DNA from: Candidatus Eisenbacteria bacterium
GTDB lineage: Bacteria; Eisenbacteria; RBG-16-71-46; JAFGJU01
Direction of reading: 5' to 3'
DNA: 64,000 bases
Assembly (NCBI GenBank): GCA_026388185.1
Contig: JAPLKG010000003.1
Location: 1-64,000, forward strand
Shown: in pieces, positions 1 to 64,000 of the stretch
Numbering within the stretch: position 1 is the stretch's first letter
Layout of the letters: each line of letters begins with the position of its first letter
Position numbers and translations under genes: made by a program
Notes under the pieces: generated by a model
What the model was told of the DNA's origin: nothing
Database searches by the model: none
What the model saw: only the letters and a program-made list of their open reading frames with translations

Positions 1-866
1 TCCAGCCAAAAGTAGAGTTTTCTGACCTTGCGAGCTCACAGCGAACTGCTCGGCGAACTGCCGTGGCGTCAAATCACCGAGCGAGCTATGAGGTCGAAAC
101 ATGTTATACTCCTCGCGCCACCTCTCTATTCTTTCTCGAACGTCCTCCATTGACAAGAACCAATTCACGTCCAGGCATTCATCCCGAAACGTTCCATTGA
201 ATGACTCGATCATCGCGTTGTCACCGGGCTTGCCGGGCCTAGAGAAATCCATCGTGACTCCATGTTCATAGGCCCACTTGTCCAAAACCTTAGAAATAAA
301 CTCACTCCAATTGTCGCATCGTAAGCGATCAGGAACGCCTCGCTTCTTCACGAGCCGCCGCATGACCGCGACGACTTCCGCTCCCGTGATGTTTTGTCCG
401 GCTTCAATCGCCAGGCACTCACGACTATAATTGTCCACTACCGTTAACGCCCGAAACCGCCGACCATTGAAAAGACTGTCCACGACAAAATCCATGCTCC
501 AACACGCGTTTGGATACTCCACCACGGGCCGATCCATCCGACGGCTCCCCGTCACATGTCGACGGGGACGTCTGCGGCGCAAGTTCAGACTCTCCTCGCG
601 GTAGATCCGATACACCCGCTTGTGATTGACGCACCAGCCCTCACGCCGTAGCAAGACATGAATGCGAAGATATCCGTACCGGACCCTCGTCTCCGCAATC
701 TCCCGAATCCGCATCCGCAAAGCCACATCGTCTCTCCTGCGTGACCTGTACCGATGTGACGCCCGCCATATCTCCACCACCGCACATGCCCGCCGCTCAC
801 TCACCCGATACGCCTCTTGCAGATGCTCCACGCGCTCTCGCTTCTGGGCTGGCCTCAGAGCTTTTT
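1..866 (-). CDS. IS3-family transposase OrfB (DDE integrase core), runs off the window
   Basis: Read in the -1 frame from the end of orfA, the frame is open from about 866 to base 1 with no stop. It gives a DDE integrase core: HTH/linker (ALRPAQKRERVEHL), YGYLRIHVLL, the catalytic segments WSMDFVVDSLFNGR, DNWSEFIS and AMIESFNGTFRDECL, and the terminal WREEYNMFRPHSSLGDLTP. It is made as an OrfAB fusion by programmed frameshifting. Odd point: the usual CDNGSEF is CDNWSEF, which may weaken catalysis. The stop codon is outside the window, so the frame reads through the terminal repeat. Confidence 0.85.
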
Positions 867-1127
867 TGACAGCACATCCTGCAACATCTGCTTATCCAGG
901 CTCAGGTCCGCCACCATACGCTTCAGCCGACGGTTCTCCTCCTCCAGCTGCCTCAAACGCCTGAGCTCCGAAATCCCCAACCCCCCGTACTTCCTCTTCC
1001 ACCGAAAGAACGTCTGCTCACTGATCCCCACCTTCCGGCAAACCTCCACCACTCGAGTCCCCGTCTCAGCCTGACGCAAAACAAACGCAATCTGCTCCTC
1101 CGTAAACTTCGACTTCCTCATGGACAA
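855..1127 (-). CDS. IS3-family transposase OrfA (HTH subunit)
   Basis: This 90-residue protein is the DNA-binding half of the IS3 transposase. It starts MSMRKSKFTEEQIAFVL, the typical opening of IS407-group OrfA, followed by a helix-turn-helix (VVEVCRKVGISEQTFFRWKRKYGG) and a leucine-rich coiled region (LRRLRQLEEENRRLKRMVADL) for dimerisation. The second Met (MRKSKF) is an equally good start. Its stop at 855-857 lies just past the slippery site, so most ribosomes make OrfA alone and a minority make OrfAB. Confidence 0.9.
   Translation of the reverse strand: MSMRKSKFTEEQIAFVLRQAETGTRVVEVCRKVGISEQTFFRWKRKYGGLGISELRRLRQLEEENRRLKRMVADLSLDKQMLQDVLSKKL
861..867 (-). promoter_or_regulatory. A_AAA_AAG programmed -1 frameshift site
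   Basis: The minus strand reads TCA AAA AAG CTC TGA at the end of orfA. Slipping one base back gives AAA AAA GCT CTG AGG and enters the long orfB frame. A_AAA_AAG is the standard IS3 frameshift heptamer, and the orfB frame is open from exactly here. Confidence 0.85.
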
Positions 1128-1182
1128 AACCCCCTTCCAGAGACAGAGATTTTGCCAGAAAACTCACATTATCAGTGGACCA

Positions 1183-1493
1183 TCTTTGTGGGGGGACGTC
1201 CTCTGGGCCTCCCCCTGCAAGGATGACGGCTCTACCGCGGGGATGGCCAGTGACCCGGTTCAGGCACATATCTGCGTCCAGCAGCGCACTCAACCGTCCT
1301 CCAATAATCAAGGGGCGCAAGGTCTGAATGACGAGGAATAACAACGTAAGATCCATGAGAAAGAGCATGAGGAGGATGAAAGGATTTCCAAATGCCGAGT
1401 CAGAGGCTTGCTGCGTTGCTTCACCTGCTAGTTTTGTGAACATCGTGCAAAAGGAGGAACTGTCATCTGAGCAGCCCCTATCGACGTAGTTCA
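1183..1493 (-). pseudogene. Small membrane protein gene cut by the IS element
   Basis: An open frame begins at the ATG at 1493, overlapping the last codons of the propeller gene, and runs about 100 codons straight into the IS terminal repeat. After a polar start (MNYVDRGCSDDSSSF) it has a strongly hydrophobic stretch (NPFILLMLFLMDLTLLFLVI) followed by a basic cytoplasmic-looking turn, as in a real membrane protein. The 3' part lies beyond the element, outside the window. I do not recognise the family. The overlap suggests it was translated with the propeller gene. Evidence is limited to hydrophobic pattern and position, so the call is tentative. Confidence 0.4.
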
Positions 1494-3082
1494 TATTGAA
1501 CCCTGAAAAAGTGCTTGTTGCGAAAGGCAAGAAACTCGAGAGTGTCGACGCCGACAAAGCTCGGTCCGTTCATCACAAGACCATCATATTCGTTCCCGGG
1601 AACATGATCCAATGCGATTGTGAGCTTCTTGCCCGGATAAGCGCCGTACGCCAGATGGTCGCCATCAGGGCTGAATACGAGAGAGCCACGTTCTATCCCG
1701 TTGTAGGGCGGTCCCTCGCTGCCATCCAGCACAACTCGCCATCTCCCATTCTTGCAGGCCGAATATGCCACTCGTTGACCATCTCGACTAAAAAGCAGAG
1801 AATCGGAAGGTATGTTGTCGTATACAGGGCCGGGCGTCCCATCGATGACCGCGAAATGTTCCTCACCCCGGGATCCGACGTACGCCAACCGATGACCTGT
1901 GGGTCCGAAAAGCCATGATCCTTGCACTATGCCGTCACAACTCTCGTCCTCGTTGCCATTAACAACAATGAGACACGTGTTGCCTCGTCGAGCCATAAAG
2001 GCCATGGTGCTGCTGTCGGGGCTGAAAGCGAGTGTGTCCTTGCCAATGCCGTCATATTGCTGCTGCGCCTCGTTGTCGAGGATGACGGTTTCTTTTCCGT
2101 TGATTTTCGCAACGTATGCTATGTGCTTGCCGTCTGGACTGAATGATAGAGAATCGAGAGCCTCGCAGGCTGGGCCTGGAACGCCACCTGTTATGACGTA
2201 GTCTTTCTCACCTTTCCTGACGGCGTAGATAACACGCTTGCTATCAGAGCTGAACTCCAATGAGCCGATGCTATCGAATGGGGGGCCGGCTATTCCATCA
2301 ATCACCATATACCTCTTGTCGCCTGCACCGAAGCCGTAGGCGATGCGCTTACTGTCCGGGCTGAATATCGGCGTGTTGGCAAAGAACTCAACGTTGTCGT
2401 ATTCAGCGATGGGCTTGCCGTCAACGATCATGAAACACTTGCTTCCCTTCTTGGCGCCATATCCGAGGCGTGCCCCATCTGTGCTGAAGGAAATCGTGTT
2501 CTGTGCAATGACGTCATATTCGGGTCCCATCTGCCCGTCAAGAACCAAGGAGCACATGTCCCCCTCATAGGCTATGTATGCGATATGTCGCGAGTCGGGG
2601 CTGAAGAGCAACAGTGTCCCTGTACCCTCGTGCCAGGATTGTGGCGCGCCCTCCACCACTGCCGACCATCTACTGTTCCTGCTGCAGGTATATCCGAACC
2701 TGCTTCCGTGGGGACTGAATATCAGAGACCGCTCACCAAGGGTATCGTGCGGCGGCTGAGGTTGGCCATCGAGAACCACGACACTCTTTCTGCCAACGAG
2801 CGCAGCATATGCCATTCGCTTGCCATCCGGAGAAAACTGCAGGGATCCATCGAAGATTCCATCATACCAAGGTCCCTCTTTGGCATCATATACGACACAC
2901 TGTTTGCGATAGTCATCGATCACATACATCATATGGCAGCCATCGCGGCTTGTGACAGCCTGCTTGAGGCGCTCATGGAGTTTCCCCAAGTCCTTTTCGA
3001 TGATTTGATATGTGCCCGACTGCGTTGGATCGGATTCGGTTGACCTTCGAAGTGACCGCCGAAATAGGTCCTTGATACTCAT
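1478..3082 (-). CDS. Cytosolic beta-propeller protein with PD40/WD-like repeats
   Basis: This 534-residue protein is almost entirely repeats of about 41-43 residues. Each repeat has a core like FSPDGKRMAYAA followed by a strand ending VVLDG and a P..YD turn. Eleven clear cores are visible plus degenerate first and last units, giving 12-13 in all, which would form one large or two smaller propellers. The pattern is that of PD40/TolB-type propeller blades. There is no signal peptide; the N-terminus (MSIKDLFRRSLRR) is basic, so it is probably cytosolic, unlike TolB. Start chosen for GGAGG seven bases upstream. Role unknown; such repeats usually bind proteins. It lies between IS elements and its downstream partner gene is broken. 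Confidence 0.75.
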   Translation of the reverse strand: MSIKDLFRRSLRRSTESDPTQSGTYQIIEKDLGKLHERLKQAVTSRDGCHMMYVIDDYRKQCVVYDAKEGPWYDGIFDGSLQFSPDGKRMAYAALVGRKSVVVLDGQPQPPHDTLGERSLIFSPHGSRFGYTCSRNSRWSAVVEGAPQSWHEGTGTLLLFSPDSRHIAYIAYEGDMCSLVLDGQMGPEYDVIAQNTISFSTDGARLGYGAKKGSKCFMIVDGKPIAEYDNVEFFANTPIFSPDSKRIAYGFGAGDKRYMVIDGIAGPPFDSIGSLEFSSDSKRVIYAVRKGEKDYVITGGVPGPACEALDSLSFSPDGKHIAYVAKINGKETVILDNEAQQQYDGIGKDTLAFSPDSSTMAFMARRGNTCLIVVNGNEDESCDGIVQGSWLFGPTGHRLAYVGSRGEEHFAVIDGTPGPVYDNIPSDSLLFSRDGQRVAYSACKNGRWRVVLDGSEGPPYNGIERGSLVFSPDGDHLAYGAYPGKKLTIALDHVPGNEYDGLVMNGPSFVGVDTLEFLAFRNKHFFRVQYELRR

Positions 3083-3174
3083 CCTTGCCTCCGTTTTCTT
3101 GATCGGTATGCTACTCCCTCATATCACGCTCTGGGTCGCTCCGCTTTCTTGGACAACCCTCAGAGTCATAAGCC

Positions 3175-3530
3175 TCATTTCACGAGAGCCTCTTCAAGTT
3201 CTAGGTTAGTGGCAAATTGCTGGGGAGTCAAGTTCTCCAAAACGCTTGACGCTACCACGAGCTGTGGGCGAAGTTCGTTGTACTCCTCTCTCCAGTGGTC
3301 GATCCTCTCCCGAGCTTCTTGTTCTCCTGCTCGAGCAACTTCAACCATCTCAGCTCGCCCAGGCCCATGCCCGCGCACTTCCTCTTCCATCGGTAGAATG
3401 TCTGTTCGCTGATACCCGACCGCCGGCGAATCTCCTCGACCGACCTATCGCTCTCGGCCTGACGGCGAGCATAGGCAATCTGCTCCTCCGTAGAACGCTT
3501 CTTAATGAGGGCCTCCCGGAAGGTTCTCAT
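3175..3530 (-). pseudogene. IS3-family relic: orfA start fused to orfB end by deletion
   Basis: From 3530 a frame gives an OrfA N-terminus (KKRSTEEQIAYARRQAES, then an HTH with SGISEQTFYRWKRK and LKLLEQENKKLG). The similarity then jumps to the tail of OrfB in another frame (RERIDHWREEYNELRP, ending TPQQFATNLELEEALVK). About 0.7 kb of the element is missing, so no active transposase is made. The element is related to, but clearly not identical with, the one at 1-1182. Confidence 0.8.
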
Positions 3531-3664
3531 TACATGAGATTTTGCGCGTTGAGAGTGTCCAGATCATTGGGAGCAGATCAGTCGATTAGACCGGCAGAAT
3601 TGAGGGAGAGTGTCTATTAGTTCTTGGTGGGGAATGCCTCATTGAGCTTGACGATCTATAGAGG

Positions 3665-3853
3665 TCATGCAACAATATCTACTGTCAGGCATTCATCCCG
3701 AAACGTTCCGTTGAACGACTCTATCATCGCATTGTCCGTGGATTTGCCCGGCCTCGAGAAGCCCATCGTGACGCCATGCTCATAGGCCCATCTATCCAAC
3801 ACCTTCGAGACAGCGGACTTAACGACCAATGCCCTGGTGAGTTCCGGGAGCAC
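3665..3853 (-). pseudogene. Fragment of an IS3-family orfB
   Basis: The frame encodes SKVLDRWAYEHGVTMGFSRP and then DNAMIESFNGTFRDECL, nearly the same as the catalytic glutamate region of the element at 1-1182. Both sides degenerate into unrelated sequence. With the relic at 3175-3530 it forms an IS graveyard between the propeller gene and the sigma-54 activator gene. Confidence 0.8.
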
Positions 3854-3972
3854 ATATGTGCTTCGCAGCTAATCTATGTCGAAGGTTACCTGGACGTGAA
3901 GAGCTCATCGAAGTCAGCGAGACGGTGAAAGCGGTTGTCCTAATCTCTCGCACACTTACTTACGGCAACTCC

Positions 3973-5463
3973 CTAGGTGCCCGTGGTGCCACAATCTTTG
4001 CCGTAAAGCTTCGCGGTTGTTGGGTATTCGCCAGCCAACTCGGGGTACTTACCAAGCAGCGCCAGGACCCGGCGACGAAGAGCGAAACGGTCATTGAGGT
4101 CAAGAAGTCGCCAGGCTTCGGACTTGCGCTCACCCGATTTCTTAAGCGCGTCTTCCACGTAGAACAGCTCAGTTCGAGCCACCTCCAGATCAAGATCAAC
4201 CGTCGTCTTTCCTGCAACCATGGTGGTTCTAACAAATTCACATGCCTTTGTCTCTGGAGCCCGCAAGACATCCAACGGCAGATCATCCTTTCTGATGCGG
4301 GTTTGCCCACGTTGGTTAGCATAAATCACAGCCCTTTCAAGCGCGGCTTTCAGTTCACGGACATTTCCAGGCCAGCTAAACTGCTTCAGCACCTCGAACG
4401 CCTCGTCCTCGATGTCACTCACGCGGGTGCGGCCCTGGCGCACAAACAGACACAGAAGATGGCGGGCGAGAGCAGGCAGGTCGTTCAGGCGTTCGCGCAA
4501 AGGTGGCAACGAGATCTCCACGCTTCTGAGACGATAGTAGAAGTCTTTGCGAATTCGCCCTTCGGCAACGGCTTGTATCAGGTCGCGGTTGGTCGCGGCC
4601 ACAATCTGAACGTCGACTTTAATCTCGTGAGTGCTTCCGGCCCTGGTGAACGAGCGGTCTTCGAGAAAACGTAGCAGTTTAAGCTGCAGCTGTTCCGGTA
4701 GATCGCCGATCTCATCCAAGAAGAGGACCCCGCCACGCGCCTTCTCAATGAAACCAATACGTTTTTCTTTCGCATCCGTGAACGCCCCCGCTTCATGTCC
4801 GAACAATTCACTTTCGATGATGCTAGGATTGAGTGACGAAATCGCCACCGGTACGAAGGGTTCGGCGGCCCGCCAGCCATTCCGATGAATCGCCCGGGCC
4901 ACCATCTCCTTGCCTGTTCCCGTCTCCCCCGTAATCAATACTGTGACATATCCATCCTGCGCCACCAGTTGAATCAGTCGCTTCGCCTCCAGCATTGCCG
5001 GCGTCTCCCCAATCAACTCCAATGGCTCAATCTGCCGAAGGCGTTCTTCCAGTTGGGCGACCTTGCGCGAGACTCTGGCATTCTCTACTGCCCGATTCAA
5101 CCGCTGCCTCAGTTCCTTAATGTCGGCTGGTTTCTTCACAAAGTCCACCGCACCTAGGCGCATACATTCAATCGCCGTGTCCATGTCACCATAAGCACTG
5201 ATCATCAGAATCGGAATCTCAGGACGTAACCGTCTGAGCTCTTTCAGCAGTTGAACGCCAGTGGTGTTTTCGGACTCGTCAAGCCGGATATCAAGTAGGA
5301 CGATATCCGGGTTTTGCCCGAGCGCTTCCAGGCCCTGAGTCGAATTTGCTGCGCATATGACCTCGAAGTCGTTCCGCAAGGCCCGTTGCATTGCTGCGGT
5401 CAGGTTCGCATCGTCATCTACTATCAGGAGCTTGAGGTTCGATCCATTCATGGAAATTGACAT
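3973..5463 (-). CDS. NtrC-like sigma-54-dependent response regulator
   Basis: A 496-residue bacterial enhancer-binding protein. Residues 10-130 are a receiver (acidic DDD at 16-18, phosphoacceptor D58 in LLDIR, K111). Residues 145-385 are an AAA+ domain with Walker A GETGTGKE (179-186), Walker B GGVLFLDEIGDL (244-255) and the R-finger region. The sigma-54 contact loop reads GAFTDA (226-231) where GAFTGA is usual. The C-terminal ~110 residues are not an obvious Fis-type HTH. It is the last gene of the operon beginning at 13148. It would remodel sigma-54 RNA polymerase when phosphorylated, perhaps by the kinase encoded at 8817-13148, and may act on the sigma-54 promoter at 18411. A second Met five codons in is an alternative start. 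Confidence 0.92.
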   Translation of the reverse strand: MSISMNGSNLKLLIVDDDANLTAAMQRALRNDFEVICAANSTQGLEALGQNPDIVLLDIRLDESENTTGVQLLKELRRLRPEIPILMISAYGDMDTAIECMRLGAVDFVKKPADIKELRQRLNRAVENARVSRKVAQLEERLRQIEPLELIGETPAMLEAKRLIQLVAQDGYVTVLITGETGTGKEMVARAIHRNGWRAAEPFVPVAISSLNPSIIESELFGHEAGAFTDAKEKRIGFIEKARGGVLFLDEIGDLPEQLQLKLLRFLEDRSFTRAGSTHEIKVDVQIVAATNRDLIQAVAEGRIRKDFYYRLRSVEISLPPLRERLNDLPALARHLLCLFVRQGRTRVSDIEDEAFEVLKQFSWPGNVRELKAALERAVIYANQRGQTRIRKDDLPLDVLRAPETKACEFVRTTMVAGKTTVDLDLEVARTELFYVEDALKKSGERKSEAWRLLDLNDRFALRRRVLALLGKYPELAGEYPTTAKLYGKDCGTTGT

Positions 5464-5501
5464 GTTTCATTCCCGACAGTCCCAGATCGATCTATTGCCG
5501 C

Positions 5502-6023
5502 TTATTCGTCTTTGACTGCCTTAGCAATGGCCGCCAAACTCAATCCGCCCAGAACACCAAGGAACGAAAGCACCGTGATGCATTGAGCTAACGCCACCCA
5601 GTTGTTGCGTGGCCCGAAGGAAGATGCCACAGTAGTTGTTTCGACGCTCGACTTACCTTCGATCGTTCGCGTTACACTGCGAAACTGAGTCGAGTCGCAC
5701 GGACACGTTGCCGCCGGATGATGCGGCAACATGCTGACGGCGGGGAACATAGAAATGGCAAACCATCCAAGGATCAAAACGGTCACGGCTACAATAATAA
5801 CCGGATATACGCGAAAAAACCAAATCGGGTTGAAGCTCGGCCGCCGCTTTCGGAACTCAGGTTTATCGTTGGCGGGAATTTTCTCTAGATCTTCCTCGAA
5901 CGTAGCTCGGCGTTGCACGAAGCTCCAGTGGTCCAATTTGAGCAATAGCCAGGGAAGGCCGTATGCTAGGATTGCCACCCACATCAGGCCAATCCACCCA
6001 ACAAGGTTTATGCATCTAACCAT
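5502..6023 (-). CDS. Unknown small membrane protein of the signalling operon
   Basis: 173 residues, not recognised. Three hydrophobic segments are visible: residues 8-28 (LVGWIGLMWVAILAYGLPWL), about 70-92 (VYPVIIVAVTVLILGWFAI) and about 146-168 (ALAQCITVLSFLGVLGGLS). Between the first two is a charged cytosolic-looking loop; between the last two is a probable extracytoplasmic loop with a Cys-Pro-Cys pair. Start has a strong AGGAGG. It sits between the 604-residue protein, which also ends in membrane helices, and the sigma-54 activator, so a membrane complex with its neighbour is plausible. Confidence 0.7.
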   Translation of the reverse strand: MVRCINLVGWIGLMWVAILAYGLPWLLLKLDHWSFVQRRATFEEDLEKIPANDKPEFRKRRPSFNPIWFFRVYPVIIVAVTVLILGWFAISMFPAVSMLPHHPAATCPCDSTQFRSVTRTIEGKSSVETTTVASSFGPRNNWVALAQCITVLSFLGVLGGLSLAAIAKAVKDE

Positions 6024-6061
6024 TGTTTATTCCTCCTGCTTTGCGCGCCTCATGTCCCGGT

Positions 6062-7876
6062 TTACTTCCGAGACACCAGTGTGTACAGATACGCTATGAA
6101 GATACCAAGATGGACGAATCCAATCAGAGATATGAACACCGTCAAGCATTGCGCTGCCGGGTTTAATGGCTGCCCAACCGGCGTGTGACCGAGGAACAGA
6201 ACATACGCATTGGTAATGTGCGGATAGGAGCAATTCGGTTGACACGCGAAGTTAGCTTTCAGCGCCCAGCTCAGGATGCCAAGAATCAATGGCCATAGTG
6301 CCACTGCAAGGACAAACAGCGGGAATGAAGCCAGAAGCGTCTCTATATACCAGCGGATCGGACGCAGCGAAATCAGCAGTGGATGTTTGAGAAAATAGGA
6401 TTCGCGATTCAGCTTCCGCAGCCGCTTCAGGCAGGATTGCTCTTCGTCGAACTGACCATAGTGATTGAAAATCCGCATGATCTCAGTGACGACGCTCATC
6501 TCTGCGTTAAGCGCCGAGCGTCGTCGAACTGAGGGACTGAACCACCGCGCACCGGCTTTCACCTCTTGCTCCACTTCGTGCAACCTGTTCTTGACGTCAA
6601 TGTTGTATTCCATCCCTTGAAACATGCACTCGGCTTTCACCTCGAGCTTGTGCCGGAGAGCAATCGCCTCCAGCGAGGTCGTTGGAGTTCGGTACCCGAG
6701 TAGCTCCTGTGCCTCAAGAGCGAGAAGCGCTCCATGGATGCAGTCGGGAACGGATTGGGCCGTTTCGTAGACTCGCTCGGCGCGCTCGATCAGGGAATCA
6801 GCAATGAACAGCAACCGCCCGGGTGCGCTGTGTGAGCCTGACCGCCCAATTGTTGGGTGGCAGGCGCTCCATTCCCTGTTGCGGCGCTTCCAGTAATCGC
6901 GTAGAAGCCCGCTCTGCGCTAGCAGCCGGTACATTCCCGCGCATGGCTTGTAAACCACCTTTACTGTCTTTCCACTAGCTTTGAGCTTCTTGATGTGCAT
7001 CCTGTTTTGTTCATGCCAGATCGTGTACCTGTGTCCGACAGTAACGAACACTCGACTGGTTACCCGTCCCAGCGCTCGATAGACATCATCCCTGTATGCC
7101 AAATTGGAAAGCCCGATATCCCTCTCGCCGAGAAGGGAAGTCTCCGATTCCAACCCGGACCGATCTGGAAAGTTGAGGAAGAAATCTTCAAATGTAAATG
7201 AAGCTATCTGTCTATCATCGCGAAACGACGATAGCCCCCGCAGAGTTGTTACGATGTAGCACCGATAGCCCAAGCGAAATGAAAGGTAGGCATGCAGATA
7301 CGCATAGGCTTCCTCATCGTCAATGGAAGCTCCAATATCATCCCGCTTCATTGCCCCGAAATGAGGTACCAATCCTCGAGTGTTATCATCAATCAGGACC
7401 TGCTGTCTAAGGGCGTCCCTCGTACCTTCCGGATCGAACATAGGTGAGATGGGAGCGGCCCCGCAGAGAAGACGTCGAGCCAATGTAGCAGAACCATCCC
7501 GCACCTCGCTCACGGGTTGGAAATGATCGCTAGTACGAGGAAAAACCCATCGAATCTCGGGAAAGGCTGAGATTAACATAGCCCCCAGAGTCTGGACCGG
7601 ATCACCCGACTCGACCAGGAGATTCTGTTTGATCAGCTCATCTTCTGAGAACCCGATCTCCAACAACGCAGTCGAATTGCGCAGGATGGACGCTGGATGT
7701 TTCTCGAGGGCATTGGAGATCTGTCTAAATGTTCCCAGGACGTCCCCGTGAGGATCATCCGAAACGAGAATGCCACACGTCTCAACGCTGGAACCATGGC
7801 GAAGGTGTCGACGCAGGCTGGCAGTCAGCGAAGCATTCGCAGATACTACGAAGATTTTCGCTGGGTAAAAACTCAT
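6062..7876 (-). CDS. Unknown 604-residue protein with C-terminal membrane helices
   Basis: I do not recognise this family. The start (AKIFVVSANASLTASLRRHL) resembles the first strand and helix of a receiver-like domain but lacks the acidic pair, so at most it is a pseudo-receiver. A long soluble region follows, with an amphipathic helical stretch around residues 370-480. Two or three hydrophobic segments lie near the end (SFPLFVLAVALWPLILGILS around 520-545 and CLTVFISLIGFVHLGIFIAY around 575-600), so most of the protein probably faces the cytoplasm. It is 17 bases from the 308-residue gene upstream and belongs to the radical SAM/kinase operon. Confidence 0.7.
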   Translation of the reverse strand: MSFYPAKIFVVSANASLTASLRRHLRHGSSVETCGILVSDDPHGDVLGTFRQISNALEKHPASILRNSTALLEIGFSEDELIKQNLLVESGDPVQTLGAMLISAFPEIRWVFPRTSDHFQPVSEVRDGSATLARRLLCGAAPISPMFDPEGTRDALRQQVLIDDNTRGLVPHFGAMKRDDIGASIDDEEAYAYLHAYLSFRLGYRCYIVTTLRGLSSFRDDRQIASFTFEDFFLNFPDRSGLESETSLLGERDIGLSNLAYRDDVYRALGRVTSRVFVTVGHRYTIWHEQNRMHIKKLKASGKTVKVVYKPCAGMYRLLAQSGLLRDYWKRRNREWSACHPTIGRSGSHSAPGRLLFIADSLIERAERVYETAQSVPDCIHGALLALEAQELLGYRTPTTSLEAIALRHKLEVKAECMFQGMEYNIDVKNRLHEVEQEVKAGARWFSPSVRRRSALNAEMSVVTEIMRIFNHYGQFDEEQSCLKRLRKLNRESYFLKHPLLISLRPIRWYIETLLASFPLFVLAVALWPLILGILSWALKANFACQPNCSYPHITNAYVLFLGHTPVGQPLNPAAQCLTVFISLIGFVHLGIFIAYLYTLVSRK

Positions 7877-7893
7877 TCTCTATACGTCTTCTG

Positions 7894-8820
7894 CTATGCG
7901 GACTCCTGATCCTGCTTCTGTGAGTCGTCTTCGGTCATCGGGGCATCCAAGGCGATGTCAATAGATGCAAGCCATTCATGCAACAGATTACCATTTCGTA
8001 ACTGGCCCATGAGCGCTCGATCATCGCCGCACCTGAGGTGATTCAGCAGTTGGTTGATGCAATCCTTGCCCTGCATTTCCAGTCTTGTACGTTGCTTGAG
8101 CGGGACCCCAATGCTCTTGAGTATGTTGATCACCTCGTCAACTCTGTTCTGCCATCTGACATCCCTGTACTGATCAACAATGTTCAACCAGTCATCGGGG
8201 CTGAACGTCGTCCCACCGTTCTTAGTGAGAGATGCACTCATACTCTGGAAGTCAAGGTCCGCCGAATAGAAGAGCCTGGCGATCCGGTGTTTGGCAATTG
8301 ACAGTCTTCTGCTCTCGACCTCTTGCTTCCTTGCCCCAAAGAAGCCGTCAAGTGTCTCCAGTGCGGCTTCGAATTCATTGGGATCTGTCGCGCGGGCCAC
8401 CTGCTTGATTGCAAGGGCAAGGTAATTGAACTGCTCCAAATGAATCCCGCTGTAACTCCCGGTAATTCTGTCCTCAGGAAGCGAAAGAACTCGGACGACA
8501 TCGTCCACCGTATTCCCCGCTCCGACATGACATACCACCTTCACCGTCGTCTTGTCGCCGCCGAGCAAACTTGTCAGAAAATCTCGAACCTTGTCGCTCT
8601 TAAGGAGTTTATCTCCCCTGATGCAAACGACCGACGTGGCGCTAACTCTTTCTGCAATACGATCTATCTCCTGGTCGTCGAAGTTGGCCCGATCCGTGAA
8701 GATCCGCCTATTTCCCTCATCAAGTCCCCAGACTATTACCAGAGCCCCGTCGAGCAGCTCACGAATCTCCCTCTCCATGACCTCAATACCGAAAATCCTG
8801 GTTATAACAACGTACTTCAT
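7894..8820 (-). CDS. Unknown 308-residue protein coupled to the radical SAM/kinase gene
   Basis: Not recognised. It overlaps the kinase gene by four bases (ATGA), so the two are translationally coupled. The N-terminal ~130 residues alternate hydrophobic strands and helices (MKYVVITRIF, GALVIVWGLD, ATSVVCIRGD, VKVVCHVGAG), suggesting a Rossmann-like alpha/beta domain. Residues about 140-290 look helical with many charged residues. No signal peptide or membrane segment. An adaptor or effector tied to the kinase is the natural inference, without direct support. Confidence 0.7.
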   Translation of the reverse strand: MKYVVITRIFGIEVMEREIRELLDGALVIVWGLDEGNRRIFTDRANFDDQEIDRIAERVSATSVVCIRGDKLLKSDKVRDFLTSLLGGDKTTVKVVCHVGAGNTVDDVVRVLSLPEDRITGSYSGIHLEQFNYLALAIKQVARATDPNEFEAALETLDGFFGARKQEVESRRLSIAKHRIARLFYSADLDFQSMSASLTKNGGTTFSPDDWLNIVDQYRDVRWQNRVDEVINILKSIGVPLKQRTRLEMQGKDCINQLLNHLRCGDDRALMGQLRNGNLLHEWLASIDIALDAPMTEDDSQKQDQESA

Positions 8821-11800
8821 CGCGCTAGTCCACCCTTGGCTGTCGTCAGCGCCTTAACCAAGTGGTACTTGGATATGTCGTCGATCAGATTGGCCTTAAT
8901 GACCGAGAAATCGAGAAATGGCCATTCCTTCTGCACATGCTTGATGAAAGGACCGCGCCCGGAGGTCACAACAACGTGTCTACCGGTCTCATAACCTCCC
9001 AGATACCACTTCGGCTCGGATGCCCGGGGAGCGATCCATTCATCTACTATCCCCTGGTGAATAACAATGATGTCGAATTCTCTGGCCTTTTCTTCCTGAG
9101 TAAGACTATTGAGCACTGCCCAGCCCCTTCTCCGCAGAGAAGCTGACTGGTATTCCTGCAGTGCCGAGTCACGTACGGCGTTCTCGACCGGTTTTGAAAC
9201 AAACAACGGACCGCCGGAACCATCAAAATCAATGCTCAAGGGAATGTAGATCCCAAGGTTCTTGCGAAAATGCTCCATCCTGTCATTGTCGATCTTGCCG
9301 GCGTCAATGAAACTCTCAGCAACTCGCTCATCAATAACCAGAACTTTGGCAAGAGCCGTCTCAAGCAGCGACAAGATCAGATAGTCTTTCAAGAATGGGT
9401 CTTTGGGAGGTGAGCTCAGTAACGCAAACAACTTGAGCGCCTTCTCGCTGTCCCCGGTCAGGCTATGATGGATGGCCAGATGTTCCATGCTGAAACCTTC
9501 GTTTTTGAATACACTACTTAATACTTCATGATTGTCATAAACGACAAGAGTCTCATCATTCCCTCGGCAGACATGCTCGGCAATAGAGTTGACCTGTCCG
9601 CCTGCCGAGCAGTATGCAAGCTTCTTCAGCAGTTTGGACTCGTCATCAGTCAGCACAACGTCGAGATGCACCAAGTCCTCCAATTGAGTCATCCCTTGCC
9701 AGCGATTCGCGATTGATTCCCGGGCACTCCCGTCGAAGGAAATGACAATGTGATACTTTCTCTCGGGAAGGTCACTCCTCTCTTGTCTTCCCGCTCGCCA
9801 AGTCTTAAACCAGTCCTTGTAGCTTGATAGGATGAAGCCCTTCCAGTCTTCCTCCAATACCTGTGCTTTCGTGAACTGCTCCGGGACATCATATCCATCA
9901 AGAACCCGGTAAGGCCAGAACCATTGAGGCCATGCCTTGCTCTCCTGGTTCTTTGCCATTTTGTCACTGAGTATGGTCAGAGCATAGCATTGGTTGGAAG
10001 ACGCCAGGCTGCCTTGAGAGTCAGCCTTATGGATGCCCAATTTCGCGGGAACAGCCCTTACCCTGGGGTCCACAATCAGCAGATTCTTGGGCATCTCCAG
10101 GTAGAACTTGTACGTAAGCCGATCCTTTCTATCTTCATCCGCCCAAATGTAGTACCGCGTCTCCGCGTCCTCACGTACATACAAGGAATCCGCAGATGAC
10201 CCTGCTAAGAGTCTTGCACATTCTTTCATCTCCACTATTCCCATGTTCTCGTAGTTGGGCGTCCCTGTCGTCTCGTCAATCACTGGTTTTCGTATCATAT
10301 CGTTGATCTTTGCAGCGAGCGCTTTGCCTCCACGCTCTATGTTTGGACTTAGATTGTCGAAAATCTCAACCCCCCAGCCTCCCTTTTCCTCGTCCAAAGT
10401 GCAGTTGATGAAAACTCTTAGATCTTCTTCTTTCTCTCCGTATTTCGCAGAATTCCGCATCACGTTCTCCAATATAGTGTAGAAAGCGTGACATCCGGTC
10501 CTTCCTCGAGGGATACCGACGAGAAAGTCCTCAACAGGAGCTTCATCTAACCCAATGGGCTGCTTCTCGCTATAGTACTTGTACCAAGCTATCGGCTCGC
10601 TCCTCCCGTCATTGATTGTCCTTGATGCTAGTTGCCCATTCATGACAAAGTGAATGTTGCCACACGAATACCCGTGACTTCTGACAAGCCAGTCGAGCAG
10701 CGGAACGTTCTGCAAGAATCCGTTGAGTAGCTCACCATAGAACCAGACGCTCTCCGTGGTTCCAGCCCACCCTGCAGTAACTCCCGCAATAAAGTCCATC
10801 CTCTCCTGAAGATAGCGGCTGAACAACTTCATCGAGCTACCGTATGAAGAGTCACTCATGTTCACCCCGGCCAAAACGTGACTACCGATGTTATGCGACA
10901 TGTTGCGGGCCATGATGGCGGCGACAGCGGAACGTAGCGATTGCTCCAGAACCCTCTGCTTGTCGATCATGACCTGCGGTATGGCGAAAACACTGCTCAC
11001 CATATGCTGAAGTAGCCTGTCGACGGGCGCGTCGAGTCGTTCGCGTAACACAAGAAAAACCCCTCCAATTGGCGTGCCCGTGAAGATAAGGCAGGGGTAC
11101 GTAACTAGCCATTTCCAATCTTCGGGGGCAACGAGGTCGAAAACCAACAGTACCCTGAGGAAGCGTTTCACTTCGCCCTCGGTTCGTTCTATCCGGAGAT
11201 TGCACGTGTCTTTTAGCTTCGTCTTGAATTCGGTGCAGAAAGCCGAGACTTGAGAGACCATTTCCTCCTCAATAGGAGAGAGGTACCATTCCATGACAGA
11301 ATCTATCGACTCCTTTTCACCAAGAACTCGATCACGGGCTTCATATCGGGGCCGGTGTTTGTTCATCCAGTCTGCTATCTCAGAGTAGACTTCGGGCAGC
11401 TCCAGTTGGCACACAACGGAAGCCTCGGCAGGGGGTAAACAAAGTTCTGGTGGTATTACATTGCGATTTCTGGCCAGAGCAATGATTTTTCTATTCCATG
11501 GATCGGTCAGAAAAAGCTGGGTGACTGTGTGAACACGATCGTTGCCGGGCCTTAATAGCCAATTCCTCACAACTCTGCCAAAGAAGATTCTGTCTCCAGG
11601 TTTGTAATAGTCACTTTGGAGAAACTGCGTCGCACAGTGTGACTCAGTGAGAGGGTCCCAGAAATTAACAGAGCCCCACATCATGTCTGGTTTGGCCTTA
11701 TCTCTTGAACACACATTGAGCATTCTTATGATGGGAGCAAATATCCAGTACAGAACGGGGCAGGGCATCGACATGTCGAGTCGAGATGTCTCCGATTCCT

Positions 11801-13148
11801 CCAGATTTAGGAGCCCCTTCAGGACGGCAGAAATAAGTTCACGGTTTTCGAGGAACTCGCGGATTTTTCTTTCCCTTATCGCATGCTGAAAGGTGCTGCC
11901 CGAGAAGAAGGCCTTACTTCTGGCAAATGCCGCACTAGACAACGAGGTCAGAAACTCCAGGTCTTCGCATAGAAAACGCTTCGCTGCGCCGAGGGAGCGC
12001 TTTTCGTATTCCTCCACACTAGCGGCTGGGAAGCGCGTCCTGATTCGCCCCCTGAGCCTCGACTCAGCCAACTCGCTCTCCATTGATAGTGGAACATCCT
12101 TTGCGGGGAAAACGCAATCCCTGCTGCCACAAAAGTAAGCATTCGCCACGCACGGACAGAGGGGCACTTGCGCCTTGCTGCATGCTTCGACAACGGGTTG
12201 AAGCAGTTCTTCTTGCAGTTCCCTCTTGAGAACCTGCATCCTGAGTCCATCACTTCTCTGCCGCGGCTCACCTTTCTCGTTGGCCGTGAAAAAGGTGGAG
12301 TACTCACTAGCTACACCGTCATTCCAGTACCTCAACTTGTACTTAACATCGTCGTCAAACGTCATCACGTTGCTGATCACCATCATTTCGTCGCTAACGT
12401 CTGAAGAGGACTTCGCGAAGATTTCTGCGTACCTTCCTACAGCTTCCCGGATGTCCTCGACTGTCTGTCCTGGCAACTCATCTCTTATTCTCGGAATGAT
12501 CGGATCGAGTCGTAATCTAACGGGAACGTGCAACGATACCAGTTCGGCAATGGCCGAGAATCGCTCGGACGCTGGAGGTGCCTCGCTATGGAAGATGCCC
12601 TCCGCCGCTGGGCCAGCGGACATTGATGGAATGGTCACTTCAACTACAAGCGGAGTCTTTTGTGCGACCGCGGCGTATTCAGGGTCAAGAAAGATCTGGG
12701 GGTTCTGTGTGATGACCACCAGCGGGAAGCCATGGTGGGCCAGAGTCTGCAGTACCGACAGGGCATATTTGTGGTCCGTCTCAAGAGGCTGAAATGGATC
12801 TGTTGAACATGAGACCATCACTGGGAGTTTGGGCAGGCCCAGACCTGTTGCGGTCTCGATATCCTTTTTGAGATACTTGGCGATGTCTCGACTGAAAACC
12901 CTTGGCTCGTGGGGATGATTGCAGACATAGCAAAACCTGCACTGAAAAGCACAGCCCCGGTACACGTTGACTCGCAGACGAGCCGGACAGCCGACGCCAA
13001 ACATGTGAAAGGCATCAAGAACACGGAGATTTGCTTTTGTGTACCCGGCCATGATTCGAGCCGCATCGCCGATACTGCCGGGTACTGCAGATCTCTCAGC
13101 TGCTCCGCCAGTGCAGTTTTCATCGAGTGAAGGACCGTTTTCTAACAT
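8817..13148 (-). CDS. SPL-type radical SAM domain fused to a histidine-kinase-like module
   Basis: A 1443-residue fusion. Residues about 40-345 are a radical SAM domain of the spore-photoproduct-lyase/COG1533 type: NVYRGC and then C66-x3-C70-x2-C73, plus a second cysteine group (LCPC 331-334, FCGSRDC 340-346) that may hold another cluster. Residues 450-740 are a probable sensor/linker. Residues 747-761 resemble an H-box (ARNMSHNIGSHVLAG; candidate His752 or His757), followed by an HATPase with N-box TILENVMRNSAKYG (891-904), VEIFDN (927-932) and a glycine-rich NMGIVEMKECARLLAG. The last 350 residues are alpha/beta and unassigned. First gene of a minus-strand operon that ends in a sigma-54 activator. 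It may couple radical chemistry or redox/DNA sensing to phosphorylation. The fusion is seen directly; the substrate is unknown. Confidence 0.85.
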   Translation of the reverse strand: MLENGPSLDENCTGGAAERSAVPGSIGDAARIMAGYTKANLRVLDAFHMFGVGCPARLRVNVYRGCAFQCRFCYVCNHPHEPRVFSRDIAKYLKKDIETATGLGLPKLPVMVSCSTDPFQPLETDHKYALSVLQTLAHHGFPLVVITQNPQIFLDPEYAAVAQKTPLVVEVTIPSMSAGPAAEGIFHSEAPPASERFSAIAELVSLHVPVRLRLDPIIPRIRDELPGQTVEDIREAVGRYAEIFAKSSSDVSDEMMVISNVMTFDDDVKYKLRYWNDGVASEYSTFFTANEKGEPRQRSDGLRMQVLKRELQEELLQPVVEACSKAQVPLCPCVANAYFCGSRDCVFPAKDVPLSMESELAESRLRGRIRTRFPAASVEEYEKRSLGAAKRFLCEDLEFLTSLSSAAFARSKAFFSGSTFQHAIRERKIREFLENRELISAVLKGLLNLEESETSRLDMSMPCPVLYWIFAPIIRMLNVCSRDKAKPDMMWGSVNFWDPLTESHCATQFLQSDYYKPGDRIFFGRVVRNWLLRPGNDRVHTVTQLFLTDPWNRKIIALARNRNVIPPELCLPPAEASVVCQLELPEVYSEIADWMNKHRPRYEARDRVLGEKESIDSVMEWYLSPIEEEMVSQVSAFCTEFKTKLKDTCNLRIERTEGEVKRFLRVLLVFDLVAPEDWKWLVTYPCLIFTGTPIGGVFLVLRERLDAPVDRLLQHMVSSVFAIPQVMIDKQRVLEQSLRSAVAAIMARNMSHNIGSHVLAGVNMSDSSYGSSMKLFSRYLQERMDFIAGVTAGWAGTTESVWFYGELLNGFLQNVPLLDWLVRSHGYSCGNIHFVMNGQLASRTINDGRSEPIAWYKYYSEKQPIGLDEAPVEDFLVGIPRGRTGCHAFYTILENVMRNSAKYGEKEEDLRVFINCTLDEEKGGWGVEIFDNLSPNIERGGKALAAKINDMIRKPVIDETTGTPNYENMGIVEMKECARLLAGSSADSLYVREDAETRYYIWADEDRKDRLTYKFYLEMPKNLLIVDPRVRAVPAKLGIHKADSQGSLASSNQCYALTILSDKMAKNQESKAWPQWFWPYRVLDGYDVPEQFTKAQVLEEDWKGFILSSYKDWFKTWRAGRQERSDLPERKYHIVISFDGSARESIANRWQGMTQLEDLVHLDVVLTDDESKLLKKLAYCSAGGQVNSIAEHVCRGNDETLVVYDNHEVLSSVFKNEGFSMEHLAIHHSLTGDSEKALKLFALLSSPPKDPFLKDYLILSLLETALAKVLVIDERVAESFIDAGKIDNDRMEHFRKNLGIYIPLSIDFDGSGGPLFVSKPVENAVRDSALQEYQSASLRRRGWAVLNSLTQEEKAREFDIIVIHQGIVDEWIAPRASEPKWYLGGYETGRHVVVTSGRGPFIKHVQKEWPFLDFSVIKANLIDDISKYHLVKALTTAKGGLAR

Positions 13149-13545
13149 TCCATTCCTTCCGTACCCGTGTCCATTTGCAGACTGGATCGGGCTGTCTGTT
13201 GACCTCTCTCAGAGCGGGATAGGATGCTAACCGCTTGTGGCTAGCTGACTTCAGTTTCTCGTTTGCAAAGCTGAAGTACTGATGCATCAAAGGTTCAGCG
13301 GGAGCACGCTAAGGTTCCTTACTGCGTCGGCCAGAAGCAGCTCGGTCGGAGAGACAGTACTTCGTGTTTTCCTTCCTCCGAAATCGGAGACCTGCCCGTC
13401 CTGCAAAACGTCGTCCCTCTTCTCTTCTGAAGGCTGTAGGAGGATACGATGTGAAGTTCTCTTGTTTCGTTCGCCTTGGCAGAACGTTAGTCATGGTCAT
13501 GAAGTCCCCCGGAGCACAACGGCCTTTGGAGCACTTCGCTTCCGA
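13149..13545 (-). other. Gene-free gap between livK and the radical SAM/kinase operon
   Basis: About 400 bases between the livK stop and the start of the radical SAM/kinase gene. No convincing protein, RNA or terminator is seen; frames here have no recognisable content. The gap probably carries the promoter of the kinase operon, but I could not pick a credible -35/-10 or -24/-12 pair. Read-through from the transporter operon is possible because no strong terminator hairpin is visible. Confidence 0.4.
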
Positions 13546-14679
13546 TTATCGCACATTGGCAGGCGAGAGCTTTCCTTTGTCGAGTTTCACGATGCTGAGC
13601 GGGAACTTGATGTTCCTATCGCTTCTCACACTGAGTGTCCCCATGGCGCCAGGATAGTCCTTCAACTCCATGAGCCCGTCTTTGATCTCTTGGGCACTAT
13701 ACCCCTTGTTCTTCATAGCTGTCGCAACCATCATCATTCCGTCATACGCGAAGCCGGCGAAGACATTGGGATCACTATTGTACATCTTGTGGAATCTCTC
13801 AATGAAGGCTCTTGCGGCGGGTTCCTGGGAGTCCAAGCTGAAAGCAGGACTGGTGAAATACGCCCCTTCAAGGCTACCAGCAGAGAGCGCAATGAAAGCA
13901 GGAATTGACATGGCCATAGGGGCGGCCAAGATACCCTTGTAACCTAGTTCGCGTAACTGCTTCGCGAGAAGCACGCCTGCCTTGGTATACCCAATAATGT
14001 AGATTCCCTCCGGGTTGTAACTCTTGGCTTTCGCCGCAATGTTCTTGAAGTCCCCCTGATCCAACGTATAGCTATCTGACCAGACTATGTTCCCACCGTA
14101 GGTCTGAAGGGTACTCTTCAGAGCCTCGAAGGAGCCGATACCAAAATCATCATTGCAGTATAGAGCGACGATGTTCTTCAGCTTCAATGCGTGCATCATG
14201 AAATCACCCATTATGAGCGCTTCATCATCGCTGCCTGGATGATCTCGTACGACCCACTCGCTTTGTTTCGTAATCCCGGGGTAGGAGACGGCTATGAGCA
14301 TTGTCGGAATCCGTGACTTCAAGGTAAGAGGCACGACAGCATTCGCCACGGAACTTAGGGCCGAGATGATCACTGGGACTTTGTCAACGTCTGCGAGTTT
14401 CCCGAAAGCGGTCACGCCATCCTTCGCCTGACCCTTACTGTCCTCGAATGAAACCTCTATCTTCCGACCACTCACACCACCATTTTCGTTGATCTCTGCT
14501 TGTGCGGCCTCGATGCCCTTCCTTTGCCACTCACCGATGTCGGAAGTCGGACCTGTTAAGGGCAATATGGCACCAACCTTTATGGTGCCGGACTTTCCAG
14601 TGCAGTTCAAGCCAATCACCGCGCTGCAAAAAACGAGGAGAGTCGCACCGACCAGATACCACAGTTTCTTGTTCTTCAC
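13546..14679 (-). CDS. livK: Branched-chain amino-acid type ABC transporter substrate-binding protein
   Basis: 377-residue periplasmic binding protein of the Leu/Ile/Val (Peripla_BP_6) family. It starts with a basic N-terminus and hydrophobic signal segment (YLVGATLLVFCSAVIG) and a cysteine at residue 26 in a poor lipobox (GLNC), so lipidation is possible but atypical. The mature part opens IKVGAILPLTGPTSDIGEWQ, typical of the family. Last gene of the REC-livHMGF-livK operon; its start overlaps the livF stop by four bases. The ligand may be an amino acid, amide or urea-like compound; the sequence alone does not decide. Confidence 0.9.
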   Translation of the reverse strand: MKNKKLWYLVGATLLVFCSAVIGLNCTGKSGTIKVGAILPLTGPTSDIGEWQRKGIEAAQAEINENGGVSGRKIEVSFEDSKGQAKDGVTAFGKLADVDKVPVIISALSSVANAVVPLTLKSRIPTMLIAVSYPGITKQSEWVVRDHPGSDDEALIMGDFMMHALKLKNIVALYCNDDFGIGSFEALKSTLQTYGGNIVWSDSYTLDQGDFKNIAAKAKSYNPEGIYIIGYTKAGVLLAKQLRELGYKGILAAPMAMSIPAFIALSAGSLEGAYFTSPAFSLDSQEPAARAFIERFHKMYNSDPNVFAGFAYDGMMMVATAMKNKGYSAQEIKDGLMELKDYPGAMGTLSVRSDRNIKFPLSIVKLDKGKLSPANVR

Positions 14680-15518
14680 GTCCCACTCCTTTTCTTGAGA
14701 AGAGACTCCCCAGAGTCAGCAAACTGTTTGTTCGCTGATCCTAGGAAGAGCTGTTCCAGTTTCCCATTCGTAAGCCACTCGCTGGGTCTCTTCGTTTCCA
14801 TGGCTAACCGACCGCTGGCAAGAGCAACCGCATGTCCTACCACAGTGAGCGCTTCTAGCACGTTCTGCTCGACCATGATAATCGCAGTGCCCCAATCTTT
14901 GGCGACTATTGTCACTTTGTCAAGCATTTCGTGCACAAGTTTCGGGGAAAGCCCGGCCGAAGGTTCGTCCAGAAGCATTAACACCGGTCGGCGCACGAGC
15001 ACCATGCTAAGCGCCAAAGCCTGTCGCTCCCCACCGGACAGAACGCCGGCCCGTTTCCCCAACATCTCTCTCAGGTTCGGAAAGAGTTTCAAAACCTGCT
15101 CCACATTCTTTTTCAGTTCAGCCTCGTTCAATGATATGCCGGCCGTGCGCAGATTCTCGAGCACGGTCAAACTGGGGAAGACCCGGCCGCCTTGCATGAA
15201 ATAGCCGATTCCGACCCGCGCGCGCTGGTGGGCCGAGAACCCGGTGATATCAGTGCCATTAAATGATACTCGGCCGGTTGAGGGCTCGAGGAATCCGGCG
15301 ATGACTTTCAGTAGAGTGGATTTGCCCGCACCGTTGGGGCCGATGAGGGCAAGGAGGTCACCGCGGCTGACTTCAAGTGTGATGCCGCGAAGGATCTCCT
15401 TCTTGCCATAGCCGGCGCGGATGGACTCGATCCGCAGAATCTCCTGGGAGGAGGGACGTGGGGCGAAAGGGACGTCCGGCGTCACGGAATGTGGATTGTC
15501 CGTTGCGGGTTGTTTCAT
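14676..15518 (-). CDS. livF: ABC transporter ATPase, LivF type
   Basis: 280-residue ATP-binding subunit. Walker A GPNGAGKST, signature LSGGERQALAL and Walker B VLMLLDEPSAGLSP followed by the switch histidine region (IIMVEQNV) are all present. The IGYFMQGGRVFPSLTVLENL segment is typical of LivF, which lacks the long LivG insertion. The N-terminus is about 30 residues longer than usual (MKQPATDNPHSVTPDVPF), so the true start might lie later. It pairs with LivG on LivH/LivM to energise uptake. Confidence 0.92.
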   Translation of the reverse strand: MKQPATDNPHSVTPDVPFAPRPSSQEILRIESIRAGYGKKEILRGITLEVSRGDLLALIGPNGAGKSTLLKVIAGFLEPSTGRVSFNGTDITGFSAHQRARVGIGYFMQGGRVFPSLTVLENLRTAGISLNEAELKKNVEQVLKLFPNLREMLGKRAGVLSGGERQALALSMVLVRRPVLMLLDEPSAGLSPKLVHEMLDKVTIVAKDWGTAIIMVEQNVLEALTVVGHAVALASGRLAMETKRPSEWLTNGKLEQLFLGSANKQFADSGESLLKKRSGT

Positions 15519-15528
15519 GTTTGCACCC

Positions 15529-16284
15529 TCAGATCCCGATGTATGCCCTTCTTACTTCCGGATCACAGAGCACTTCATTGGGCTGGCCAAAGGCTGTAAC
15601 CTGACCTTCGTCAAGAAAATAGACCCAGTCGGCAATGTCAATCACGACATTCATGTTGTGTTCGATGAAGATGACCGTCTTGCCATTCTGCGTGAGTTTG
15701 CGAATGACATCTAGTAGGCTACCGACCATCGTCGGATTCACACCAGCAGTGGGTTCGTCAAGAAGCATAACGTCCGCATCCGCTGCGAGCAGCCGGGCGA
15801 TAGACAAAAGTTTCTGCTGACCATAGGACAGGTTCTCAGCCATATCGTCAGCCTTATCAGCCAGGCCAACGAACCGGAGCAACTCCATTGTCTTACCGTA
15901 ACGACTCTTCTCTTCGCGGTTCACTTTCGGCCTTGCGAGCAGCGCCATCAACGGATTCTCACCCGTCTGTCTCTGAAATCCCACGAGTACGTTATCAAGC
16001 ACCTTCATGCGCATGAACAGATGAACATCCTGGAACGCCCGACCGATTCCCATCCTGGCAATCTGCCACGGGGCAAGACCGGTGATTGGACTCCCGCAGT
16101 AGCAGGTCTTTCCTTCATCAGGATACAAGAAGCCGCTGATCAGGTTAAAGATAGTGGTCTTGCCTGCGCCGTTGGGGCCAATTAGACCGGTGATGCGCCC
16201 TTGTCGGAAGCCCATTGAGACATGATCCACGGCACAGACACCACCAAAGAATTTCGTGATGCTCTTGAGTTCGAGGATCGTCAT
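15529..16284 (-). CDS. livG: ABC transporter ATPase, LivG type
   Basis: 251-residue ATP-binding subunit. It has Walker A GPNGAGKTT, the LivG-type GRAFQDVHLFMRMKVLDNV region, an ABC signature degraded to LSYGQQKLLSI, Walker B VMLLDEPTAGVNP and the switch segment VIFIEHNM. LSYGQ instead of LSGGQ is common in this subfamily. Its start overlaps the livM stop (ATGA) and livF follows after ten bases. Confidence 0.93.
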   Translation of the reverse strand: MTILELKSITKFFGGVCAVDHVSMGFRQGRITGLIGPNGAGKTTIFNLISGFLYPDEGKTCYCGSPITGLAPWQIARMGIGRAFQDVHLFMRMKVLDNVLVGFQRQTGENPLMALLARPKVNREEKSRYGKTMELLRFVGLADKADDMAENLSYGQQKLLSIARLLAADADVMLLDEPTAGVNPTMVGSLLDVIRKLTQNGKTVIFIEHNMNVVIDIADWVYFLDEGQVTAFGQPNEVLCDPEVRRAYIGI

Positions 16285-17150
16285 TGGAACTTGTACTCCC
16301 CAAGCAGTCCCCGAGGCCGAAATCTCATGATCAGGATGATCAACAGGCCGTAGATAATCTGCCGGACATTGGCCGCAATCGCATCGGGCATCCGGACAAA
16401 ACGCAGAATCTCCGGCAGCAGAATCATCAGGACGGTGCCGATGAGCGGGCCGACGATATTGCCGGTGCCGCCGATTATGATGATCGAGAGGATGAAAACC
16501 GACTCCATGAGCGTGAAGCTCGTGGGATCGATGTAACCCATATAGCCGGCGAATAGCGAACCGGAGACCGCAGCGAAGCCTGCACCAATGGCAAATGCGA
16601 CTACTTTGAATCGAGGTATGTCCTTACCCAGAGCCGCGGCAGCCATCTCATCTTCCCGGATCGCTTTCAGGACTCGCCCAAACGGCGAATTGCCGATCAG
16701 ATGTAGCAGTCCGATGCAGATCGCGGCGATCACTGCGCTCAAGAGCAAGAATAACCCAAGTGAGCCAAACTCCAGGCCCAGGATGGCTGGCCGCGGAATT
16801 CCGGGTATGCCATACGGCCCGCGCGTCAACCCGATCCAATTATAGAGAATGGTAAAGACAATGATCTGAAAGCCAAGAGCGGCAAGGACAAAATAATCGC
16901 CTTTCAGCCGTAGCGACGGAACCGAAATCGTCAAGCTGAGTAGCATCGCGCCAATCACCGCGAGCGCCAAGGCCGGTACAAATCCAATGTGAGCGTTCAT
17001 AATCAGAAGCGTACTGATATATGCACCGATACCGTAGAATGCAGCATGACACATCGAGAGCAGGCCGGTGAAACCGACTATAAGATTGAGCGAAAGTGCG
17101 AGGATTAGGTAGATTGACATCATGATCAAGATATGCAAGATGTAATTCAT
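16281..17150 (-). CDS. livM: ABC transporter permease, LivM type
   Basis: 289-residue inner-membrane permease with about eight hydrophobic segments and the family hallmark regions LSLNLIVGFTGLLSMCHAAFYGIGAY near the N-terminus and AFAIGAGFAAVSGSLFAGYMGYIDP with GGTGNIVGPLIGT near the C-terminus. With LivH it forms the channel. Start overlaps the livH stop by four bases. Confidence 0.93.
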   Translation of the reverse strand: MNYILHILIMMSIYLILALSLNLIVGFTGLLSMCHAAFYGIGAYISTLLIMNAHIGFVPALALAVIGAMLLSLTISVPSLRLKGDYFVLAALGFQIIVFTILYNWIGLTRGPYGIPGIPRPAILGLEFGSLGLFLLLSAVIAAICIGLLHLIGNSPFGRVLKAIREDEMAAAALGKDIPRFKVVAFAIGAGFAAVSGSLFAGYMGYIDPTSFTLMESVFILSIIIIGGTGNIVGPLIGTVLMILLPEILRFVRMPDAIAANVRQIIYGLLIILIMRFRPRGLLGEYKFQ

Positions 17151-18028
17151 TTCGCCATCTCTTCCGCCCGACGCTGGCTGCCGAAGATACCCTGGGGTCG
17201 AGAGAAGAGGAAGGTGACAAGCAGCACGAAGGTCACCATGTCCTGCCAGCGAGCCGAGAACTTCCAGACCGCGAGACTCTGCAACAAACCGATCGCCACC
17301 CCCCCGATTGCAGCGCCTTCAAAGATACCCACTCCGCCGATAATCACCGCCACGGCGCCATTCAGGATTGCCGCCATGCCGATATTTGGATCAATCCCGA
17401 CATCTGACCCGATGAGCATTGCAGCCACCGCGGCCAGGGCTGAGCCGAGCGCTAAGACGCTCCAGCGCAGGCACCGAGGACTCACACCTATTGCGGAAAC
17501 CAGCTCTGGATCGTCGCGCAGCGCCCTAATAAGTTTACCCAACCGAGAGAAACGTAGCAGCGCTGCGACCAGAGCAAAAAGCACTACAGAAGCGACCACG
17601 GTCCACACTTGAATCTGAGTGAGAATCACGCCGCCGATAGTGTGGGTTGCCTGGATCCCGGGGTTCAATACCTTGGTCTCATTCCCGTAGAGCATCGCAA
17701 CAACATTGACCAGCACGATGTACAAACCGAGCGAACTTAGCATCTGAATCAGTTGCGAGGAACCGCGCTTGACCAGCGGCCGATAGAGCGCCTCCTCAAT
17801 CCCGATCCCAAACAGAGCGATAAAAACGATGACTATCAGGGCCGCGGGTATCAGTGGTACGTGCCAAAGATTGTGAAGCGTGAAAAATAGGTAGGCGGCT
17901 AGAGTGTAAACGGCACCGTGAACGAAATGGAATGTTCTAGTCGTGCTGTAGATTAGAGCGAAGCCGAGAGCGACCAGTGTATAGGAGCACCCCATGACGA
18001 AGCCGTTGGCCAGCAGTTGAATGAGCAT
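17147..18028 (-). CDS. livH: ABC transporter permease, LivH type
   Basis: 293-residue inner-membrane permease. It shows the usual N-terminal LLANGFVMGCSYTLVALGFAL, the THTIGGV region and GGVGIFEGAAIGGVAIG near the end, with about eight hydrophobic segments. It begins four bases after the stop of the lone receiver gene, which ties that regulator to the transporter operon. Confidence 0.93.
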   Translation of the reverse strand: MLIQLLANGFVMGCSYTLVALGFALIYSTTRTFHFVHGAVYTLAAYLFFTLHNLWHVPLIPAALIVIVFIALFGIGIEEALYRPLVKRGSSQLIQMLSSLGLYIVLVNVVAMLYGNETKVLNPGIQATHTIGGVILTQIQVWTVVASVVLFALVAALLRFSRLGKLIRALRDDPELVSAIGVSPRCLRWSVLALGSALAAVAAMLIGSDVGIDPNIGMAAILNGAVAVIIGGVGIFEGAAIGGVAIGLLQSLAVWKFSARWQDMVTFVLLVTFLFSRPQGIFGSQRRAEEMAK

Positions 18029-18032
18029 AGTG

Positions 18033-18395
18033 TTACTTCGCGTGTGTACGGATGACTTCCTTCAATTCCTGGAGGTTGATCGGCTTCTTCAAGTAGTGAA
18101 CGGCACCAAGATTCACAGCATCAGTAGCAGCATCCCAGTCACGATAGGCACTCATCATTACCACCGGGACATTAGGAAATCGCTCATGCAGCCAACCAAG
18201 CAGTAAGATGCCGTCGCGATTAGCGGGGTCCTCCTCCGAAAGACGCACGTCAACCAATGCAAGATTGATCTCCGCACTCATCTTCTGTTTAGCTTCCTCA
18301 AAACTTGCAGCCGTGATGGTTTCGTATTCGCTCTTGAGTGCGCGTGAGAGCGAATTCAGATATTCTTGGACGTCGTCCACAATGAGCAGTTTCAT
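18033..18395 (-). CDS. Single-domain response regulator heading the liv-type operon
   Basis: 120 residues, a receiver domain and nothing else (KLLIVDD at 2-8; phosphoacceptor Asp in LVDVRL about residue 49; MMSAYRDWDAATDAV; KKP near 104). No output domain, so it acts by protein contact or phosphotransfer, like Spo0F or CheY. The loop after the phosphoacceptor is lengthened (RLSEEDPANRDG) in the same place as in the sigma-54 activator encoded at 3973 (RLDESENTTG), suggesting the two receivers see the same kinase. No kinase gene is adjacent; the radical SAM/kinase at 8817-13148 is the nearest. First gene of the transporter operon, directly behind a sigma-54-type promoter. Confidence 0.88.
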   Translation of the reverse strand: MKLLIVDDVQEYLNSLSRALKSEYETITAASFEEAKQKMSAEINLALVDVRLSEEDPANRDGILLLGWLHERFPNVPVVMMSAYRDWDAATDAVNLGAVHYLKKPINLQELKEVIRTHAK

Positions 18396-18410
18396 ACTGG
18401 CCTACCTTAC

Positions 18411-18426
18411 TGCAACGCGTGTGCCA
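18411..18426 (-). promoter_or_regulatory. Sigma-54 (-24/-12) promoter of the receiver/liv operon
   Basis: On the minus strand the sequence is TGGCAC-N5-TTGCA, matching the sigma-54 consensus at ten or more key positions with GG and GC at the required spacing. It lies directly ahead of the receiver gene. The expected start of transcription, near 18400, leaves only about five bases before the ATG, so the mRNA would be nearly leaderless. The sigma-54 activator of the neighbouring operon is a natural regulator. Confidence 0.6.
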
Positions 18427-18563
18427 TTTCAACTAATTCTTGGTCTGTCTGACCTAGGCGACGTAATTCATTAATTGCCAAGGAAATAGCGAGCACCCTG
18501 CAGATTTGCTGCAAGAGGGATATGACCGCGACATACATGAACGTGCCAATTTCGCACCCTAAC

Positions 18564-18579
18564 GTGACGTTTCGGTCAC
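18564..18579. promoter_or_regulatory. Inverted repeat at enhancer distance from the sigma-54 promoter
   Basis: GTGAC, six bases, GTCAC, lying about 150 bases upstream of the -12 element, the usual distance for an enhancer-binding-protein site. It is the only dyad I noticed in the 18396-18825 gap, which otherwise holds no gene. Short arms make this tentative. Confidence 0.3.
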
Positions 18580-18825
18580 ACTGTAAGACTGTAGCGTCAG
18601 ACGTAGCGCCCCTCCCAACCAAAACCAATGACAGCGAAGCGTGGAGAGATTTACTAGGATATCTGGAAATGTGGCTTCCCGCGCGCTAACCGCACGCAAT
18701 ATCACAGTTAGTTTGGGACCACCTCGCCCATCACACACGTCCGAATAGGATATCACAACCGGACATTCTTTCAACGCAGTGATCAGACTGCGGCGATCTC
18801 CCCGGGGGTCCCTCGACTGGTGCCG

Positions 18826-19791
18826 TCACTGCGAACCATCTTCCAACAAATGGATTAGCCAAATCTCGATGTCCCAGCTGCCATATATCCGTTCTTTCAG
18901 AAACGGGGTGTGGAAGCTGGCTCCGTACGGCACGTTTGTGGCAAGGGTGAGAGGTCCGTCGCGTAAGGATCTGATGAAGACCCATTCGTTGTGTGGCTTC
19001 AAGACTGGGTAGAAGTTACCGCTTCCTACTGCTGCCAAGGGAAATAACACTGGAGTCTTCCGATTGGATCGCCACAGCGCCTTAGGCATTCCAAGCATCT
19101 CGGGATAGAGGATGTTCCCCGGATCAGGATCTCGCTCAACAACAAAGGAACCCTCAAAGGGAAGGTTGGGAAAGTAGTATCGTTTAGGAATTCCTGTCAA
19201 GTAGCCAAGAGAGAGACGGTTCGAGGCCTTGCGACTCAGTCTGAATCCCAGAATTTGTCCTCTCCTTATGATGAAATCGGTAAACTCTCTCTTCCAGGAT
19301 GGATTTATCGAGAATGTGCCCTGCAATGTTGCTCGTCCATAACGAAGGAACGCCAGAGTATCCTGATGTGTGAGCCCCACACTTACATCTTCAAAGCTCT
19401 CCCATTTGTAAAAGCCGAACACCGGCCAGTAGCGAAGATAAGTATTGTCTCCGCGCTGCAACCACTTGCCGCAGAGGGTAATCCCACCGTAAGGAGAAGA
19501 TGTGGAATCGCCTGCCACCACCTGACCTCTAGACGATAGCTTGTTTACCACCGAATTCCGCCTCAGTACTCTGACCCTAAGGAAACCCTCTTTCGAATCC
19601 TTTCGAATGTGTATGCAGGACCAAGTAGAATCCGCGATGTCCATTGTCCTATTTCCGCAACCTCGAACGAAATTCTTGCCGAAAACACCGCACCAACAAG
19701 TGTTACTCTCCACCTGAACCCGGTAATCTCTACTGCAACCCGAGGCGCAGAGGAACAACAGTAATCCAAGGATATATAGGGCTACCTTCAT
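18826..19791 (-). CDS. Hypothetical lipoprotein
   Basis: 321 residues with a signal peptide and clear lipobox (LLLFLCASGC, cysteine at residue 19), so it is probably anchored to a membrane facing the periplasm or surface. The mature N-terminus has several cysteines (TCWCGVFGKNFVRGCG). The rest is beta-rich with many aromatic residues. No family recognised. It stands alone, between the receiver/liv operon and a transposase relic, with the ubiquitin-like operon beyond. Confidence 0.65.
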   Translation of the reverse strand: MKVALYILGLLLFLCASGCSRDYRVQVESNTCWCGVFGKNFVRGCGNRTMDIADSTWSCIHIRKDSKEGFLRVRVLRRNSVVNKLSSRGQVVAGDSTSSPYGGITLCGKWLQRGDNTYLRYWPVFGFYKWESFEDVSVGLTHQDTLAFLRYGRATLQGTFSINPSWKREFTDFIIRRGQILGFRLSRKASNRLSLGYLTGIPKRYYFPNLPFEGSFVVERDPDPGNILYPEMLGMPKALWRSNRKTPVLFPLAAVGSGNFYPVLKPHNEWVFIRSLRDGPLTLATNVPYGASFHTPFLKERIYGSWDIEIWLIHLLEDGSQ

Positions 19792-19951
19792 GTAGTGCGT
19801 TTCCCGACTTGAGGACTCTCTTCGGTTCAGAGCAATTCAGATCACTGTATATCGTCAAGTGAAGATGAACTTGTCTGGGCCCATTCTAAGAGACACTTCT
19901 CTAATGGCAAGCCCCTTCTTAAATAGATCGCCTTTTGTCGTGGTAGCCATC

Positions 19952-20128
19952 TTATTCTTGTAACAGTCCCTTTTCATCGTCATTGCAGTCTTTGTTGTCA
20001 GCACGCCCGCGGCAGACTTCATAGGCAATCACGTTGCCCAACGATCCATGATAGCGCTCGGTGCTGAAGTAATCAACAAACGCTGCCCTCTCAGCCTCAG
20101 GCTCCCCTTGAAGTTGGAGCAGTCCCGA
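19952..20128 (-). pseudogene. C-terminal relic of an IS3-type transposase
   Basis: A minus-strand frame of about 58 codons reads ERAAFVDYFSTERYHGSLGNV, the typical end of an IS3-type OrfB (usually YHESLGNVTPADVYFGR), and then loses similarity. An in-frame stop closes it upstream. The rest of the gap 19792-20385 holds no gene I can support. Together with the IS relics further left it shows that the left flank of the ubiquitin-like operon has been visited by mobile elements. Confidence 0.6.
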
Positions 20129-20385
20129 TCACGACACTCCCAATTGACCTGTAGTGTCGTCCTGTCGTGCCCTAGGTCACAAATCGAAACAATCCCTCCC
20201 ACATGATGAATCCCAGGAACCTGGGGCGAGCAAACTTGCCAAACTGTCAAAGTGGCTTTTCCCCTCCAATCGCTCCATCGATGGCCCAAACCCGATGGTC
20301 AAAATGGCCGGTTCTAATTCCACGCAAAGCAGCTCGCTTCCACTGGCCGCTGACACCCTAAGCGGTTAGATTGAGAGTTGGCCTA

Positions 20386-21219
20386 CTAAGCTCTGCTCAG
20401 GATCCTGCCCACTATCACCGAGACAATCGCTGCAACAAAGGTTCCAATCAGAGTGGCGCTCCATGCTTGGAGTGAAGGAGTTTGATGCAACGCTATTGCT
20501 GTGAAGTAATCAATCAGCGGACCTGCCAGAAATACTGCTGCCAAGACTCGTCTGAAAGAAGAACGTGCCCTCCTCAGGACCAGACCCAGGAGAGTAGCGG
20601 ACATTAGTATTGCAAGCAATATTCGCGGGTCAAAACTGGCACTGCCTGCTACCACTGCAGGCGTAGTTAGGATCAAAGCCTGCGTAAGAGAGGCTGCAAT
20701 TGCTCTGTCGGTAATGAAATAGACAATCGGCGCAACAGCTCTCATAAGACCAATGACCAGAACTGTACCCCAAAACGTCTGCCACAGGGATGTAAACAGC
20801 CCGCTGCCTAACAGGCAGCCCGCTCCTCCGCCCAACACAAAGACAGCAATCAAGAGCATTTTGAGATGACTGACCCGGGTTCTGGGACGTGGGGCTTCTG
20901 CGTGCCACAAGACGGGGCGACGCGCGGTGGCATGCTGCATACCGGGTGCCGCGAGCGGAGATACCCAGACTCTCTGGATTGGTCTTCCACTTGGCACCTG
21001 ACGGCTGCGCCGGAGAACCGGTGTATTCGAAGGCGTAATCGTTATGACTTTTGCGGTCGGATGAGCAGGGCAATGATGATTCAGGTGATAGTTTCTACTA
21101 CATACGGAGCATATGTGATATCTTTCATTTTCTTTGATTGCCCTGCCACATGCGGGACATACCCTGAAGTTCACGTCAAGCCTATCTGGCTCTAACCCAA
21201 CTTCCCCACGCAGTCCCAT
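20386..21219 (-). CDS. RING-like zinc finger protein with several membrane helices (RING-2)
   Basis: About 277 residues from the ATG at 21219 (a start six codons earlier is possible). Near the N-terminus is a treble-clef, RING/PHD-like motif: CPAC, twelve residues, CSVC, then H-x2-H-x-C-x2-H (YHICSVCSRNYHLNHHCPAH). A proline/arginine-rich linker follows, then about five to seven hydrophobic segments (MLLIAVFVLGGGAGCLLGSG; LTQALILTTPAVVAGSAS; RILLAILMSATLLGLVL; WSATLIGTFVAAIVSVIVG). The finger is close to that of RING-1 encoded at 21987. It is a candidate membrane-bound E3-like ligase, last in the ubiquitin-like operon. RING identity is inferred from spacing and context; a plain zinc ribbon is the alternative. 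Confidence 0.75.
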   Translation of the reverse strand: MGLRGEVGLEPDRLDVNFRVCPACGRAIKENERYHICSVCSRNYHLNHHCPAHPTAKVITITPSNTPVLRRSRQVPSGRPIQRVWVSPLAAPGMQHATARRPVLWHAEAPRPRTRVSHLKMLLIAVFVLGGGAGCLLGSGLFTSLWQTFWGTVLVIGLMRAVAPIVYFITDRAIAASLTQALILTTPAVVAGSASFDPRILLAILMSATLLGLVLRRARSSFRRVLAAVFLAGPLIDYFTAIALHQTPSLQAWSATLIGTFVAAIVSVIVGRILSRA

Positions 21220-21340
21220 TCTTACGTACCACTGCACGAGTCAAGTGATTGAACGGGATACCGAGGGACTGGATTGAAAAGCCACTTATGAGTTCTTCTG
21301 TTACATCAAGTGGGACCATGGAGTTCCATAACGCATCCTA
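21182..21340 (-). pseudogene. Left-over C-terminus of a second E1 gene
   Basis: Directly after the stop of the second E2, in the same frame, the sequence reads VPLDVTEELISGF, then SIQSLGIPFNHLTRAVV, and ends in a stop. This matches the very end of the intact E1 (VPDKYTEELEDGYSLRSLHI and PPNHLIRVLF), with about 40% identity and the same closing (WIASR against WVRAR). No JAMM or E1 catalytic part is present between. It is the scar of a duplicated E2-JAMM-E1-RING cassette that lost its middle. It overlaps the start of the RING-2 gene in another frame. Confidence 0.75.
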
Positions 21341-21901
21341 ACCACGCGTTTGGTCAATCAAAGATCGAAGACGAACCAGGTCGACTGGTGGAACATATTT
21401 GGAAATCCTGTTTGCGTTTGCCGTCCACCATTGCATTGCTGCGCGGTTGGCAGGAGAAAGAGCATTGATCTTCAGCAAACTTTCCATATCTTGGTTGTAC
21501 TGAAGATATTCAACCACGCCGCGCACCCAGTCCACCACACACAAGTCGGGTTGAGGATAACCCAGTCCCCAACATATTGTTCCATCAGGCCAGATTTGGG
21601 GATGAAAGGGTACAGGCGCCATGAACCTCATGTCGGGAACCGCAACCCACGGATAGCCCGATGGAACGCGGACAGTGATCACGAAAACATCGGCCGTGTG
21701 ATTCCGGTTAGAATCCGGATTGCTCACCAAGCTTCTTATCCCCTTAATGATCAGCTTGAACTGTCGCAGGTCCAGACTTTGCCCCTCTATTCTTAGGCGC
21801 AAAGGGATATCAGATTCCGCATCCAATATGGTCTTCAGCCTTCGTAATCGCACCATCTCGTTGTTGAGCCGATCGTCCAAAAGTGGTGTCCTCCCAGCCA
21901 T
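21338..21901 (-). CDS. E2 ubiquitin-conjugating-like enzyme, second copy (E2-b)
   Basis: 187 residues with a UBC-type core: GYPWVAVPDMRFMAPVPFHP, then Q-I-W-P-D-G and the catalytic Cys110 in GTICWG, followed by the C-terminal helices (VDWVRGVVEYLQYNQ and ANRAAMQWW). HPxIxxDG-x-[IL]C is the E2 active-site signature. It is a clear paralogue of E2-a (25340-25885) over its whole length, including the closing DQTRG/DRSRG. It should take the ubiquitin-like protein from the E1 as a thioester. It pairs with RING-2 downstream. Confidence 0.9.
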   Translation of the reverse strand: MAGRTPLLDDRLNNEMVRLRRLKTILDAESDIPLRLRIEGQSLDLRQFKLIIKGIRSLVSNPDSNRNHTADVFVITVRVPSGYPWVAVPDMRFMAPVPFHPQIWPDGTICWGLGYPQPDLCVVDWVRGVVEYLQYNQDMESLLKINALSPANRAAMQWWTANANRISKYVPPVDLVRLRSLIDQTRG

Positions 21902-21986
21902 TACGCGAACTCGTCAGTGCACTGCCCCTTGGATAGAAATAAGGGTATGGCACAAAGCGCCAACGCGTCGCATCCAAATCAAGATT

Positions 21987-23000
21987 TCACGAAATTTGTC
22001 TCACAGAAATATAATCTATCTCTACCTTCATTTTCCCGTCAAGAACGAATCCAAGCTGATGGCCAAAGAGCGGTTTAGAGGGTGCGTTGATTACATGCTG
22101 GTCGTTTACAAAGAAGTGCAACTGTCTTCCGACCTTCTTGACAGTTAGTTTGTTCGTTGAATTCTCTCTGTTGATGCTTTCCGTGATGATGCGGCCTGTA
22201 ATTAGGCTCTGCGTGCCTTTCTTCATCTCAGCGTACGAAAAGCAGCCGTTACCGGCAATCTTAGCTTCATAGTAATTGCCCCCGTCTTTGCCACCCCAAG
22301 TGATTCCGAATCCGCGCTCGTCCGTACCCGAGATCTTTGTGAATACTGCTTCTATTACGAAATTTTTGTGGAGGTCGAAGCCCTTGATGGAGGTGGCGTG
22401 CATGACACCTTCGTCCTCCAAACGGTATTCGAAAACATATTTGCCTTTGGCAATTTTTGCAGTATGGGATTCGGTCTTGCAGATTGGCCAAAGATCCACA
22501 TCTTTATCAAAGTGATCCTCGAAAAGAAGCAAGTAGTCCGCAGTAACATCAGACCGCTCCTCTTGAGCTGTATTATTCACGATTCTTATGAGTCTTGGAG
22601 CGAAAACCACAACAGATATAGCGATGACAATTGTCCATATAATGATTCCCCAATGAGTGCGGCTTCCTTCCTGCGCACCTGGGAGGGTTAGCGTAGCTTC
22701 GTCTTCTGTAGACAACGTTCCCGGAGATGGAAGCTGTCTCAAGCCAGCTTGTCCATATCGAGAACGTCCCTGGCGGGGCGATCGACCTTGTGTGCGCGGA
22801 ACCGCCAGCCGAGAGGTTGATCTGCCGCGCACAATGCTGGCAAGGTTGGAAGCTCCGGGAGTGACGACATACATCCAAGCGCCAGTATGCTGGGGGCACG
22901 CATGGTTGAGGTGATAGTTTCTTCTACAAATGGGGCAGATATGATACCGATCGTATTCCTTAATTGCCCCACCGCATGCGGGGCATATCCTGGCTCCCAC
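21987..23000 (-). CDS. Membrane RING-like protein with a lectin-like outer domain (RING-1)
   Basis: 337 residues. Residues 6-38 form a RING/PHD-like treble clef (C6, C9, C22, C25, H30, H33, C35, H38). A basic, disordered linker (to about 112) is followed by one membrane helix (116-140, HWGIIIWTIVIAISVVVFAP). Residues 160-337 form a jelly-roll domain like LamG/DUF1080 (FEDHFDKDVDLWPI, GFGITWGGKDGGNYYEAKI, QLHFFVNDQHV). The expected topology puts the finger in the cytoplasm and the lectin-like domain outside. A GTG start with GAGG upstream is the only option, because E1 stops nine bases before it in the same frame. It is an attractive E3-like receptor; ligase activity is inferred from operon and finger only. 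Confidence 0.8.
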   Translation of the reverse strand: MGARICPACGGAIKEYDRYHICPICRRNYHLNHACPQHTGAWMYVVTPGASNLASIVRGRSTSRLAVPRTQGRSPRQGRSRYGQAGLRQLPSPGTLSTEDEATLTLPGAQEGSRTHWGIIIWTIVIAISVVVFAPRLIRIVNNTAQEERSDVTADYLLLFEDHFDKDVDLWPICKTESHTAKIAKGKYVFEYRLEDEGVMHATSIKGFDLHKNFVIEAVFTKISGTDERGFGITWGGKDGGNYYEAKIAGNGCFSYAEMKKGTQSLITGRIITESINRENSTNKLTVKKVGRQLHFFVNDQHVINAPSKPLFGHQLGFVLDGKMKVEIDYISVRQIS

Positions 23001-23006
23001 ACTGCA

Positions 23007-24131
23007 TCACCTCGAGGCAATCCAAGCCTCTCCCACGGTATTTCCTTTACTAAACAAGACTCGAATCAAATGATTTGGAGGGATATGCAGAGATCTGAGA
23101 GAATATCCGTCTTCAAGTTCTTCTGTATACTTATCTGGAACGACTGCCAATGCCCCACAGGCAGGACAGCAAGATCTCAGGAACTTCCCAAGCAGGCATG
23201 GCTGGATTGTGTGAGAGCCACCACATCCACGACAAACGACGGAGTACACTATCTGTTTGTCGTGTCTAACTTCTACCTCAGAGCATCCGAGGGCGGCTCG
23301 AAGCCTATTCTTGATCGAAAGAACATCATCGTCTAGGAGAGACTCTAGAAGGACTTTCGACTTGTCTGGCGGAGGAACATGAGCAGGGCAATTTTCTTTT
23401 CTTGGCACTTCCCAGGTCAGGAATGCCCCGTTTTCTCCATCGAACCAGAAGAACACACTACTCCGGGCGGAAGGACCTGAGTGCTTCAGATGAAGGATCT
23501 TAATGCACTCTTGAGCTGCAATGCCTCCCGCTATTGCGCCCGACGTAATGACCATGGGGATCTTGGGCTCATCTGGAAGCATTCCTATCTTTGAGCAGCT
23601 GTGTCTTTCCCATAGTTGCTGATACTCCCTTTTGGTCCAGCTGCATTCAATACATGCTCCGGATGGTGTGGCAACGAATACACTGCTGACCAGACCACCT
23701 ATCCCCGTATCAACTAGAGGCGTACCGTGTAGCCGACAGTACCTATTCACCCATAGTCGTGCCTCCAGATTATCTACAGTCAAAACGACACAGTCAAAGG
23801 AACTATATTCGAGGCTACCGAAATCATAGACGACATCGCGGTTCCAGCCTCTGGTTGTGATCCCTGGGGCAATCTCCTTGGCACGCCTGGCGGCTGTCTC
23901 CGATTTGGACTTGCCAATGTCCTCGGCCCGAAACAAAACACATCTGTTCAGATTCACTTCCTCAACCACATCGCTGTCCAGAACGCTGATTTCTCCTACA
24001 CCTGTAAGAGCAAGATTCTTGATCACCTCGTTGCCTGTAGTTCCCGCACCAACAACGAGGACACGACCTCCAGAGACGGCTTCCTGACGCCATCCTTTTA
24101 TCATCTTCTGTCTTGTATACCTATTCGACAT
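23007..24131 (-). CDS. E1-like ubiquitin-activating enzyme (ThiF/MoeB fold) with zinc tail
   Basis: 374 residues from the ATG at 24131, which overlaps the JAMM gene by eleven bases. It opens NRYTRQKMIKGWRQ, then GAGTTGNE nucleotide loop, LDSD, VNLNR, and VLTVDN, all E1/ThiF adenylation motifs. Cysteines in ACIECSW and HSCSKIG are candidates for the catalytic thiol. A C-terminal domain carries a zinc-ribbon-like pair (CRGC and CPAC) and ends in a tail also seen as a relic at 21182. It would adenylate the C-terminal Gly of the ubiquitin-like protein and pass it to the E2s. A start six codons upstream is possible. Confidence 0.92.
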   Translation of the reverse strand: MSNRYTRQKMIKGWRQEAVSGGRVLVVGAGTTGNEVIKNLALTGVGEISVLDSDVVEEVNLNRCVLFRAEDIGKSKSETAARRAKEIAPGITTRGWNRDVVYDFGSLEYSSFDCVVLTVDNLEARLWVNRYCRLHGTPLVDTGIGGLVSSVFVATPSGACIECSWTKREYQQLWERHSCSKIGMLPDEPKIPMVITSGAIAGGIAAQECIKILHLKHSGPSARSSVFFWFDGENGAFLTWEVPRKENCPAHVPPPDKSKVLLESLLDDDVLSIKNRLRAALGCSEVEVRHDKQIVYSVVCRGCGGSHTIQPCLLGKFLRSCCPACGALAVVPDKYTEELEDGYSLRSLHIPPNHLIRVLFSKGNTVGEAWIASR

Positions 24132-25386
24132 GAGCCTGATGTTCCTCACTGACTATGACTTGATACTGATGTGTATCCAGAATGGCTCTTTCTCGGTGGG
24201 ACCAAACTCTAAACCTTAGCTCTTGTGTTGCCAATGCGTTAACGGACGGCGAAGCAATCAGAAAGTAGTCACCGCAATATTCCTCAAGAGCACCCAATTC
24301 GGGTGTGGGCGAGTCAAAAAACCATCGCTTGCGGCTTTTGGTGAGAGCAGCGGTCGTTTTGGCATTGCAATATACCCCGATCATCTGTAGACCTTTTCCG
24401 GGGTGTCCCGACGGTAAGGACGCCTCAGAGTGCCGAGACAGTGTGTTCGAAGACTGCGCGGCAAATCCTCTAATGTATTTTCGGTACTCTTCAATCCTTT
24501 CCAACCCTAAGGCCAGGGAATCCACTAGATTTATTAGGCTGCAGCCCGCAAGATGATCAGTATACCCAAAGAGCAGCCCACCACTTTGAGAGGAATGCAT
24601 TTCCTGCCACAGCTTCTTGTTGACACGCACAGGAACAATCACCATTGGCATAGGGAAATTGAGTCCGGTCGGCCCGATTTTAAGCAGGTTATGCAACCGC
24701 GAGCTCGCTTGCGCTATCTCCTGTCCGAGGTCTCTTCCCAGCCGTCTCGCAAGTGCCTCGTCGATTTCGGGGCGTTTTTCCACAAGAATGACATTACCCC
24801 TTGCTACTCTCACCTGTGTGCCTTCGTTGTTCCACCCAAAGAAACCAATCCATTCTAAGTCTGACTCGAAGCCTTGCGACCTGACTCGACTCGGATCGAC
24901 TACAGCTGCGACCTGATATTGCTCGGGATGATAGTCAGAGAAGTTCTTTGTGTCGGTCCCGGAGAAGAATATGCCCAGTTTCGGATGCGAATGATAATAC
25001 CCTACAAGGATCGTGCCCTCTCTTAGCCGAACCGCCTCAACGTCTCTGAAGCTCTCGGGAACCATTCTCACGTGGGTTGGAGTGGAGACGTAGAGAGCAC
25101 GAATCGCTCTTTCGACGTAGGTAATCCGTACCCCACTATCGGCATCCATGGCAGGAAAACCCAAGAGATACCCACCGACCTCATGGTGCATTTCTCCTGA
25201 GGCATGATAATACATTTCTCGCAACGCACCTTTTTGGATGAGAAGCAGCGGTAGGTCTTCACGTGGGAGCAAGTCGGAGGCTCGTACGAATCGTCGCTCA
25301 TCATATCTTGTGACTTTGCCAACCCTCACAGCCTGATCATCATCCTCGCGACCTGTCAATCCAAGCACGTAAGCGAGCCATATCAA
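24121..25386 (-). CDS. JAMM deubiquitinase-like protein, tandem MPN+/MPN-
   Basis: Up to 421 residues. The first MPN domain has a perfect zinc-protease signature: E69 (HHEVGG), H132-S-H134, seven residues, S142, two residues, D145. A second, similar domain (about 248-382) starts alike (MVIVPVRVNKKLWQEM, SQSGGLLFG) but has Y-C-N-A where HSHP should be, so it looks catalytically dead. This layout recalls eukaryotic Rpn11/Rpn8 or CSN5/CSN6 pairs, here in one chain. Likely role: removing or trimming the ubiquitin-like protein. The frame opens inside the E2-a gene; no ATG is available near the start (TTG at 25386, GTG later), so the true start is uncertain. Confidence 0.9.
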   Translation of the reverse strand: MIWLAYVLGLTGREDDDQAVRVGKVTRYDERRFVRASDLLPREDLPLLLIQKGALREMYYHASGEMHHEVGGYLLGFPAMDADSGVRITYVERAIRALYVSTPTHVRMVPESFRDVEAVRLREGTILVGYYHSHPKLGIFFSGTDTKNFSDYHPEQYQVAAVVDPSRVRSQGFESDLEWIGFFGWNNEGTQVRVARGNVILVEKRPEIDEALARRLGRDLGQEIAQASSRLHNLLKIGPTGLNFPMPMVIVPVRVNKKLWQEMHSSQSGGLLFGYTDHLAGCSLINLVDSLALGLERIEEYRKYIRGFAAQSSNTLSRHSEASLPSGHPGKGLQMIGVYCNAKTTAALTKSRKRWFFDSPTPELGALEEYCGDYFLIASPSVNALATQELRFRVWSHRERAILDTHQYQVIVSEEHQAHVE

Positions 25387-25885
25387 TAGGCCTTATGTAA
25401 CGTGAAAGGTTTCCGCGATTTCTCTTCCACCACTCCATCGCTCCAGGATTCGCAGGAGAGTTGGCGTCTATCTTCCACATACTACCTTCTTCTTGATTGT
25501 ATTGAAGATACTCAATGATGCCGCGGATCCAGTCCGCAAGAGCCAGATCCGGCTGAGGGGTGCCACCCGACCCCCAACACAAACGCCCGTCGGGCCAAAT
25601 GTGTGGGTGAAAAGGAATTGGGGAGCGAAATCTCAAGCCAGGCACAGCGGACCATGGGTACCCTGATGCAATCTCAGCCGCGACCAAAAATGTGTCACCA
25701 ATGGCTGAAGAGCCGAGAGATGGATTGCCGATGAGACTCTGTATTCCCTTGATGGTCAGTTCGAATCGGCTGAAGTCTAAGCTCTTCCGCTCAACTTCAA
25801 ATCGAAGGGGAAGGATGGAGTCTGCATCCAAGATACTTTTGATCTTCAATAGGTGTCGAATTTCTGTATTAAACCTCTCATCCAT
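25340..25885 (-). CDS. E2 ubiquitin-conjugating-like enzyme, first copy (E2-a)
   Basis: 181 residues. UBC-type core: GYPWSAVPGLRFRSPIPFHP (75-94), H-I-W-P-D-G and catalytic Cys103 in RLCWG, then helices with ADWIRGIIEYLQYNQ and ANPGAMEWW. The N-terminal 45 residues give the first helix and strand (FNTEIRHLLKIKSIL, PLRFEVERKS). It follows the ubiquitin-like gene by 71 bases and overlaps the JAMM gene. It should carry the ubiquitin-like protein as a thioester on Cys103. No Asn-type oxyanion residue of canonical E2s is obvious; the HPHIW motif replaces HPN. Confidence 0.92.
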   Translation of the reverse strand: MDERFNTEIRHLLKIKSILDADSILPLRFEVERKSLDFSRFELTIKGIQSLIGNPSLGSSAIGDTFLVAAEIASGYPWSAVPGLRFRSPIPFHPHIWPDGRLCWGSGGTPQPDLALADWIRGIIEYLQYNQEEGSMWKIDANSPANPGAMEWWKRNRGNLSRYIRPIDMARLRAWIDRSRG

Positions 25886-25956
25886 AAGCAGCCCCTTTGA
25901 ACAATCAAGGTTATTCTCTGTCCGCGGATCTATTCGGACAACTACTCATCACAGGG

Positions 25957-26205
25957 CTAGCCCCCAACCTCCATTCTGGCTAGGGTTAGCTTGTCTCCGC
26001 TTTGCACCAATTTGTCCAGCGTTGCATCCCCACTGATTGGCTTACCATCTGAACCCAGCAATTTGTATGAACCCTCTGCTGGCAACCCCAGTTGAGGGGC
26101 CACCAACGTACATACCTGCTGCGCATTGTCACCCGGAAATATTTCCACTTCCGCAGAAGCTGTACCGCCAGCCCTAACTATGGTTACCTTCTTGCCCTCT
26201 GCCAT
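25957..26205 (-). CDS. Ubiquitin-like modifier ending in Gly-Gly
   Basis: 82 residues with the beta-grasp pattern: strands KKVTIVRAGG and SAEVEIFPGD, helix NAQQVCTLVAPQLGL, strand SYKLLGSDGKPI, turn and last strand DKLTLARMEVGG. The final two codons are Gly-Gly followed at once by TAG, so the protein is made ready for E1 activation with no propeptide to trim. No lysine-rich or poly-ubiquitin repeat; one unit only. AGGAGG lies five bases before the ATG. First gene of the cascade operon. Confidence 0.9.
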   Translation of the reverse strand: MAEGKKVTIVRAGGTASAEVEIFPGDNAQQVCTLVAPQLGLPAEGSYKLLGSDGKPISGDATLDKLVQSGDKLTLARMEVGG

Positions 26206-26768
26206 TTCTGCCTCCTCTTGTACGATTTCATGTTATTGAACGCCAAGACTCCATCTCCGCGCCCTTCAAACTCCAGGGAAAGGCAAAATAGTAAAGCCCC
26301 ATCAGAACCGATGAGACCTAGTCCATTTTATGAAGACGCGCGAATCATCCAGGACCAACAAAGCGTTCGTGCCTCCACTTATGTTCTTCTCACCAAAACA
26401 TCAGTTGCCTTCGATTTATGTAGCACAAATTGTATCACCAAAGTACCTACCGTGCAAGCAGAAACATCTGGTGGCGCAGCGGCCGCTCATTCCACGAATA
26501 GTCAAGACCCAGTAGACGCTCTTCTCACAGTTAGGGAAATCTGAACCCGAGGACTTATCGAAACCTGGGTCATGCGAGTTTGCCGGCTGCCCCCCACAAG
26601 TGACCCGGCCTTCCAGTCAACCGGCTTCTTTCTCACAACAGATTCGCGTCCACCCGCGGATACATTTCGTGTCTCGCGGATGGAAAGAAGGCCGCCACAG
26701 AATTGGGCGGACCCTTACAGAGGCCCTCCACCCTCAAGCTGTAGATAGAGGAGCACTCCGCGGCGTCC
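26206..26768 (-). other. Intergenic region ahead of the ubiquitin-like operon
   Basis: 563 bases between the PfkB/AAA+ stop and the ubiquitin-like start. It holds the promoter at 26429-26457 and a leader of about 215 bases. No gene, terminator or RNA family is recognised in the rest; short frames on both strands have no coding character. Confidence 0.45.
26429..26457 (-). promoter_or_regulatory. Promoter of the ubiquitin-like operon
   Basis: Minus strand: TTGCAC, 17 bases, TACAAT. Transcription would start near 26422, giving a leader of roughly 217 bases. The -35 box is not the usual TTGACA, and the spacer ends TTTGGTGA. The same layout, with 21 of 29 positions identical, is found ahead of the TPR gene (30697-30725), which argues for a shared regulator or sigma factor. 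Confidence 0.6.
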
Positions 26769-29177
26769 TCACTTCGGTGGGTTTGTAATGACCTTCACCG
26801 GCTTTTTGGCATCCTCATGTGGCCACGGCTCAAGCTCTTGAATGTGCCTGCCAAGTTCGGGATAGGAATCCAATCTCGGCACATTTCGCATGGTTACTTG
26901 GCCGAGGGAGATATCGTGAAATCGAGACGCCAAAATTTCTATGCTGCGGATCCCATCAAATGGCATGGCATTGTAGAATACCCTGAGTACATTTTGGTCG
27001 ATGCTCGAGATTGGTCCGAAAACTCGATTGAGGAAATTAACGCCGTGGTAAACCAGTTCCGTTCGTCGGCGCTTGCTTTCAGGGTCGCTCCGAACCATCC
27101 TTTTCATCAGTACCTTTCGTCTTTCTTCGTCCTGCTCTGCATGAAGCTTTTCCCTACGGTCACCCCCAAAGAAATCCAACTCAATAATTGGTCCATTTAT
27201 CCTGGACAAAAAGTCGCGCCCCTTCGATTCGACTCTCAGGTGGTTGAGAGGTTTAGTAGAAGCAAATACCCAGACGCAGGGTTCGATACGGTATGTGGTC
27301 CCTTCCGATGCGAAAGAGCCGTCCCATATCGGGCCCAAAAGAAGACCCATAGCTGTGTGGCTCTCAATCTGGGCATCTATTTCATCCACAAAAACGAGAA
27401 CGCGGGCCCGTGTACGATTCTGAACAGACATTATCTGTTTAAGCGAGTTCATTAGATCCTGATTAGAGGCCATCTGGGCGACCGAGAAACTGAGATGTTG
27501 AAAATCAAAATGCTGGGCTAGACACTTCGCCAGAGTGCTTTTCCCCCATCCCGGTTCCGCGAGAAGAAGGCAATTAAAGGGGTACCGTGGATCTCGTTCA
27601 TTTCCATACGCCTGCAGCCGGGTTATCAATTTGTTTATCTCAGATCGCTTATCTCCACCGGGACAGATGTAATCCTTGAGCGTTCCGTGAGCGCGCCAGA
27701 GATGAATCTGCTTTTCCCCGCCTACCGTAACAACCCCTTGGCCAATCGATGAACGATTCCACTCGTGCCAGCTCGCCAGATAAGTGAGCCGGTGAGACAG
27801 TCTCTGGCGGGGCCCGACCACCGCTGGAGGCCAGGGTGGCCTGTAGATCGCTTGGTCGAAGGGTCCAGTTAGATTAGAGGGCTTCTTTTCCAACCAAGCC
27901 TTCGTACAGCTGTCAGTCCAAAGGTACGCGTTTCGGAGCGCCCAAGAGCACGCACTGCTCATAGAGTTCCGCAGAGGGACAAACATCTGGTCCCAGTATA
28001 CAAGCGAAGAAAAGAAAACTGTGGAGCGTCCAACGCAGATAGGTTTCTTTTCACCTGGCGCGCTGGCGATGTTGACGAGATAAGCGTCATCTTTCTCGCG
28101 GCTCCGATTAGAGTGCCTACCCCGGACCCTTTTTGTGCCTGTAGTGCTCGTCGCAGCAATCACTGTATCATCCTCGAACAAGAGGGCAGCATTCTCCGGC
28201 TTTACTCGAACAGAGTGGATTGTCTTAGTGTGGAGATACTTCTTCAGCCCAAGGAGATCACCCAGGACTTCCAAAGCTGCATGCCCTAGGACGGTCGGTC
28301 CGTGGCGCCAGACGCGTACCCCGTATGTATACTCCAGCAACTGTTCATCGGTAAACGTCAGCCGCGGTTTCTTCCTCGCTTTCTTCAGTTCGTCCATCCA
28401 CGTTGCGGACTCTAGCTTGCTCCGAATGTACCATTTAGCCTTCGGAAAGGCCCTATGGAGCCGTTTGACCAGCTCATTGTCGATCACTCCATAGCCGTGA
28501 TCGACCGCAACAATCGCGTCAACCTCAGTTTTGGGAATGGATTTCTTGATCTCACCCACGATGCCGTAGTTCTTGTACTGATTGTCGAGATCCAGTTTCC
28601 AATCGAAACGATATTGAAGACGAGGTTGATCACTGCCAAACCCTTCATAAAGACGGACCAAGTGGTTGGAAGACGTATTTGTTGCGGCTTTGGGGCAGTT
28701 TGTCTTAACTAGATTGAACATCGACCGCTGGTAGCAGCACTCAGTTTGAGTCCTGAGATGCGGACACCACCTCTTGGCCTTGCTATTCCAGTGCGGAGTC
28801 GTGAGACCGGATAAACGGTACGGTGTGAGCCCTATGCTCACATCTTTCTTGTCACACAGCAGACACATAAGGAGATTGCTATCACTTGGGTTCCATGCCG
28901 TAAGCAAAAGCAGTTCGCATTTCTCCACCATTGAAGGAACCATGGATTTCCCCGCTGAGACAGTGCGATGTTGAAGACCCGGACCCCGTAGGGTGCGCCA
29001 AACACTAGCTGCTCCGCAAAAACTTATGATCCGGCAATCGGCGTTTGGCAGATTGCTAATGTAGTGTTCCTTGCCAACGTTGTAGCTGTGGTAGATGTCT
29101 CCGCGCGACATCAGCCAGTTCTCATCGATGAAGGAATCACCAACAATGAGCACAACGCGCTTCTGGTTGGATGGCAT
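26769..29177 (-). CDS. PfkB-like domain fused to an AAA+ ATPase
   Basis: About 802 residues from the ATG at 29177 (AGGAGG eight bases upstream). Residues 1-320 look like a ribokinase/PfkB-type fold close to the HldE/RfaE sugar-kinase domain (VVLIVGDSFIDENWL at 8-22, AIVAVDHGYGVIDNELVKRL at 221-240). The middle is unassigned. Residues 505-700 are AAA+: Walker A EPGWGKST (541-548), Walker B VLVFVDEID (593-601), a sensor-1-like FASTKP (638-643), and an arginine-rich C-part. The PfkB assignment is weaker than AAA+. It follows the TPR/CFI-box gene by 63 bases. Together with the ubiquitin-like genes this may supply an unfoldase or switch; that role is inference. Confidence 0.75.
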   Translation of the reverse strand: MPSNQKRVVLIVGDSFIDENWLMSRGDIYHSYNVGKEHYISNLPNADCRIISFCGAASVWRTLRGPGLQHRTVSAGKSMVPSMVEKCELLLLTAWNPSDSNLLMCLLCDKKDVSIGLTPYRLSGLTTPHWNSKAKRWCPHLRTQTECCYQRSMFNLVKTNCPKAATNTSSNHLVRLYEGFGSDQPRLQYRFDWKLDLDNQYKNYGIVGEIKKSIPKTEVDAIVAVDHGYGVIDNELVKRLHRAFPKAKWYIRSKLESATWMDELKKARKKPRLTFTDEQLLEYTYGVRVWRHGPTVLGHAALEVLGDLLGLKKYLHTKTIHSVRVKPENAALLFEDDTVIAATSTTGTKRVRGRHSNRSREKDDAYLVNIASAPGEKKPICVGRSTVFFSSLVYWDQMFVPLRNSMSSACSWALRNAYLWTDSCTKAWLEKKPSNLTGPFDQAIYRPPWPPAVVGPRQRLSHRLTYLASWHEWNRSSIGQGVVTVGGEKQIHLWRAHGTLKDYICPGGDKRSEINKLITRLQAYGNERDPRYPFNCLLLAEPGWGKSTLAKCLAQHFDFQHLSFSVAQMASNQDLMNSLKQIMSVQNRTRARVLVFVDEIDAQIESHTAMGLLLGPIWDGSFASEGTTYRIEPCVWVFASTKPLNHLRVESKGRDFLSRINGPIIELDFFGGDRREKLHAEQDEERRKVLMKRMVRSDPESKRRRTELVYHGVNFLNRVFGPISSIDQNVLRVFYNAMPFDGIRSIEILASRFHDISLGQVTMRNVPRLDSYPELGRHIQELEPWPHEDAKKPVKVITNPPK

Positions 29178-29240
29178 GACTTCCTCCTGAATAATTACGA
29201 GCCCTCTATCTACACCAGCGGGAGGCGTCTTGCGCACGCA

Positions 29241-30542
29241 TCAAAGATCAGACCTTTTCCTTGCCCACCGCACAATGGGTCCGAGGACCAGTCTGGCGAC
29301 AAACTTGGTAACCGTACTGCTGGAAACAAACCCTGCCAAAGATGGGGAAACAAAATAATAGAGTCTGACTGCGAATGCACCGAGGCGGGAGTGTAATAAC
29401 ACTTCATCCCGAAATCTACTTAGTGTCGCCACCTCTGATGCCAGCGGAGAGTCAAACGCAGCAGTTGCGATGAAACAGCGCGAACCTACACCTTCCACCT
29501 TGTACAGGTCCATACCCGGGGGCTCGAACTTCAGCACTATGAGTATTGTTGTTTCCCCAGCCAATCTTCTGGCCTCATCGAGAACTGCCAGGTCATCCGG
29601 AGCGAAGGAGCCGACTAGCTTAGTTCGGAAGTTGCCTTTGTACATGGCTGCTGGTTTTCCTTCTCTCAGAATCGTGACGCGATCCTTCCTGTATTGGCTC
29701 TCGAGTTCGAGTATGCCTTCCCCAACTTCCTTGATTCTGGAGTTTCTGGCAACCTCTGTCTCCGCTGTGCCAATCGATTCCAACAGTCGTACGGTATTCC
29801 TGCGCGACACTTCATTCGTGTCGTGACTGAGACAAGTTTTGAGATCCTGAACAGCCTTGTCTTTCTCCCCCATGAGCAGCCACAGGTAGCCTCGATTGAA
29901 GTAAGTCGGAGGGTGATCAGGAGCCAGAGCAATGGCCCTCTCAAATGCGTCTAGTGCGAGCTCGTAGTACTCTCCAGCTTTCGCCTCCTGCCCGGATTTG
30001 GTAAGCTCTGCCCCCATCGTCTTGTACACGTTTCCTAGACTGTTGAGTGGATGCGGCATCTTTGGCGATGAGGACACTGCCCGTCTTGCCCACTCCAATG
30101 CCAAATCGTACTTCCCTTTGTGGGTGTATATGATGGCGAGGGAATTCATCGCATCAGCAGCGTCGGGCGATTCTTCAACACCATATTCGAGAGCCCAAGC
30201 CGCGAGATCCTCCTCACCGAGTCTTGCAAGCTGCATTCCCATATGCACCAACATGCGAGCAAGAGGCCAGTCGTCAAAATCGGCGGGATGCTTGCACTTC
30301 GCTCTTTGCAGAATAGAAGTGGCGCGACTAACAAGCTCAAGCCCCGGAATTCGGCGAAGAACGTCAAGTTTATCCTCGTCGCTCGGAAATTCCTTGAGGA
30401 TCTTGCTCCGAAAGCGGGCTTTCTCCGCTTTCGAGAGGTTTGTGAAGTGCTGCACTTCCTTCTTCAGTGCGCGTTCCATATCAATCAGCTGAATTGTCGA
30501 CAGACCTTGCGTTTGTTGGTGAATGCTGTCGATTTCGTCCAT
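29241..30542 (-). CDS. TPR protein with C-terminal CFI-box domain
   Basis: 433 residues from the ATG at 30542 (GGAGG upstream; an ATG 18 bases earlier is weaker). Residues about 75-255 are tetratricopeptide repeats (WALEYGVEESPDAADAMNSL, YDLALEWARRAVSSSPKMPH, ALDAFERAIALAPDHPPTYF). The C-terminal 75 residues begin CFIATAAFDSPLASEV and continue FRDEVLL, YYFVSPSLAGF, the CFI-box-CTERM domain found at the end of many bacterial proteins of unknown function. The tail includes a hydrophobic stretch and a basic end. It heads a two-gene operon with the PfkB/AAA+ fusion. Probably a scaffold or sensor. Confidence 0.82.
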   Translation of the reverse strand: MDEIDSIHQQTQGLSTIQLIDMERALKKEVQHFTNLSKAEKARFRSKILKEFPSDEDKLDVLRRIPGLELVSRATSILQRAKCKHPADFDDWPLARMLVHMGMQLARLGEEDLAAWALEYGVEESPDAADAMNSLAIIYTHKGKYDLALEWARRAVSSSPKMPHPLNSLGNVYKTMGAELTKSGQEAKAGEYYELALDAFERAIALAPDHPPTYFNRGYLWLLMGEKDKAVQDLKTCLSHDTNEVSRRNTVRLLESIGTAETEVARNSRIKEVGEGILELESQYRKDRVTILREGKPAAMYKGNFRTKLVGSFAPDDLAVLDEARRLAGETTILIVLKFEPPGMDLYKVEGVGSRCFIATAAFDSPLASEVATLSRFRDEVLLHSRLGAFAVRLYYFVSPSLAGFVSSSTVTKFVARLVLGPIVRWARKRSDL

Positions 30543-30565
30543 CTTGGATCCTCCATTCACGGAAA

Positions 30566-30585
30566 GGCCAGCAGCTGCGCTGGCC
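30566..30585 (-). promoter_or_regulatory. Hairpin in the leader of the TPR gene
   Basis: GGCCAGC, six bases, GCTGGCC: a perfect seven-base-pair stem in the leader, about 24 bases before the ATG at 30542. It has no T-run, so it is not a terminator. It could affect translation or bind a regulator. Confidence 0.35.
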
Positions 30586-30696
30586 AGACTCAGGTGAAGG
30601 TTACATCAGAATAACGTCCGCGTCCTACCGGTGATGGAAATCTAGGGAGTTCTAGCTAAACGTATCAAATCTGCCGGCTTGATAAATCAAAGCGTT

Positions 30697-30725
30697 AGTA
30701 TATCACTAAAATACTGCCAGTGCAA
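30697..30725 (-). promoter_or_regulatory. Promoter of the TPR/PfkB-AAA operon
   Basis: Minus strand: TTGCAC, 17 bases, TATACT, with start of transcription near 30690 and a leader of about 150 bases. The spacer ends TTTTAGTGA. It is a near copy in layout and sequence of the promoter at 26429-26457. Confidence 0.6.
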
Positions 30726-30970
30726 GGGCGAAATCTCAGTGGTGTTCCATTAACTGGTGCTGATTGAGGTCTGAAGGCGACCAGTCAGGGCGGAAATTGA
30801 TCACGTCGCTGCTGCCAACTTGGAGACATCCAAGCCGATGGACCCAGAGAGTGCAGTCATTTGTTTGCAACCACGACATGAGCTCCAGATTATCACACAT
30901 GTGACATGACACGACAGTGCCCAAACGAAACGTCACCTCTATGCATTGCTCTTGCTAACATCCTCCTAAC

Positions 30971-31014
30971 AAAACATCCCAAAACACCCCGAAAAACGAG
31001 AAAACACCAGAAAA
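30971..31014. other. Five phased A-tracts, predicted curved DNA
   Basis: Runs of four or five A begin at 30971, 30981, 30992, 31001 and 31011, that is, about every ten bases, one helical turn. Such phasing bends DNA. It lies roughly 250 bases upstream of the TPR promoter in the gene-free stretch 30726-31123, which otherwise holds only the dyad at 31072. Confidence 0.65.
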
Positions 31015-31071
31015 CGTGAGACCGCACAACTCTTTTCTGTTGTTACAGCTACGTCCCTGATGTTCTCTCTT

Positions 31072-31087
31072 GTTGTGACATCACAAC
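31072..31087. promoter_or_regulatory. 16-base palindrome
   Basis: GTTGTGA-CA-TCACAAC, a two-base centre between perfect seven-base arms. It looks like a dimeric regulator site rather than a terminator (no T-run). It sits at the boundary between the accessory island and the ordinary chromosome, just past the stop of the small membrane protein gene at 31124. Confidence 0.4.
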
Positions 31088-31123
31088 GTTCTCATAACCC
31101 AAAGGTCGCTGGTTCACCTCGCT

Positions 31124-31447
31124 TCACGGCTTTCCTGTAATCTTCTGAAGCGTGGAGTCCCAGAGGTAACCGGCGATCAAGGCGTGGCGCCAATCCGCCA
31201 ACATCTTGCCGCCAACAGCTACAATCACCAGGGCAACGGCCAGCGAGAAGACAGAAAGTTTCGCGTAGGGCCCAACGTGCGGCCACACTGCTCGCAGCAC
31301 CTTCGCCATTCTTCGCGTTAGCGGCGGCTTCTTGGGTTGCAGGCTCGAGCCCGGTGTCGTCGGGCCATAGGTTTTCTTGAATTCTTCGCTGACGGACTTT
31401 GCCGGCACAGATGTTTTGACCCCCGCTGCCAGCTGTAGTAAATTCAT
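31124..31447 (-). CDS. Small one-helix membrane protein, unknown
   Basis: 107 residues: a polar N-terminal 45 residues (SVSEEFKKTYGPTTPGSSLQ), a basic patch, then one hydrophobic helix (LSVFSLAVALVIVAVGG, about 64-80) and a short tail. Its ATG is only five bases from the ATG of the ABC-F gene on the other strand, and neither has a good ribosome-binding site, so one of the two starts may be wrong or the mRNAs may be nearly leaderless. Function unknown. Confidence 0.5.
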   Translation of the reverse strand: MNLLQLAAGVKTSVPAKSVSEEFKKTYGPTTPGSSLQPKKPPLTRRMAKVLRAVWPHVGPYAKLSVFSLAVALVIVAVGGKMLADWRHALIAGYLWDSTLQKITGKP

Positions 31448-31452
31448 GCGTT

Positions 31453-33750
31453 ATGGCACTAGTAACCACGCATGACCTCGGGAAATCTTTCGGCCTGGTA
31501 GATGTTTTCGCCGGTTTGTCTCTGAGTGTCCCTCGCGGGGCGCGCATTGCCGTGGTCGGGCCGAACGGAATCGGGAAAACGAGCCTGCTGCGCGTCATCG
31601 CAGGGAAGGAACCTCCCTCCGCGGGTACGGTCCACCGCTCTCGGGGCCTCACGATCGGCTACTTGCCACAGGAATCTGTTTTCGAATCGGCTAACACTCT
31701 CTGGGACGAATGCCTGATTCCTCTGGCCCACTTGCTCGCGCAACAGAAGGAGCTGACCCGTCTCGAGGCCGAGATGGTCGCTGGCGGGAACGATGCCGCT
31801 GTCGGGAACGCCGGCGGGGCCGGGGGCATAGCCGAGACTGGGAACGCTGCTGGCGAGACCGCTGGGGCTGGCGATACTGCCGTAGCTGGAAACACCGGCC
31901 GCAGCGTTGAAGACACCCTGGAGCGCTACGGCGCGCTGCAGGCTCGCTTCGAAGAGGCCGGGGGGTACACTTACGAGACGCGCATCCGACAGGTGCTCAC
32001 GGGTCTGGGCTTCTCCCCCGACGAATACGCCCTACCCCTGACGTGCCTTTCGGGCGGACAGCGCACCCGGGCCCTTCTGGCGCGTTTATTGATAGAGAAG
32101 CCGGGTCTATTGATTCTCGACGAGCCGACCAATCATCTCGACGTCTCTGCCGTTGAATGGCTGGAAAGTTACATCAGAGACTGGGACGGCGCCGTCCTCA
32201 TCGTCTCACACGACCGCTATCTCCTCGACAAGGTCTGCAACAACGTCTGGGAAATGAGCAGGGCCGGGGTCGAGGCCTATCGCGGCAACTATAGCCACTA
32301 CCTGCGCCAGCGTCAGGAGCGCTGGGATCGGCGTTCGACGGAGTTCGAGGCCGAGAAGGCTCGCCTCGAGAAAGAAATGGACTACGTCAAGCGGAACATC
32401 GCCGCGCAAAACGTAGCTCAAGCCAGGGGGCGTCTCAAACGCATGAGCCGCCAGATTCAGGCCATCGAACAGATTGGACTGGACGCCATGCGGGGTAGGA
32501 AGTGGCTCAACATAAGTGAGGACGTGCAGACAACTACGGGTGTGATGACTGCGGAGGAGGCAGAACGACGGATCAAGTCCCTGCGCAATCCAATCCATCG
32601 CCCGAAAGAACTCAAGTTCAGACTTGCGGCCGGTCAGCGCGGCGGGAACATCGTACTTCGCACCCGTGACCTGGCTGTCGGTTATCCCGGCAATCATCTT
32701 TTCACCGTCCCCGACATCGACCTCCAGCGCCTCGGGTGTGTCGCTCTCATCGGTCCCAACGGCTCCGGCAAGACCACGTTTCTTAAAGTCATCCTCGGCA
32801 AGCTTCCCCCTCTCAGCGGTGAGGCGCAAGTCGGGGCCAGTCTTGACGTCGGCTACTTCGCTCAGGCTCACGAGGGTCTCAATCTGGACAACACACTTAT
32901 GCAGGAGATCGAGTCGGTCGCTCCCCGCATGCTGGTTGACGCGATCCGAGGCTACCTTGCCCGCTACCTCTTCACCGGTGAGGACGTCTTCAAGAAAGTC
33001 CAAGTCCTCTCGGGTGGCGAGCGCGGACGCCTGGCGCTCGCGAAGCTTGCCTTGAGCAACGCCAACCTCTTGCTCCTCGACGAGCCGACCAATCACCTCG
33101 ACATCCCTTCCCAGGAAGTTCTCCAAAACGTGCTGGTCGACTTCGACGGGACAATCATCCTGGTTTCGCACGATCGCTTCCTGATCGACGCTCTGGCGAC
33201 TCAGGTCTGGGAGATCGATAGAGATCACGCCGTCCTCAAGATTTTCGAGGGAACCTACAGCGAGTATCGCGCGAGTGGAGGGTCTCCCGGAGTTTCAGGT
33301 ACGGCGGCGCGCGCGCCGGCAGTGGGCAGTTCTGCGGCGCAAGGCTCGGCGGCGGGTGGTTCTGCGATGCGCGACTCGATCACGCGCGGTCCTGCCCTCC
33401 AAGGTCCGACGTCGCAGGGCCCCGCGGCGCCAAGTTCAGCGGCACCACGCTCGGCGGCGGACGACTCTCATTTACAGAAAGGTGACGCTTTCCGCAAGGC
33501 TCGCGCTGCCAAGAACCGCGAGATCGCCGAGGAGCGCCGTGCCCTCGCTCGGGAAAGGCGCCGCAAGGCTCGCATTGCAGAACTCGAAGGCCGCATTGCG
33601 ATTCTACAAGAAGAAGTTACTCGTCTCGGAGGAAGTCTCGCCGATCCCCCGTCCGACCGGGCCGAGATCCTACGTTTGGGCGAAGAGTACATGCGCACAG
33701 AGAGCGAGATGGAGGCGCTCATCGCCGAGTGGGAGAACTTACAGGGGTGA
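31453..33750 (+). CDS. ABC-F family ATPase (Uup/EttA-like) with low-complexity inserts
   Basis: 765 residues with two ATP-binding domains and no membrane part. Domain 1: Walker A GPNGIGKT (36-43), LSGGQ (199-203), LLILDEPTNHLD (219-230). Domain 2: GPNGSGKT, LSGGERG, LLLLDEPTNHLD. The linker between them has the usual charged helices. The protein probably binds the ribosomal E site or acts on DNA repair, as Uup does; the C-terminal coiled coil (KARIAELEGRIAILQEEV) favours Uup-like. Odd: residues 110-150 are an Ala/Gly/Thr/Asn-rich insert, and about 608-676 is an Ala/Ser/Gly/Pro-rich repeat linker before the coiled coil. Their codons are GC-rich and repetitive. Confidence 0.92.
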   Translation: MALVTTHDLGKSFGLVDVFAGLSLSVPRGARIAVVGPNGIGKTSLLRVIAGKEPPSAGTVHRSRGLTIGYLPQESVFESANTLWDECLIPLAHLLAQQKELTRLEAEMVAGGNDAAVGNAGGAGGIAETGNAAGETAGAGDTAVAGNTGRSVEDTLERYGALQARFEEAGGYTYETRIRQVLTGLGFSPDEYALPLTCLSGGQRTRALLARLLIEKPGLLILDEPTNHLDVSAVEWLESYIRDWDGAVLIVSHDRYLLDKVCNNVWEMSRAGVEAYRGNYSHYLRQRQERWDRRSTEFEAEKARLEKEMDYVKRNIAAQNVAQARGRLKRMSRQIQAIEQIGLDAMRGRKWLNISEDVQTTTGVMTAEEAERRIKSLRNPIHRPKELKFRLAAGQRGGNIVLRTRDLAVGYPGNHLFTVPDIDLQRLGCVALIGPNGSGKTTFLKVILGKLPPLSGEAQVGASLDVGYFAQAHEGLNLDNTLMQEIESVAPRMLVDAIRGYLARYLFTGEDVFKKVQVLSGGERGRLALAKLALSNANLLLLDEPTNHLDIPSQEVLQNVLVDFDGTIILVSHDRFLIDALATQVWEIDRDHAVLKIFEGTYSEYRASGGSPGVSGTAARAPAVGSSAAQGSAAGGSAMRDSITRGPALQGPTSQGPAAPSSAAPRSAADDSHLQKGDAFRKARAAKNREIAEERRALARERRRKARIAELEGRIAILQEEVTRLGGSLADPPSDRAEILRLGEEYMRTESEMEALIAEWENLQG

Positions 33751-33841
33751 GCAGAAGCAGGGTCTGCGCGCCTTACGTGAGTCCTTGCGCTCTTCGAGAA
33801 ATGGTAAGAGTCACAAGAGTGAGCAAGAAAGGGGTTAGACC

Positions 33842-35242
33842 ATGCGTATGCCGAACAAGGTGAAGCTGTCCTGTGCGGCAACGTGCGTAGCAATGATCGT
33901 GCTTTCCCTGGCAGTCACGGTTTTGGCTTCGGAGCAGTCGAAATTCGAGGACGCCAAGGAAAAGGGTACGATCGAGGCTTACGAGAAATTTCTGAAAAAG
34001 TATCCGCAGGGAGAGCTCGCCGAGCAAGCCGTGGGCGAAATCTACAAGCTGGTCAGTAAGGAAGATTCGATCGAGCTCTACAGAGATTTCGTCAACAGGT
34101 ATCCGACCGATTCCTGGTCCGCACAGGCCAAGAGCCGCATCGAATACCTCCAGTCGGCAGAGAGAGAGTACGTCAGCGTAGATACGTCCAGCGTTCCTGA
34201 CTTGGAAGCTTTTGTGTCCAAGTTTCCAACGGGTCCACTTTCCATGACGGTGAGGGAGAAGGTTGAAAACGCCAACATGCGCAGGATACGTGAAGGAGAA
34301 AAACGCTTCACTATTCCCGAGATACTGCCAGGAAAGGGCGCGGGAAGTTTCCACTTAGCAATAGCGCCGTCGGAGAACCACCCCGATGTCTTTCTCTACG
34401 AGAGCATGTATCCGGGGGACACAGTACCTTTCAGAGTTAGGATGGGTGGTGAGTATCCCTTGAACGGGGTTGGGATCGGAACAGGCAGCATATTCGCTAC
34501 GATCGAGAATCTTGATTTCCTGAGCAGCGGTTCGATTGTGCGTTTTCGAGGAAAGATCACGTACAAGGGATGTACGTTTAACGGGGACCAGCAGGATCCT
34601 CTGTCGTTCGCCCTCCTGGATGGAAAGGGTCTGGTTTATGTCACAGGGAAAGGAAAGGTCACGTTGAAGGACGGGCGCGAAGTGACACTGCCCATGCCTC
34701 AAGCTGCAACGAACCGGGCTTTACCGTCGGGCCAGAGCAGTCCGAACGGTCATTCTGCGGCGCCGGGGGATCAAGGCAGTTCGAGCAGTCGTTCCACGGC
34801 GGCCTCAACTCCGGAATGGGTCAAGACGTTGGACCAAGTCATCTCCGAAAACCAGAACCGACCCGTTCGTGTGTTCATCGAGACGGACAGAGAGGCGTAT
34901 TGCGCGGGTGACTCGATTCTTGTCGTCGCCGTGGGGGAGAACACATCCGACGAGGTGGTCAATATAGGCGATTACTGGAGTGGCAGGGTGGTCAGCGTTT
35001 TTCTGAGAAACCGGGACAAGGCGACAACATATACCGTCGTGGACATCACGTTCGATACTGTGACGCCCTCGATTGTCCAGCTCGACCCTCACAAGGTCGC
35101 CCTACTTGGAAGCGTCTCCTTCAATTCGCGATTGGGGAAAGATGAATCGGAGCTAGTTGGGAACTACATGCTCTACCTGAGGATGGGCAAACTGATATCG
35201 TCCCCGTGGGCAATTCGTCTCGTCAAGAGAGACCAACAATAG
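33842..35242 (+). CDS. Secreted repeat protein, unknown
   Basis: 466 residues with a signal peptide (CAATCVAMIVLSLAVTVLAS). The mature start has three TPR/outer-membrane-assembly-like units of about 36 residues, each ending KYP/RYP/KFP (EAYEKFLKKYPQGELAEQAV; LYRDFVNRYPTDSWSAQAKS; LEAFVSKFPTGPLS). A beta-rich middle domain follows, then a Ser/Gly/Ala-rich linker (about 288-318) and a C-terminal immunoglobulin-like domain (RPVRVFIETDREAYCAGDSI). No enzyme motif. Gap of 91 bases after the ABC-F gene, so possibly co-transcribed. Confidence 0.7.
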   Translation: MRMPNKVKLSCAATCVAMIVLSLAVTVLASEQSKFEDAKEKGTIEAYEKFLKKYPQGELAEQAVGEIYKLVSKEDSIELYRDFVNRYPTDSWSAQAKSRIEYLQSAEREYVSVDTSSVPDLEAFVSKFPTGPLSMTVREKVENANMRRIREGEKRFTIPEILPGKGAGSFHLAIAPSENHPDVFLYESMYPGDTVPFRVRMGGEYPLNGVGIGTGSIFATIENLDFLSSGSIVRFRGKITYKGCTFNGDQQDPLSFALLDGKGLVYVTGKGKVTLKDGREVTLPMPQAATNRALPSGQSSPNGHSAAPGDQGSSSSRSTAASTPEWVKTLDQVISENQNRPVRVFIETDREAYCAGDSILVVAVGENTSDEVVNIGDYWSGRVVSVFLRNRDKATTYTVVDITFDTVTPSIVQLDPHKVALLGSVSFNSRLGKDESELVGNYMLYLRMGKLISSPWAIRLVKRDQQ

Positions 35243-35283
35243 AAACGGGGACGCGCCGGATCGGGGCTGAAAGCGCAGGGACC

Positions 35284-35691
35284 TCAGTTCGAGGTGCCGG
35301 TTCTTTGCGGCTCGGTAACCACTTGCTTCTCGCTTTCCTCCAGTATCCGCTTTACTTCCGCGCGAAGGTGATTCAGATCCACGGGCTTCTTGATGAAGGC
35401 GGCCACGTCCGACGTGCTTAGCACGGCATCGGTCTCCATTTTCTGGTAGGCCGTGCTGATTATTACCGGAGTGTTCTTGTCCACGTCCTTCATCCGTTGC
35501 AGGACCTCGACCCCGTGCATCCCCGGCATCTTGATGTCGAGAATCACCAAATCGGGTTTCTCGGAAATGAACTTTTCACAGGCCTGCCTCCCGTCCTGGG
35601 CCAGCACAACCTCATAGCCCGCCTCGGTAAGAACTTCTTCGTAGAGAAGGCGTATCCTCGCCTCGTCGTCCGCCACAAGTACCTTCTTCAT
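35284..35691 (-). CDS. Single-domain response regulator
   Basis: 135 residues from the ATG at 35691, chosen because AAGGAGG lies just upstream; the ATG 18 bases earlier would put that site inside the gene. A CheY/Spo0F-like receiver: ADDE at 7-10, phosphoacceptor D52 in ILDIKMPGMHG, STAY, and KKP. A short Gln/Thr/Ser-rich tail follows. No output domain. It is downstream of, and surely paired with, the sensor kinase at 35706. Confidence 0.9.
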   Translation of the reverse strand: MKKVLVADDEARIRLLYEEVLTEAGYEVVLAQDGRQACEKFISEKPDLVILDIKMPGMHGVEVLQRMKDVDKNTPVIISTAYQKMETDAVLSTSDVAAFIKKPVDLNHLRAEVKRILEESEKQVVTEPQRTGTSN

Positions 35692-35705
35692 GCTCGTCCT
35701 CCTTA

Positions 35706-37436
35706 TCATGTCGAAGACACGGTTTCCGTTCTAGTTTCGTGTGCGTTGCGAAAGACCGGCACGGCTACTTTGAACGTGGCTCCGTATCCGGGTTCGCTCT
35801 CGACCTCTATGTTTCCACCATGGTCTTCGATTATTCTGTGACAGACCGGAAGACCAAGACCGGTTCCGTCCTGCTTTGTCGTGATGAACGGGAGAAAGAT
35901 CTTGTCGATAATCTCGGGCGCTATTCCCGGTCCGGTGTCCCTCACGGTCGCCTCCACCCAGCCGTCGCGCGTTCCCGTGGCGACGTAAACGTCTCCGCCC
36001 TCCGGCATGGCCTGGATGGCGTTGAGAATCAGATTACCGAACACCTGCTCAAGCTGCCCCTTGCTTCCCTTCACGAGAGAAAGGTTTGGGTCAAGGTCGA
36101 GGTCGATCTTGACCGAAGCTTTCTCGGCCTTTTCAGAGAGCGCGGCCACGGACGACGCAATGACCTCGCTGATGTCGACCGAATCTGTGAGCTTCGGACC
36201 CTCCCTCGAAAACACCAACGTGTCGTTTACTATCCTCTCTATCCTTTGCGATTCTTCTATCACCACCTGCGCAAAGAGCTTCCGCTTGTCGCCCTCTTCG
36301 GTCCTTTCAACTATGAGTTGAGCGAAGCCCCAGATGGAGTTCAATGGATTTCTTATTTCGTGAGCCACGGAAGCCGCCATCTCACCGAGCAGGGCCATGT
36401 GTTCGGATCTCTTGAGCTTTCGCTTCATCTCCTTGCGCTCCGTGAGGTCTTTGAATATTGCGATGGCGCCGCACGGGTTCTGTTCGGAGTCGTGAAGGAC
36501 GGCGGTCGAAATGCCGATCGGAACAGTTCTTCCCCCGGGTGTCGTCACGGCTATCTCGTCTTGCGCGCACACCCTTCCCTCTTCCGTGACCTTTGTGAGA
36601 AGCGAGTTGAACTCCGTAAGCTCCGGCACCTTGCCGAGCGGTTTCCCGACGACGGAATCCTTGGGAAGACCCGTCACGCGCGAGGCTTCCGCGTTGAAAG
36701 TTGTTACGATTTGGTGAGATCCTATTACGAGAACGCCGGTGTTGAGACTCTCGAGGACGTTTTCATTGTGCTGATACTGCTCCCAGAGCTCTTCGCGGGT
36801 TCTTTCTTCCGTATCTTGCGCTTTCTCCAGTTCCTTCTGGAGAAGAACATTGGAGCGAGCAGTCTCCTCCTTTTCCTTTTCTCTCAATCTCGCCTGCGAC
36901 ACGAGGAAGCCAGAAAACACGGCCGTCAGCAGGAAGAAGGGGATCTTGAGCAGGAAGTTCGTGGTCAGGAATTGATTCGCGTCCATTTGCCAGGAAGATA
37001 TTCCGCCGTAGAGAAGTATGACCACAAGCGACGACAACACGCTCGTCCTGATGTCGCTGTTCAGGGCGGCGAGGAAGATCGTAAGGAGATACAAGAAATA
37101 TAGGTCGCTCGTCAGGTTACCGGAGGCGTAGATGGCGGCCGTGACAAGGGCGATGTCTACGACCAGCATTGGTCCTTGCACGACGAGCCTGCCAAAGAAC
37201 CGCAGGGGCACGAAAGAGAGAGCGACGTTAGTAAGCATGAAGAGGCCGGCGAGCAGAAGGCTCTTGGTGAGTGACACTGTGCCGTTTTCCGCGGAGAACA
37301 TGAGCGCGATCACAACCAGGATCAGTAGCCAGCGAAAGATGAGGACCACGCGCTTCTGATCCAGATTCACTTCCGCTCCGCGTAGGAACGCCCGCACCCT
37401 CATTCCGTTGCTCTTGTCGATTCTCTCGTTTGACAT
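35706..37436 (-). CDS. Membrane sensor histidine kinase with PAS domain
   Basis: 576 residues. About five or six membrane helices (residues 30-185), a coiled coil (about 183-222), a PAS domain (about 222-332; LESLNTGVLVIGSHQIVTTF), a HisKA domain with phosphorylated His359 (SVAHEIRNPLNSIWGF) and an HATPase (NLILNAIQAMPEGGD; DTGPGI; TKQDGTGLGLPVCHRIIEDHGG). The layout is NtrB/KinA-like. Its partner is the lone receiver downstream, so the pathway probably needs another phosphorelay protein or contact target elsewhere. Confidence 0.93.
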   Translation of the reverse strand: MSNERIDKSNGMRVRAFLRGAEVNLDQKRVVLIFRWLLILVVIALMFSAENGTVSLTKSLLLAGLFMLTNVALSFVPLRFFGRLVVQGPMLVVDIALVTAAIYASGNLTSDLYFLYLLTIFLAALNSDIRTSVLSSLVVILLYGGISSWQMDANQFLTTNFLLKIPFFLLTAVFSGFLVSQARLREKEKEETARSNVLLQKELEKAQDTEERTREELWEQYQHNENVLESLNTGVLVIGSHQIVTTFNAEASRVTGLPKDSVVGKPLGKVPELTEFNSLLTKVTEEGRVCAQDEIAVTTPGGRTVPIGISTAVLHDSEQNPCGAIAIFKDLTERKEMKRKLKRSEHMALLGEMAASVAHEIRNPLNSIWGFAQLIVERTEEGDKRKLFAQVVIEESQRIERIVNDTLVFSREGPKLTDSVDISEVIASSVAALSEKAEKASVKIDLDLDPNLSLVKGSKGQLEQVFGNLILNAIQAMPEGGDVYVATGTRDGWVEATVRDTGPGIAPEIIDKIFLPFITTKQDGTGLGLPVCHRIIEDHGGNIEVESEPGYGATFKVAVPVFRNAHETRTETVSST

Positions 37437-37761
37437 AACTTGCCCCGGTAACTGTTTCCTCCGTTAAATGCTCCCTAGTAGTATTATCGGCATCTACGTG
37501 TCCGCGATTGCTCAGAAAGTGAATCCGCCGGGCATCGCCATGCAAACAAACAGGTCCAGCCCCGCTCTCTTTCCGCGCCCACGGAACGCGTGACGATCAA
37601 ATAGAAAGGCGGGTCACAAAATGCGGCACGAGTAGTGCTCGAACCCAAGTCTAGAAAGCGCCTCATCCCAAATCTAAGAGGCACCCCATCCCACCGAAAA
37701 ACGTTCTGCGCACAACGACTCACTCTGGACATGGATCCACGAAATCCTCGCAGAATTCCGC

Positions 37762-37790
37762 TTGACTTCGGGTACGCAGTGGATTAATAT
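37762..37790 (+). promoter_or_regulatory. Sigma-70 promoter of the TetR/efflux operon
   Basis: TTGACT, 17 bases, TAATAT: close to consensus at both boxes with ideal spacing. The expected start, near 37797, falls at the edge of the palindrome at 37797-37817, so a bound repressor would block it. Confidence 0.7.
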
Positions 37791-37796
37791 GGACCA

Positions 37797-37817
37797 CTCG
37801 GTCGATAATCGACCGAG
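37797..37817. promoter_or_regulatory. Probable TetR operator
   Basis: A perfect dyad with ten-base arms, CTCGGTCGAT and ATCGACCGAG, around one A. A second, shorter dyad (CGACCG-AG-CGGTCG) overlaps its right half and runs to about 37823. Position at the transcription start and ahead of a TetR gene fits autoregulation of the operon. Confidence 0.7.
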
Positions 37818-37960
37818 CGGTCGAGAACCGGTGGGGAGAGAGCCGACGCACAGGAACGCAGATGGGCTTGGGCCTAGACCGGCCGCCGATTGCCGGCCAG
37901 CGCACGAACCGTCTTATGCTCGGACCGCCACGAATGGTTCAGGGGTTTCGTAACAGGGAC

Positions 37961-38575
37961 ATGAACAACCTCACCTTACGCGAAAAGGAAAAGCTCAGAC
38001 GCAGGAAGCAGATACTCGGCGCCGCCAGAAGGGTCTTTGGCAGGAGAGGCTTCCACGAGTCCACCCTCGCAGAGATCGCAAGGGAAGCCCATCTCGGCAA
38101 GGCGACGCTATACTGGTACTTTGCTGACAAGGCCACGCTTCTGAGAGCCGTGTTCGAGGACGCCATTAACGAACAGCTTCGTGCCGTTGAGCAAGTCATC
38201 CACGACGTGCCCGATTGTCGCTCGCGGCTTGAGGCGATTGCGCTAGGACAATTTGAGCATTTCGTAAAGAACCAGTACGTCCTCAGGATCTCCACTTCGG
38301 AGACCGGCTTTGCAATGGACCAGATGAAGAGAGAACTCAAGAGTTTTCTCATGAGCAAGTATGGCATTTACGTGAGACTGCTTGAGAGTGTCTTTGTTTC
38401 CGGCATGAGAAAGAAGGAAATAAGAAATATAGACGCCGAGCAGATGTCTCATCTCTTTATCTCGATGCTGCATTCTATTGCCTGGACTTGGCACGTGCGC
38501 GGAGTGAAACCTCAGCCCGACAAGGACGCCCGCCAGGTATGCGACATGGTCTTCGAGGGGTTGCGAAAGCGATGA
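37961..38575 (+). CDS. TetR-family repressor of the efflux operon
   Basis: 204 residues from the ATG at 37961, a normal TetR length; the frame is open from an ATG at 37862, but the extra 33 residues are not TetR-like. The N-terminal HTH is clear (RRKQILGAARRVFGRRGF, STLAEIAREAHLGKATLYWY, FADKATLLRAVFEDA). The C-terminal domain would bind a small molecule. It precedes the outer-membrane, adaptor and pump genes and sits behind an operator dyad, so it probably represses all four genes until a pump substrate binds. Confidence 0.9.
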   Translation: MNNLTLREKEKLRRRKQILGAARRVFGRRGFHESTLAEIAREAHLGKATLYWYFADKATLLRAVFEDAINEQLRAVEQVIHDVPDCRSRLEAIALGQFEHFVKNQYVLRISTSETGFAMDQMKRELKSFLMSKYGIYVRLLESVFVSGMRKKEIRNIDAEQMSHLFISMLHSIAWTWHVRGVKPQPDKDARQVCDMVFEGLRKR

Positions 38576-38704
38576 CGGAAATTGTTGAGACTTGCCGGGT
38601 ACGGCGGAAAGGCGTCACGAGAGAGTCCGACTCGCCAAGCACACGGAGTCGCGATTGTTGAGATCCGCCAGGCACGAGGGAATCTAACTTTAAGAGGAAA
38701 CGAG

Positions 38705-40150
38705 ATGTTAAGTAGAGCGTTCGCCACGAGAATCTTGACCCGCGAAATATTCTTGCTCGCTGTCTCGGGCCTGATATGTGTCGCTTTCTGCCCGGTGGGT
38801 CTCGCCGCTGATCGCACAGCCGGTGCCCCGTCTACGACTCAGAACACGGCCACGGAGGGCCAGGGGCTTTCTGCAATCGCTACCACCACGACGCCGGCAA
38901 CACAGATCGAAGCGCCCAACAAGCTGAGCCTGGATCAGAGCATTGAGATTGCGCTTCGGAACAACAAACAGCTTCTCGTCCAGAGGCAAGAAGTCGAACG
39001 AATGAAGGGACAGGTTACGCAGGCCCGCGCGACGGCGTTTCCCAGCCTTTCGGGAAACGCGAGCTACGTCAAGAGCCAAGGCAAGATGAATTATGGAGGA
39101 AGTGGCGGCTTCACCTTCAACCTGGATGACTCCTATTACGGAGGAAGCCTCTCTCTCGTCCAGCCGATCTACACGGCCGGTCGGGTGGGAGGCGCACTCA
39201 GGGCCGCCCACGCCGCGAGGAGCTACGCGCAAGAGAATCTCCTCGCCACTACGAAGGACGTCGTCTACGCGGTGAAGGCGTCTTTCGGCGCGGTCCTGCT
39301 CGCCCAGGAAATGGCGACTCTCGCAAAGGAATCGCTGGAATTGGCCGACGCGCATCTTGCGAACGTCGATCAGCTTTTCAAGCAGGGTGTGGCGTCTGAA
39401 TACGAGCTGATCCGCGCGAAGGTGCAGGTTGCGCAGCTTCTGCCGGATCGCATAAAGGCCGAGAATGAGCTCGACCGTGCGTTGATTGTCTTTAGAAACA
39501 CGCTCGGTCTTCCGGCCGACGACAAGGTTGCGCCCGAGGGCGAGCTCGAACGGAAAGACGTCGAGATAACGACGGCGGATGCTTTCCGACTTGCAAAGGA
39601 GAACAGTCACGAACTTGCTGCCGCGAGGTTGCGCGTGAGTGGGATGAAGGCAGCTCTTGACGTTGCGAAATCCGATAGATACCCGAGCCTCTCTTTTGTG
39701 GGAGCCGCGCTGATGGAAACCAAAGAGCCTCGGTGGAAATCGGAAGACTGGCGGTCCAGGACGTGGACTGCGTCTCTGGCGCTGTCAATCCCGATGTTTG
39801 ATGGGCTGAGGACGAAGGGAAAAATAAGCCAGACGAAGGCCGAGTATGAACAGGCCGGCCTCTACGCCGCCCAGACTGAGGACGCGGTGAGACTCGAGGT
39901 TGAACAGTCCGTTTCCCAACTGGCTCAGGCAAGACAACTGATTCAGTCGCAGGTGGCTTCCATAGAGCAGGCTCAGAAGGGCCTGGACATCGCGAATATT
40001 CGCTACAAGAACGGTGTCGGTACGCAACTTGAAGTGCTCGATGCTCAGGTGGCATTGAGCACGGCCAGGACGAATTACTTCACGTCCGTATACGAGTATT
40101 TCATGGCCGTGGCCGCGTTGGAGCGCGCAACGAGTGTCACGTTCGAATAA
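38705..40150 (+). CDS. TolC-like outer-membrane efflux protein
   Basis: 482 residues from the ATG at 38705, with AGAGGAAA upstream and a signal peptide (EIFLLAVSGLICVAFCPVGLAA). Two OEP repeats are seen: SLDQSIEIALRNNKQLLVQR starts the first; ITTADAFRLAKENSHELAAA starts the second. YGGSLSLVQPIYTAGRVGGA and ASLALSIPMFDGLRTKGKI are the paired barrel strands. It forms a trimeric channel with the adaptor and pump downstream. Confidence 0.93.
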   Translation: MLSRAFATRILTREIFLLAVSGLICVAFCPVGLAADRTAGAPSTTQNTATEGQGLSAIATTTTPATQIEAPNKLSLDQSIEIALRNNKQLLVQRQEVERMKGQVTQARATAFPSLSGNASYVKSQGKMNYGGSGGFTFNLDDSYYGGSLSLVQPIYTAGRVGGALRAAHAARSYAQENLLATTKDVVYAVKASFGAVLLAQEMATLAKESLELADAHLANVDQLFKQGVASEYELIRAKVQVAQLLPDRIKAENELDRALIVFRNTLGLPADDKVAPEGELERKDVEITTADAFRLAKENSHELAAARLRVSGMKAALDVAKSDRYPSLSFVGAALMETKEPRWKSEDWRSRTWTASLALSIPMFDGLRTKGKISQTKAEYEQAGLYAAQTEDAVRLEVEQSVSQLAQARQLIQSQVASIEQAQKGLDIANIRYKNGVGTQLEVLDAQVALSTARTNYFTSVYEYFMAVAALERATSVTFE

Positions 40151-40314
40151 GACAAGGCGCGCCTTTGCGGACCCAAGATATCAACCGCGCGGGCCGCGCG
40201 CAGACTGTGCGCGGGCGACGCGCGCCGGCACGCTCAAGCATGTCGGTCTCGCGTGCAGCGCGAGTCAGTCGCAGAGTGTGAGTCAACCAGGTAGTTGAGG
40301 GGGAATTCCTGACA

Positions 40315-41367
40315 ATGAGAAAGAGAGTAATCATCCTCGTGATCATCGCCATCGTCGCCGCGCTCGTCGCCAATCGCATGTGGCAGCAATCCAGAAGGCC
40401 GGCGAGCAAGAGCATCGCGGAACTTCAAGGCGAGAGAGGGACTCCCGTCTCCGTAGAACCCGTCCGTCGAGGCGAAATCTCTGAGTCCGTCCAGCTCACT
40501 GGAACGGTCGAGGGGATCGTGCAGTCTGATTTGGTGAGCAGGATCTCCGAACGCGTGGTGAGTGTGCGAGTCAGTGTGGGGCAGTACGTAAAGAACGGGC
40601 AGCTCCTCATCCAATTCGACACGACCAATCCGACGGCCCAATACCGGCAGGCGAAAGCCGCGTTCGAGGATGCCGAGAAGGATTTCGCGAGGATGAAGGC
40701 GTTGCTAGAACAGGGCGCCATATCCGAGCAGGCGTTCGAGAAAACCCGGATGGGTCTCGAGGTCGCTAGAGCCAACTTCGAGGCAGCGAGCTCCGTCGTG
40801 GATATCACGGCACCGATCGACGGAGTCGTGACTTCCGTGAACGTTCGCGAAGGCGAAGTGGTTGCGGCCGGAAAGCTCATGTGCACTGTGGCTCAATTGA
40901 ACAAGGTGAAGGTCGTGGTCACTGCCAGCGAGTCCGAGATTCTCGGGTTGACGAAGGGTGCCGAGGCCACGATAAGCTCGTCGGAGGGACGGTCCGTCAC
41001 CGGTTCCGTTTCCAGTATTTCCTCCTCGGCCGATCCGATTACGAGAACGTTCCGGGTCGAGATTACTGCCGGCAACGATTCTCGGACACTGAAGCCCGGC
41101 TCGTTTGCGACGGTGGTGGTCAGAACCGGACACAAGAAAGACGCCCTGCTCGTTCCTTCCGGCGCCGTTCTAGACCAGCAGGGAAAACGCGTGGTCTTTG
41201 TCGTGACCAAGAACAATACGGCTCAACTTCGACCCGTGACCGTTGGGATTGTGAATCAGGAGTCGATCGAGATACTGAGTGGTCTGACGCAAGACGAAGT
41301 GGTCGTCACCTCGGGCCACGAACGCTTGAAGGGTGGAGAGAAACTCAACGTACTCAAGACTCAATGA
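40315..41367 (+). CDS. RND efflux periplasmic adaptor
   Basis: 350 residues, membrane-fusion protein family. An N-terminal hydrophobic anchor (RVIILVIIAIVAALVANRMW) without a clear lipobox, then a split lipoyl domain (SRISERVVSVRVSVGQYVKN; DITAPIDGVVTSVNVREGEV), a helical hairpin (FEDAEKDFARMKALLEQGAI) and beta-barrel domains (LKPGSFATVVVRTG). It links the TolC-like channel to the RND pump. GAGGGGG lies upstream of the ATG. Confidence 0.93.
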   Translation: MRKRVIILVIIAIVAALVANRMWQQSRRPASKSIAELQGERGTPVSVEPVRRGEISESVQLTGTVEGIVQSDLVSRISERVVSVRVSVGQYVKNGQLLIQFDTTNPTAQYRQAKAAFEDAEKDFARMKALLEQGAISEQAFEKTRMGLEVARANFEAASSVVDITAPIDGVVTSVNVREGEVVAAGKLMCTVAQLNKVKVVVTASESEILGLTKGAEATISSSEGRSVTGSVSSISSSADPITRTFRVEITAGNDSRTLKPGSFATVVVRTGHKKDALLVPSGAVLDQQGKRVVFVVTKNNTAQLRPVTVGIVNQESIEILSGLTQDEVVVTSGHERLKGGEKLNVLKTQ

Positions 41368-41395
41368 CATCCGAAGCTTTGGGGGATAACGACTC

Positions 41396-44300
41396 ATGTT
41401 TCTTGCAAATCTGTCCGTTAGAAAATCTGTTCTCGCTACGATACTGCTCCTGGCGTTGGTTGTCATAGGCATCTTCTCGTATCTCAGGCTCACCATCGAT
41501 CTCATGCCTCCCGTTGATTTTCCATACGTGACCGTGGTCACGGTTTATCCCGGCGCGGGCCCCGAAGAGATCGAAAGCCTCGTCTCGAAGCCCATCGAGG
41601 ACGCAATCAGTTCGATCTCCGGACTGAAGAACACTTGGTCCTATTCGCAGGAAGGCGTTTCGGTAGTACTGGCGGAGTTCACGCTCGAAACCAAAGTGGA
41701 CTTTGCCGCCATGGACGTCAAAGAGAAGGTCGATGCCGTAAGGTCCAACCTTCCCGACGACGTGGAGACTCCCACGATCAGCAAGTTCGACTTCAGTTCC
41801 TCCCCGATTCTCAATCTCGCGGTCACAAGCCAGAGACCCATACAGGAGACCTACGAGATCGCAGACAAGACGATCAAGCGAGAGCTTTCCAAGGTGAACG
41901 GCCTCGCGCAGATCGAGGTCGTGGGCGGGCGAAAGAGGGAGATCGCGGTCCTCGTAAGCAAGGACAAACTCAAGGGCTACGATCTTTCCATAACGGACGT
42001 CATCGCGGCAATCGCCGCCGAAAATCTGAACATTCCCGGCGGTCACATCACCGAAGAAAGCAGGGAGTACGGCGTACGCGTGACCGGCGAATTCGAGAGC
42101 GTCGACGAAATCAGAAACGTGAGGATCCAGAGGACCGATGCGCCACCCGTTCGACTGTCGGAAGTGGCCAACGTCCAGGACTCGTTCGCCGAAGTGAGGG
42201 AACTCGCGAGGTACAACAGGAACGAGACCGTGGGGATGACGCTGCGTAAAAGGTCCGACGCGAACACGGTCAAAGTCGCGAGCGGAGTGAAGAAGACTCT
42301 CGAGCGCCTCAAGCAGACGCTCCCTGCCGACGTGAAGATCGAAATCGCAAGGGACCGCTCGACGTTCATTAAGGACATGGTCGCCGACCTGAACAGCAAC
42401 ATGATCACCGGGATCATTCTCACGGCGCTGGTGCTGTTCCTCTTTCTCCATAGTTGGGAAGGAATAGTGATAGCAGGCATAGCCATGCCGGTTTCGGTAG
42501 TGTCTACGTACACGTTTCTCTACTTCGCTGGATTCACCATCAACGTCATGTCTCTCATGGGGCTTGCACTCTGCGTGGGAATCCTGATCGCAAATTCGCT
42601 CGTGGTCATGGAGAACATCTATCGCTACCTGCACATGGGCAAGGGGCCGCGCGAGGCCGCCGAGGAAGGCACCTCCGAAATCGCGCTCGCCGTGCTCGCC
42701 TCCACGCTCACGAACGTCGTGGTCTTCGTCCCCATTGCGTTCATGTCCGGCATCATCGGCCAGCTCTTCAGGCAGTTCGGCCTCACGACCACGTTCGCGA
42801 CTTTTGTGTCGCTGCTCGTCTCCTTCACGGCGACGCCCATGCTCGCCTCCAAGCTCTTGTCGTCACGCTCCGTGGACAAGAAGATATCGTGGCATTCGTC
42901 GATCCCGATAATAGGGAAATTCCTGGAGCTCTTGGACACGTTCTTCGCGAAATGGGATGCCTTTTACGAAGGAGCCGCCGCTTCATATCGCCGGGGGCTC
43001 GACTGGACTCTCAATCACAGATGGCGAGTGATCGGGATTAGTCTGGGAGTTTTCGTCGTCAGTCTCGCGCTCGTCCCGTTCATTGGTACTGAATTCTTCC
43101 AGAACTCGGATCAGGGCATGTTGACTGTGTCGGTCGAGATGCCGGTCGGTTCGAATCTCTGGGAGACTCAGAAGGCCATAGAGAGTGTCGAGCAGGTCGT
43201 CTCGTCGGTTCCCGAGACGGAATCTTTCTTTTCTTCCGTGGGATCCACCGAGAGCGAGCTTGGAGCCGGCGGAAGCGGTGTGAATGTGGGCGACGTTCTC
43301 CTCGTGCTCGTGGACAAGAGAGAGCGCAAGAGATCCGACAAAGACATCGCCGCGGCGCTGAGGACGATGCTGGCCGAGATTCCCGGTGCCAAGCTGACCG
43401 TTTCGCCCGCCTCGACCATGGGCGGAGGCGGCGAGAAGGACATACAGATTGAAGTCACGGGAGACGAGATGCCGGTTCTCATTTCCGTCGCGAACAAGGT
43501 CGTTGCCATAGCACAGGAAACGCCGGGAACGGTGGACGTGGACACCGACTGGAGAATAGGCAAACCGGAGATGAAGCTTGTGCCGCTACGCGAGAAAAGC
43601 GCCGACTACGGCGTCTCCACCGCAGAATTGGCAAATCTGACAAGGGCCTTCATCACGGGTACGGTCGCATCCCAATTCAGAGATAGGGACGAGGAATACG
43701 ACATAAGGGTGAAGCTGGATGAATCCGACAGGGACAACATAGAGAAGCTCGGCAGCCTGCTCGTCAGAACCGGCAACGGAACGGTGCCCGTGGCAGAGCT
43801 TGCCTCCATCACTCACGACGAGGGACCCACGCAGATTGTGCGCAAGAACAGGCAGCGCATGATAACCGTGAGCGCCAACATTGCGCGGGGCACTCTGGGT
43901 GGACTCGTGGGCCAGCTCAAGAAGAAGACCGACGCCCTCTCTCTGCCGCCGGGATACAGAATCTACTACGGGGGGATGGCCGAGATAATGGGTGAATCTT
44001 TCGCATCACTCTTCCAGGCACTGATCCTGGCAATAGTACTGACTTACATGCTTCTTGCGGCCATGCTTGATTCGTACGTACATCCGTTCACCATCATGCT
44101 GACAGTTCCGCTCGGTGCGGTGGGCGTGCTCTTGGCACTTTTCTTCACCGGTAGGACCATCAGCATCTTCTCCCTGATGGCGCTCATCATGCTCGTGGGC
44201 ATAGTGGTCAACAACGCCATCCTGCTGCTCGACTACACCAACACGCTGAGAAAGAAGGGATACAATTTGCGCGAGGCCATACTGGAGGCGTGTCCCACGC

Positions 44301-44506
44301 GTTTGAGGCCTATCGTAATGTCCAACTTGGCCGCCGCCATGGCCATGCTCCCACTCGCACTGGGACTCGGAGCCGGGGCTGAATTCCGCTCGCCCATGGC
44401 GATAGTCTCGATCGGAGGCCTGGTGGTTTCTACGGTGTTCACGCTTTTCTTGATCCCCACGGTCTACAGCCTGCTGGACAGGTTCGCCGAGGGTAAGGGA
44501 AGGTAG
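41396..44506 (+). CDS. RND efflux pump (HAE1-like) lacking the TM4 aspartates
   Basis: 1036 residues with the full RND plan: TM1 (SVLATILLLALVVIGIFSYL), two large periplasmic loops and twelve helices. TM4 reads GLALCVGILIANSLVVMENI. In AcrB the matching place is VDD, with two aspartates (407/408) that relay protons; here they are Ala and Asn. TM10 reads MLVGIVVNNAILLLDY, with Asn in place of AcrB Lys940. The pump may use other residues or another ion. It follows the adaptor gene by 28 bases. Substrates unknown; the operon is under TetR control. Confidence 0.92.
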   Translation: MFLANLSVRKSVLATILLLALVVIGIFSYLRLTIDLMPPVDFPYVTVVTVYPGAGPEEIESLVSKPIEDAISSISGLKNTWSYSQEGVSVVLAEFTLETKVDFAAMDVKEKVDAVRSNLPDDVETPTISKFDFSSSPILNLAVTSQRPIQETYEIADKTIKRELSKVNGLAQIEVVGGRKREIAVLVSKDKLKGYDLSITDVIAAIAAENLNIPGGHITEESREYGVRVTGEFESVDEIRNVRIQRTDAPPVRLSEVANVQDSFAEVRELARYNRNETVGMTLRKRSDANTVKVASGVKKTLERLKQTLPADVKIEIARDRSTFIKDMVADLNSNMITGIILTALVLFLFLHSWEGIVIAGIAMPVSVVSTYTFLYFAGFTINVMSLMGLALCVGILIANSLVVMENIYRYLHMGKGPREAAEEGTSEIALAVLASTLTNVVVFVPIAFMSGIIGQLFRQFGLTTTFATFVSLLVSFTATPMLASKLLSSRSVDKKISWHSSIPIIGKFLELLDTFFAKWDAFYEGAAASYRRGLDWTLNHRWRVIGISLGVFVVSLALVPFIGTEFFQNSDQGMLTVSVEMPVGSNLWETQKAIESVEQVVSSVPETESFFSSVGSTESELGAGGSGVNVGDVLLVLVDKRERKRSDKDIAAALRTMLAEIPGAKLTVSPASTMGGGGEKDIQIEVTGDEMPVLISVANKVVAIAQETPGTVDVDTDWRIGKPEMKLVPLREKSADYGVSTAELANLTRAFITGTVASQFRDRDEEYDIRVKLDESDRDNIEKLGSLLVRTGNGTVPVAELASITHDEGPTQIVRKNRQRMITVSANIARGTLGGLVGQLKKKTDALSLPPGYRIYYGGMAEIMGESFASLFQALILAIVLTYMLLAAMLDSYVHPFTIMLTVPLGAVGVLLALFFTGRTISIFSLMALIMLVGIVVNNAILLLDYTNTLRKKGYNLREAILEACPTRLRPIVMSNLAAAMAMLPLALGLGAGAEFRSPMAIVSIGGLVVSTVFTLFLIPTVYSLLDRFAEGKGR

Positions 44507-44531
44507 GAGGACGTGGCCGATCGCGCGGTCG

Positions 44532-45800
44532 CTAGAACACAAACCCGTCGGGTATGACTCCACCCTTGACCACGACGATTATCCCATCACGGACATAGAA
44601 CTGCTCGTTTGGGTCGTCGTAATGCGCCACACCTTCGCGGTTCACGAGTTGCACGCCGCGGCCGATGGACGAGTTCTTGTCGACGATCGAGCGCCTGATG
44701 TAGGTGCCTTCGCCCACGCCGAGCAAGGGGCGGCGCACGCTTCGTCTTTCGTAGAAGTCCGATCCCATTATGAGTGAGCTCTCGATTATCGACCCGGGCC
44801 GAACGCGCGAGCGCACGCCGAGGATGGAGTCGCGCACCGTTGCCCCTTCGATTATCACGCCTTCGCAGAGCACCGCGCACTGGACCGACGCGCGATTCAG
44901 TTTCGCGCCAGGCAGGGACCGCGCGTGCGTGTAAATGGGCATTTCGGGATCGAAGAGATTGAACTTCGGAAGCGGCATCACAAGATCCATGTTGGCTTCG
45001 TAGAAGGAGCGCACCGTGCCGATGTCCGCCCAGTAGCCTTCAAAGGGGAAGGCGTGCACGTCGATGTCACGGATGGCGTCGGGGATGACGTGCCGGCCGA
45101 AATCCGTTTGCTCCGGATCGAGCTCCAGTCGCTCCTTGAGGACGTTGGTGTTGAACAGGTAGATGCCCATACTTCCAAGGTAGGGACGCTGCTTGGCCTC
45201 TTCCTCGGTCAATCCGCAGCAAGTAGTGTCGACCATCATGTCGTCCAACTGAGCGTCGTCCTGCGTCTTCTCGGCGAACTTGATGATGCGGCCGTTTTCG
45301 CCGGTCTTGACAATCCCGAGGTAGGACGCGTCGGCGCGCGACACCGGATGCACCGCGATAGAGGCCGCTGCGCCGGAGGCCACGTGTGCTTCCTTGAACT
45401 TGCGGTAATCCATGCGGTAGAGGTGGTCGCCGGAGAGAATCAACACGTAACTAGTATGCTGGCGGCTGATGTGGAACCACGCCTGGCGCACCGCATCGGC
45501 AGTGCCGCGGAACCAGGTACCCCCCCTGGCAGTCTGCTCGGCTGCAAGGATGCCGACGAACCCGCTAGAGAATTGATCGAACTGATAGGTCTTTGCGATG
45601 TGTGCGTTGAGGCTCGCCGACTGGTACATCGTGAGCACGTAGATTCGGCGAATGTCGGAATTGATGCAGTTGGAGACCGGGATGTCAATGAGCCGGTACT
45701 TGCCGGCGATCGAGACGGCCGGTTTGGACCGATCCTTGGTGAGAGGAAAAAGACGCCTGCCTTCCCCACCACCGAGGATCACAGCCATGCTTTCGTCCAT
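44532..45800 (-). CDS. glgC: Glucose-1-phosphate adenylyltransferase (ADP-glucose pyrophosphorylase)
   Basis: 422 residues. Makes ADP-glucose for glycogen: glucose-1-phosphate + ATP. N-terminal nucleotidyltransferase: LGGGEGRRLFPLTKDRSKPA, YRLIDIPVSNCINS, GTADAVRQAW, ILSGDHLYRMDY, FAEK and the GMGIYLF-like SMGIYLFNTN. C-terminal left-handed beta-helix with hexapeptide repeats (GVIIEGATVRDSILGV, GTYIRRSIVDKNSSIG) ending DGIIVVVKGGVIPDGFVF. Convergent with the RND gene, 25 bases apart. Length is normal. Confidence 0.97.
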   Translation of the reverse strand: MDESMAVILGGGEGRRLFPLTKDRSKPAVSIAGKYRLIDIPVSNCINSDIRRIYVLTMYQSASLNAHIAKTYQFDQFSSGFVGILAAEQTARGGTWFRGTADAVRQAWFHISRQHTSYVLILSGDHLYRMDYRKFKEAHVASGAAASIAVHPVSRADASYLGIVKTGENGRIIKFAEKTQDDAQLDDMMVDTTCCGLTEEEAKQRPYLGSMGIYLFNTNVLKERLELDPEQTDFGRHVIPDAIRDIDVHAFPFEGYWADIGTVRSFYEANMDLVMPLPKFNLFDPEMPIYTHARSLPGAKLNRASVQCAVLCEGVIIEGATVRDSILGVRSRVRPGSIIESSLIMGSDFYERRSVRRPLLGVGEGTYIRRSIVDKNSSIGRGVQLVNREGVAHYDDPNEQFYVRDGIIVVVKGGVIPDGFVF

Positions 45801-46248
45801 GAGTTCACTCCCTTGAGACCTCGCTTGTGTCGAGGATTAGTATTATACCCCTCCGCTGCAGACTTGAAAGCGTTTTCTTGGCTTCCTTTTCATCACAATT
45901 CAGACACGATTTGGCAGGGGCGCGCAGTGCCGAGCACGCTTTCGCAGGGCGCGGTCTGACAAGCTACACGATTTGGCAGGGGCAAGTCTGGCAGAGCGCG
46001 CGGTGGCGGGTTAGTTAATCATATTATTTCCCACGTGTTGGGGCGTCAAGAAAGAACGCCATTGGGAGGCGCGATCTACAGGAATCTGAGGTAATTGTCT
46101 CACGCACAACGGGCAAAATGCCGATATTGATAATGCAAGCTCCGGGTGCTCCACCAACAGAGTGGTTCTGCAACTTCACCCACACTAATCGAATACGAAC
46201 AGCCAAGATTGACCAAAGTGTAAGTATCAGAGTGTTGAGGTATCGAAG
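45801..46248. other. Intergenic region with an 18-base direct repeat
   Basis: 448 bases between divergent glgC and the TonB receptor gene. A direct repeat of 18 bases (ACACGATTTGGCAGGGGC) lies at 45904-45921 and 45966-45983, 62 bases apart, in a GC-rich patch. It must hold both promoters; none is clear enough to name. No riboswitch is recognisable before the receptor gene. Confidence 0.5.
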
Positions 46249-48372
46249 ATGAAACACATTGTTGCGATTCTCGTGACTCTAGGTATCCTGCTCTTGGGAA
46301 TCGGCGTCAGCGCGCACGATCAAGAACTGACTGCCGTGACCAGAGCGCAAGCCGAAGAAGGCGCCTTCCCCGCGCAAAACACGAGTGACCTCACTCGGGG
46401 ACAAACCCGAGCGGAGCCGAGCGCCGAGGATCTCGTGTTCATGGAGATTCCCGTCGTCTTCGCAGCGTCAAAGTTCGAGCAGCCGAGCACCGAGGCACCC
46501 GCGACCGTCTCCATCATCACCGCGGACGACATCCAGCGCTACGGTTACCGGACGCTCGACGAAGCACTCCAAGGAGTCACAGGTCTCTACGTGACGTATG
46601 ACGACAATTACAGGTACCTCGGCGTGCGAGGCTATAGCATTCCGGGCGACTACAATTCGAGAGTACTCCTCCTGGTGGACGGCATGGCATCCAACGACGA
46701 CATATACGGAAGTGCAACCTTCGGCACCGTTTTCGGCGTCGACATGGACCAGGTGAAGCAAATCGAGATTATCAAGGGTCCGGGCTCGGCGTTGTACGGA
46801 ACCAACGCCCTGTTCGCCGTCATCAACGTTGTGACCAAGGACGCGAAAGACTCGGACGGCCTCAGGGTCTCCGCAGAATATGGAAGCTACGATTCTCGAA
46901 AGGGCCTCATGAGCTACGGAAAGAGACACGGCGATCTCGACTTTGTCGTCGCGGGTTCATACGCGAACGCGGAGGGACAGGACCGCTATTTCCCAGAGTA
47001 CGACGGTTACGTGGACGAGGCAGGAATAGTCTACGACGGAACGTTCAGGAATGGTGACTGGGACAGGTCCCCGAGCATCTGGGGCAAATTGTCCTACAAG
47101 CAATTCGCCCTCCGTGGCTGGCACAAAACGCGCGACAAGGGAATCCCCACTGCAGCTTATTGGACCGTTTTCAATGACAACAGAACAAACAACACCGACG
47201 AGAGCGAATTCCTGGAACTGAGGTACGCGCCGACACTGGATGAGACGAAAGACCTGTTGGCAAGAGTGTACTACAATCGCTATCGCTACTACGGCGACTG
47301 GATGCTGTTGTACGAAGGAGAATCGGACTACTACGAAGAAATGGGCAAGGACGTGGCCAAAGGAGACTGGATTGGTTCGGAGCTCCAGCTCAACTGGAAG
47401 ACTTCTGCCCGTAACCGGCTGACTGCGGGCGGAGAGGCCCAATATCACAGTGTCGCTCAGAAGTACTGGGACGAAGGCCTTCTCGGCAGCGAGTATCGAC
47501 ACCAGTACTTGGACTACAACCAGCAGTTCGATGTCTGGTCCCTCTATGCCCAGGACATCTACAAACTCTCGAGTCTGTCTTTTGTTCTCGGTGCCAGGTA
47601 TGACAACTATCCGACTTTTGGTGGAACCACCAATCCGAGAGTAGGCTGCATATATACTCCCTTTGACAAGACCAACATCAAGCTACTCTACGGAACGGCC
47701 TTCCGCGCTCCCTCGCCCTACGAGCTTTACTATCACGACGGCTACTATCTTATGGAACCCAATGAGAGTCTCACTCCCGAGAGACTGAAGACTACAGAGC
47801 TCGTGCTCGAGCAAGGAATCGCGCGAAATGTGAAAGCCCTGTTCTCCTTGTATCACACGGACCTTACCAACTTGATCTATCAGGTAGTAACTGCAGACAC
47901 GGGCATTGAAGGAGATCCGTTGCTACAGTTCCGGAACGTCGGATGCGTCCAGGCCTCTGGTCTTGAGTTCACCCTGGACGGAACATTCTCGGGAGTTCTT
48001 ACCCGGTTTGGCTACAGTTATCAGGAAACACGGGACCAGCACGGGAAAGAACAACTCGTCAATTCGCCCAACAGTTCAGGTAATTTCAGCATCAGCGTTC
48101 CCATTCTCTCCGGGAACGAGTACGTGAGTGCCGAAGTGCGCTACGTGGGAAAGCGGTTCACCACCAGCCGTGAAGAGTTGGATCCCTACGTCTCCACCAA
48201 TCTCATTCTGTTCATGAAGGACTTGCTGCCGCACATCGAGATTACGGCAAAGGTGAATAACGTATTCGACGTTTCTTATGAAGATCCATGCAGCACAGAG
48301 TATTTCCAGACCAGAATTCCGCAAGATGGAAGAAGTTTCTTCTTGAAATTGACGTACAGGAGCCAACGGTGA
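46249..48372 (+). CDS. TonB-dependent outer-membrane receptor
   Basis: 707 residues. Signal peptide (HIVAILVTLGILLLGIGVSA), a plug domain (SIITADDIQRYGYRTLDEAL, LLLVDGMASND, MDQVKQIEIIKGPGSALYGT) and a C-terminal 22-strand barrel ending in an aromatic residue region (RSFFLKLTYRSQR). Imports a chelate or sugar; the ligand cannot be told. Its stop overlaps the GTG start of a binding protein, which in turn overlaps a sensor kinase, so the three form one coupled operon, presumably sensing the same ligand. Confidence 0.93.
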   Translation: MKHIVAILVTLGILLLGIGVSAHDQELTAVTRAQAEEGAFPAQNTSDLTRGQTRAEPSAEDLVFMEIPVVFAASKFEQPSTEAPATVSIITADDIQRYGYRTLDEALQGVTGLYVTYDDNYRYLGVRGYSIPGDYNSRVLLLVDGMASNDDIYGSATFGTVFGVDMDQVKQIEIIKGPGSALYGTNALFAVINVVTKDAKDSDGLRVSAEYGSYDSRKGLMSYGKRHGDLDFVVAGSYANAEGQDRYFPEYDGYVDEAGIVYDGTFRNGDWDRSPSIWGKLSYKQFALRGWHKTRDKGIPTAAYWTVFNDNRTNNTDESEFLELRYAPTLDETKDLLARVYYNRYRYYGDWMLLYEGESDYYEEMGKDVAKGDWIGSELQLNWKTSARNRLTAGGEAQYHSVAQKYWDEGLLGSEYRHQYLDYNQQFDVWSLYAQDIYKLSSLSFVLGARYDNYPTFGGTTNPRVGCIYTPFDKTNIKLLYGTAFRAPSPYELYYHDGYYLMEPNESLTPERLKTTELVLEQGIARNVKALFSLYHTDLTNLIYQVVTADTGIEGDPLLQFRNVGCVQASGLEFTLDGTFSGVLTRFGYSYQETRDQHGKEQLVNSPNSSGNFSISVPILSGNEYVSAEVRYVGKRFTTSREELDPYVSTNLILFMKDLLPHIEITAKVNNVFDVSYEDPCSTEYFQTRIPQDGRSFFLKLTYRSQR

Positions 48373-49301
48373 GAGCTGCGGTACTCATAACGCTCTGTCT
48401 GGCTTTGAGTGTCTTTGGTTGTTGCCTGGCAGAGCAATGCCACGCGGCAGGCCGACTCGCGGTCTCGGTCATTTTTTCTTCCGACATCGAGGCCTACACG
48501 CAGGCGTGGAACGGATTCCGAAGCTATTTCGACGAACAAGAGGTGTCGTTGGCCGTGTCCACGTACAACTTGAAGGATCAAGAACCTGCAATGGTCTGTT
48601 CAGAGATAGAGGCGAGAGGATCCGACGTGGTTTTCACGCTGGGAACGCAGGCGTCAAGACTGGCGCGAGAAAGAATAAAGAACATCCCCGTCATATTCTG
48701 CATGGTGTTCAATCCAGGCGAGTTCGCCGGCACAAACAGCACCGGCGTCTCGATGGAGATCCCCATCGAGGCAAGATTGCAGGGGATCAAGAAAATACTC
48801 CCTCACGCCAAGAATGTGGCAGCCGTCTATTCGACAGAGACGGCAGAGGCATACAGGCAGGTCTTCTCGAAGGGCAGCCAATTGGGTCTGACCATAATCG
48901 GAAAGCAGATTGATTCTGAGAGACAGCTTCCCGACGCCATTAGAGAACTGGACTACAGGATGGATTGTTTTCTGATGCTCGCCGATTCTCAACTATATTC
49001 CCCCGCATCGGTAAAGCATCTGCTGCTCGAGAGTCTGAGACAGGGATTCCCCGTAGTAGGACTCTCGTCTCATTACACCCAGGCAGGAGCACTCTTTTCG
49101 TTCGATTGCGACTACGGCGACCTCGGTCGCCAGGCAGCAGAAATCGCGTCGAGGATCACGAACGGCGAAACGCCGGGAGCGATTCCTCCCCTGGCACCGA
49201 GAAAGATCAGGCTTTCAATAAACATGCTCGCCGCCGACAGGTTGGGAATCGAGATTTCCTCTGAGACGGCGAAACGGGCGAGTGAGGTGTTCGGTAGATG
49301 A
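48369..49301 (+). CDS. ABC-type substrate-binding protein (ABC_sub_bind family)
   Basis: 310 residues from the GTG at 48369, which shares bases with the receptor stop (GTGA). Signal peptide (VLITLCLALSVFGCCLAEQC) with a possible lipobox. The mature protein is a two-lobe binding fold of the TrpX/YcjN-like ABC_sub_bind type (RGSDVVFTLGTQASRLAR, NIPVIFCMVFNPGEFAGTN, YGDLGRQAAEIASRITNGE). No permease or ATPase gene is nearby, so it probably presents a ligand to the downstream kinase rather than to a transporter. Confidence 0.88.
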   Translation: MRAAVLITLCLALSVFGCCLAEQCHAAGRLAVSVIFSSDIEAYTQAWNGFRSYFDEQEVSLAVSTYNLKDQEPAMVCSEIEARGSDVVFTLGTQASRLARERIKNIPVIFCMVFNPGEFAGTNSTGVSMEIPIEARLQGIKKILPHAKNVAAVYSTETAEAYRQVFSKGSQLGLTIIGKQIDSERQLPDAIRELDYRMDCFLMLADSQLYSPASVKHLLLESLRQGFPVVGLSSHYTQAGALFSFDCDYGDLGRQAAEIASRITNGETPGAIPPLAPRKIRLSINMLAADRLGIEISSETAKRASEVFGR

Positions 49302-51277
49302 GACTGAGCATCAACAAGAAGGTCGAGCTGCTCTCCGTGAGCATCATTCTGTTTCTCGCCGTCGCACTGTCCTTCCACTTCATCAGGCAGGGATCAAGTG
49401 CTGTGAGCTCCGAGCTCAACGAACGTGCGGCAGTTATCCTCAGGGGCCTGACCATCAACTGCGAATATCCGATTCTCGTTGGAGATCGGGAGTCGATTCA
49501 TAGGTTGGTGAGGATCGCTCTTGCCGAGAAGGACGTCGTTTTCTGCAGAATCGACGGCCCAGACGGTAAACCGATCATCGAGGCAGGGTCAAGAACGCTC
49601 GGACCGACGAGAGAGTTCGTGGCCCCGGTGGTCACGGAGAAGACAGGAGAACAAGAGCAAGAGGGAGTAGTCCTGGGGGTCCCCACCGGCATCAAGGAGG
49701 AAATCGCAAAGATACATCTGGGAATTTCTCTTTCCGGGTTGAACAAGAAAGTGGCCGACATGAAAAGGGCGGCCGCCTTGTTCGCCGTTCTTGCAATTCT
49801 CGTCGTCTCCCTCGCCAACACCTTTCTGCTCAAGTTTCTTCTCATCGGTCCCATCACAGCGTTGGTAAGGGGCACCGCCAGGATTGCGGGAGGAGATCTC
49901 AACCACAGAGTGCAGGTCAAGAGTAACGACGAAATAGGCGCCCTCGCCTTGTCTTTCAACAAAATGGTGGAGGATCTCTCCAAAACGCTCGTGTCCAGGA
50001 ACTACATGAACAATATCATCAAGTCGATGACCGACACCCTGCTCGTCACTGACCCGGAAGGCAGAATAAGGACCGTCAATCGTGCCACTCTCAACCTGTT
50101 GGGATACTCCGAGGACGAGCTGATCGGAAAGCCAATTTGTGTGCTCTTCAGAGAAGACCCGCTCGACAGTGAACAAATCACTGCTATCAAGAGCGGGATG
50201 GGCATGGGCAATGTCGAGAAGACCTACGTGTCCAAGGACGGGAGAAAGATCCCGATGCTCTTCACCAGTTCAGTGATGCGCAACGAGAACGGAGAAATAG
50301 AGGGAAACGTGTGCGTGGCGCAGAACATCACGGAACGGAGGAAGGCCGAGGAGGCTCTGTTACGACAGGCAGAAGCGCTCACGCACTCCAACACTCAGTT
50401 GGAGGCGGCGAATGCGGAGCTGATGCTACTGGACCTCGCGAAATCGGAGTTCGTGTCCAACGTGTCGCACGAACTGAGGACCCCCTTGACGGCGGTCAAG
50501 GCATACGCTGAGACCCTCCTGCAGTACGGTTCCATTTCTGAGGAAAAGCGCAACTCCTTCGTTGGAATCATTCTGAAACAGGCCGAGAGGCTGGCCGTCC
50601 TGGTCGATGATCTGCTGGATCTCTCGAAGATTGAGGCAGGTGAAATCAAGCTCAATCTCACGCTCTTGGATGTCGAGACGGCAATAGAAGACGCATTGCA
50701 GAGCGTCAGGCCGGCTGCCCAGAAGAAGGACATCGAGATCCAGGTGTCGTTGTCTGAAGAAGGATCTCTATCAGGAACGGAGACCTCACCGACGGTCGGC
50801 AATCAAGTGCTTGCCGACGAAAACAGGTTTGACCAGGTGCTCGTCAACCTGCTCAACAATGCGGTCAAGTTCACGGAGCCTGGAGGACGCGTCTGGATCG
50901 GTTCGAGGGTCGTGCAAGATCGCACGGGAGGTCCTGCGATCGGGCCTGGCGCACATGCGCCCGGCGGGCCTCGCTATCTCCGCATCACAGTCGCGGACAA
51001 CGGCATTGGCATCCCGGCGGAGGAACTGGGAAGCATCTTCGACAAGTTCAAGCAAGTGGAGGAGAAGACCAGGGGCAAGCCGACGGGAACCGGCCTGGGT
51101 CTGTCCATCAGCAAGCACCTTGTGGAGAGAATGGGCGGGCACCTCTGGGTGGAAAGCAAAATGGGAGAGGGAAGCAGTTTCCACTTCACTGTCCCTCTCG
51201 CTCAGAGCGATAGCCTCGTGACTGCGGAAGAGGTGACGGCGGGAGCGGGTGCGCAATCGCGATCAGAATCTGTTTGA
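49298..51277 (+). CDS. Sensor histidine kinase with HAMP and PAS domains
   Basis: 659 residues; the ATG overlaps the binding-protein stop. Two membrane helices (11-29 and 158-183) enclose a periplasmic domain; then HAMP (184-236), PAS (237-345), HisKA with His391 (VSNVSHELRTPLTAVKAY) and HATPase (VNLLNNAVKFTEPGG; DNGIGIP; GTGLGLSISKHLVERMGG). Odd: short Gly/Pro/Ala-rich insertions interrupt the HATPase near 493-500 and 541-559. No response regulator is adjacent. It is likely to sense ligand state through the binding protein. Confidence 0.92.
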   Translation: MRLSINKKVELLSVSIILFLAVALSFHFIRQGSSAVSSELNERAAVILRGLTINCEYPILVGDRESIHRLVRIALAEKDVVFCRIDGPDGKPIIEAGSRTLGPTREFVAPVVTEKTGEQEQEGVVLGVPTGIKEEIAKIHLGISLSGLNKKVADMKRAAALFAVLAILVVSLANTFLLKFLLIGPITALVRGTARIAGGDLNHRVQVKSNDEIGALALSFNKMVEDLSKTLVSRNYMNNIIKSMTDTLLVTDPEGRIRTVNRATLNLLGYSEDELIGKPICVLFREDPLDSEQITAIKSGMGMGNVEKTYVSKDGRKIPMLFTSSVMRNENGEIEGNVCVAQNITERRKAEEALLRQAEALTHSNTQLEAANAELMLLDLAKSEFVSNVSHELRTPLTAVKAYAETLLQYGSISEEKRNSFVGIILKQAERLAVLVDDLLDLSKIEAGEIKLNLTLLDVETAIEDALQSVRPAAQKKDIEIQVSLSEEGSLSGTETSPTVGNQVLADENRFDQVLVNLLNNAVKFTEPGGRVWIGSRVVQDRTGGPAIGPGAHAPGGPRYLRITVADNGIGIPAEELGSIFDKFKQVEEKTRGKPTGTGLGLSISKHLVERMGGHLWVESKMGEGSSFHFTVPLAQSDSLVTAEEVTAGAGAQSRSESV

Positions 51278-51439
51278 AAGGCGGATCAGATGTAGTTAGA
51301 ATCTGTTCATGCGCGTGACCTTGACCATACGATTCGACACCCACTGCCTGGTACCCCCACCTCCATTCCTGCGTCCATCGATGCTCATGTCCATGGCTCT
51401 CCCGCTTCCACTCCGTCTCGATCACACCCTCGGTGCCCC

Positions 51440-52192
51440 ATGAAAAACCCCATGAAAACTCACCCCGGAAGATTGATAAGGACCTTGACAATCTGCGTTC
51501 TGGCTCTGGCCCTGGCCGTGACGGCTTTTTGCGTTTTCTTTGATGAGGCAGTCTTTCTGAGAAAGGGCACGGTTTATCGCGTGCCCACACTCGGCAAGGT
51601 CGTGGCGCTGACATTCGATGACGGACCCTCCCCGGTGTGGACCCCTCGGATACTGGACGAACTCAAGGCGCTGAACGTCAAGGCCACATTCTTTGTGCTT
51701 GGTAAGCACGTCAGAGAGTATCCCGAGATAGCAAGGCGCACGGCAAGCGAAGGTCACGAAATCGAGAACCACTCGTACGATCACCACGTTATCATTTACT
51801 ACAGGACGAACAAGTTGGAGAAAGAAATAAGGGACACCGAGAGTATCGTCAACACCGTAACCGGCCGGACCACGCGATACTTCCGGCCGCCCAAGGCCTG
51901 GCTCACTAACCGAGAGAAGACAAAGATAGAAAAGATGGGCTACAAAGTGGTCTTGTGGTCGTTGAACTCGAAAGATTGGGTGACTTTTGATGATAAGTAC
52001 GTGCTGAAGTACCTTCTCAGCAATGTCCAACCGGGGGACGTGATACTCTTCCACGACAGCGGAGGTGTCCTTGGCACCGAGGGAGGAAATCGCGAAGAAA
52101 CGATCAAGACAATCCATCGACTAGTGCCGAAACTGAGAGAAAGAGGCTACAGATTTGTTACCGTGGAAGAACTTCTGGGTGGAACCCCGTAA
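51440..52192 (+). CDS. Polysaccharide deacetylase (NodB family)
   Basis: 250 residues with an N-terminal membrane anchor (TLTICVLALALAVTAFCVFF). NodB motifs: TFDDGPSP (metal-binding Asp pair), the ENHSYDHH histidines, and RPPKAW; near the end VILFHDSGG. It removes acetyl groups from a cell-surface glycan such as peptidoglycan or chitin-like sugar. The glycosyltransferase starts 13 bases downstream, so the two are one operon. Confidence 0.9.
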   Translation: MKNPMKTHPGRLIRTLTICVLALALAVTAFCVFFDEAVFLRKGTVYRVPTLGKVVALTFDDGPSPVWTPRILDELKALNVKATFFVLGKHVREYPEIARRTASEGHEIENHSYDHHVIIYYRTNKLEKEIRDTESIVNTVTGRTTRYFRPPKAWLTNREKTKIEKMGYKVVLWSLNSKDWVTFDDKYVLKYLLSNVQPGDVILFHDSGGVLGTEGGNREETIKTIHRLVPKLRERGYRFVTVEELLGGTP

Positions 52193-52204
52193 GCGAGAGG
52201 CCGG

Positions 52205-54049
52205 ATGAGCGAGAAGTTCCAGTCCTTTCGGACGACGACAAGACATGAGACTTTCAGGAGCGTAATGATATTGCTCGCCCTTTCCCTTGCTTTCCTCGTT
52301 CTGGGCAACGGCGTCTTGAGTCTCACTAATCCCGACGAAGTCTTCTACGTCCAGACTGCGAAGGAAATGATCCGGCGAGGCGAGTGGATGACGCCCTATA
52401 TCTTCGGAGCCCCTCAATTCGAGAAACCCGTCTGTCTGTACTGGCTCCTGCGCATCGGGTTCGACGTATCCGGAACTTCGGCGTCCCTGGCGGCGACATC
52501 CTTGGCTCCTTCGGCGTCCCTCACGTCGTTCGCTCACCCGGCTACCCTGGTTCCCCCCGCCGCCTCCCCTTCCGTTGCGTTCGCCGCGCGGCTCTTCCCC
52601 GCGATGTTCGCCGTCGTGGGGGTAATCGCGACCTATTTTCTCGTTGGTCTCGGATTTGGGACCGAGAAGAAGGCCTTTGTCTCGGCAATTGTCCTAATGT
52701 CCGCGGGGCTATACATCGGTCTCGCAAGGACCGTTTATACGGACATGATTTTTTCGGTGTTCATTCTCCTGGCCATGACGTCGTTCTTTTGGGGACACAC
52801 AAACGCCGCGAGGAGAGGCGTAGGATCAATGCTGTTCTTCGTCTTTTCTGCTCTAGCAGTCTTGACAAAGGGACCGCTGGGTCTTGCAATACCCTTTCTG
52901 GCCGTCACTCTTTTTCTGGCGGTGAGAAGGGAGCTCGGGGTCTTTTTCTGCAGACATTTCGCGTGGGGATTCTTGGTATTTCTCCTGATCGCACTGCCGT
53001 GGTACGTGTTCATGATTCAGCGATTCGGCAAGGCGTTCACCCACGAATTCTTTTACAACGATCACATACGAAGACTTTTTGAAGCTGAACATCCGCAAAA
53101 CGACCGCTGGTATTTCTACCCGGGGACGGCCGTCATCGGCATGTTCCCATGGAGCATTTTTGTCTTGATTGCGTTTGCGCGACTCATCAGGCGTGTGGCA
53201 CAAGGAGGCGCGCGACCCGTGTATCTGTTCCTGGCGTGTTGGATTCTCGTTACGTTCGCAGTCTTCCAGCCCGCGCACTCAAAGTTGGTCAGTTATATCT
53301 TCCCCATGTTTCCTGCGCTCGCAGTCATGACCGGAGATCTCGTCTACGACTGGATCGAGGCGAAGGGCCGCAGACTCGCCTACGGCCTTGCAATCGTCTC
53401 GAGTATCACGTTTGCGCTGGCACCCTTGGGATTGGTCGCCGGCCACGCGCTCTACCGCGAGTACGTACCTTCCAGCCAGTCAGTCAACGGCCTCATCGCG
53501 CTGCTCGGGGCCCTGCTCATAACGATGTTACTTTTCGCTGCCAGAAAGAAGTACTCGCAGTGCGTTTACTTGCTGAGCTTACAGCTTCCGGTGTTGTTCT
53601 TTTTCGGGCTCCTGTCTCACGGCGAAATCGACCCGCGCTTGTCTACGAAGAGCGCCTGCCAGTGGTTGCTCCAGCACGATGCGTCGGAAGATACGGTGCT
53701 TTGCTCCAAGTACTTCGCGCGTGGCGTGCACTATTTCACGGACAAGAACGTCGCCGTGATCGACATCGGAGGGCTTGGTTTTTTCAGTCCTCACCCGATT
53801 CCCTACCTGGTCAAAGACGAGGAGGTCAGGGGCTTCTTGCGAAGACAACCAGAAACTCACTGCATCGTCGACCATTCTTCCCTGAATCACCTGCGGCGGA
53901 TAGCCGGTCACGAGATGGCGGTCGACGTGCTGAAGAAGGCGGGAAACGAATACGTTGTGCGCGTGACAGCCGACCCCGTTCTTGCTACGCCTCCGGCGGC
54001 TTCGTCAGTGCGTCCGTGGTCTGGATTCCGTAAGCCACTTCCGGAATGA
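52205..54049 (+). CDS. ArnT/PMT-like membrane glycosyltransferase
   Basis: 614 residues, GT-C fold, about twelve membrane helices. The first loop has the catalytic NPDEVFYVQTAKEMIRRGEW followed by FEKPVCLYW, as in ArnT and PMT_2 enzymes that move sugars from a polyprenyl-phosphate. Odd: residues 91-122 are an Ala/Ser/Pro-rich insert. Its 3' end overlaps the 3' end of the convergent MFS gene by 65 bases. With the deacetylase it probably modifies surface glycan or lipid A. Confidence 0.88.
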   Translation: MSEKFQSFRTTTRHETFRSVMILLALSLAFLVLGNGVLSLTNPDEVFYVQTAKEMIRRGEWMTPYIFGAPQFEKPVCLYWLLRIGFDVSGTSASLAATSLAPSASLTSFAHPATLVPPAASPSVAFAARLFPAMFAVVGVIATYFLVGLGFGTEKKAFVSAIVLMSAGLYIGLARTVYTDMIFSVFILLAMTSFFWGHTNAARRGVGSMLFFVFSALAVLTKGPLGLAIPFLAVTLFLAVRRELGVFFCRHFAWGFLVFLLIALPWYVFMIQRFGKAFTHEFFYNDHIRRLFEAEHPQNDRWYFYPGTAVIGMFPWSIFVLIAFARLIRRVAQGGARPVYLFLACWILVTFAVFQPAHSKLVSYIFPMFPALAVMTGDLVYDWIEAKGRRLAYGLAIVSSITFALAPLGLVAGHALYREYVPSSQSVNGLIALLGALLITMLLFAARKKYSQCVYLLSLQLPVLFFFGLLSHGEIDPRLSTKSACQWLLQHDASEDTVLCSKYFARGVHYFTDKNVAVIDIGGLGFFSPHPIPYLVKDEEVRGFLRRQPETHCIVDHSSLNHLRRIAGHEMAVDVLKKAGNEYVVRVTADPVLATPPAASSVRPWSGFRKPLPE

Positions 54050-55307
54050 TGCCCTTCTCTGCGTATATGGGGTGCACCAGGGCCTTGAGTACAGGTAGTT
54101 TTCTGGCAAAGAGTAGACCGCCACAGATGCAACAGAGCCCGGATACCAGCAGAGTCTTCGGGGCGCCTATCTTGTCGGCCATACTTCCTGCCCACAGGCT
54201 GCCGAACGGCACGGTGCCCATGAACGCCATCGTGTAAAGACTCATAACACGTCCCCGCTTATCGTCATCCACGATGGTTTGCAGGGTTGTGTTGCTCGCC
54301 GCCATCATCACCATCATCCCAAAACCGGTCACCAACATTAATGCCAGGGAAAGCCAAAGGAAATGAGACAAAGAGAATCCGATAAGACCCACGCCAAAGA
54401 TGCCCGCGGCCACTGGAATCGTTCTTCCTAACCTGAGGATTTGTCTGCGCGACGCGAGATAGAACGCGCCCGTCAACGCACCCGCACCCGATGCCGCGAC
54501 GAGAAAGCCGAAGATGTTTGAGCCGCCGTGAAGAATCTGCCTTGCAAAAACCGGCATCAATATTTGATAAGGCATTCCCATTAGGCTCACCAGAGCGAGA
54601 AGCAAAATGATCGACCTGATGGGATCAAAGCCGAATGCGTAGGAAAAACCGTCCTTCAGACCCCGTAGAACGTGGGTGTTCTTCGCCTCGGTTTTTCGCG
54701 GGGTGACTCTCATCGCCAGAAGAGATCCGATCACTGCAATGTAACTCAGGCCGTTGAGGAGAAAGCACACACCCTCTCCCACGACGGCAATGAGTATGCC
54801 GGCGACTGAAGGACCCACGAGCCGCGCACCGTTGAACAATGAGGAATTGAGTGCGATCGCATTCCCGAGGTCTTCCTTTTTTCTGTCGACCATCTCCACG
54901 ACGAACGTCTGGCGTGCAGGCATGTCAAAGGCATTCACGAGACCCAGGAATATGCTCAAGACCACTATCTCCCAGACAGTGATCGCATTCGTTAGAACAA
55001 GGACCGCGAGAACGAAAGCCTGTACCATGGCGAGAACCTGCGTGATGACAAGAATCCGGCGGCAGTTCCATCTGTCGGCCAGCACTCCGGCCACGGGGGC
55101 AAGAAGAAAGGTCGGAATTTGCCCCGCAAATCCAACCACACCCAACAGTAGAGCGGAATTGGTGAGGCGGTACACCAGCCAGCTCAGCGCGATGCGCTGC
55201 ATCCAGGTTCCGATCAGAGAGATTCCCTGACCTCCGAAAAAGAGTCTGTAGTTCCTGTAACGCAACGCGCGGAAGACGAGCCTGAGTCCGGTTGTCTCTT
55301 TGTGCAT
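53985..55307 (-). CDS. MFS exporter (EntS-like MFS_3)
   Basis: 440 residues from the ATG at 55307; a start 25 codons earlier would run through the terminator hairpin at 55327. About twelve membrane helices. Family signs: LRYRNYRLFFGGQGISLIGT, VLADRWNCRRILVI between helices 2 and 3, and a cytoplasmic loop TPRKTEAKNTHVLRGLKDGF. Such proteins export siderophores or drugs. Tail-to-tail overlap with the glycosyltransferase gene. Confidence 0.9.
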   Translation of the reverse strand: MHKETTGLRLVFRALRYRNYRLFFGGQGISLIGTWMQRIALSWLVYRLTNSALLLGVVGFAGQIPTFLLAPVAGVLADRWNCRRILVITQVLAMVQAFVLAVLVLTNAITVWEIVVLSIFLGLVNAFDMPARQTFVVEMVDRKKEDLGNAIALNSSLFNGARLVGPSVAGILIAVVGEGVCFLLNGLSYIAVIGSLLAMRVTPRKTEAKNTHVLRGLKDGFSYAFGFDPIRSIILLLALVSLMGMPYQILMPVFARQILHGGSNIFGFLVAASGAGALTGAFYLASRRQILRLGRTIPVAAGIFGVGLIGFSLSHFLWLSLALMLVTGFGMMVMMAASNTTLQTIVDDDKRGRVMSLYTMAFMGTVPFGSLWAGSMADKIGAPKTLLVSGLCCICGGLLFARKLPVLKALVHPIYAEKGIIPEVAYGIQTTDALTKPPEA

Positions 55308-55326
55308 GATCGTGTCTCCGAACCAA

Positions 55327-55356
55327 AAACGAGGGAGAATCGCTTCTCCCTCGTTT
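55327..55356 (-). terminator. Rho-independent terminator after the RRM gene
   Basis: A 13-base-pair stem (arms AAACGAGGGAGAA and TTCTCCCTCGTTT, loop of four) followed on the minus strand by TTTTT. It ends transcripts from the RRM gene and shields the MFS gene, which starts 20 bases beyond. Confidence 0.85.
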
Positions 55357-55474
55357 GTCACTGCCTTTGCGCAGTGTAACATGGCTGGTAACTTACTGCA
55401 AAGGATGGATCGTTAAGTTGGGACTATCTCAGAACGGCACGTGCAGCTTCGCAACATGCCTACCAGTGTAGTCA

Positions 55475-55741
55475 CTAGTATCTTCGATATTCCGTTCTCT
55501 CTCTGCTCTTGGGCGGACGAGCTTCGTCCACCTTCAGGGTACGGCCCTTGAATTCATAAGCATCCAGCGCCTCTTTTGCCTTTTCGGCCTCAGCGGTGCT
55601 GGACATTTCGACGAATCCAAAACCCTTACCTTCAATGACGTTGACTTGCTTAACCACGCCATGGGCTGCAAAGAGCTCTTCCAACTGCTCGTTGCTCACG
55701 TCATAGCCAAGATTTCCTACGTAAAGCCTACTAACTTGCAT
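55475..55741 (-). CDS. RRM-domain RNA-binding protein
   Basis: 88 residues: one RRM with RNP2 LYVGNL (residues 6-11) and RNP1 KGFGFVEM (39-46), then a short basic tail (RPPKSRERTEYRRY). It resembles the cyanobacterial/proteobacterial cold-induced Rbp proteins and would bind single-stranded RNA. AGGAG precedes the ATG. The leader is very long (next entry), as with cold-shock genes. Confidence 0.93.
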   Translation of the reverse strand: MQVSRLYVGNLGYDVSNEQLEELFAAHGVVKQVNVIEGKGFGFVEMSSTAEAEKAKEALDAYEFKGRTLKVDEARPPKSRERTEYRRY

Positions 55742-56240
55742 TCTAATCTCCTGTTCATCTCATTCAGTTTCTCTGTCCAAGTAATGTCTCTATCGGAGGT
55801 AGAAGCAAGATAGTTGTTCAGACCTCGTTGCGGGAGCATTACTAATCACAAGAGAATCCTAACGAAGAATGTGCTTAACAAGAATTAACCGATTGTTTCC
55901 ACCACCCCTTTCAGCAGTTACCAGCCAATTTGTGACGTGTCTGAAGCCATGCGGCCTGACACGAGTCTCTTCGCAACTTTCCAGACCCCGGTAGACGGGC
56001 TGCCCTGAGCCTTCTACGGGTTCTGACATGGTAAGTTGTTTTACATCTGTTCAGATATTCCATTGTCTCGACGTAGAGAGGGCGGAGTGAGTAAACTCTA
56101 GCAGCAAGCAACTCTTGGGCAATTACGTGCAGGCTATCGTCGTCAGAGCGGCGAACTCAAGCTGTCCTCTTCAATCACATCGCTGGCTCAGAAACGCATG
56201 CTCGAACTTGCGAGCGAGCCTCAATTCATTTGCTATATTA
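55742..56240 (-). other. Long 5' leader of the RRM gene
   Basis: If the promoter at 56241-56269 is used, the RRM mRNA has a leader of about 490 bases. It contains no convincing gene; one 56-codon frame (55859-56029) lacks a ribosome-binding site. Length suggests control by RNA structure or by the RRM protein itself, as for cspA-type leaders, but I cannot name a fold. Confidence 0.5.
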
Positions 56241-56269
56241 AGTATAGCTGATAATCGGTCACTTGTCAA
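56241..56269 (-). promoter_or_regulatory. Strong sigma-70 promoter facing the RRM gene
   Basis: Minus strand: TTGACA, 17 bases, TATACT. A perfect -35 box and a one-off -10 box at ideal spacing. It sits between the DUF1003 relic and the RRM gene. Confidence 0.75.
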
Positions 56270-56310
56270 TCCGCAAAGATGGAATTATTTGATGTGGTGC
56301 CCGACTGCCG

Positions 56311-56495
56311 TTACTTCTTGCGGGTAACCTCTTGCATCAGTTCGGGTTGGATCTCTTGAATCTCAAGGAGCCTTTGCCATTGATGCCAGAGAAGGTGATC
56401 CGGTTTTTCGTGTAGATGGCGTATCTCCAGCTCCGCCTTGAGGTTCACGCGTTCGTCATCTCGCTCGCCACTAATACGTGAGGCCCGCGATCCTC
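56311..56495 (-). pseudogene. C-terminal relic of a DUF1003 membrane protein
   Basis: A minus-strand frame reads ERDDERVNLKAELEIRHLHE, then LLWHQWQRLLEIQEIQPELM and a stop. NLKAELEI-x-x-L-x-x-K followed by a QW-x-x-L-x-E-I-Q tail is the C-terminal signature of DUF1003 proteins. The two membrane helices that should precede it are missing; instead the next gene upstream ends there. It is probably a decayed remnant. Confidence 0.55.
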
Positions 56496-56558
56496 CCTCT
56501 TCTCCCTGTAGTCTCTGCTCTTCGGAAGACGCGCCTCAGCCACCTGCCCCGTGCCGTT

Positions 56559-56969
56559 TCAGGAGCAGCGACCCGTTCCACCCGCGCCTTGGTCGTCCCT
56601 GGCTTGGCCGCCCTGGCCCTTCTTGAGCATGCCACCGGCCATTATCACAAAACCCAGTCCGAAAAGAATTACAAATATGCCGATCATGTACGGGAACAGG
56701 AGATGGGGGAAATATATGATTCCGAGTCCGCTGACGACGAAAACAATCCCCAACACGATCAAGAAATAGGCGGAAGCGCTCGAGGGAATCCTCAATTCGA
56801 CTGGTTCCTCTCTGGTCTTCACGAAGGCCATGAGGATGAAACCGATACCCATTCCTATTGCGCCGCCGACGTCCGGCCGGCCAAGGGCCAGGCCGATTCC
56901 TCCGCCGACGAACATGCACGCGACAAAGACCAGGCCTGACGCCTTCCCCTTTTCCCGTTCTTCGCTCAT
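56559..56969 (-). CDS. Small membrane protein, four helices
   Basis: 136 residues from the ATG at 56969 (GGAGG eight bases upstream; the frame is open to 57062 but the extra residues look non-coding). Four hydrophobic segments in two hairpins: LVFVACMFVGGGIGLALG, GAIGMGIGFILMAFV, YFLIVLGIVFVVSGLGIIYF, MIGIFVILFGLGFVIMAGG. Charged N-terminus and a Gly/Asp-rich tail. No family assigned. Confidence 0.65.
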   Translation of the reverse strand: MSEEREKGKASGLVFVACMFVGGGIGLALGRPDVGGAIGMGIGFILMAFVKTREEPVELRIPSSASAYFLIVLGIVFVVSGLGIIYFPHLLFPYMIGIFVILFGLGFVIMAGGMLKKGQGGQARDDQGAGGTGRCS

Positions 56970-57070
56970 CTCGTGCCTCCGTTCATGAAAAGGTTCCTTG
57001 TCCTTCCAGCCCATGCTGGTGTCCCTGCTAAGCACGCTAGATGCAAAGGCACGCCGTGTCAAGACACTAG

Positions 57071-57105
57071 AAAAGAGGCAGGAGTGGTTTTGCGCTCCTG
57101 CCTCT
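57071..57105 (-). terminator. Rho-independent terminator
   Basis: An 11-base-pair GC-rich stem (arms around GAGGCAGGAG and CTCCTGCCTC, loop of ten) followed on the minus strand by TTTT. It lies 37 bases past the stop of the frameshifted gene at 57142 and should end the transcripts of the two paralogous secreted-protein genes. Confidence 0.75.
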
Positions 57106-57141
57106 CACTTTCAGGCGAGGCATACGTGACTTGGCTGTCGC

Positions 57142-57734
57142 TTACCTCGAAAAGAGCTCCTTCACCCTCCCCCACGTGGTCGTCCCTATCGGTGTCATCT
57201 CCGGCGGTAACTCGCTCGTCACCCCAATCTCAGACCCACTGGAGGACATCAAATCGTAGTTCTGCGACCCAGGCAAAGTCCCAGCCTTATTCCACGTAAA
57301 CTGCACAGCATACCCATCAAGCGTGTCGTTCAGCGCTACGTAATACTGCGACAGCGACGCCCTAAACCTCAACTTCCAGTTGTAGTTCGGTGCTACAGGA
57401 GCCCAGTAAGTGATCGCCCAATCCGTCGGAGACAACGCAGATGTTACGCCACCCAAAGACCAAGACTGTCGGAATTAAAGAAGATCATGTACTGATAAAC
57501 ACCATTAGCAAACTGATAGTTCATCACCGAGTACTCGTACTTCCACACGTTCGTAGGAGACACCCCTCCACCGGACGGAAACGTGTCGCCCTGACGATAC
57601 CTCACCCACTCAGACCCCTCCTGGTGGTAAAGCTTGTAACCAACGGCCCCCTTGGGCAAGGCATCGGCTCCCAGAGGCACCAGAAGAAATCCTACCAGTA
57701 GCACAATCAAGAAAAACGGTACCACTCGTGTCAT
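57142..57734 (-). pseudogene. Secreted protein gene broken by a one-base frameshift
   Basis: Two frames join into one protein. The first (57734 to about 57455) has a signal peptide (VVPFFLIVLLVGFLLVPLGA) and runs KYEYSVMNYQF, MIFFNSD; the second continues RQSWSLGGVTSALSPTDWAI and ends GRVKELFSR. The neighbour at 57769 is a full-length paralogue (FDYTVENFTLE, VVFFDADGQDRSD, GFSVTFVWKDLDVCPGSQEF, GCIKNAFR) that lines up across the break near 57455. One missing base, or a sequencing error, explains it. Function unknown; beta-rich secreted protein. Confidence 0.75.
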
Positions 57735-57768
57735 TTACCGGCTCCTTCCAGCTCACGCCTTTGGGCGT

Positions 57769-58311
57769 CTATCTAAACGCGTTCTTTATGCAGCCCCACG
57801 ACGTGTTTTCGAACCCGGTGGGACCAGTTAGGATAACGACTGTCGTTCCTTCGAAAACGGTGCTGTTCCAAACCTCAAACTCCTGAGAGCCCGGGCAAAC
57901 GTCGAGGTCCTTCCAGACGAAGGTGACTGAGAAGCCATTCAGGCTTTCTCCGGGATAGATCGGGTTAGGGTGGTCGTAGCCCCCATCCCACTCCACACTC
58001 CATGCGCCACCGCCCTCGGGCTCAGAATAAACAAATATGTCTTCCCAACCTGAAGGGTAAGTGTATGAAACAAAATCCGAACGGTCCTGGCCATCGGCAT
58101 CGAAGAAAACCACGAATCCCCATATGAAAGGTTCAAGGGTGAAGTTCTCAACCGTGTAGTCAAAGCGATAAAGCCGATTGCCGGGAGGACCTGATATGTA
58201 AGTAAGCTGTGCAGTAACTCCTGCTGCGTCAGGATCGGCAGAACCCACCTCAGGCACAAGCAGAACCCCGAGAAGAAACAAAACGCACGCTACCTTAGCA
58301 AATCCTCTCAT
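57769..58311 (-). CDS. Secreted beta-rich protein, unknown, paralogue of its neighbour
   Basis: 180 residues from the ATG at 58311 (GGAGG upstream; the open frame extends further but the upstream residues are not signal-like). Signal peptide (VACVLFLLGVLLVPEVGSA). The mature protein is a single beta-sandwich-like domain rich in aromatic residues (LYRFDYTVENFT, IYPGESLNGFSVTFVW) ending WGCIKNAFR. Same plan as the frameshifted gene 34 bases downstream, so a recent duplication in one operon. Confidence 0.75.
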   Translation of the reverse strand: MRGFAKVACVLFLLGVLLVPEVGSADPDAAGVTAQLTYISGPPGNRLYRFDYTVENFTLEPFIWGFVVFFDADGQDRSDFVSYTYPSGWEDIFVYSEPEGGGAWSVEWDGGYDHPNPIYPGESLNGFSVTFVWKDLDVCPGSQEFEVWNSTVFEGTTVVILTGPTGFENTSWGCIKNAFR

Positions 58312-58824
58312 CAGAATCCTCCTTTGGACGACGAAAGCAACAGGGCCTTGAGAGAACACCAGGAAATCGTGAGAATAGGATTACAAAATGGGGGCCCAAA
58401 CCAGAGTGCTGTGCTCCGGATCAGTTCAAGCTCCCGGCTGCTACCACACTGACTGCACAACGTCAAGCGAATTAAGCTGTTACTTTCTCCCCGTCGTGCT
58501 ATACTGATTGGTTGTGCAGAGCCTGGGATGGCGTCCCGGACGATTCGGCGAGAGGCGCTCCAAGTCATCCGACCCGCCTTCCCCCGCCCGTCCATGATGC
58601 GAAGGAACCATTACCACCGAATCGGTGTCTAACGTGTTGTGGAGTCTGACGAGACAACGTGGCGTGCCTTCTGCGAAAGTGGCATACAAGATGAAAAACG
58701 ACCAGAGAGAACGTGATGAAAGGAGGGGGATTCGACAAGGCAATACGTGTGGGAGTAGCGAAATTCAAGACGTGACGCGCGAATAGTGGGTGCGACGTCC
58801 GGTAATAACAGGAGGGACGAGATA
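58312..58824. other. Divergent intergenic region
   Basis: 513 bases between the divergent secreted-protein and Spy-like genes. An extended -10 (TGCTATACT, near 58498) on the plus strand is the only promoter-like signal; it lacks a good -35 and would give a leader of over 300 bases. No gene or RNA recognised. Confidence 0.35.
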
Positions 58825-59562
58825 ATGAAGCGATTTCTAGCGATGTGGGTGATTCTAATGTTGGGCCTTCTCATGTTTGGCGGTCTGGTTGTTGCGCAGG
58901 AGGAAGAGGAGGAAGCCACTCAAACCAAAACAATCGAGACCAGGATCATGACGCAGGCGCCATCGTCCTGCCAATTCATGATGCAACCCATGGCCGGGAT
59001 GACCGGTTCTATGTGCCAGGGTTCGATGGGCTGTGGAATGATGGGCGGAAATGCGTGCTGCGGGATGACGTCGGGCGGGATGATGGGATGCGGCAAGTCT
59101 GGTGCCAGAGGTCAGTGTGGCATGCAAGGCGGGATGGGATGCGGCCCCTGTTGTCAACAGCTACACGAGCTGGGATGTCCCAGCCATCTGGTAGGAATGG
59201 CGGGCGAGCTGGAATTGTCCGAGAAACAGATCACCGAACTCAAGGCGATCTGCGCTGCGCACAAGAAGGAAGTCGTCCGCAAGCAGGCCGATCTCAAGAT
59301 CGTCGGCATGGAGCTGGACGAGATCGTCGGGCTGCCCGGCGTTGACCTCGCAAAAGTCAAGGCCAAGATGATGGAGATTTGCTCAATGCGGCAGAGTATG
59401 TGCCTTGCGCAACTGGCGACCATTGAGAAGGCGCAGAAAGTTCTCACCGCGGCACAGATGACGAAGTTCAAGGAAATGAAGAAGGAAATGTCCTGTCCGG
59501 CCGGGAAGCCGGGAACGATGTCAAGGGTCAAGAAGCACATCAAGGTGAACGTAGAAGAATAG
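58825..59562 (+). CDS. Met/Cys-rich Spy/CpxP-like periplasmic protein
   Basis: 245 residues from the ATG at 58825 (GGAGGG upstream). Signal peptide (FLAMWVILMLGLLMFGGLVVA). Residues about 50-110 are extraordinarily rich in Met, Cys and Gly (MGCGMMGGNACCGMTSGGMM), likely binding soft metals such as copper or zinc. The rest is helical with Spy/CpxP/ZraP-like pattern (LELSEKQITELKAICAAHKK; MMEICSMRQSMCLAQL; LTAAQMTKFKEMKKEM), the LTxxQ-type chaperone fold. Likely role: metal stress or periplasmic folding. Confidence 0.8.
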   Translation: MKRFLAMWVILMLGLLMFGGLVVAQEEEEEATQTKTIETRIMTQAPSSCQFMMQPMAGMTGSMCQGSMGCGMMGGNACCGMTSGGMMGCGKSGARGQCGMQGGMGCGPCCQQLHELGCPSHLVGMAGELELSEKQITELKAICAAHKKEVVRKQADLKIVGMELDEIVGLPGVDLAKVKAKMMEICSMRQSMCLAQLATIEKAQKVLTAAQMTKFKEMKKEMSCPAGKPGTMSRVKKHIKVNVEE

Positions 59563-59794
59563 GGCGCTTCTGTTGAGCGACCAGTAATGAAGTAGGGCTT
59601 CCGCGGTGGTCAGCCTCCCTTGCCCCGCCCGGAGGCCCTTACTCCTTATCGCCACCGCACGTGGCCGCGCTCCGACCTCGGGGGGCGACGCTTCTCGTGT
59701 CTCCCCGATTGCCACACCCTCCCCTTGCGAATAGGCATCGACTGCCTTAGACTCCGAAGCACGTCCGCCACGCCGGGCGTCGAAAGGAGACACG

Positions 59795-61102
59795 ATGGAG
59801 GAGAGGACTCCCACAGTAAGAGACGACATAGAACTTCATCCACTCCGCCACGCTGATCGACAAATGGTGCTCGTGAGAGACCCACTGGGCCTCATCAAGG
59901 AACCCATAGTTCTCAACGAGGCGCTTCTGGCCGTCCTCAGCATGCTGGACGGAACCCACACCATTTCCGATCTCCGGCTGTTCCTGACGCGAAGCCAGGG
60001 CGGCGTGCTCGTCACTACGAACGAGGTTCAACGAGTACTGAATCAATTGAGCACCGCTTTTCTTCTCCAGGACGAGCGTTTCGTGAAGGCGAGGGACGAG
60101 ATAGTCGCGAAATACGCGGCCCAACCGGTCCGGCACGCCTTCCACGAGGGGGTCGCGTACCCGGCGGACCGAGAACAGTTGGCGAGTATGTTGGATCAGA
60201 TTCTCGCGGCAGCCAGGCCGGAGCCTCAGCTTGACCCCGAAAGCCTCGAGCCGCCGGCCGGGAGCGCCGGCGCCAATTGGCCGCGCGTAGAGACCATCAC
60301 CTTCCCGCAAGAGGACATCATTGCCTTGGCCGCCCCGCACATGGAAATAGACGCGAGCGCCCACTGCTACGGCGTTGCATACAATCAGATAATGGGGGCT
60401 CCCGTGGAGCTCGTCTTCATTCTCGGGACCGGGCACAGTCTGAAAAGCCAGACCTTCTCTCTCACGATGAAGGATTTCGAGACGCCCCTGGGCACGGCGT
60501 CAACCGAGAAGCAGATCGTCGAGGAACTCCTTGCGTGCGCACCTGGCTGCGTGCTCGACAACGACATGCCTCATCGCCACGAACACTCAATAGAGTTCGA
60601 AGTCGTATTTCTCCAGCACGTGCTCCGAGATCCGAGTATTCACATCGTGCCGATTCTCTGCGGATCGTTCCGTTCTCAGCTCGACGCGCACTGCAGGGCC
60701 TCGGAGATCCCGTGCGTCGGAGATTTCTTGAAGAAGCTACGTTCGATAATCGAGCGCGAGGTGGAATATCGAAAGCGAAAGTGCCTCGTCGTTGCCGGAG
60801 TGGACTTCTCCCACATCGGGCTCAAGTTCGGCGACCAGTACACGGGGCGCACACTGCTCGAGGAGACGGTGGAATATGATAGAGCCCTCATAGAAAATCT
60901 CTGTAACTGGGACGCGAACGGCTTCTGGCAAACGGCCAAGAACGTGAGCGACAGATACAAGGTGTGCGGCTTCGCGCCGCTCGCCTCGATGCTGGAAATG
61001 TTCGAGAGTGCGAAGGGACATCTTCTCGGGTACGACGTCTGGCACGAAGACGCAACTCACTCCGCTGTGAGCTTCGCGTCGATGGTTTTCACGAGGAAGT
61101 AG
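59795..61102 (+). CDS. AmmeMemoRadiSam system protein B (MEMO-like)
   Basis: 435 residues. The MEMO domain occupies about 115-435: HAFHEGVAYPADREQL at its start, AAPHMEIDASAHCYGVAY, FILGTGHS, DMPHRHEHSIEFEVVFLQH, VVAGVDFSHIG and the C-terminal HSAVSFASMVF, carrying the histidine/cysteine set of the family. The first ~110 residues form a winged-helix-like or PqqD-like domain (LGLIKEPIVLNEALLAVLSM). The usual AMMECR1 and radical SAM partners are not in this window. Role in the family is still debated (radical chemistry, metal dioxygenase fold). Confidence 0.88.
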   Translation: MEERTPTVRDDIELHPLRHADRQMVLVRDPLGLIKEPIVLNEALLAVLSMLDGTHTISDLRLFLTRSQGGVLVTTNEVQRVLNQLSTAFLLQDERFVKARDEIVAKYAAQPVRHAFHEGVAYPADREQLASMLDQILAAARPEPQLDPESLEPPAGSAGANWPRVETITFPQEDIIALAAPHMEIDASAHCYGVAYNQIMGAPVELVFILGTGHSLKSQTFSLTMKDFETPLGTASTEKQIVEELLACAPGCVLDNDMPHRHEHSIEFEVVFLQHVLRDPSIHIVPILCGSFRSQLDAHCRASEIPCVGDFLKKLRSIIEREVEYRKRKCLVVAGVDFSHIGLKFGDQYTGRTLLEETVEYDRALIENLCNWDANGFWQTAKNVSDRYKVCGFAPLASMLEMFESAKGHLLGYDVWHEDATHSAVSFASMVFTRK

Positions 61103-61148
61103 TTCACGCGTGCTCTGCCGCCGGTCGTCGTCTTCCCGGCAGGTTCTC

Positions 61149-61239
61149 CCCGCATTGTGATGCAACCGGTGGGCATCGTAGCCGGCGGAGTAGACCGGGT
61201 CACTGCTTCGAGGCGATTTCCCGCATTGTGATGCAACCG
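61149..61239. repeat. Short direct repeat at the 3' end of preA
   Basis: A 20-base sequence containing CGCATTGTGATGCAACC occurs at 61149-61168 and 61220-61239. The second copy is within preA, encoding the Gly-Cys-Ile-Thr-Met-Arg of its last cluster; the first is just past the stop. It looks like a small tandem duplication of the gene end. Confidence 0.7.
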
Positions 61240-62540
61240 TGGACGGGACAGACGAGGGAGCAGAGGTTGCATCCCACACACTGAGTTTGGTCCACCCAGG
61301 GGACTCTGTAGCCCGTTCTCGCTGTAGATACGGAGTGGGCTCTTCTTCTCGACGAGTCCGCACTCCCAGGCGACGCCGTTTCGGTTGCGGCCGCCAATCG
61401 TTCCGTTATGATCGGACGGCGCGGCGCCAAGTGGCCGGGCGTCAACGCGTCTTCCGGAAGGTGTATTGCGCTGTGACCTCCGTCCCTGCATGAGACGTAG
61501 CAGACCTGGCAACCGATGCAGGTGTCGGGGTCAATGTCGGCCGCCACTTTGTAGCCCAACTCGAGTTCCCCCCACTCCCCCACGGTCCTTGCGACACGAC
61601 CGATCAGTTCGTTGACCGAGGTCATTTCCTTTTCGTCGAGGTAGTTCGAGAGGCCTTCGACGAGGTCTTCGATGATTCGGAATCCGTGATGCATGACCGC
61701 CGTGCAGATCTGGACGCTGGTCGAGCCGAGGGCAATGAATTCTGCCGCGTCCCGCCACGTGTTTATTCCGCCGATTCCGGAGATGGGAACGCTTATTCTT
61801 GGGTCGCGCGCGAGCGCACTCACCATGTGAAGCGCTATGGGCTTCACGGCGGGGCCGGAGTATCCCCCGGGGGTACCGCGACCGGCCACGGAGGGGACTG
61901 GCACAAGCCTGTCCAAGTCAACGCCGATCATGCTTCTCACGGTGTTGATGAGAACAAGCCCGTCGGCTCCGGCCTCAACTGCGGCAGTCGCAGGTTCTCT
62001 TATGTCTGTGATATTCGGAGTGAGCTTGACCAGCACAGGAACTCTTGCCGCTTTCTTGACCCACGAAGTGATCTTGCGCACGACCGCGGGCTCCTGCCCG
62101 ACGGCGGAGCCCATGCCGCGTTCGCACATCCCGTGAGGGCACCCGAAGTTGAGCTCGAGGCCGTCGGCTCCCGCGTCTTCGGAGCGCCGGACCATGTCGT
62201 GCCACTCCTTCTCGGAGTCAAGCATGAGAGAGGCAACGACCGCTCTGTCTGGGAAACGCTTCTTCACTTCCGCGATCTCTCTGAAATTCGTCTCGATCGG
62301 CCTGTCGCTTATGAGCTCGATGTTGCTCAGGCCGACCATCCTGCGATCGGCTTCGTCCAAGCCTCCGAGCCTGCTCGAAACGTTCACGATGGGTCGACCG
62401 ATGGTCTTCCACACCGCGCCCCCCCAACCCATTTCGAAGGCTCGCGCGACTTGCTCGCCGGTGTTTGTGGGCGGCCCGGACGCGAGCCAGAACGGATTGG
62501 GACTCTTTATGCCTGCGAAGTTGATGGAGAGATTCGCCAT
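61200..62540 (-). CDS. preA: NAD-dependent dihydropyrimidine dehydrogenase, PreA subunit
   Basis: 446 residues from the ATG at 62540 (a TTG nine bases earlier is possible). An FMN-binding TIM barrel of the dihydroorotate-dehydrogenase type (LSINFAGIKSPNPFWLASGP; GLELNFGCPHG; ISGIGGINTW) and a C-terminal ferredoxin part with two 4Fe-4S motifs (CIGCQVCYVSC and CVGCNLCSLVCP). It reduces uracil and thymine. Odd: an Arg/Ala/Ser-rich insert of about 54 residues separates the two cluster motifs, which are normally about 25 apart. Follows preT by nine bases. Confidence 0.93.
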   Translation of the reverse strand: MANLSINFAGIKSPNPFWLASGPPTNTGEQVARAFEMGWGGAVWKTIGRPIVNVSSRLGGLDEADRRMVGLSNIELISDRPIETNFREIAEVKKRFPDRAVVASLMLDSEKEWHDMVRRSEDAGADGLELNFGCPHGMCERGMGSAVGQEPAVVRKITSWVKKAARVPVLVKLTPNITDIREPATAAVEAGADGLVLINTVRSMIGVDLDRLVPVPSVAGRGTPGGYSGPAVKPIALHMVSALARDPRISVPISGIGGINTWRDAAEFIALGSTSVQICTAVMHHGFRIIEDLVEGLSNYLDEKEMTSVNELIGRVARTVGEWGELELGYKVAADIDPDTCIGCQVCYVSCRDGGHSAIHLPEDALTPGHLAPRRPIITERLAAATETASPGSADSSRRRAHSVSTARTGYRVPWVDQTQCVGCNLCSLVCPVHGCITMREIASKQ

Positions 62541-62549
62541 GGACTGCAA

Positions 62550-63863
62550 CTAGCCTTTCAACGTCTTGTCGATCTCTATGGCCGCACGCTTTCCATCGGC
62601 GACGGCATTCACGACTTCCTTCCCGCCGTTTACGCAATCGCCTCCCGCGAAAATCCTGGGATTGCCCGTGCGACCGGTCTTCTCGTCTACGATGACGCGT
62701 CCGTTCGAATCACATTTCACGCCAGGAAACTTGGAAACAACGCCTGCTTCTCCCGCCTGGCCGATCGCGATGACGACCATCTGCGCCTCGAATTCGCGTT
62801 CCGTGCCGGGAACGGGGCGCGCCTTCTCTGCGCGCGCCACAACGAGCCCCTTCAGTCGTCCTTTTTCCTCGAGTATTCGAACGGGCAAAGTCTTCTCGAT
62901 GAATCGCACGCCCGCCGCCCTAGCGGCCTTGAGCTCGTGTGCGTAACCAGGCATCTCACTCTCGGTGCGCCTGTAAAGTATGCTGACGTCCGCGACACCC
63001 AAGTGCGCGAGTTCCCTTGCGACGTCGGTGGCCGTGTTCCCGCCTCCAATGACGGCGGCGCTCTCCAGTCCGTCAAGGCTAAGGCTCGCGTCGAGCTTGA
63101 TTCTTTCGATCATTTCGATCGCGCTGAGAACGCCGGGGACATTCTCGCCGGGTATGCCGAGTGAGCTGTCTTTGCCCATCCCCACACCTACGAAAACCGC
63201 GTCGTATTCCGTGACAAGGCGCTCGCAGGACACGTCTTTGCCTATTTCAACACCGGTCCTCAGCTCGATTCCCGACGAGAGAATCCACTCGGTCTCCCGC
63301 AGGCAGTCGTGAGCGTGCATCTTGTAAGGCGCGATGCCGGACAAGTTGAGCCCGCCAGGAACGGCGCGTTTCTCAAAAATGACGGACTCGTGCCCCAGTC
63401 CGACTAGATGGAAGGAACATGCAAGCGACGCGGGACCCGATCCCACGAGAGCGATCTTCCGTCCGGTGCGCTTCGCGAGAGGCCTTCCGAAAAAGCTCGT
63501 CCCAACGAACGGCTCCGTTGCATAACGCTGAAGACGACCTATCTCGATGGGGGGCCGATACTGAAGGCTCAGAACGCACGCGCCGGCACACAGGACGTCG
63601 ACCGGACACACCCTCGCACAGGAAAATCCGAGCACGTTGGCTTCCAGAATCGTCCTCGCCGCACCCTTCAGGTTTCCGGTTGCAATCTTTCTCACGAAAC
63701 CCGGTACGTCAATCCGCGTAGGACAAGCTTTCGTGCAAGGAGCGTCGTAGCAATACAGGCAGCGCTGAGCCTCGGCGAGCGCCTCGGCGCGAGAATAGAG
63801 CGCCTTTAAATCTGCGAAGACGAGTTCCGTTCTCTGAGAACGAAGCTGGAAACGATCGCTCAT
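62550..63863 (-). CDS. preT: NAD-dependent dihydropyrimidine dehydrogenase, PreT subunit
   Basis: 437 residues. N-terminal Fe-S part with CLYCYDAPCTKACPTRIDVP and CARVCPVDVLCAGAC, an FAD site (ALVGSGPASLACSFHLVGLG), an NAD site (AAVIGGGNTATDVARELAHL) and the C-terminal FAD signature (NPRIFAGGDCVNGGKEVVNA). It takes electrons from NADH and passes them to PreA. It is the GltD-like half of the complex. Upstream is the end of an aminotransferase gene, consistent with pyrimidine catabolism. Confidence 0.94.
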   Translation of the reverse strand: MSDRFQLRSQRTELVFADLKALYSRAEALAEAQRCLYCYDAPCTKACPTRIDVPGFVRKIATGNLKGAARTILEANVLGFSCARVCPVDVLCAGACVLSLQYRPPIEIGRLQRYATEPFVGTSFFGRPLAKRTGRKIALVGSGPASLACSFHLVGLGHESVIFEKRAVPGGLNLSGIAPYKMHAHDCLRETEWILSSGIELRTGVEIGKDVSCERLVTEYDAVFVGVGMGKDSSLGIPGENVPGVLSAIEMIERIKLDASLSLDGLESAAVIGGGNTATDVARELAHLGVADVSILYRRTESEMPGYAHELKAARAAGVRFIEKTLPVRILEEKGRLKGLVVARAEKARPVPGTEREFEAQMVVIAIGQAGEAGVVSKFPGVKCDSNGRVIVDEKTGRTGNPRIFAGGDCVNGGKEVVNAVADGKRAAIEIDKTLKG

Positions 63864-63872
63864 CGGCCTGCC

Positions 63873-64000
63873 TTAACCTGTTTTCATCGCCGCAAACGCC
63901 TCACCCAGAATCTCGATCGCCTCTTCCACCTCCTCCTTAGACACCGTCATTGGCGGAGAAATGCGGATGGCGTTGCCGTAGAGTCCGCCCTTGCCGATGA
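63873..64000 (-). CDS. Class III aminotransferase, C-terminal end (partial)
   Basis: The last 42 codons of a gene that continues beyond the window: IGKGGLYGNAIRISPPMTVS, then KEEVEEAIEILGEAFAAMK and a TAA. GLYGNxIRISPP and the EEVxEAxxIL helix are typical of the end of pyridoxal-phosphate class III aminotransferases (alanine-glyoxylate, beta-alanine or GABA aminotransferase). Next to preT/preA, a beta-alanine or beta-aminoisobutyrate aminotransferase of reductive pyrimidine breakdown is most likely. Confidence 0.8.
   Translation of the reverse strand, partial: IGKGGLYGNAIRISPPMTVSKEEVEEAIEILGEAFAAMKTG

Follow-up and report, generated by a model that had tools for sequence, protein, structure and literature searches.

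In 2011, Burroughs, Iyer and Aravind reportedly described an association of prokaryotic RING fingers with E1, E2, JAB and YukD-like ubiquitin-like proteins (Ubls). Clusters of E1, E2, JAB and Ubl genes in bacteria are also on record as operon types 6a-6e (Iyer 2006, PMC1779556). Furthermore, complete bacterial operons are already known, and an archaeal cascade has been reconstituted (PMC5654768). In the literature that we examined, we found no experimental study of the membrane-linked Ubl operon family. The present study describes an operon of this kind in a 64,000-nucleotide stretch of DNA from Candidatus Eisenbacteria bacterium (the window).

A complete set of ubiquitin-cascade parts

The operon lies at 20386-26205 on the minus strand, and its genes follow the order Ubl, E2a, JAB, E1, RINGa, E2b and RINGb. 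All seven are tightly packed, with short gaps or overlaps, and all seven frames are intact. The E1, E2, Ubl and JAB genes are adjacent, as in the bacterial RING-type Ubl class, and the same operon carries RING-like finger proteins, two transmembrane (TM) proteins with eight conserved Cys/His residues. The locus encodes a complete set of ubiquitin-cascade parts. Scans for promoters and terminators gave results near chance.

The Ubl (25957-26205, minus strand) has 82 residues and ends in MEVGG, the C-terminus being exactly Gly-Gly, whereas most relatives carry Ala-Gly, either exact or with a short tail. Alignment with 58 relatives' Ubls gave an AlphaFold2 model with a pLDDT of 88 and the beta-grasp order. 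In Foldseek, this model retrieved Caldiarchaeum ubiquitin first (E 3e-6, 32% identity), followed by SUMO and ubiquitin, and its VIA Z against ubiquitin-fold chains was about 11. At the sequence level also, the family profile matches Caldiarchaeum ubiquitin and ubiquitin. The window Ubl itself has no YukD match; it can be aligned from end to end with the Ubls of the relatives (E 0.0016).

The E1 (23007-24149, minus strand; 380 residues, probably starting at ATG 24131 rather than at the listed start) consists of a single ThiF-type adenylation domain (E 6e-47) and a C-terminal zinc knuckle. Its nearest solved relatives by sequence are the active domains of human UBA1 (1e-30) and UBA7 (8e-26), with E. 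coli ThiF (2.5e-15) and MoeB (8e-11) behind them. Cys185, the candidate catalytic cysteine, is identical in 75/75 relatives, as are nucleotide-site residues such as D58, D60, R69, K82 and D126. Between 72 and 75 of these 75 also retain the zinc site C166/C169/C254/H257 and a further knuckle, C306/C309/C328/C331.

The two E2s, E2a (25340-25885, minus strand) and E2b (21338-21901, minus strand), are paralogues with 52% identity, and match the E2 profile built from relatives at E 1.2e-26 and E 5e-21, respectively; this family profile in turn matches solved ubiquitin E2s at E 1e-16, which places both proteins in the UBC fold. Their catalytic cysteines are Cys103 and Cys110. Both have kept the upstream His and lost the oxyanion Asn of the HPN motif, which reads HPH in E2a and HPQ in E2b; HPN is present in 71/71 related E2s in which a catalytic Cys was recognised. 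UBE2W is a human E2 with HPH that tags N-terminal amines (PMC4630614, PMC9527308). As a Ser seems to be kept at the downstream Asp/Ser position, this parallel is only a hint at altered chemistry.

The JAB protein (24121-25386, minus strand; its start is probably near GTG 25329 rather than at the listed 25386) matches Prok-JAB (E 2e-12). Its first domain was modelled with an Rpn11/BRCC36-like MPN+ fold, and the Caldiarchaeum JAMM is among the best structural matches of this domain. The JAMM positions E69, H132, H134, S142 and D145 are invariant among 53 sequences. The second half (about residues 210-421, window 24121-24760) has no assigned fold. It carries GG-LLFG and LQMIGVY stretches that are reminiscent of MPN and lack the metal ligands. 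A dead MPN domain, suggested by this by-eye likeness, gained no support from profile comparison or from structure prediction, in which the pLDDT was mostly under 50.

The finger proteins, RINGa (21987-23000, minus strand) and RINGb (20386-21237, minus strand), share finger domains with 69% identity at their N-termini and are unlike outside them. In RINGa, the finger is followed by a basic linker, one predicted TM helix (about residues 114-139) and a C-terminal domain, which matches a C-terminal domain that follows a TM helix in another protein as well as a domain of a glycosidase-like protein. We read these matches as LamG-like, a domain name with no Pfam match behind it. In RINGb, about four TM segments follow the finger. 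The topology, as read from hydropathy, suggests that the finger of RINGa would lie inside and its LamG-like domain outside the membrane. Both window fingers follow the pattern C-x2-C-x12-C-x2-C-x4-H-x2-H-x-C-x2-H with eight putative ligands, a compact form of the relatives' pattern C-x2-C...C-x2-C-x4-H-x2/3-CW...C-x4-C. They lack the Trp/Cys-Trp present in nearly all relatives and the final Cys pair. Specifically, they score 17.1 and 10.6 bits on Prok-RING_1 (PF14446), below its cut-off of 29.1, whereas the relatives' fingers reach 29-50 bits, at or over the cut-off. We therefore term the window fingers RING-like and not Prok-RING_1 members. Matches to the relatives' finger profile are weak (E 0.003 and 0.007), and the profile of the family is as close to PHD fingers as it is to RING fingers.

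An earlier note on this DNA had proposed a seven-gene Ub-like set on the minus strand, and the inventory stands: all seven genes are present with intact catalytic residues in E1, E2 and JAMM. The Gly-Gly Ubl passed the beta-grasp check and the E2s, with both cysteines, the UBC-fold check by their profile matches; the ThiF-type E1 proved to be a single domain with all conserved active-site residues, the JAMM zinc signature is intact at all five positions, and both of the claimed membrane RING-like proteins have predicted TM helices.

Upstream of the operon, also on the minus strand, lie genes for a protein of 822 residues that carries an AAA+ ATPase domain at its C-terminus (26769-29237) and for a TPR protein (29241-30560). 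Since they have no homologue near related E1 loci and are 563 bp distant, we do not count them as operon parts. Elsewhere in the window, three adjacent large genes (6062-13148, minus strand; 604, 308 and 1443 aa) have no Pfam match over cut-off.

Related loci and the doubled E2-finger pair

A scan of genome contigs with an alignment of three E1 sequences (from the window, a related locus L009 and a Crinalium plasmid) yielded 80 loci, chiefly in Planctomycetota and Chloroflexota, the remainder coming from Armatimonadota, WS1, Lentisphaerota, Bacillota, Nitrospirota, Bacteroidota, Myxococcota and Pseudomonadota. Iterated profiles over the neighbouring open reading frames of these E1-similar loci, to which the counts apply, found a Ubl at 67, an E2 at 69, a JAB at 69 and a RING-like finger at 53 of the 80; these counts and those that follow are lower bounds where contigs are truncated. 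E2, JAB and Ubl occur together at 60/80 loci. The earlier note had regarded the full set with two membrane RING-like proteins as rare. This does not hold, since all five parts are present at 44/80 loci and at least one TM finger protein at 45/80; two or more TM finger proteins are found at 8/80, and at 7/80 together with two E2s. Relatives reach the Prok-RING_1, UQ_con, JAB and YukD cut-offs, and at locus L087 the Ubl scores over the YukD cut-off within a Ubl-E2 fusion that also exceeds UQ_con.

Several relatives differ in architecture. At L087 (11169-12026) and in Anaerolineae relatives, a Ubl is fused to the N-terminus of E2, with a separate free Ubl alongside. At L009, an E2-like domain, apparently without Cys, is fused to a JAB domain (6271-7506) and adjoined by a gene for a finger-TM-SH3-like protein (7452-8207) comparable to RINGa, its domains being read by eye. 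In the Thiomargarita locus L065, two large uncharacterised proteins (5986-8592 and 12754-15222) flank E1-Ubl-E2-JAB genes. Among plasmids, the E2 query had no match, and the E1 query led to the Crinalium locus E1-Ubl-E2-JAB. There (L013, plasmid pCRI9333.03, 6995-10472), an E1, two Ubls with EGGY and EVS ends, an E2 and a JAB protein that contains a TM helix were observed.

The window operon is a divergent member of this set. Its E1 sits on a very long branch in the E1 tree, and a genome scan with its two E2s found no relatives. Within its phylum, such E2s occur in 1/47 genomes, the window's own only. Two Cys-bearing E2s are found at 3/14 two-E2 loci (L039, L051 and L062), and in most planctomycete E2 pairs the second E2 lacks the Cys.

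A whole-genome search with the E1 gave a second match at 21185-21322 on the minus strand, between E2b and RINGb (E 9e-5, 43% identity to E1 residues 335-380). This remnant represents the 3' end (46 codons) of a second E1 gene, in a reading frame that differs from that of RINGb. Because the listed start of RINGb (21237) falls within it, RINGb probably starts at GTG 21174, which matches RINGa's own GTG start. The simplest history is a tandem duplication of E2-JAB-E1-RING, after which the extra JAB disappeared along with almost the whole extra E1, leaving the 46-codon scar and the doubled E2 and finger genes.

Possible role at the inner membrane

We consider that the operon belongs to the bacterial E1-E2-Ubl-JAB-RING (Prok-RING_1) class and that its likeliest role is to tag targets at the inner membrane reversibly with the Ubl, with a probability of roughly 0.78. 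We show the parts, folds and catalytic residues by computation; the order of transfers follows from what the families do. E1 would adenylate the Ubl and carry it on Cys185, and E2a or E2b would receive it as a thioester. RINGa and RINGb may then draw E2~Ubl to the inner membrane, where they would steer the Ubl onto substrates, and the LamG-like domain of RINGa could perhaps sense something outside the membrane and so prompt tagging. The JAMM enzyme would take the Ubl off its substrates. Because the encoded Ubl already has Gly-Gly at its end, it does not need the JAMM enzyme for maturation, and a deconjugase role is likelier for that enzyme. Proteasomal fate of the tagged proteins is unlikely, since the genome has no proteasome-family gene in a search whose controls were positive in 10/14 genomes.

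Recruitment to the membrane by the fingers is argued from their TM helices, the occurrence of fingers next to E1 at 53/80 loci and the fact that E2 and finger were copied together; we infer it in this way, along with the E2-finger pairing, the sensing and the substrates. Going by the RINGa TM helix and LamG-like domain, an envelope role seems plausible. Against tagging at the inner membrane weigh the weak finger-profile matches, the missing Cys-Trp and final Cys pair of the fingers, the missing oxyanion Asn of both E2s, a topology taken from hydropathy only and the long E1 branch.

The fingers may be E3s, although their Prok-RING_1 scores stay under the cut-off and the Cys-Trp is missing. Alternatively, they could be zinc-finger membrane adaptors or receptors for conjugates, with E2 alone transferring the Ubl, as in Bil, which has no E3 gene. 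The same low scores, the additional loss of the last Cys pair and a family profile as PHD-like as RING-like speak for such a role; however, fingers accompany E1 at most related loci, and the duplication in the window took in both E2 and finger. We regard this as a real possibility that falls short of even odds.

A role in defence had been suggested in the earlier note, and an anti-phage system comparable to BilABCD can be envisaged, as phage defence is known from other Ubl conjugation operons of bacteria and the distribution within the phylum is patchy. The neighbourhood gives this no support. Its genes are for two-component systems, RND efflux, ABC-F and the transport of branched-chain amino acids; searches of these neighbours gave no hit specific to defence, and there is no sign of a defence island. 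PADLOC found no BilA-C model match, and viral contigs gave no match either. We regard defence as unlikely.

Quite doubtful, too, is a more elaborate scheme in which the E2s and fingers form two dedicated membrane pairs, loss of the HPN Asn shifts the acceptors from lysine to N-terminal amines, hydroxyls or lipids, and inner-membrane targets are tagged under a periplasmic LamG-like sensor.

The partial duplication with its E1 remnant, together with the changed HPN of both E2s, might indicate a decaying or inactive copy. This is improbable, considering that seven frames are intact, that the E1, E2 and JAMM catalytic residues are kept and that both finger copies retain all eight putative ligands. 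Finally, a sulphur-carrier or cofactor pathway of the ThiF/ThiS or MoeB/MoaD type, as the single ThiF domain and the Gly-Gly end could imply, is very improbable, because two Cys-bearing UBC-fold E2s and a JAMM are foreign to the classical thiamine and molybdenum-cofactor routes and the E1 is nearer to UBA1 than to ThiF or MoeB.

Taken as a whole, the family would represent a compact form of the ubiquitin pathway, linked to the membrane and found across many bacterial phyla. The window locus is useful in that two E2-finger pairs share one E1 and one Ubl, with the same catalytic residue changed in both E2s, and offers a minimal system for testing E2-finger pairing and target chemistry.

Comparison with described systems

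BilABCD likewise comprises Ubl, E1, E2 and JAB. In contrast to the window, its BilA has two Ubl domains, its BilD two adenylation domains (one inactive, one active) and its BilB a CEHH motif (PMC11354881). The window Ubl is single, its E1 has one ThiF domain, and no CEHH follows Cys103 or Cys110; these absences, with the PADLOC result, led us to reject BilABCD as its identity. Type II CBASS (Cap2/Cap3) was rejected as well, as E1 and E2 are separate genes and no CD-NTase model matched in the operon and the neighbours tested.

The Iyer types 6a-6e resemble the locus in clustering E1, E2, JAB and Ubl in bacteria. However, most have E1 fused to JAB or E2, or an E2 without the upstream His, whereas the window genes are all separate and the E2 His is kept; we rejected these types as its identity. 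Their inventory contains no RING-like membrane protein, although 6e may have a zinc finger (PMC1779556). The operon of Ca. Caldiarchaeum subterraneum brings together Ub, E1, E2, one or more RING proteins and an Rpn11-like JAMM, as the window does; its RING proteins (srfp) are small, whereas those of the window are transmembrane, and its CsUb is a precursor cut by Rpn11, whereas the window Ubl already ends in GG (PMC5654768, PMC6043591).

The Burroughs 2011 class matches the locus in its parts list and gene adjacency, and many of the relatives found here have membrane-anchored fingers. The window differs from it in fingers that fall below the Prok-RING_1 cut-off, in E2s without the HPN Asn and in a doubled E2-finger pair. 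We judge the locus to be a divergent variant of this class and not a first.
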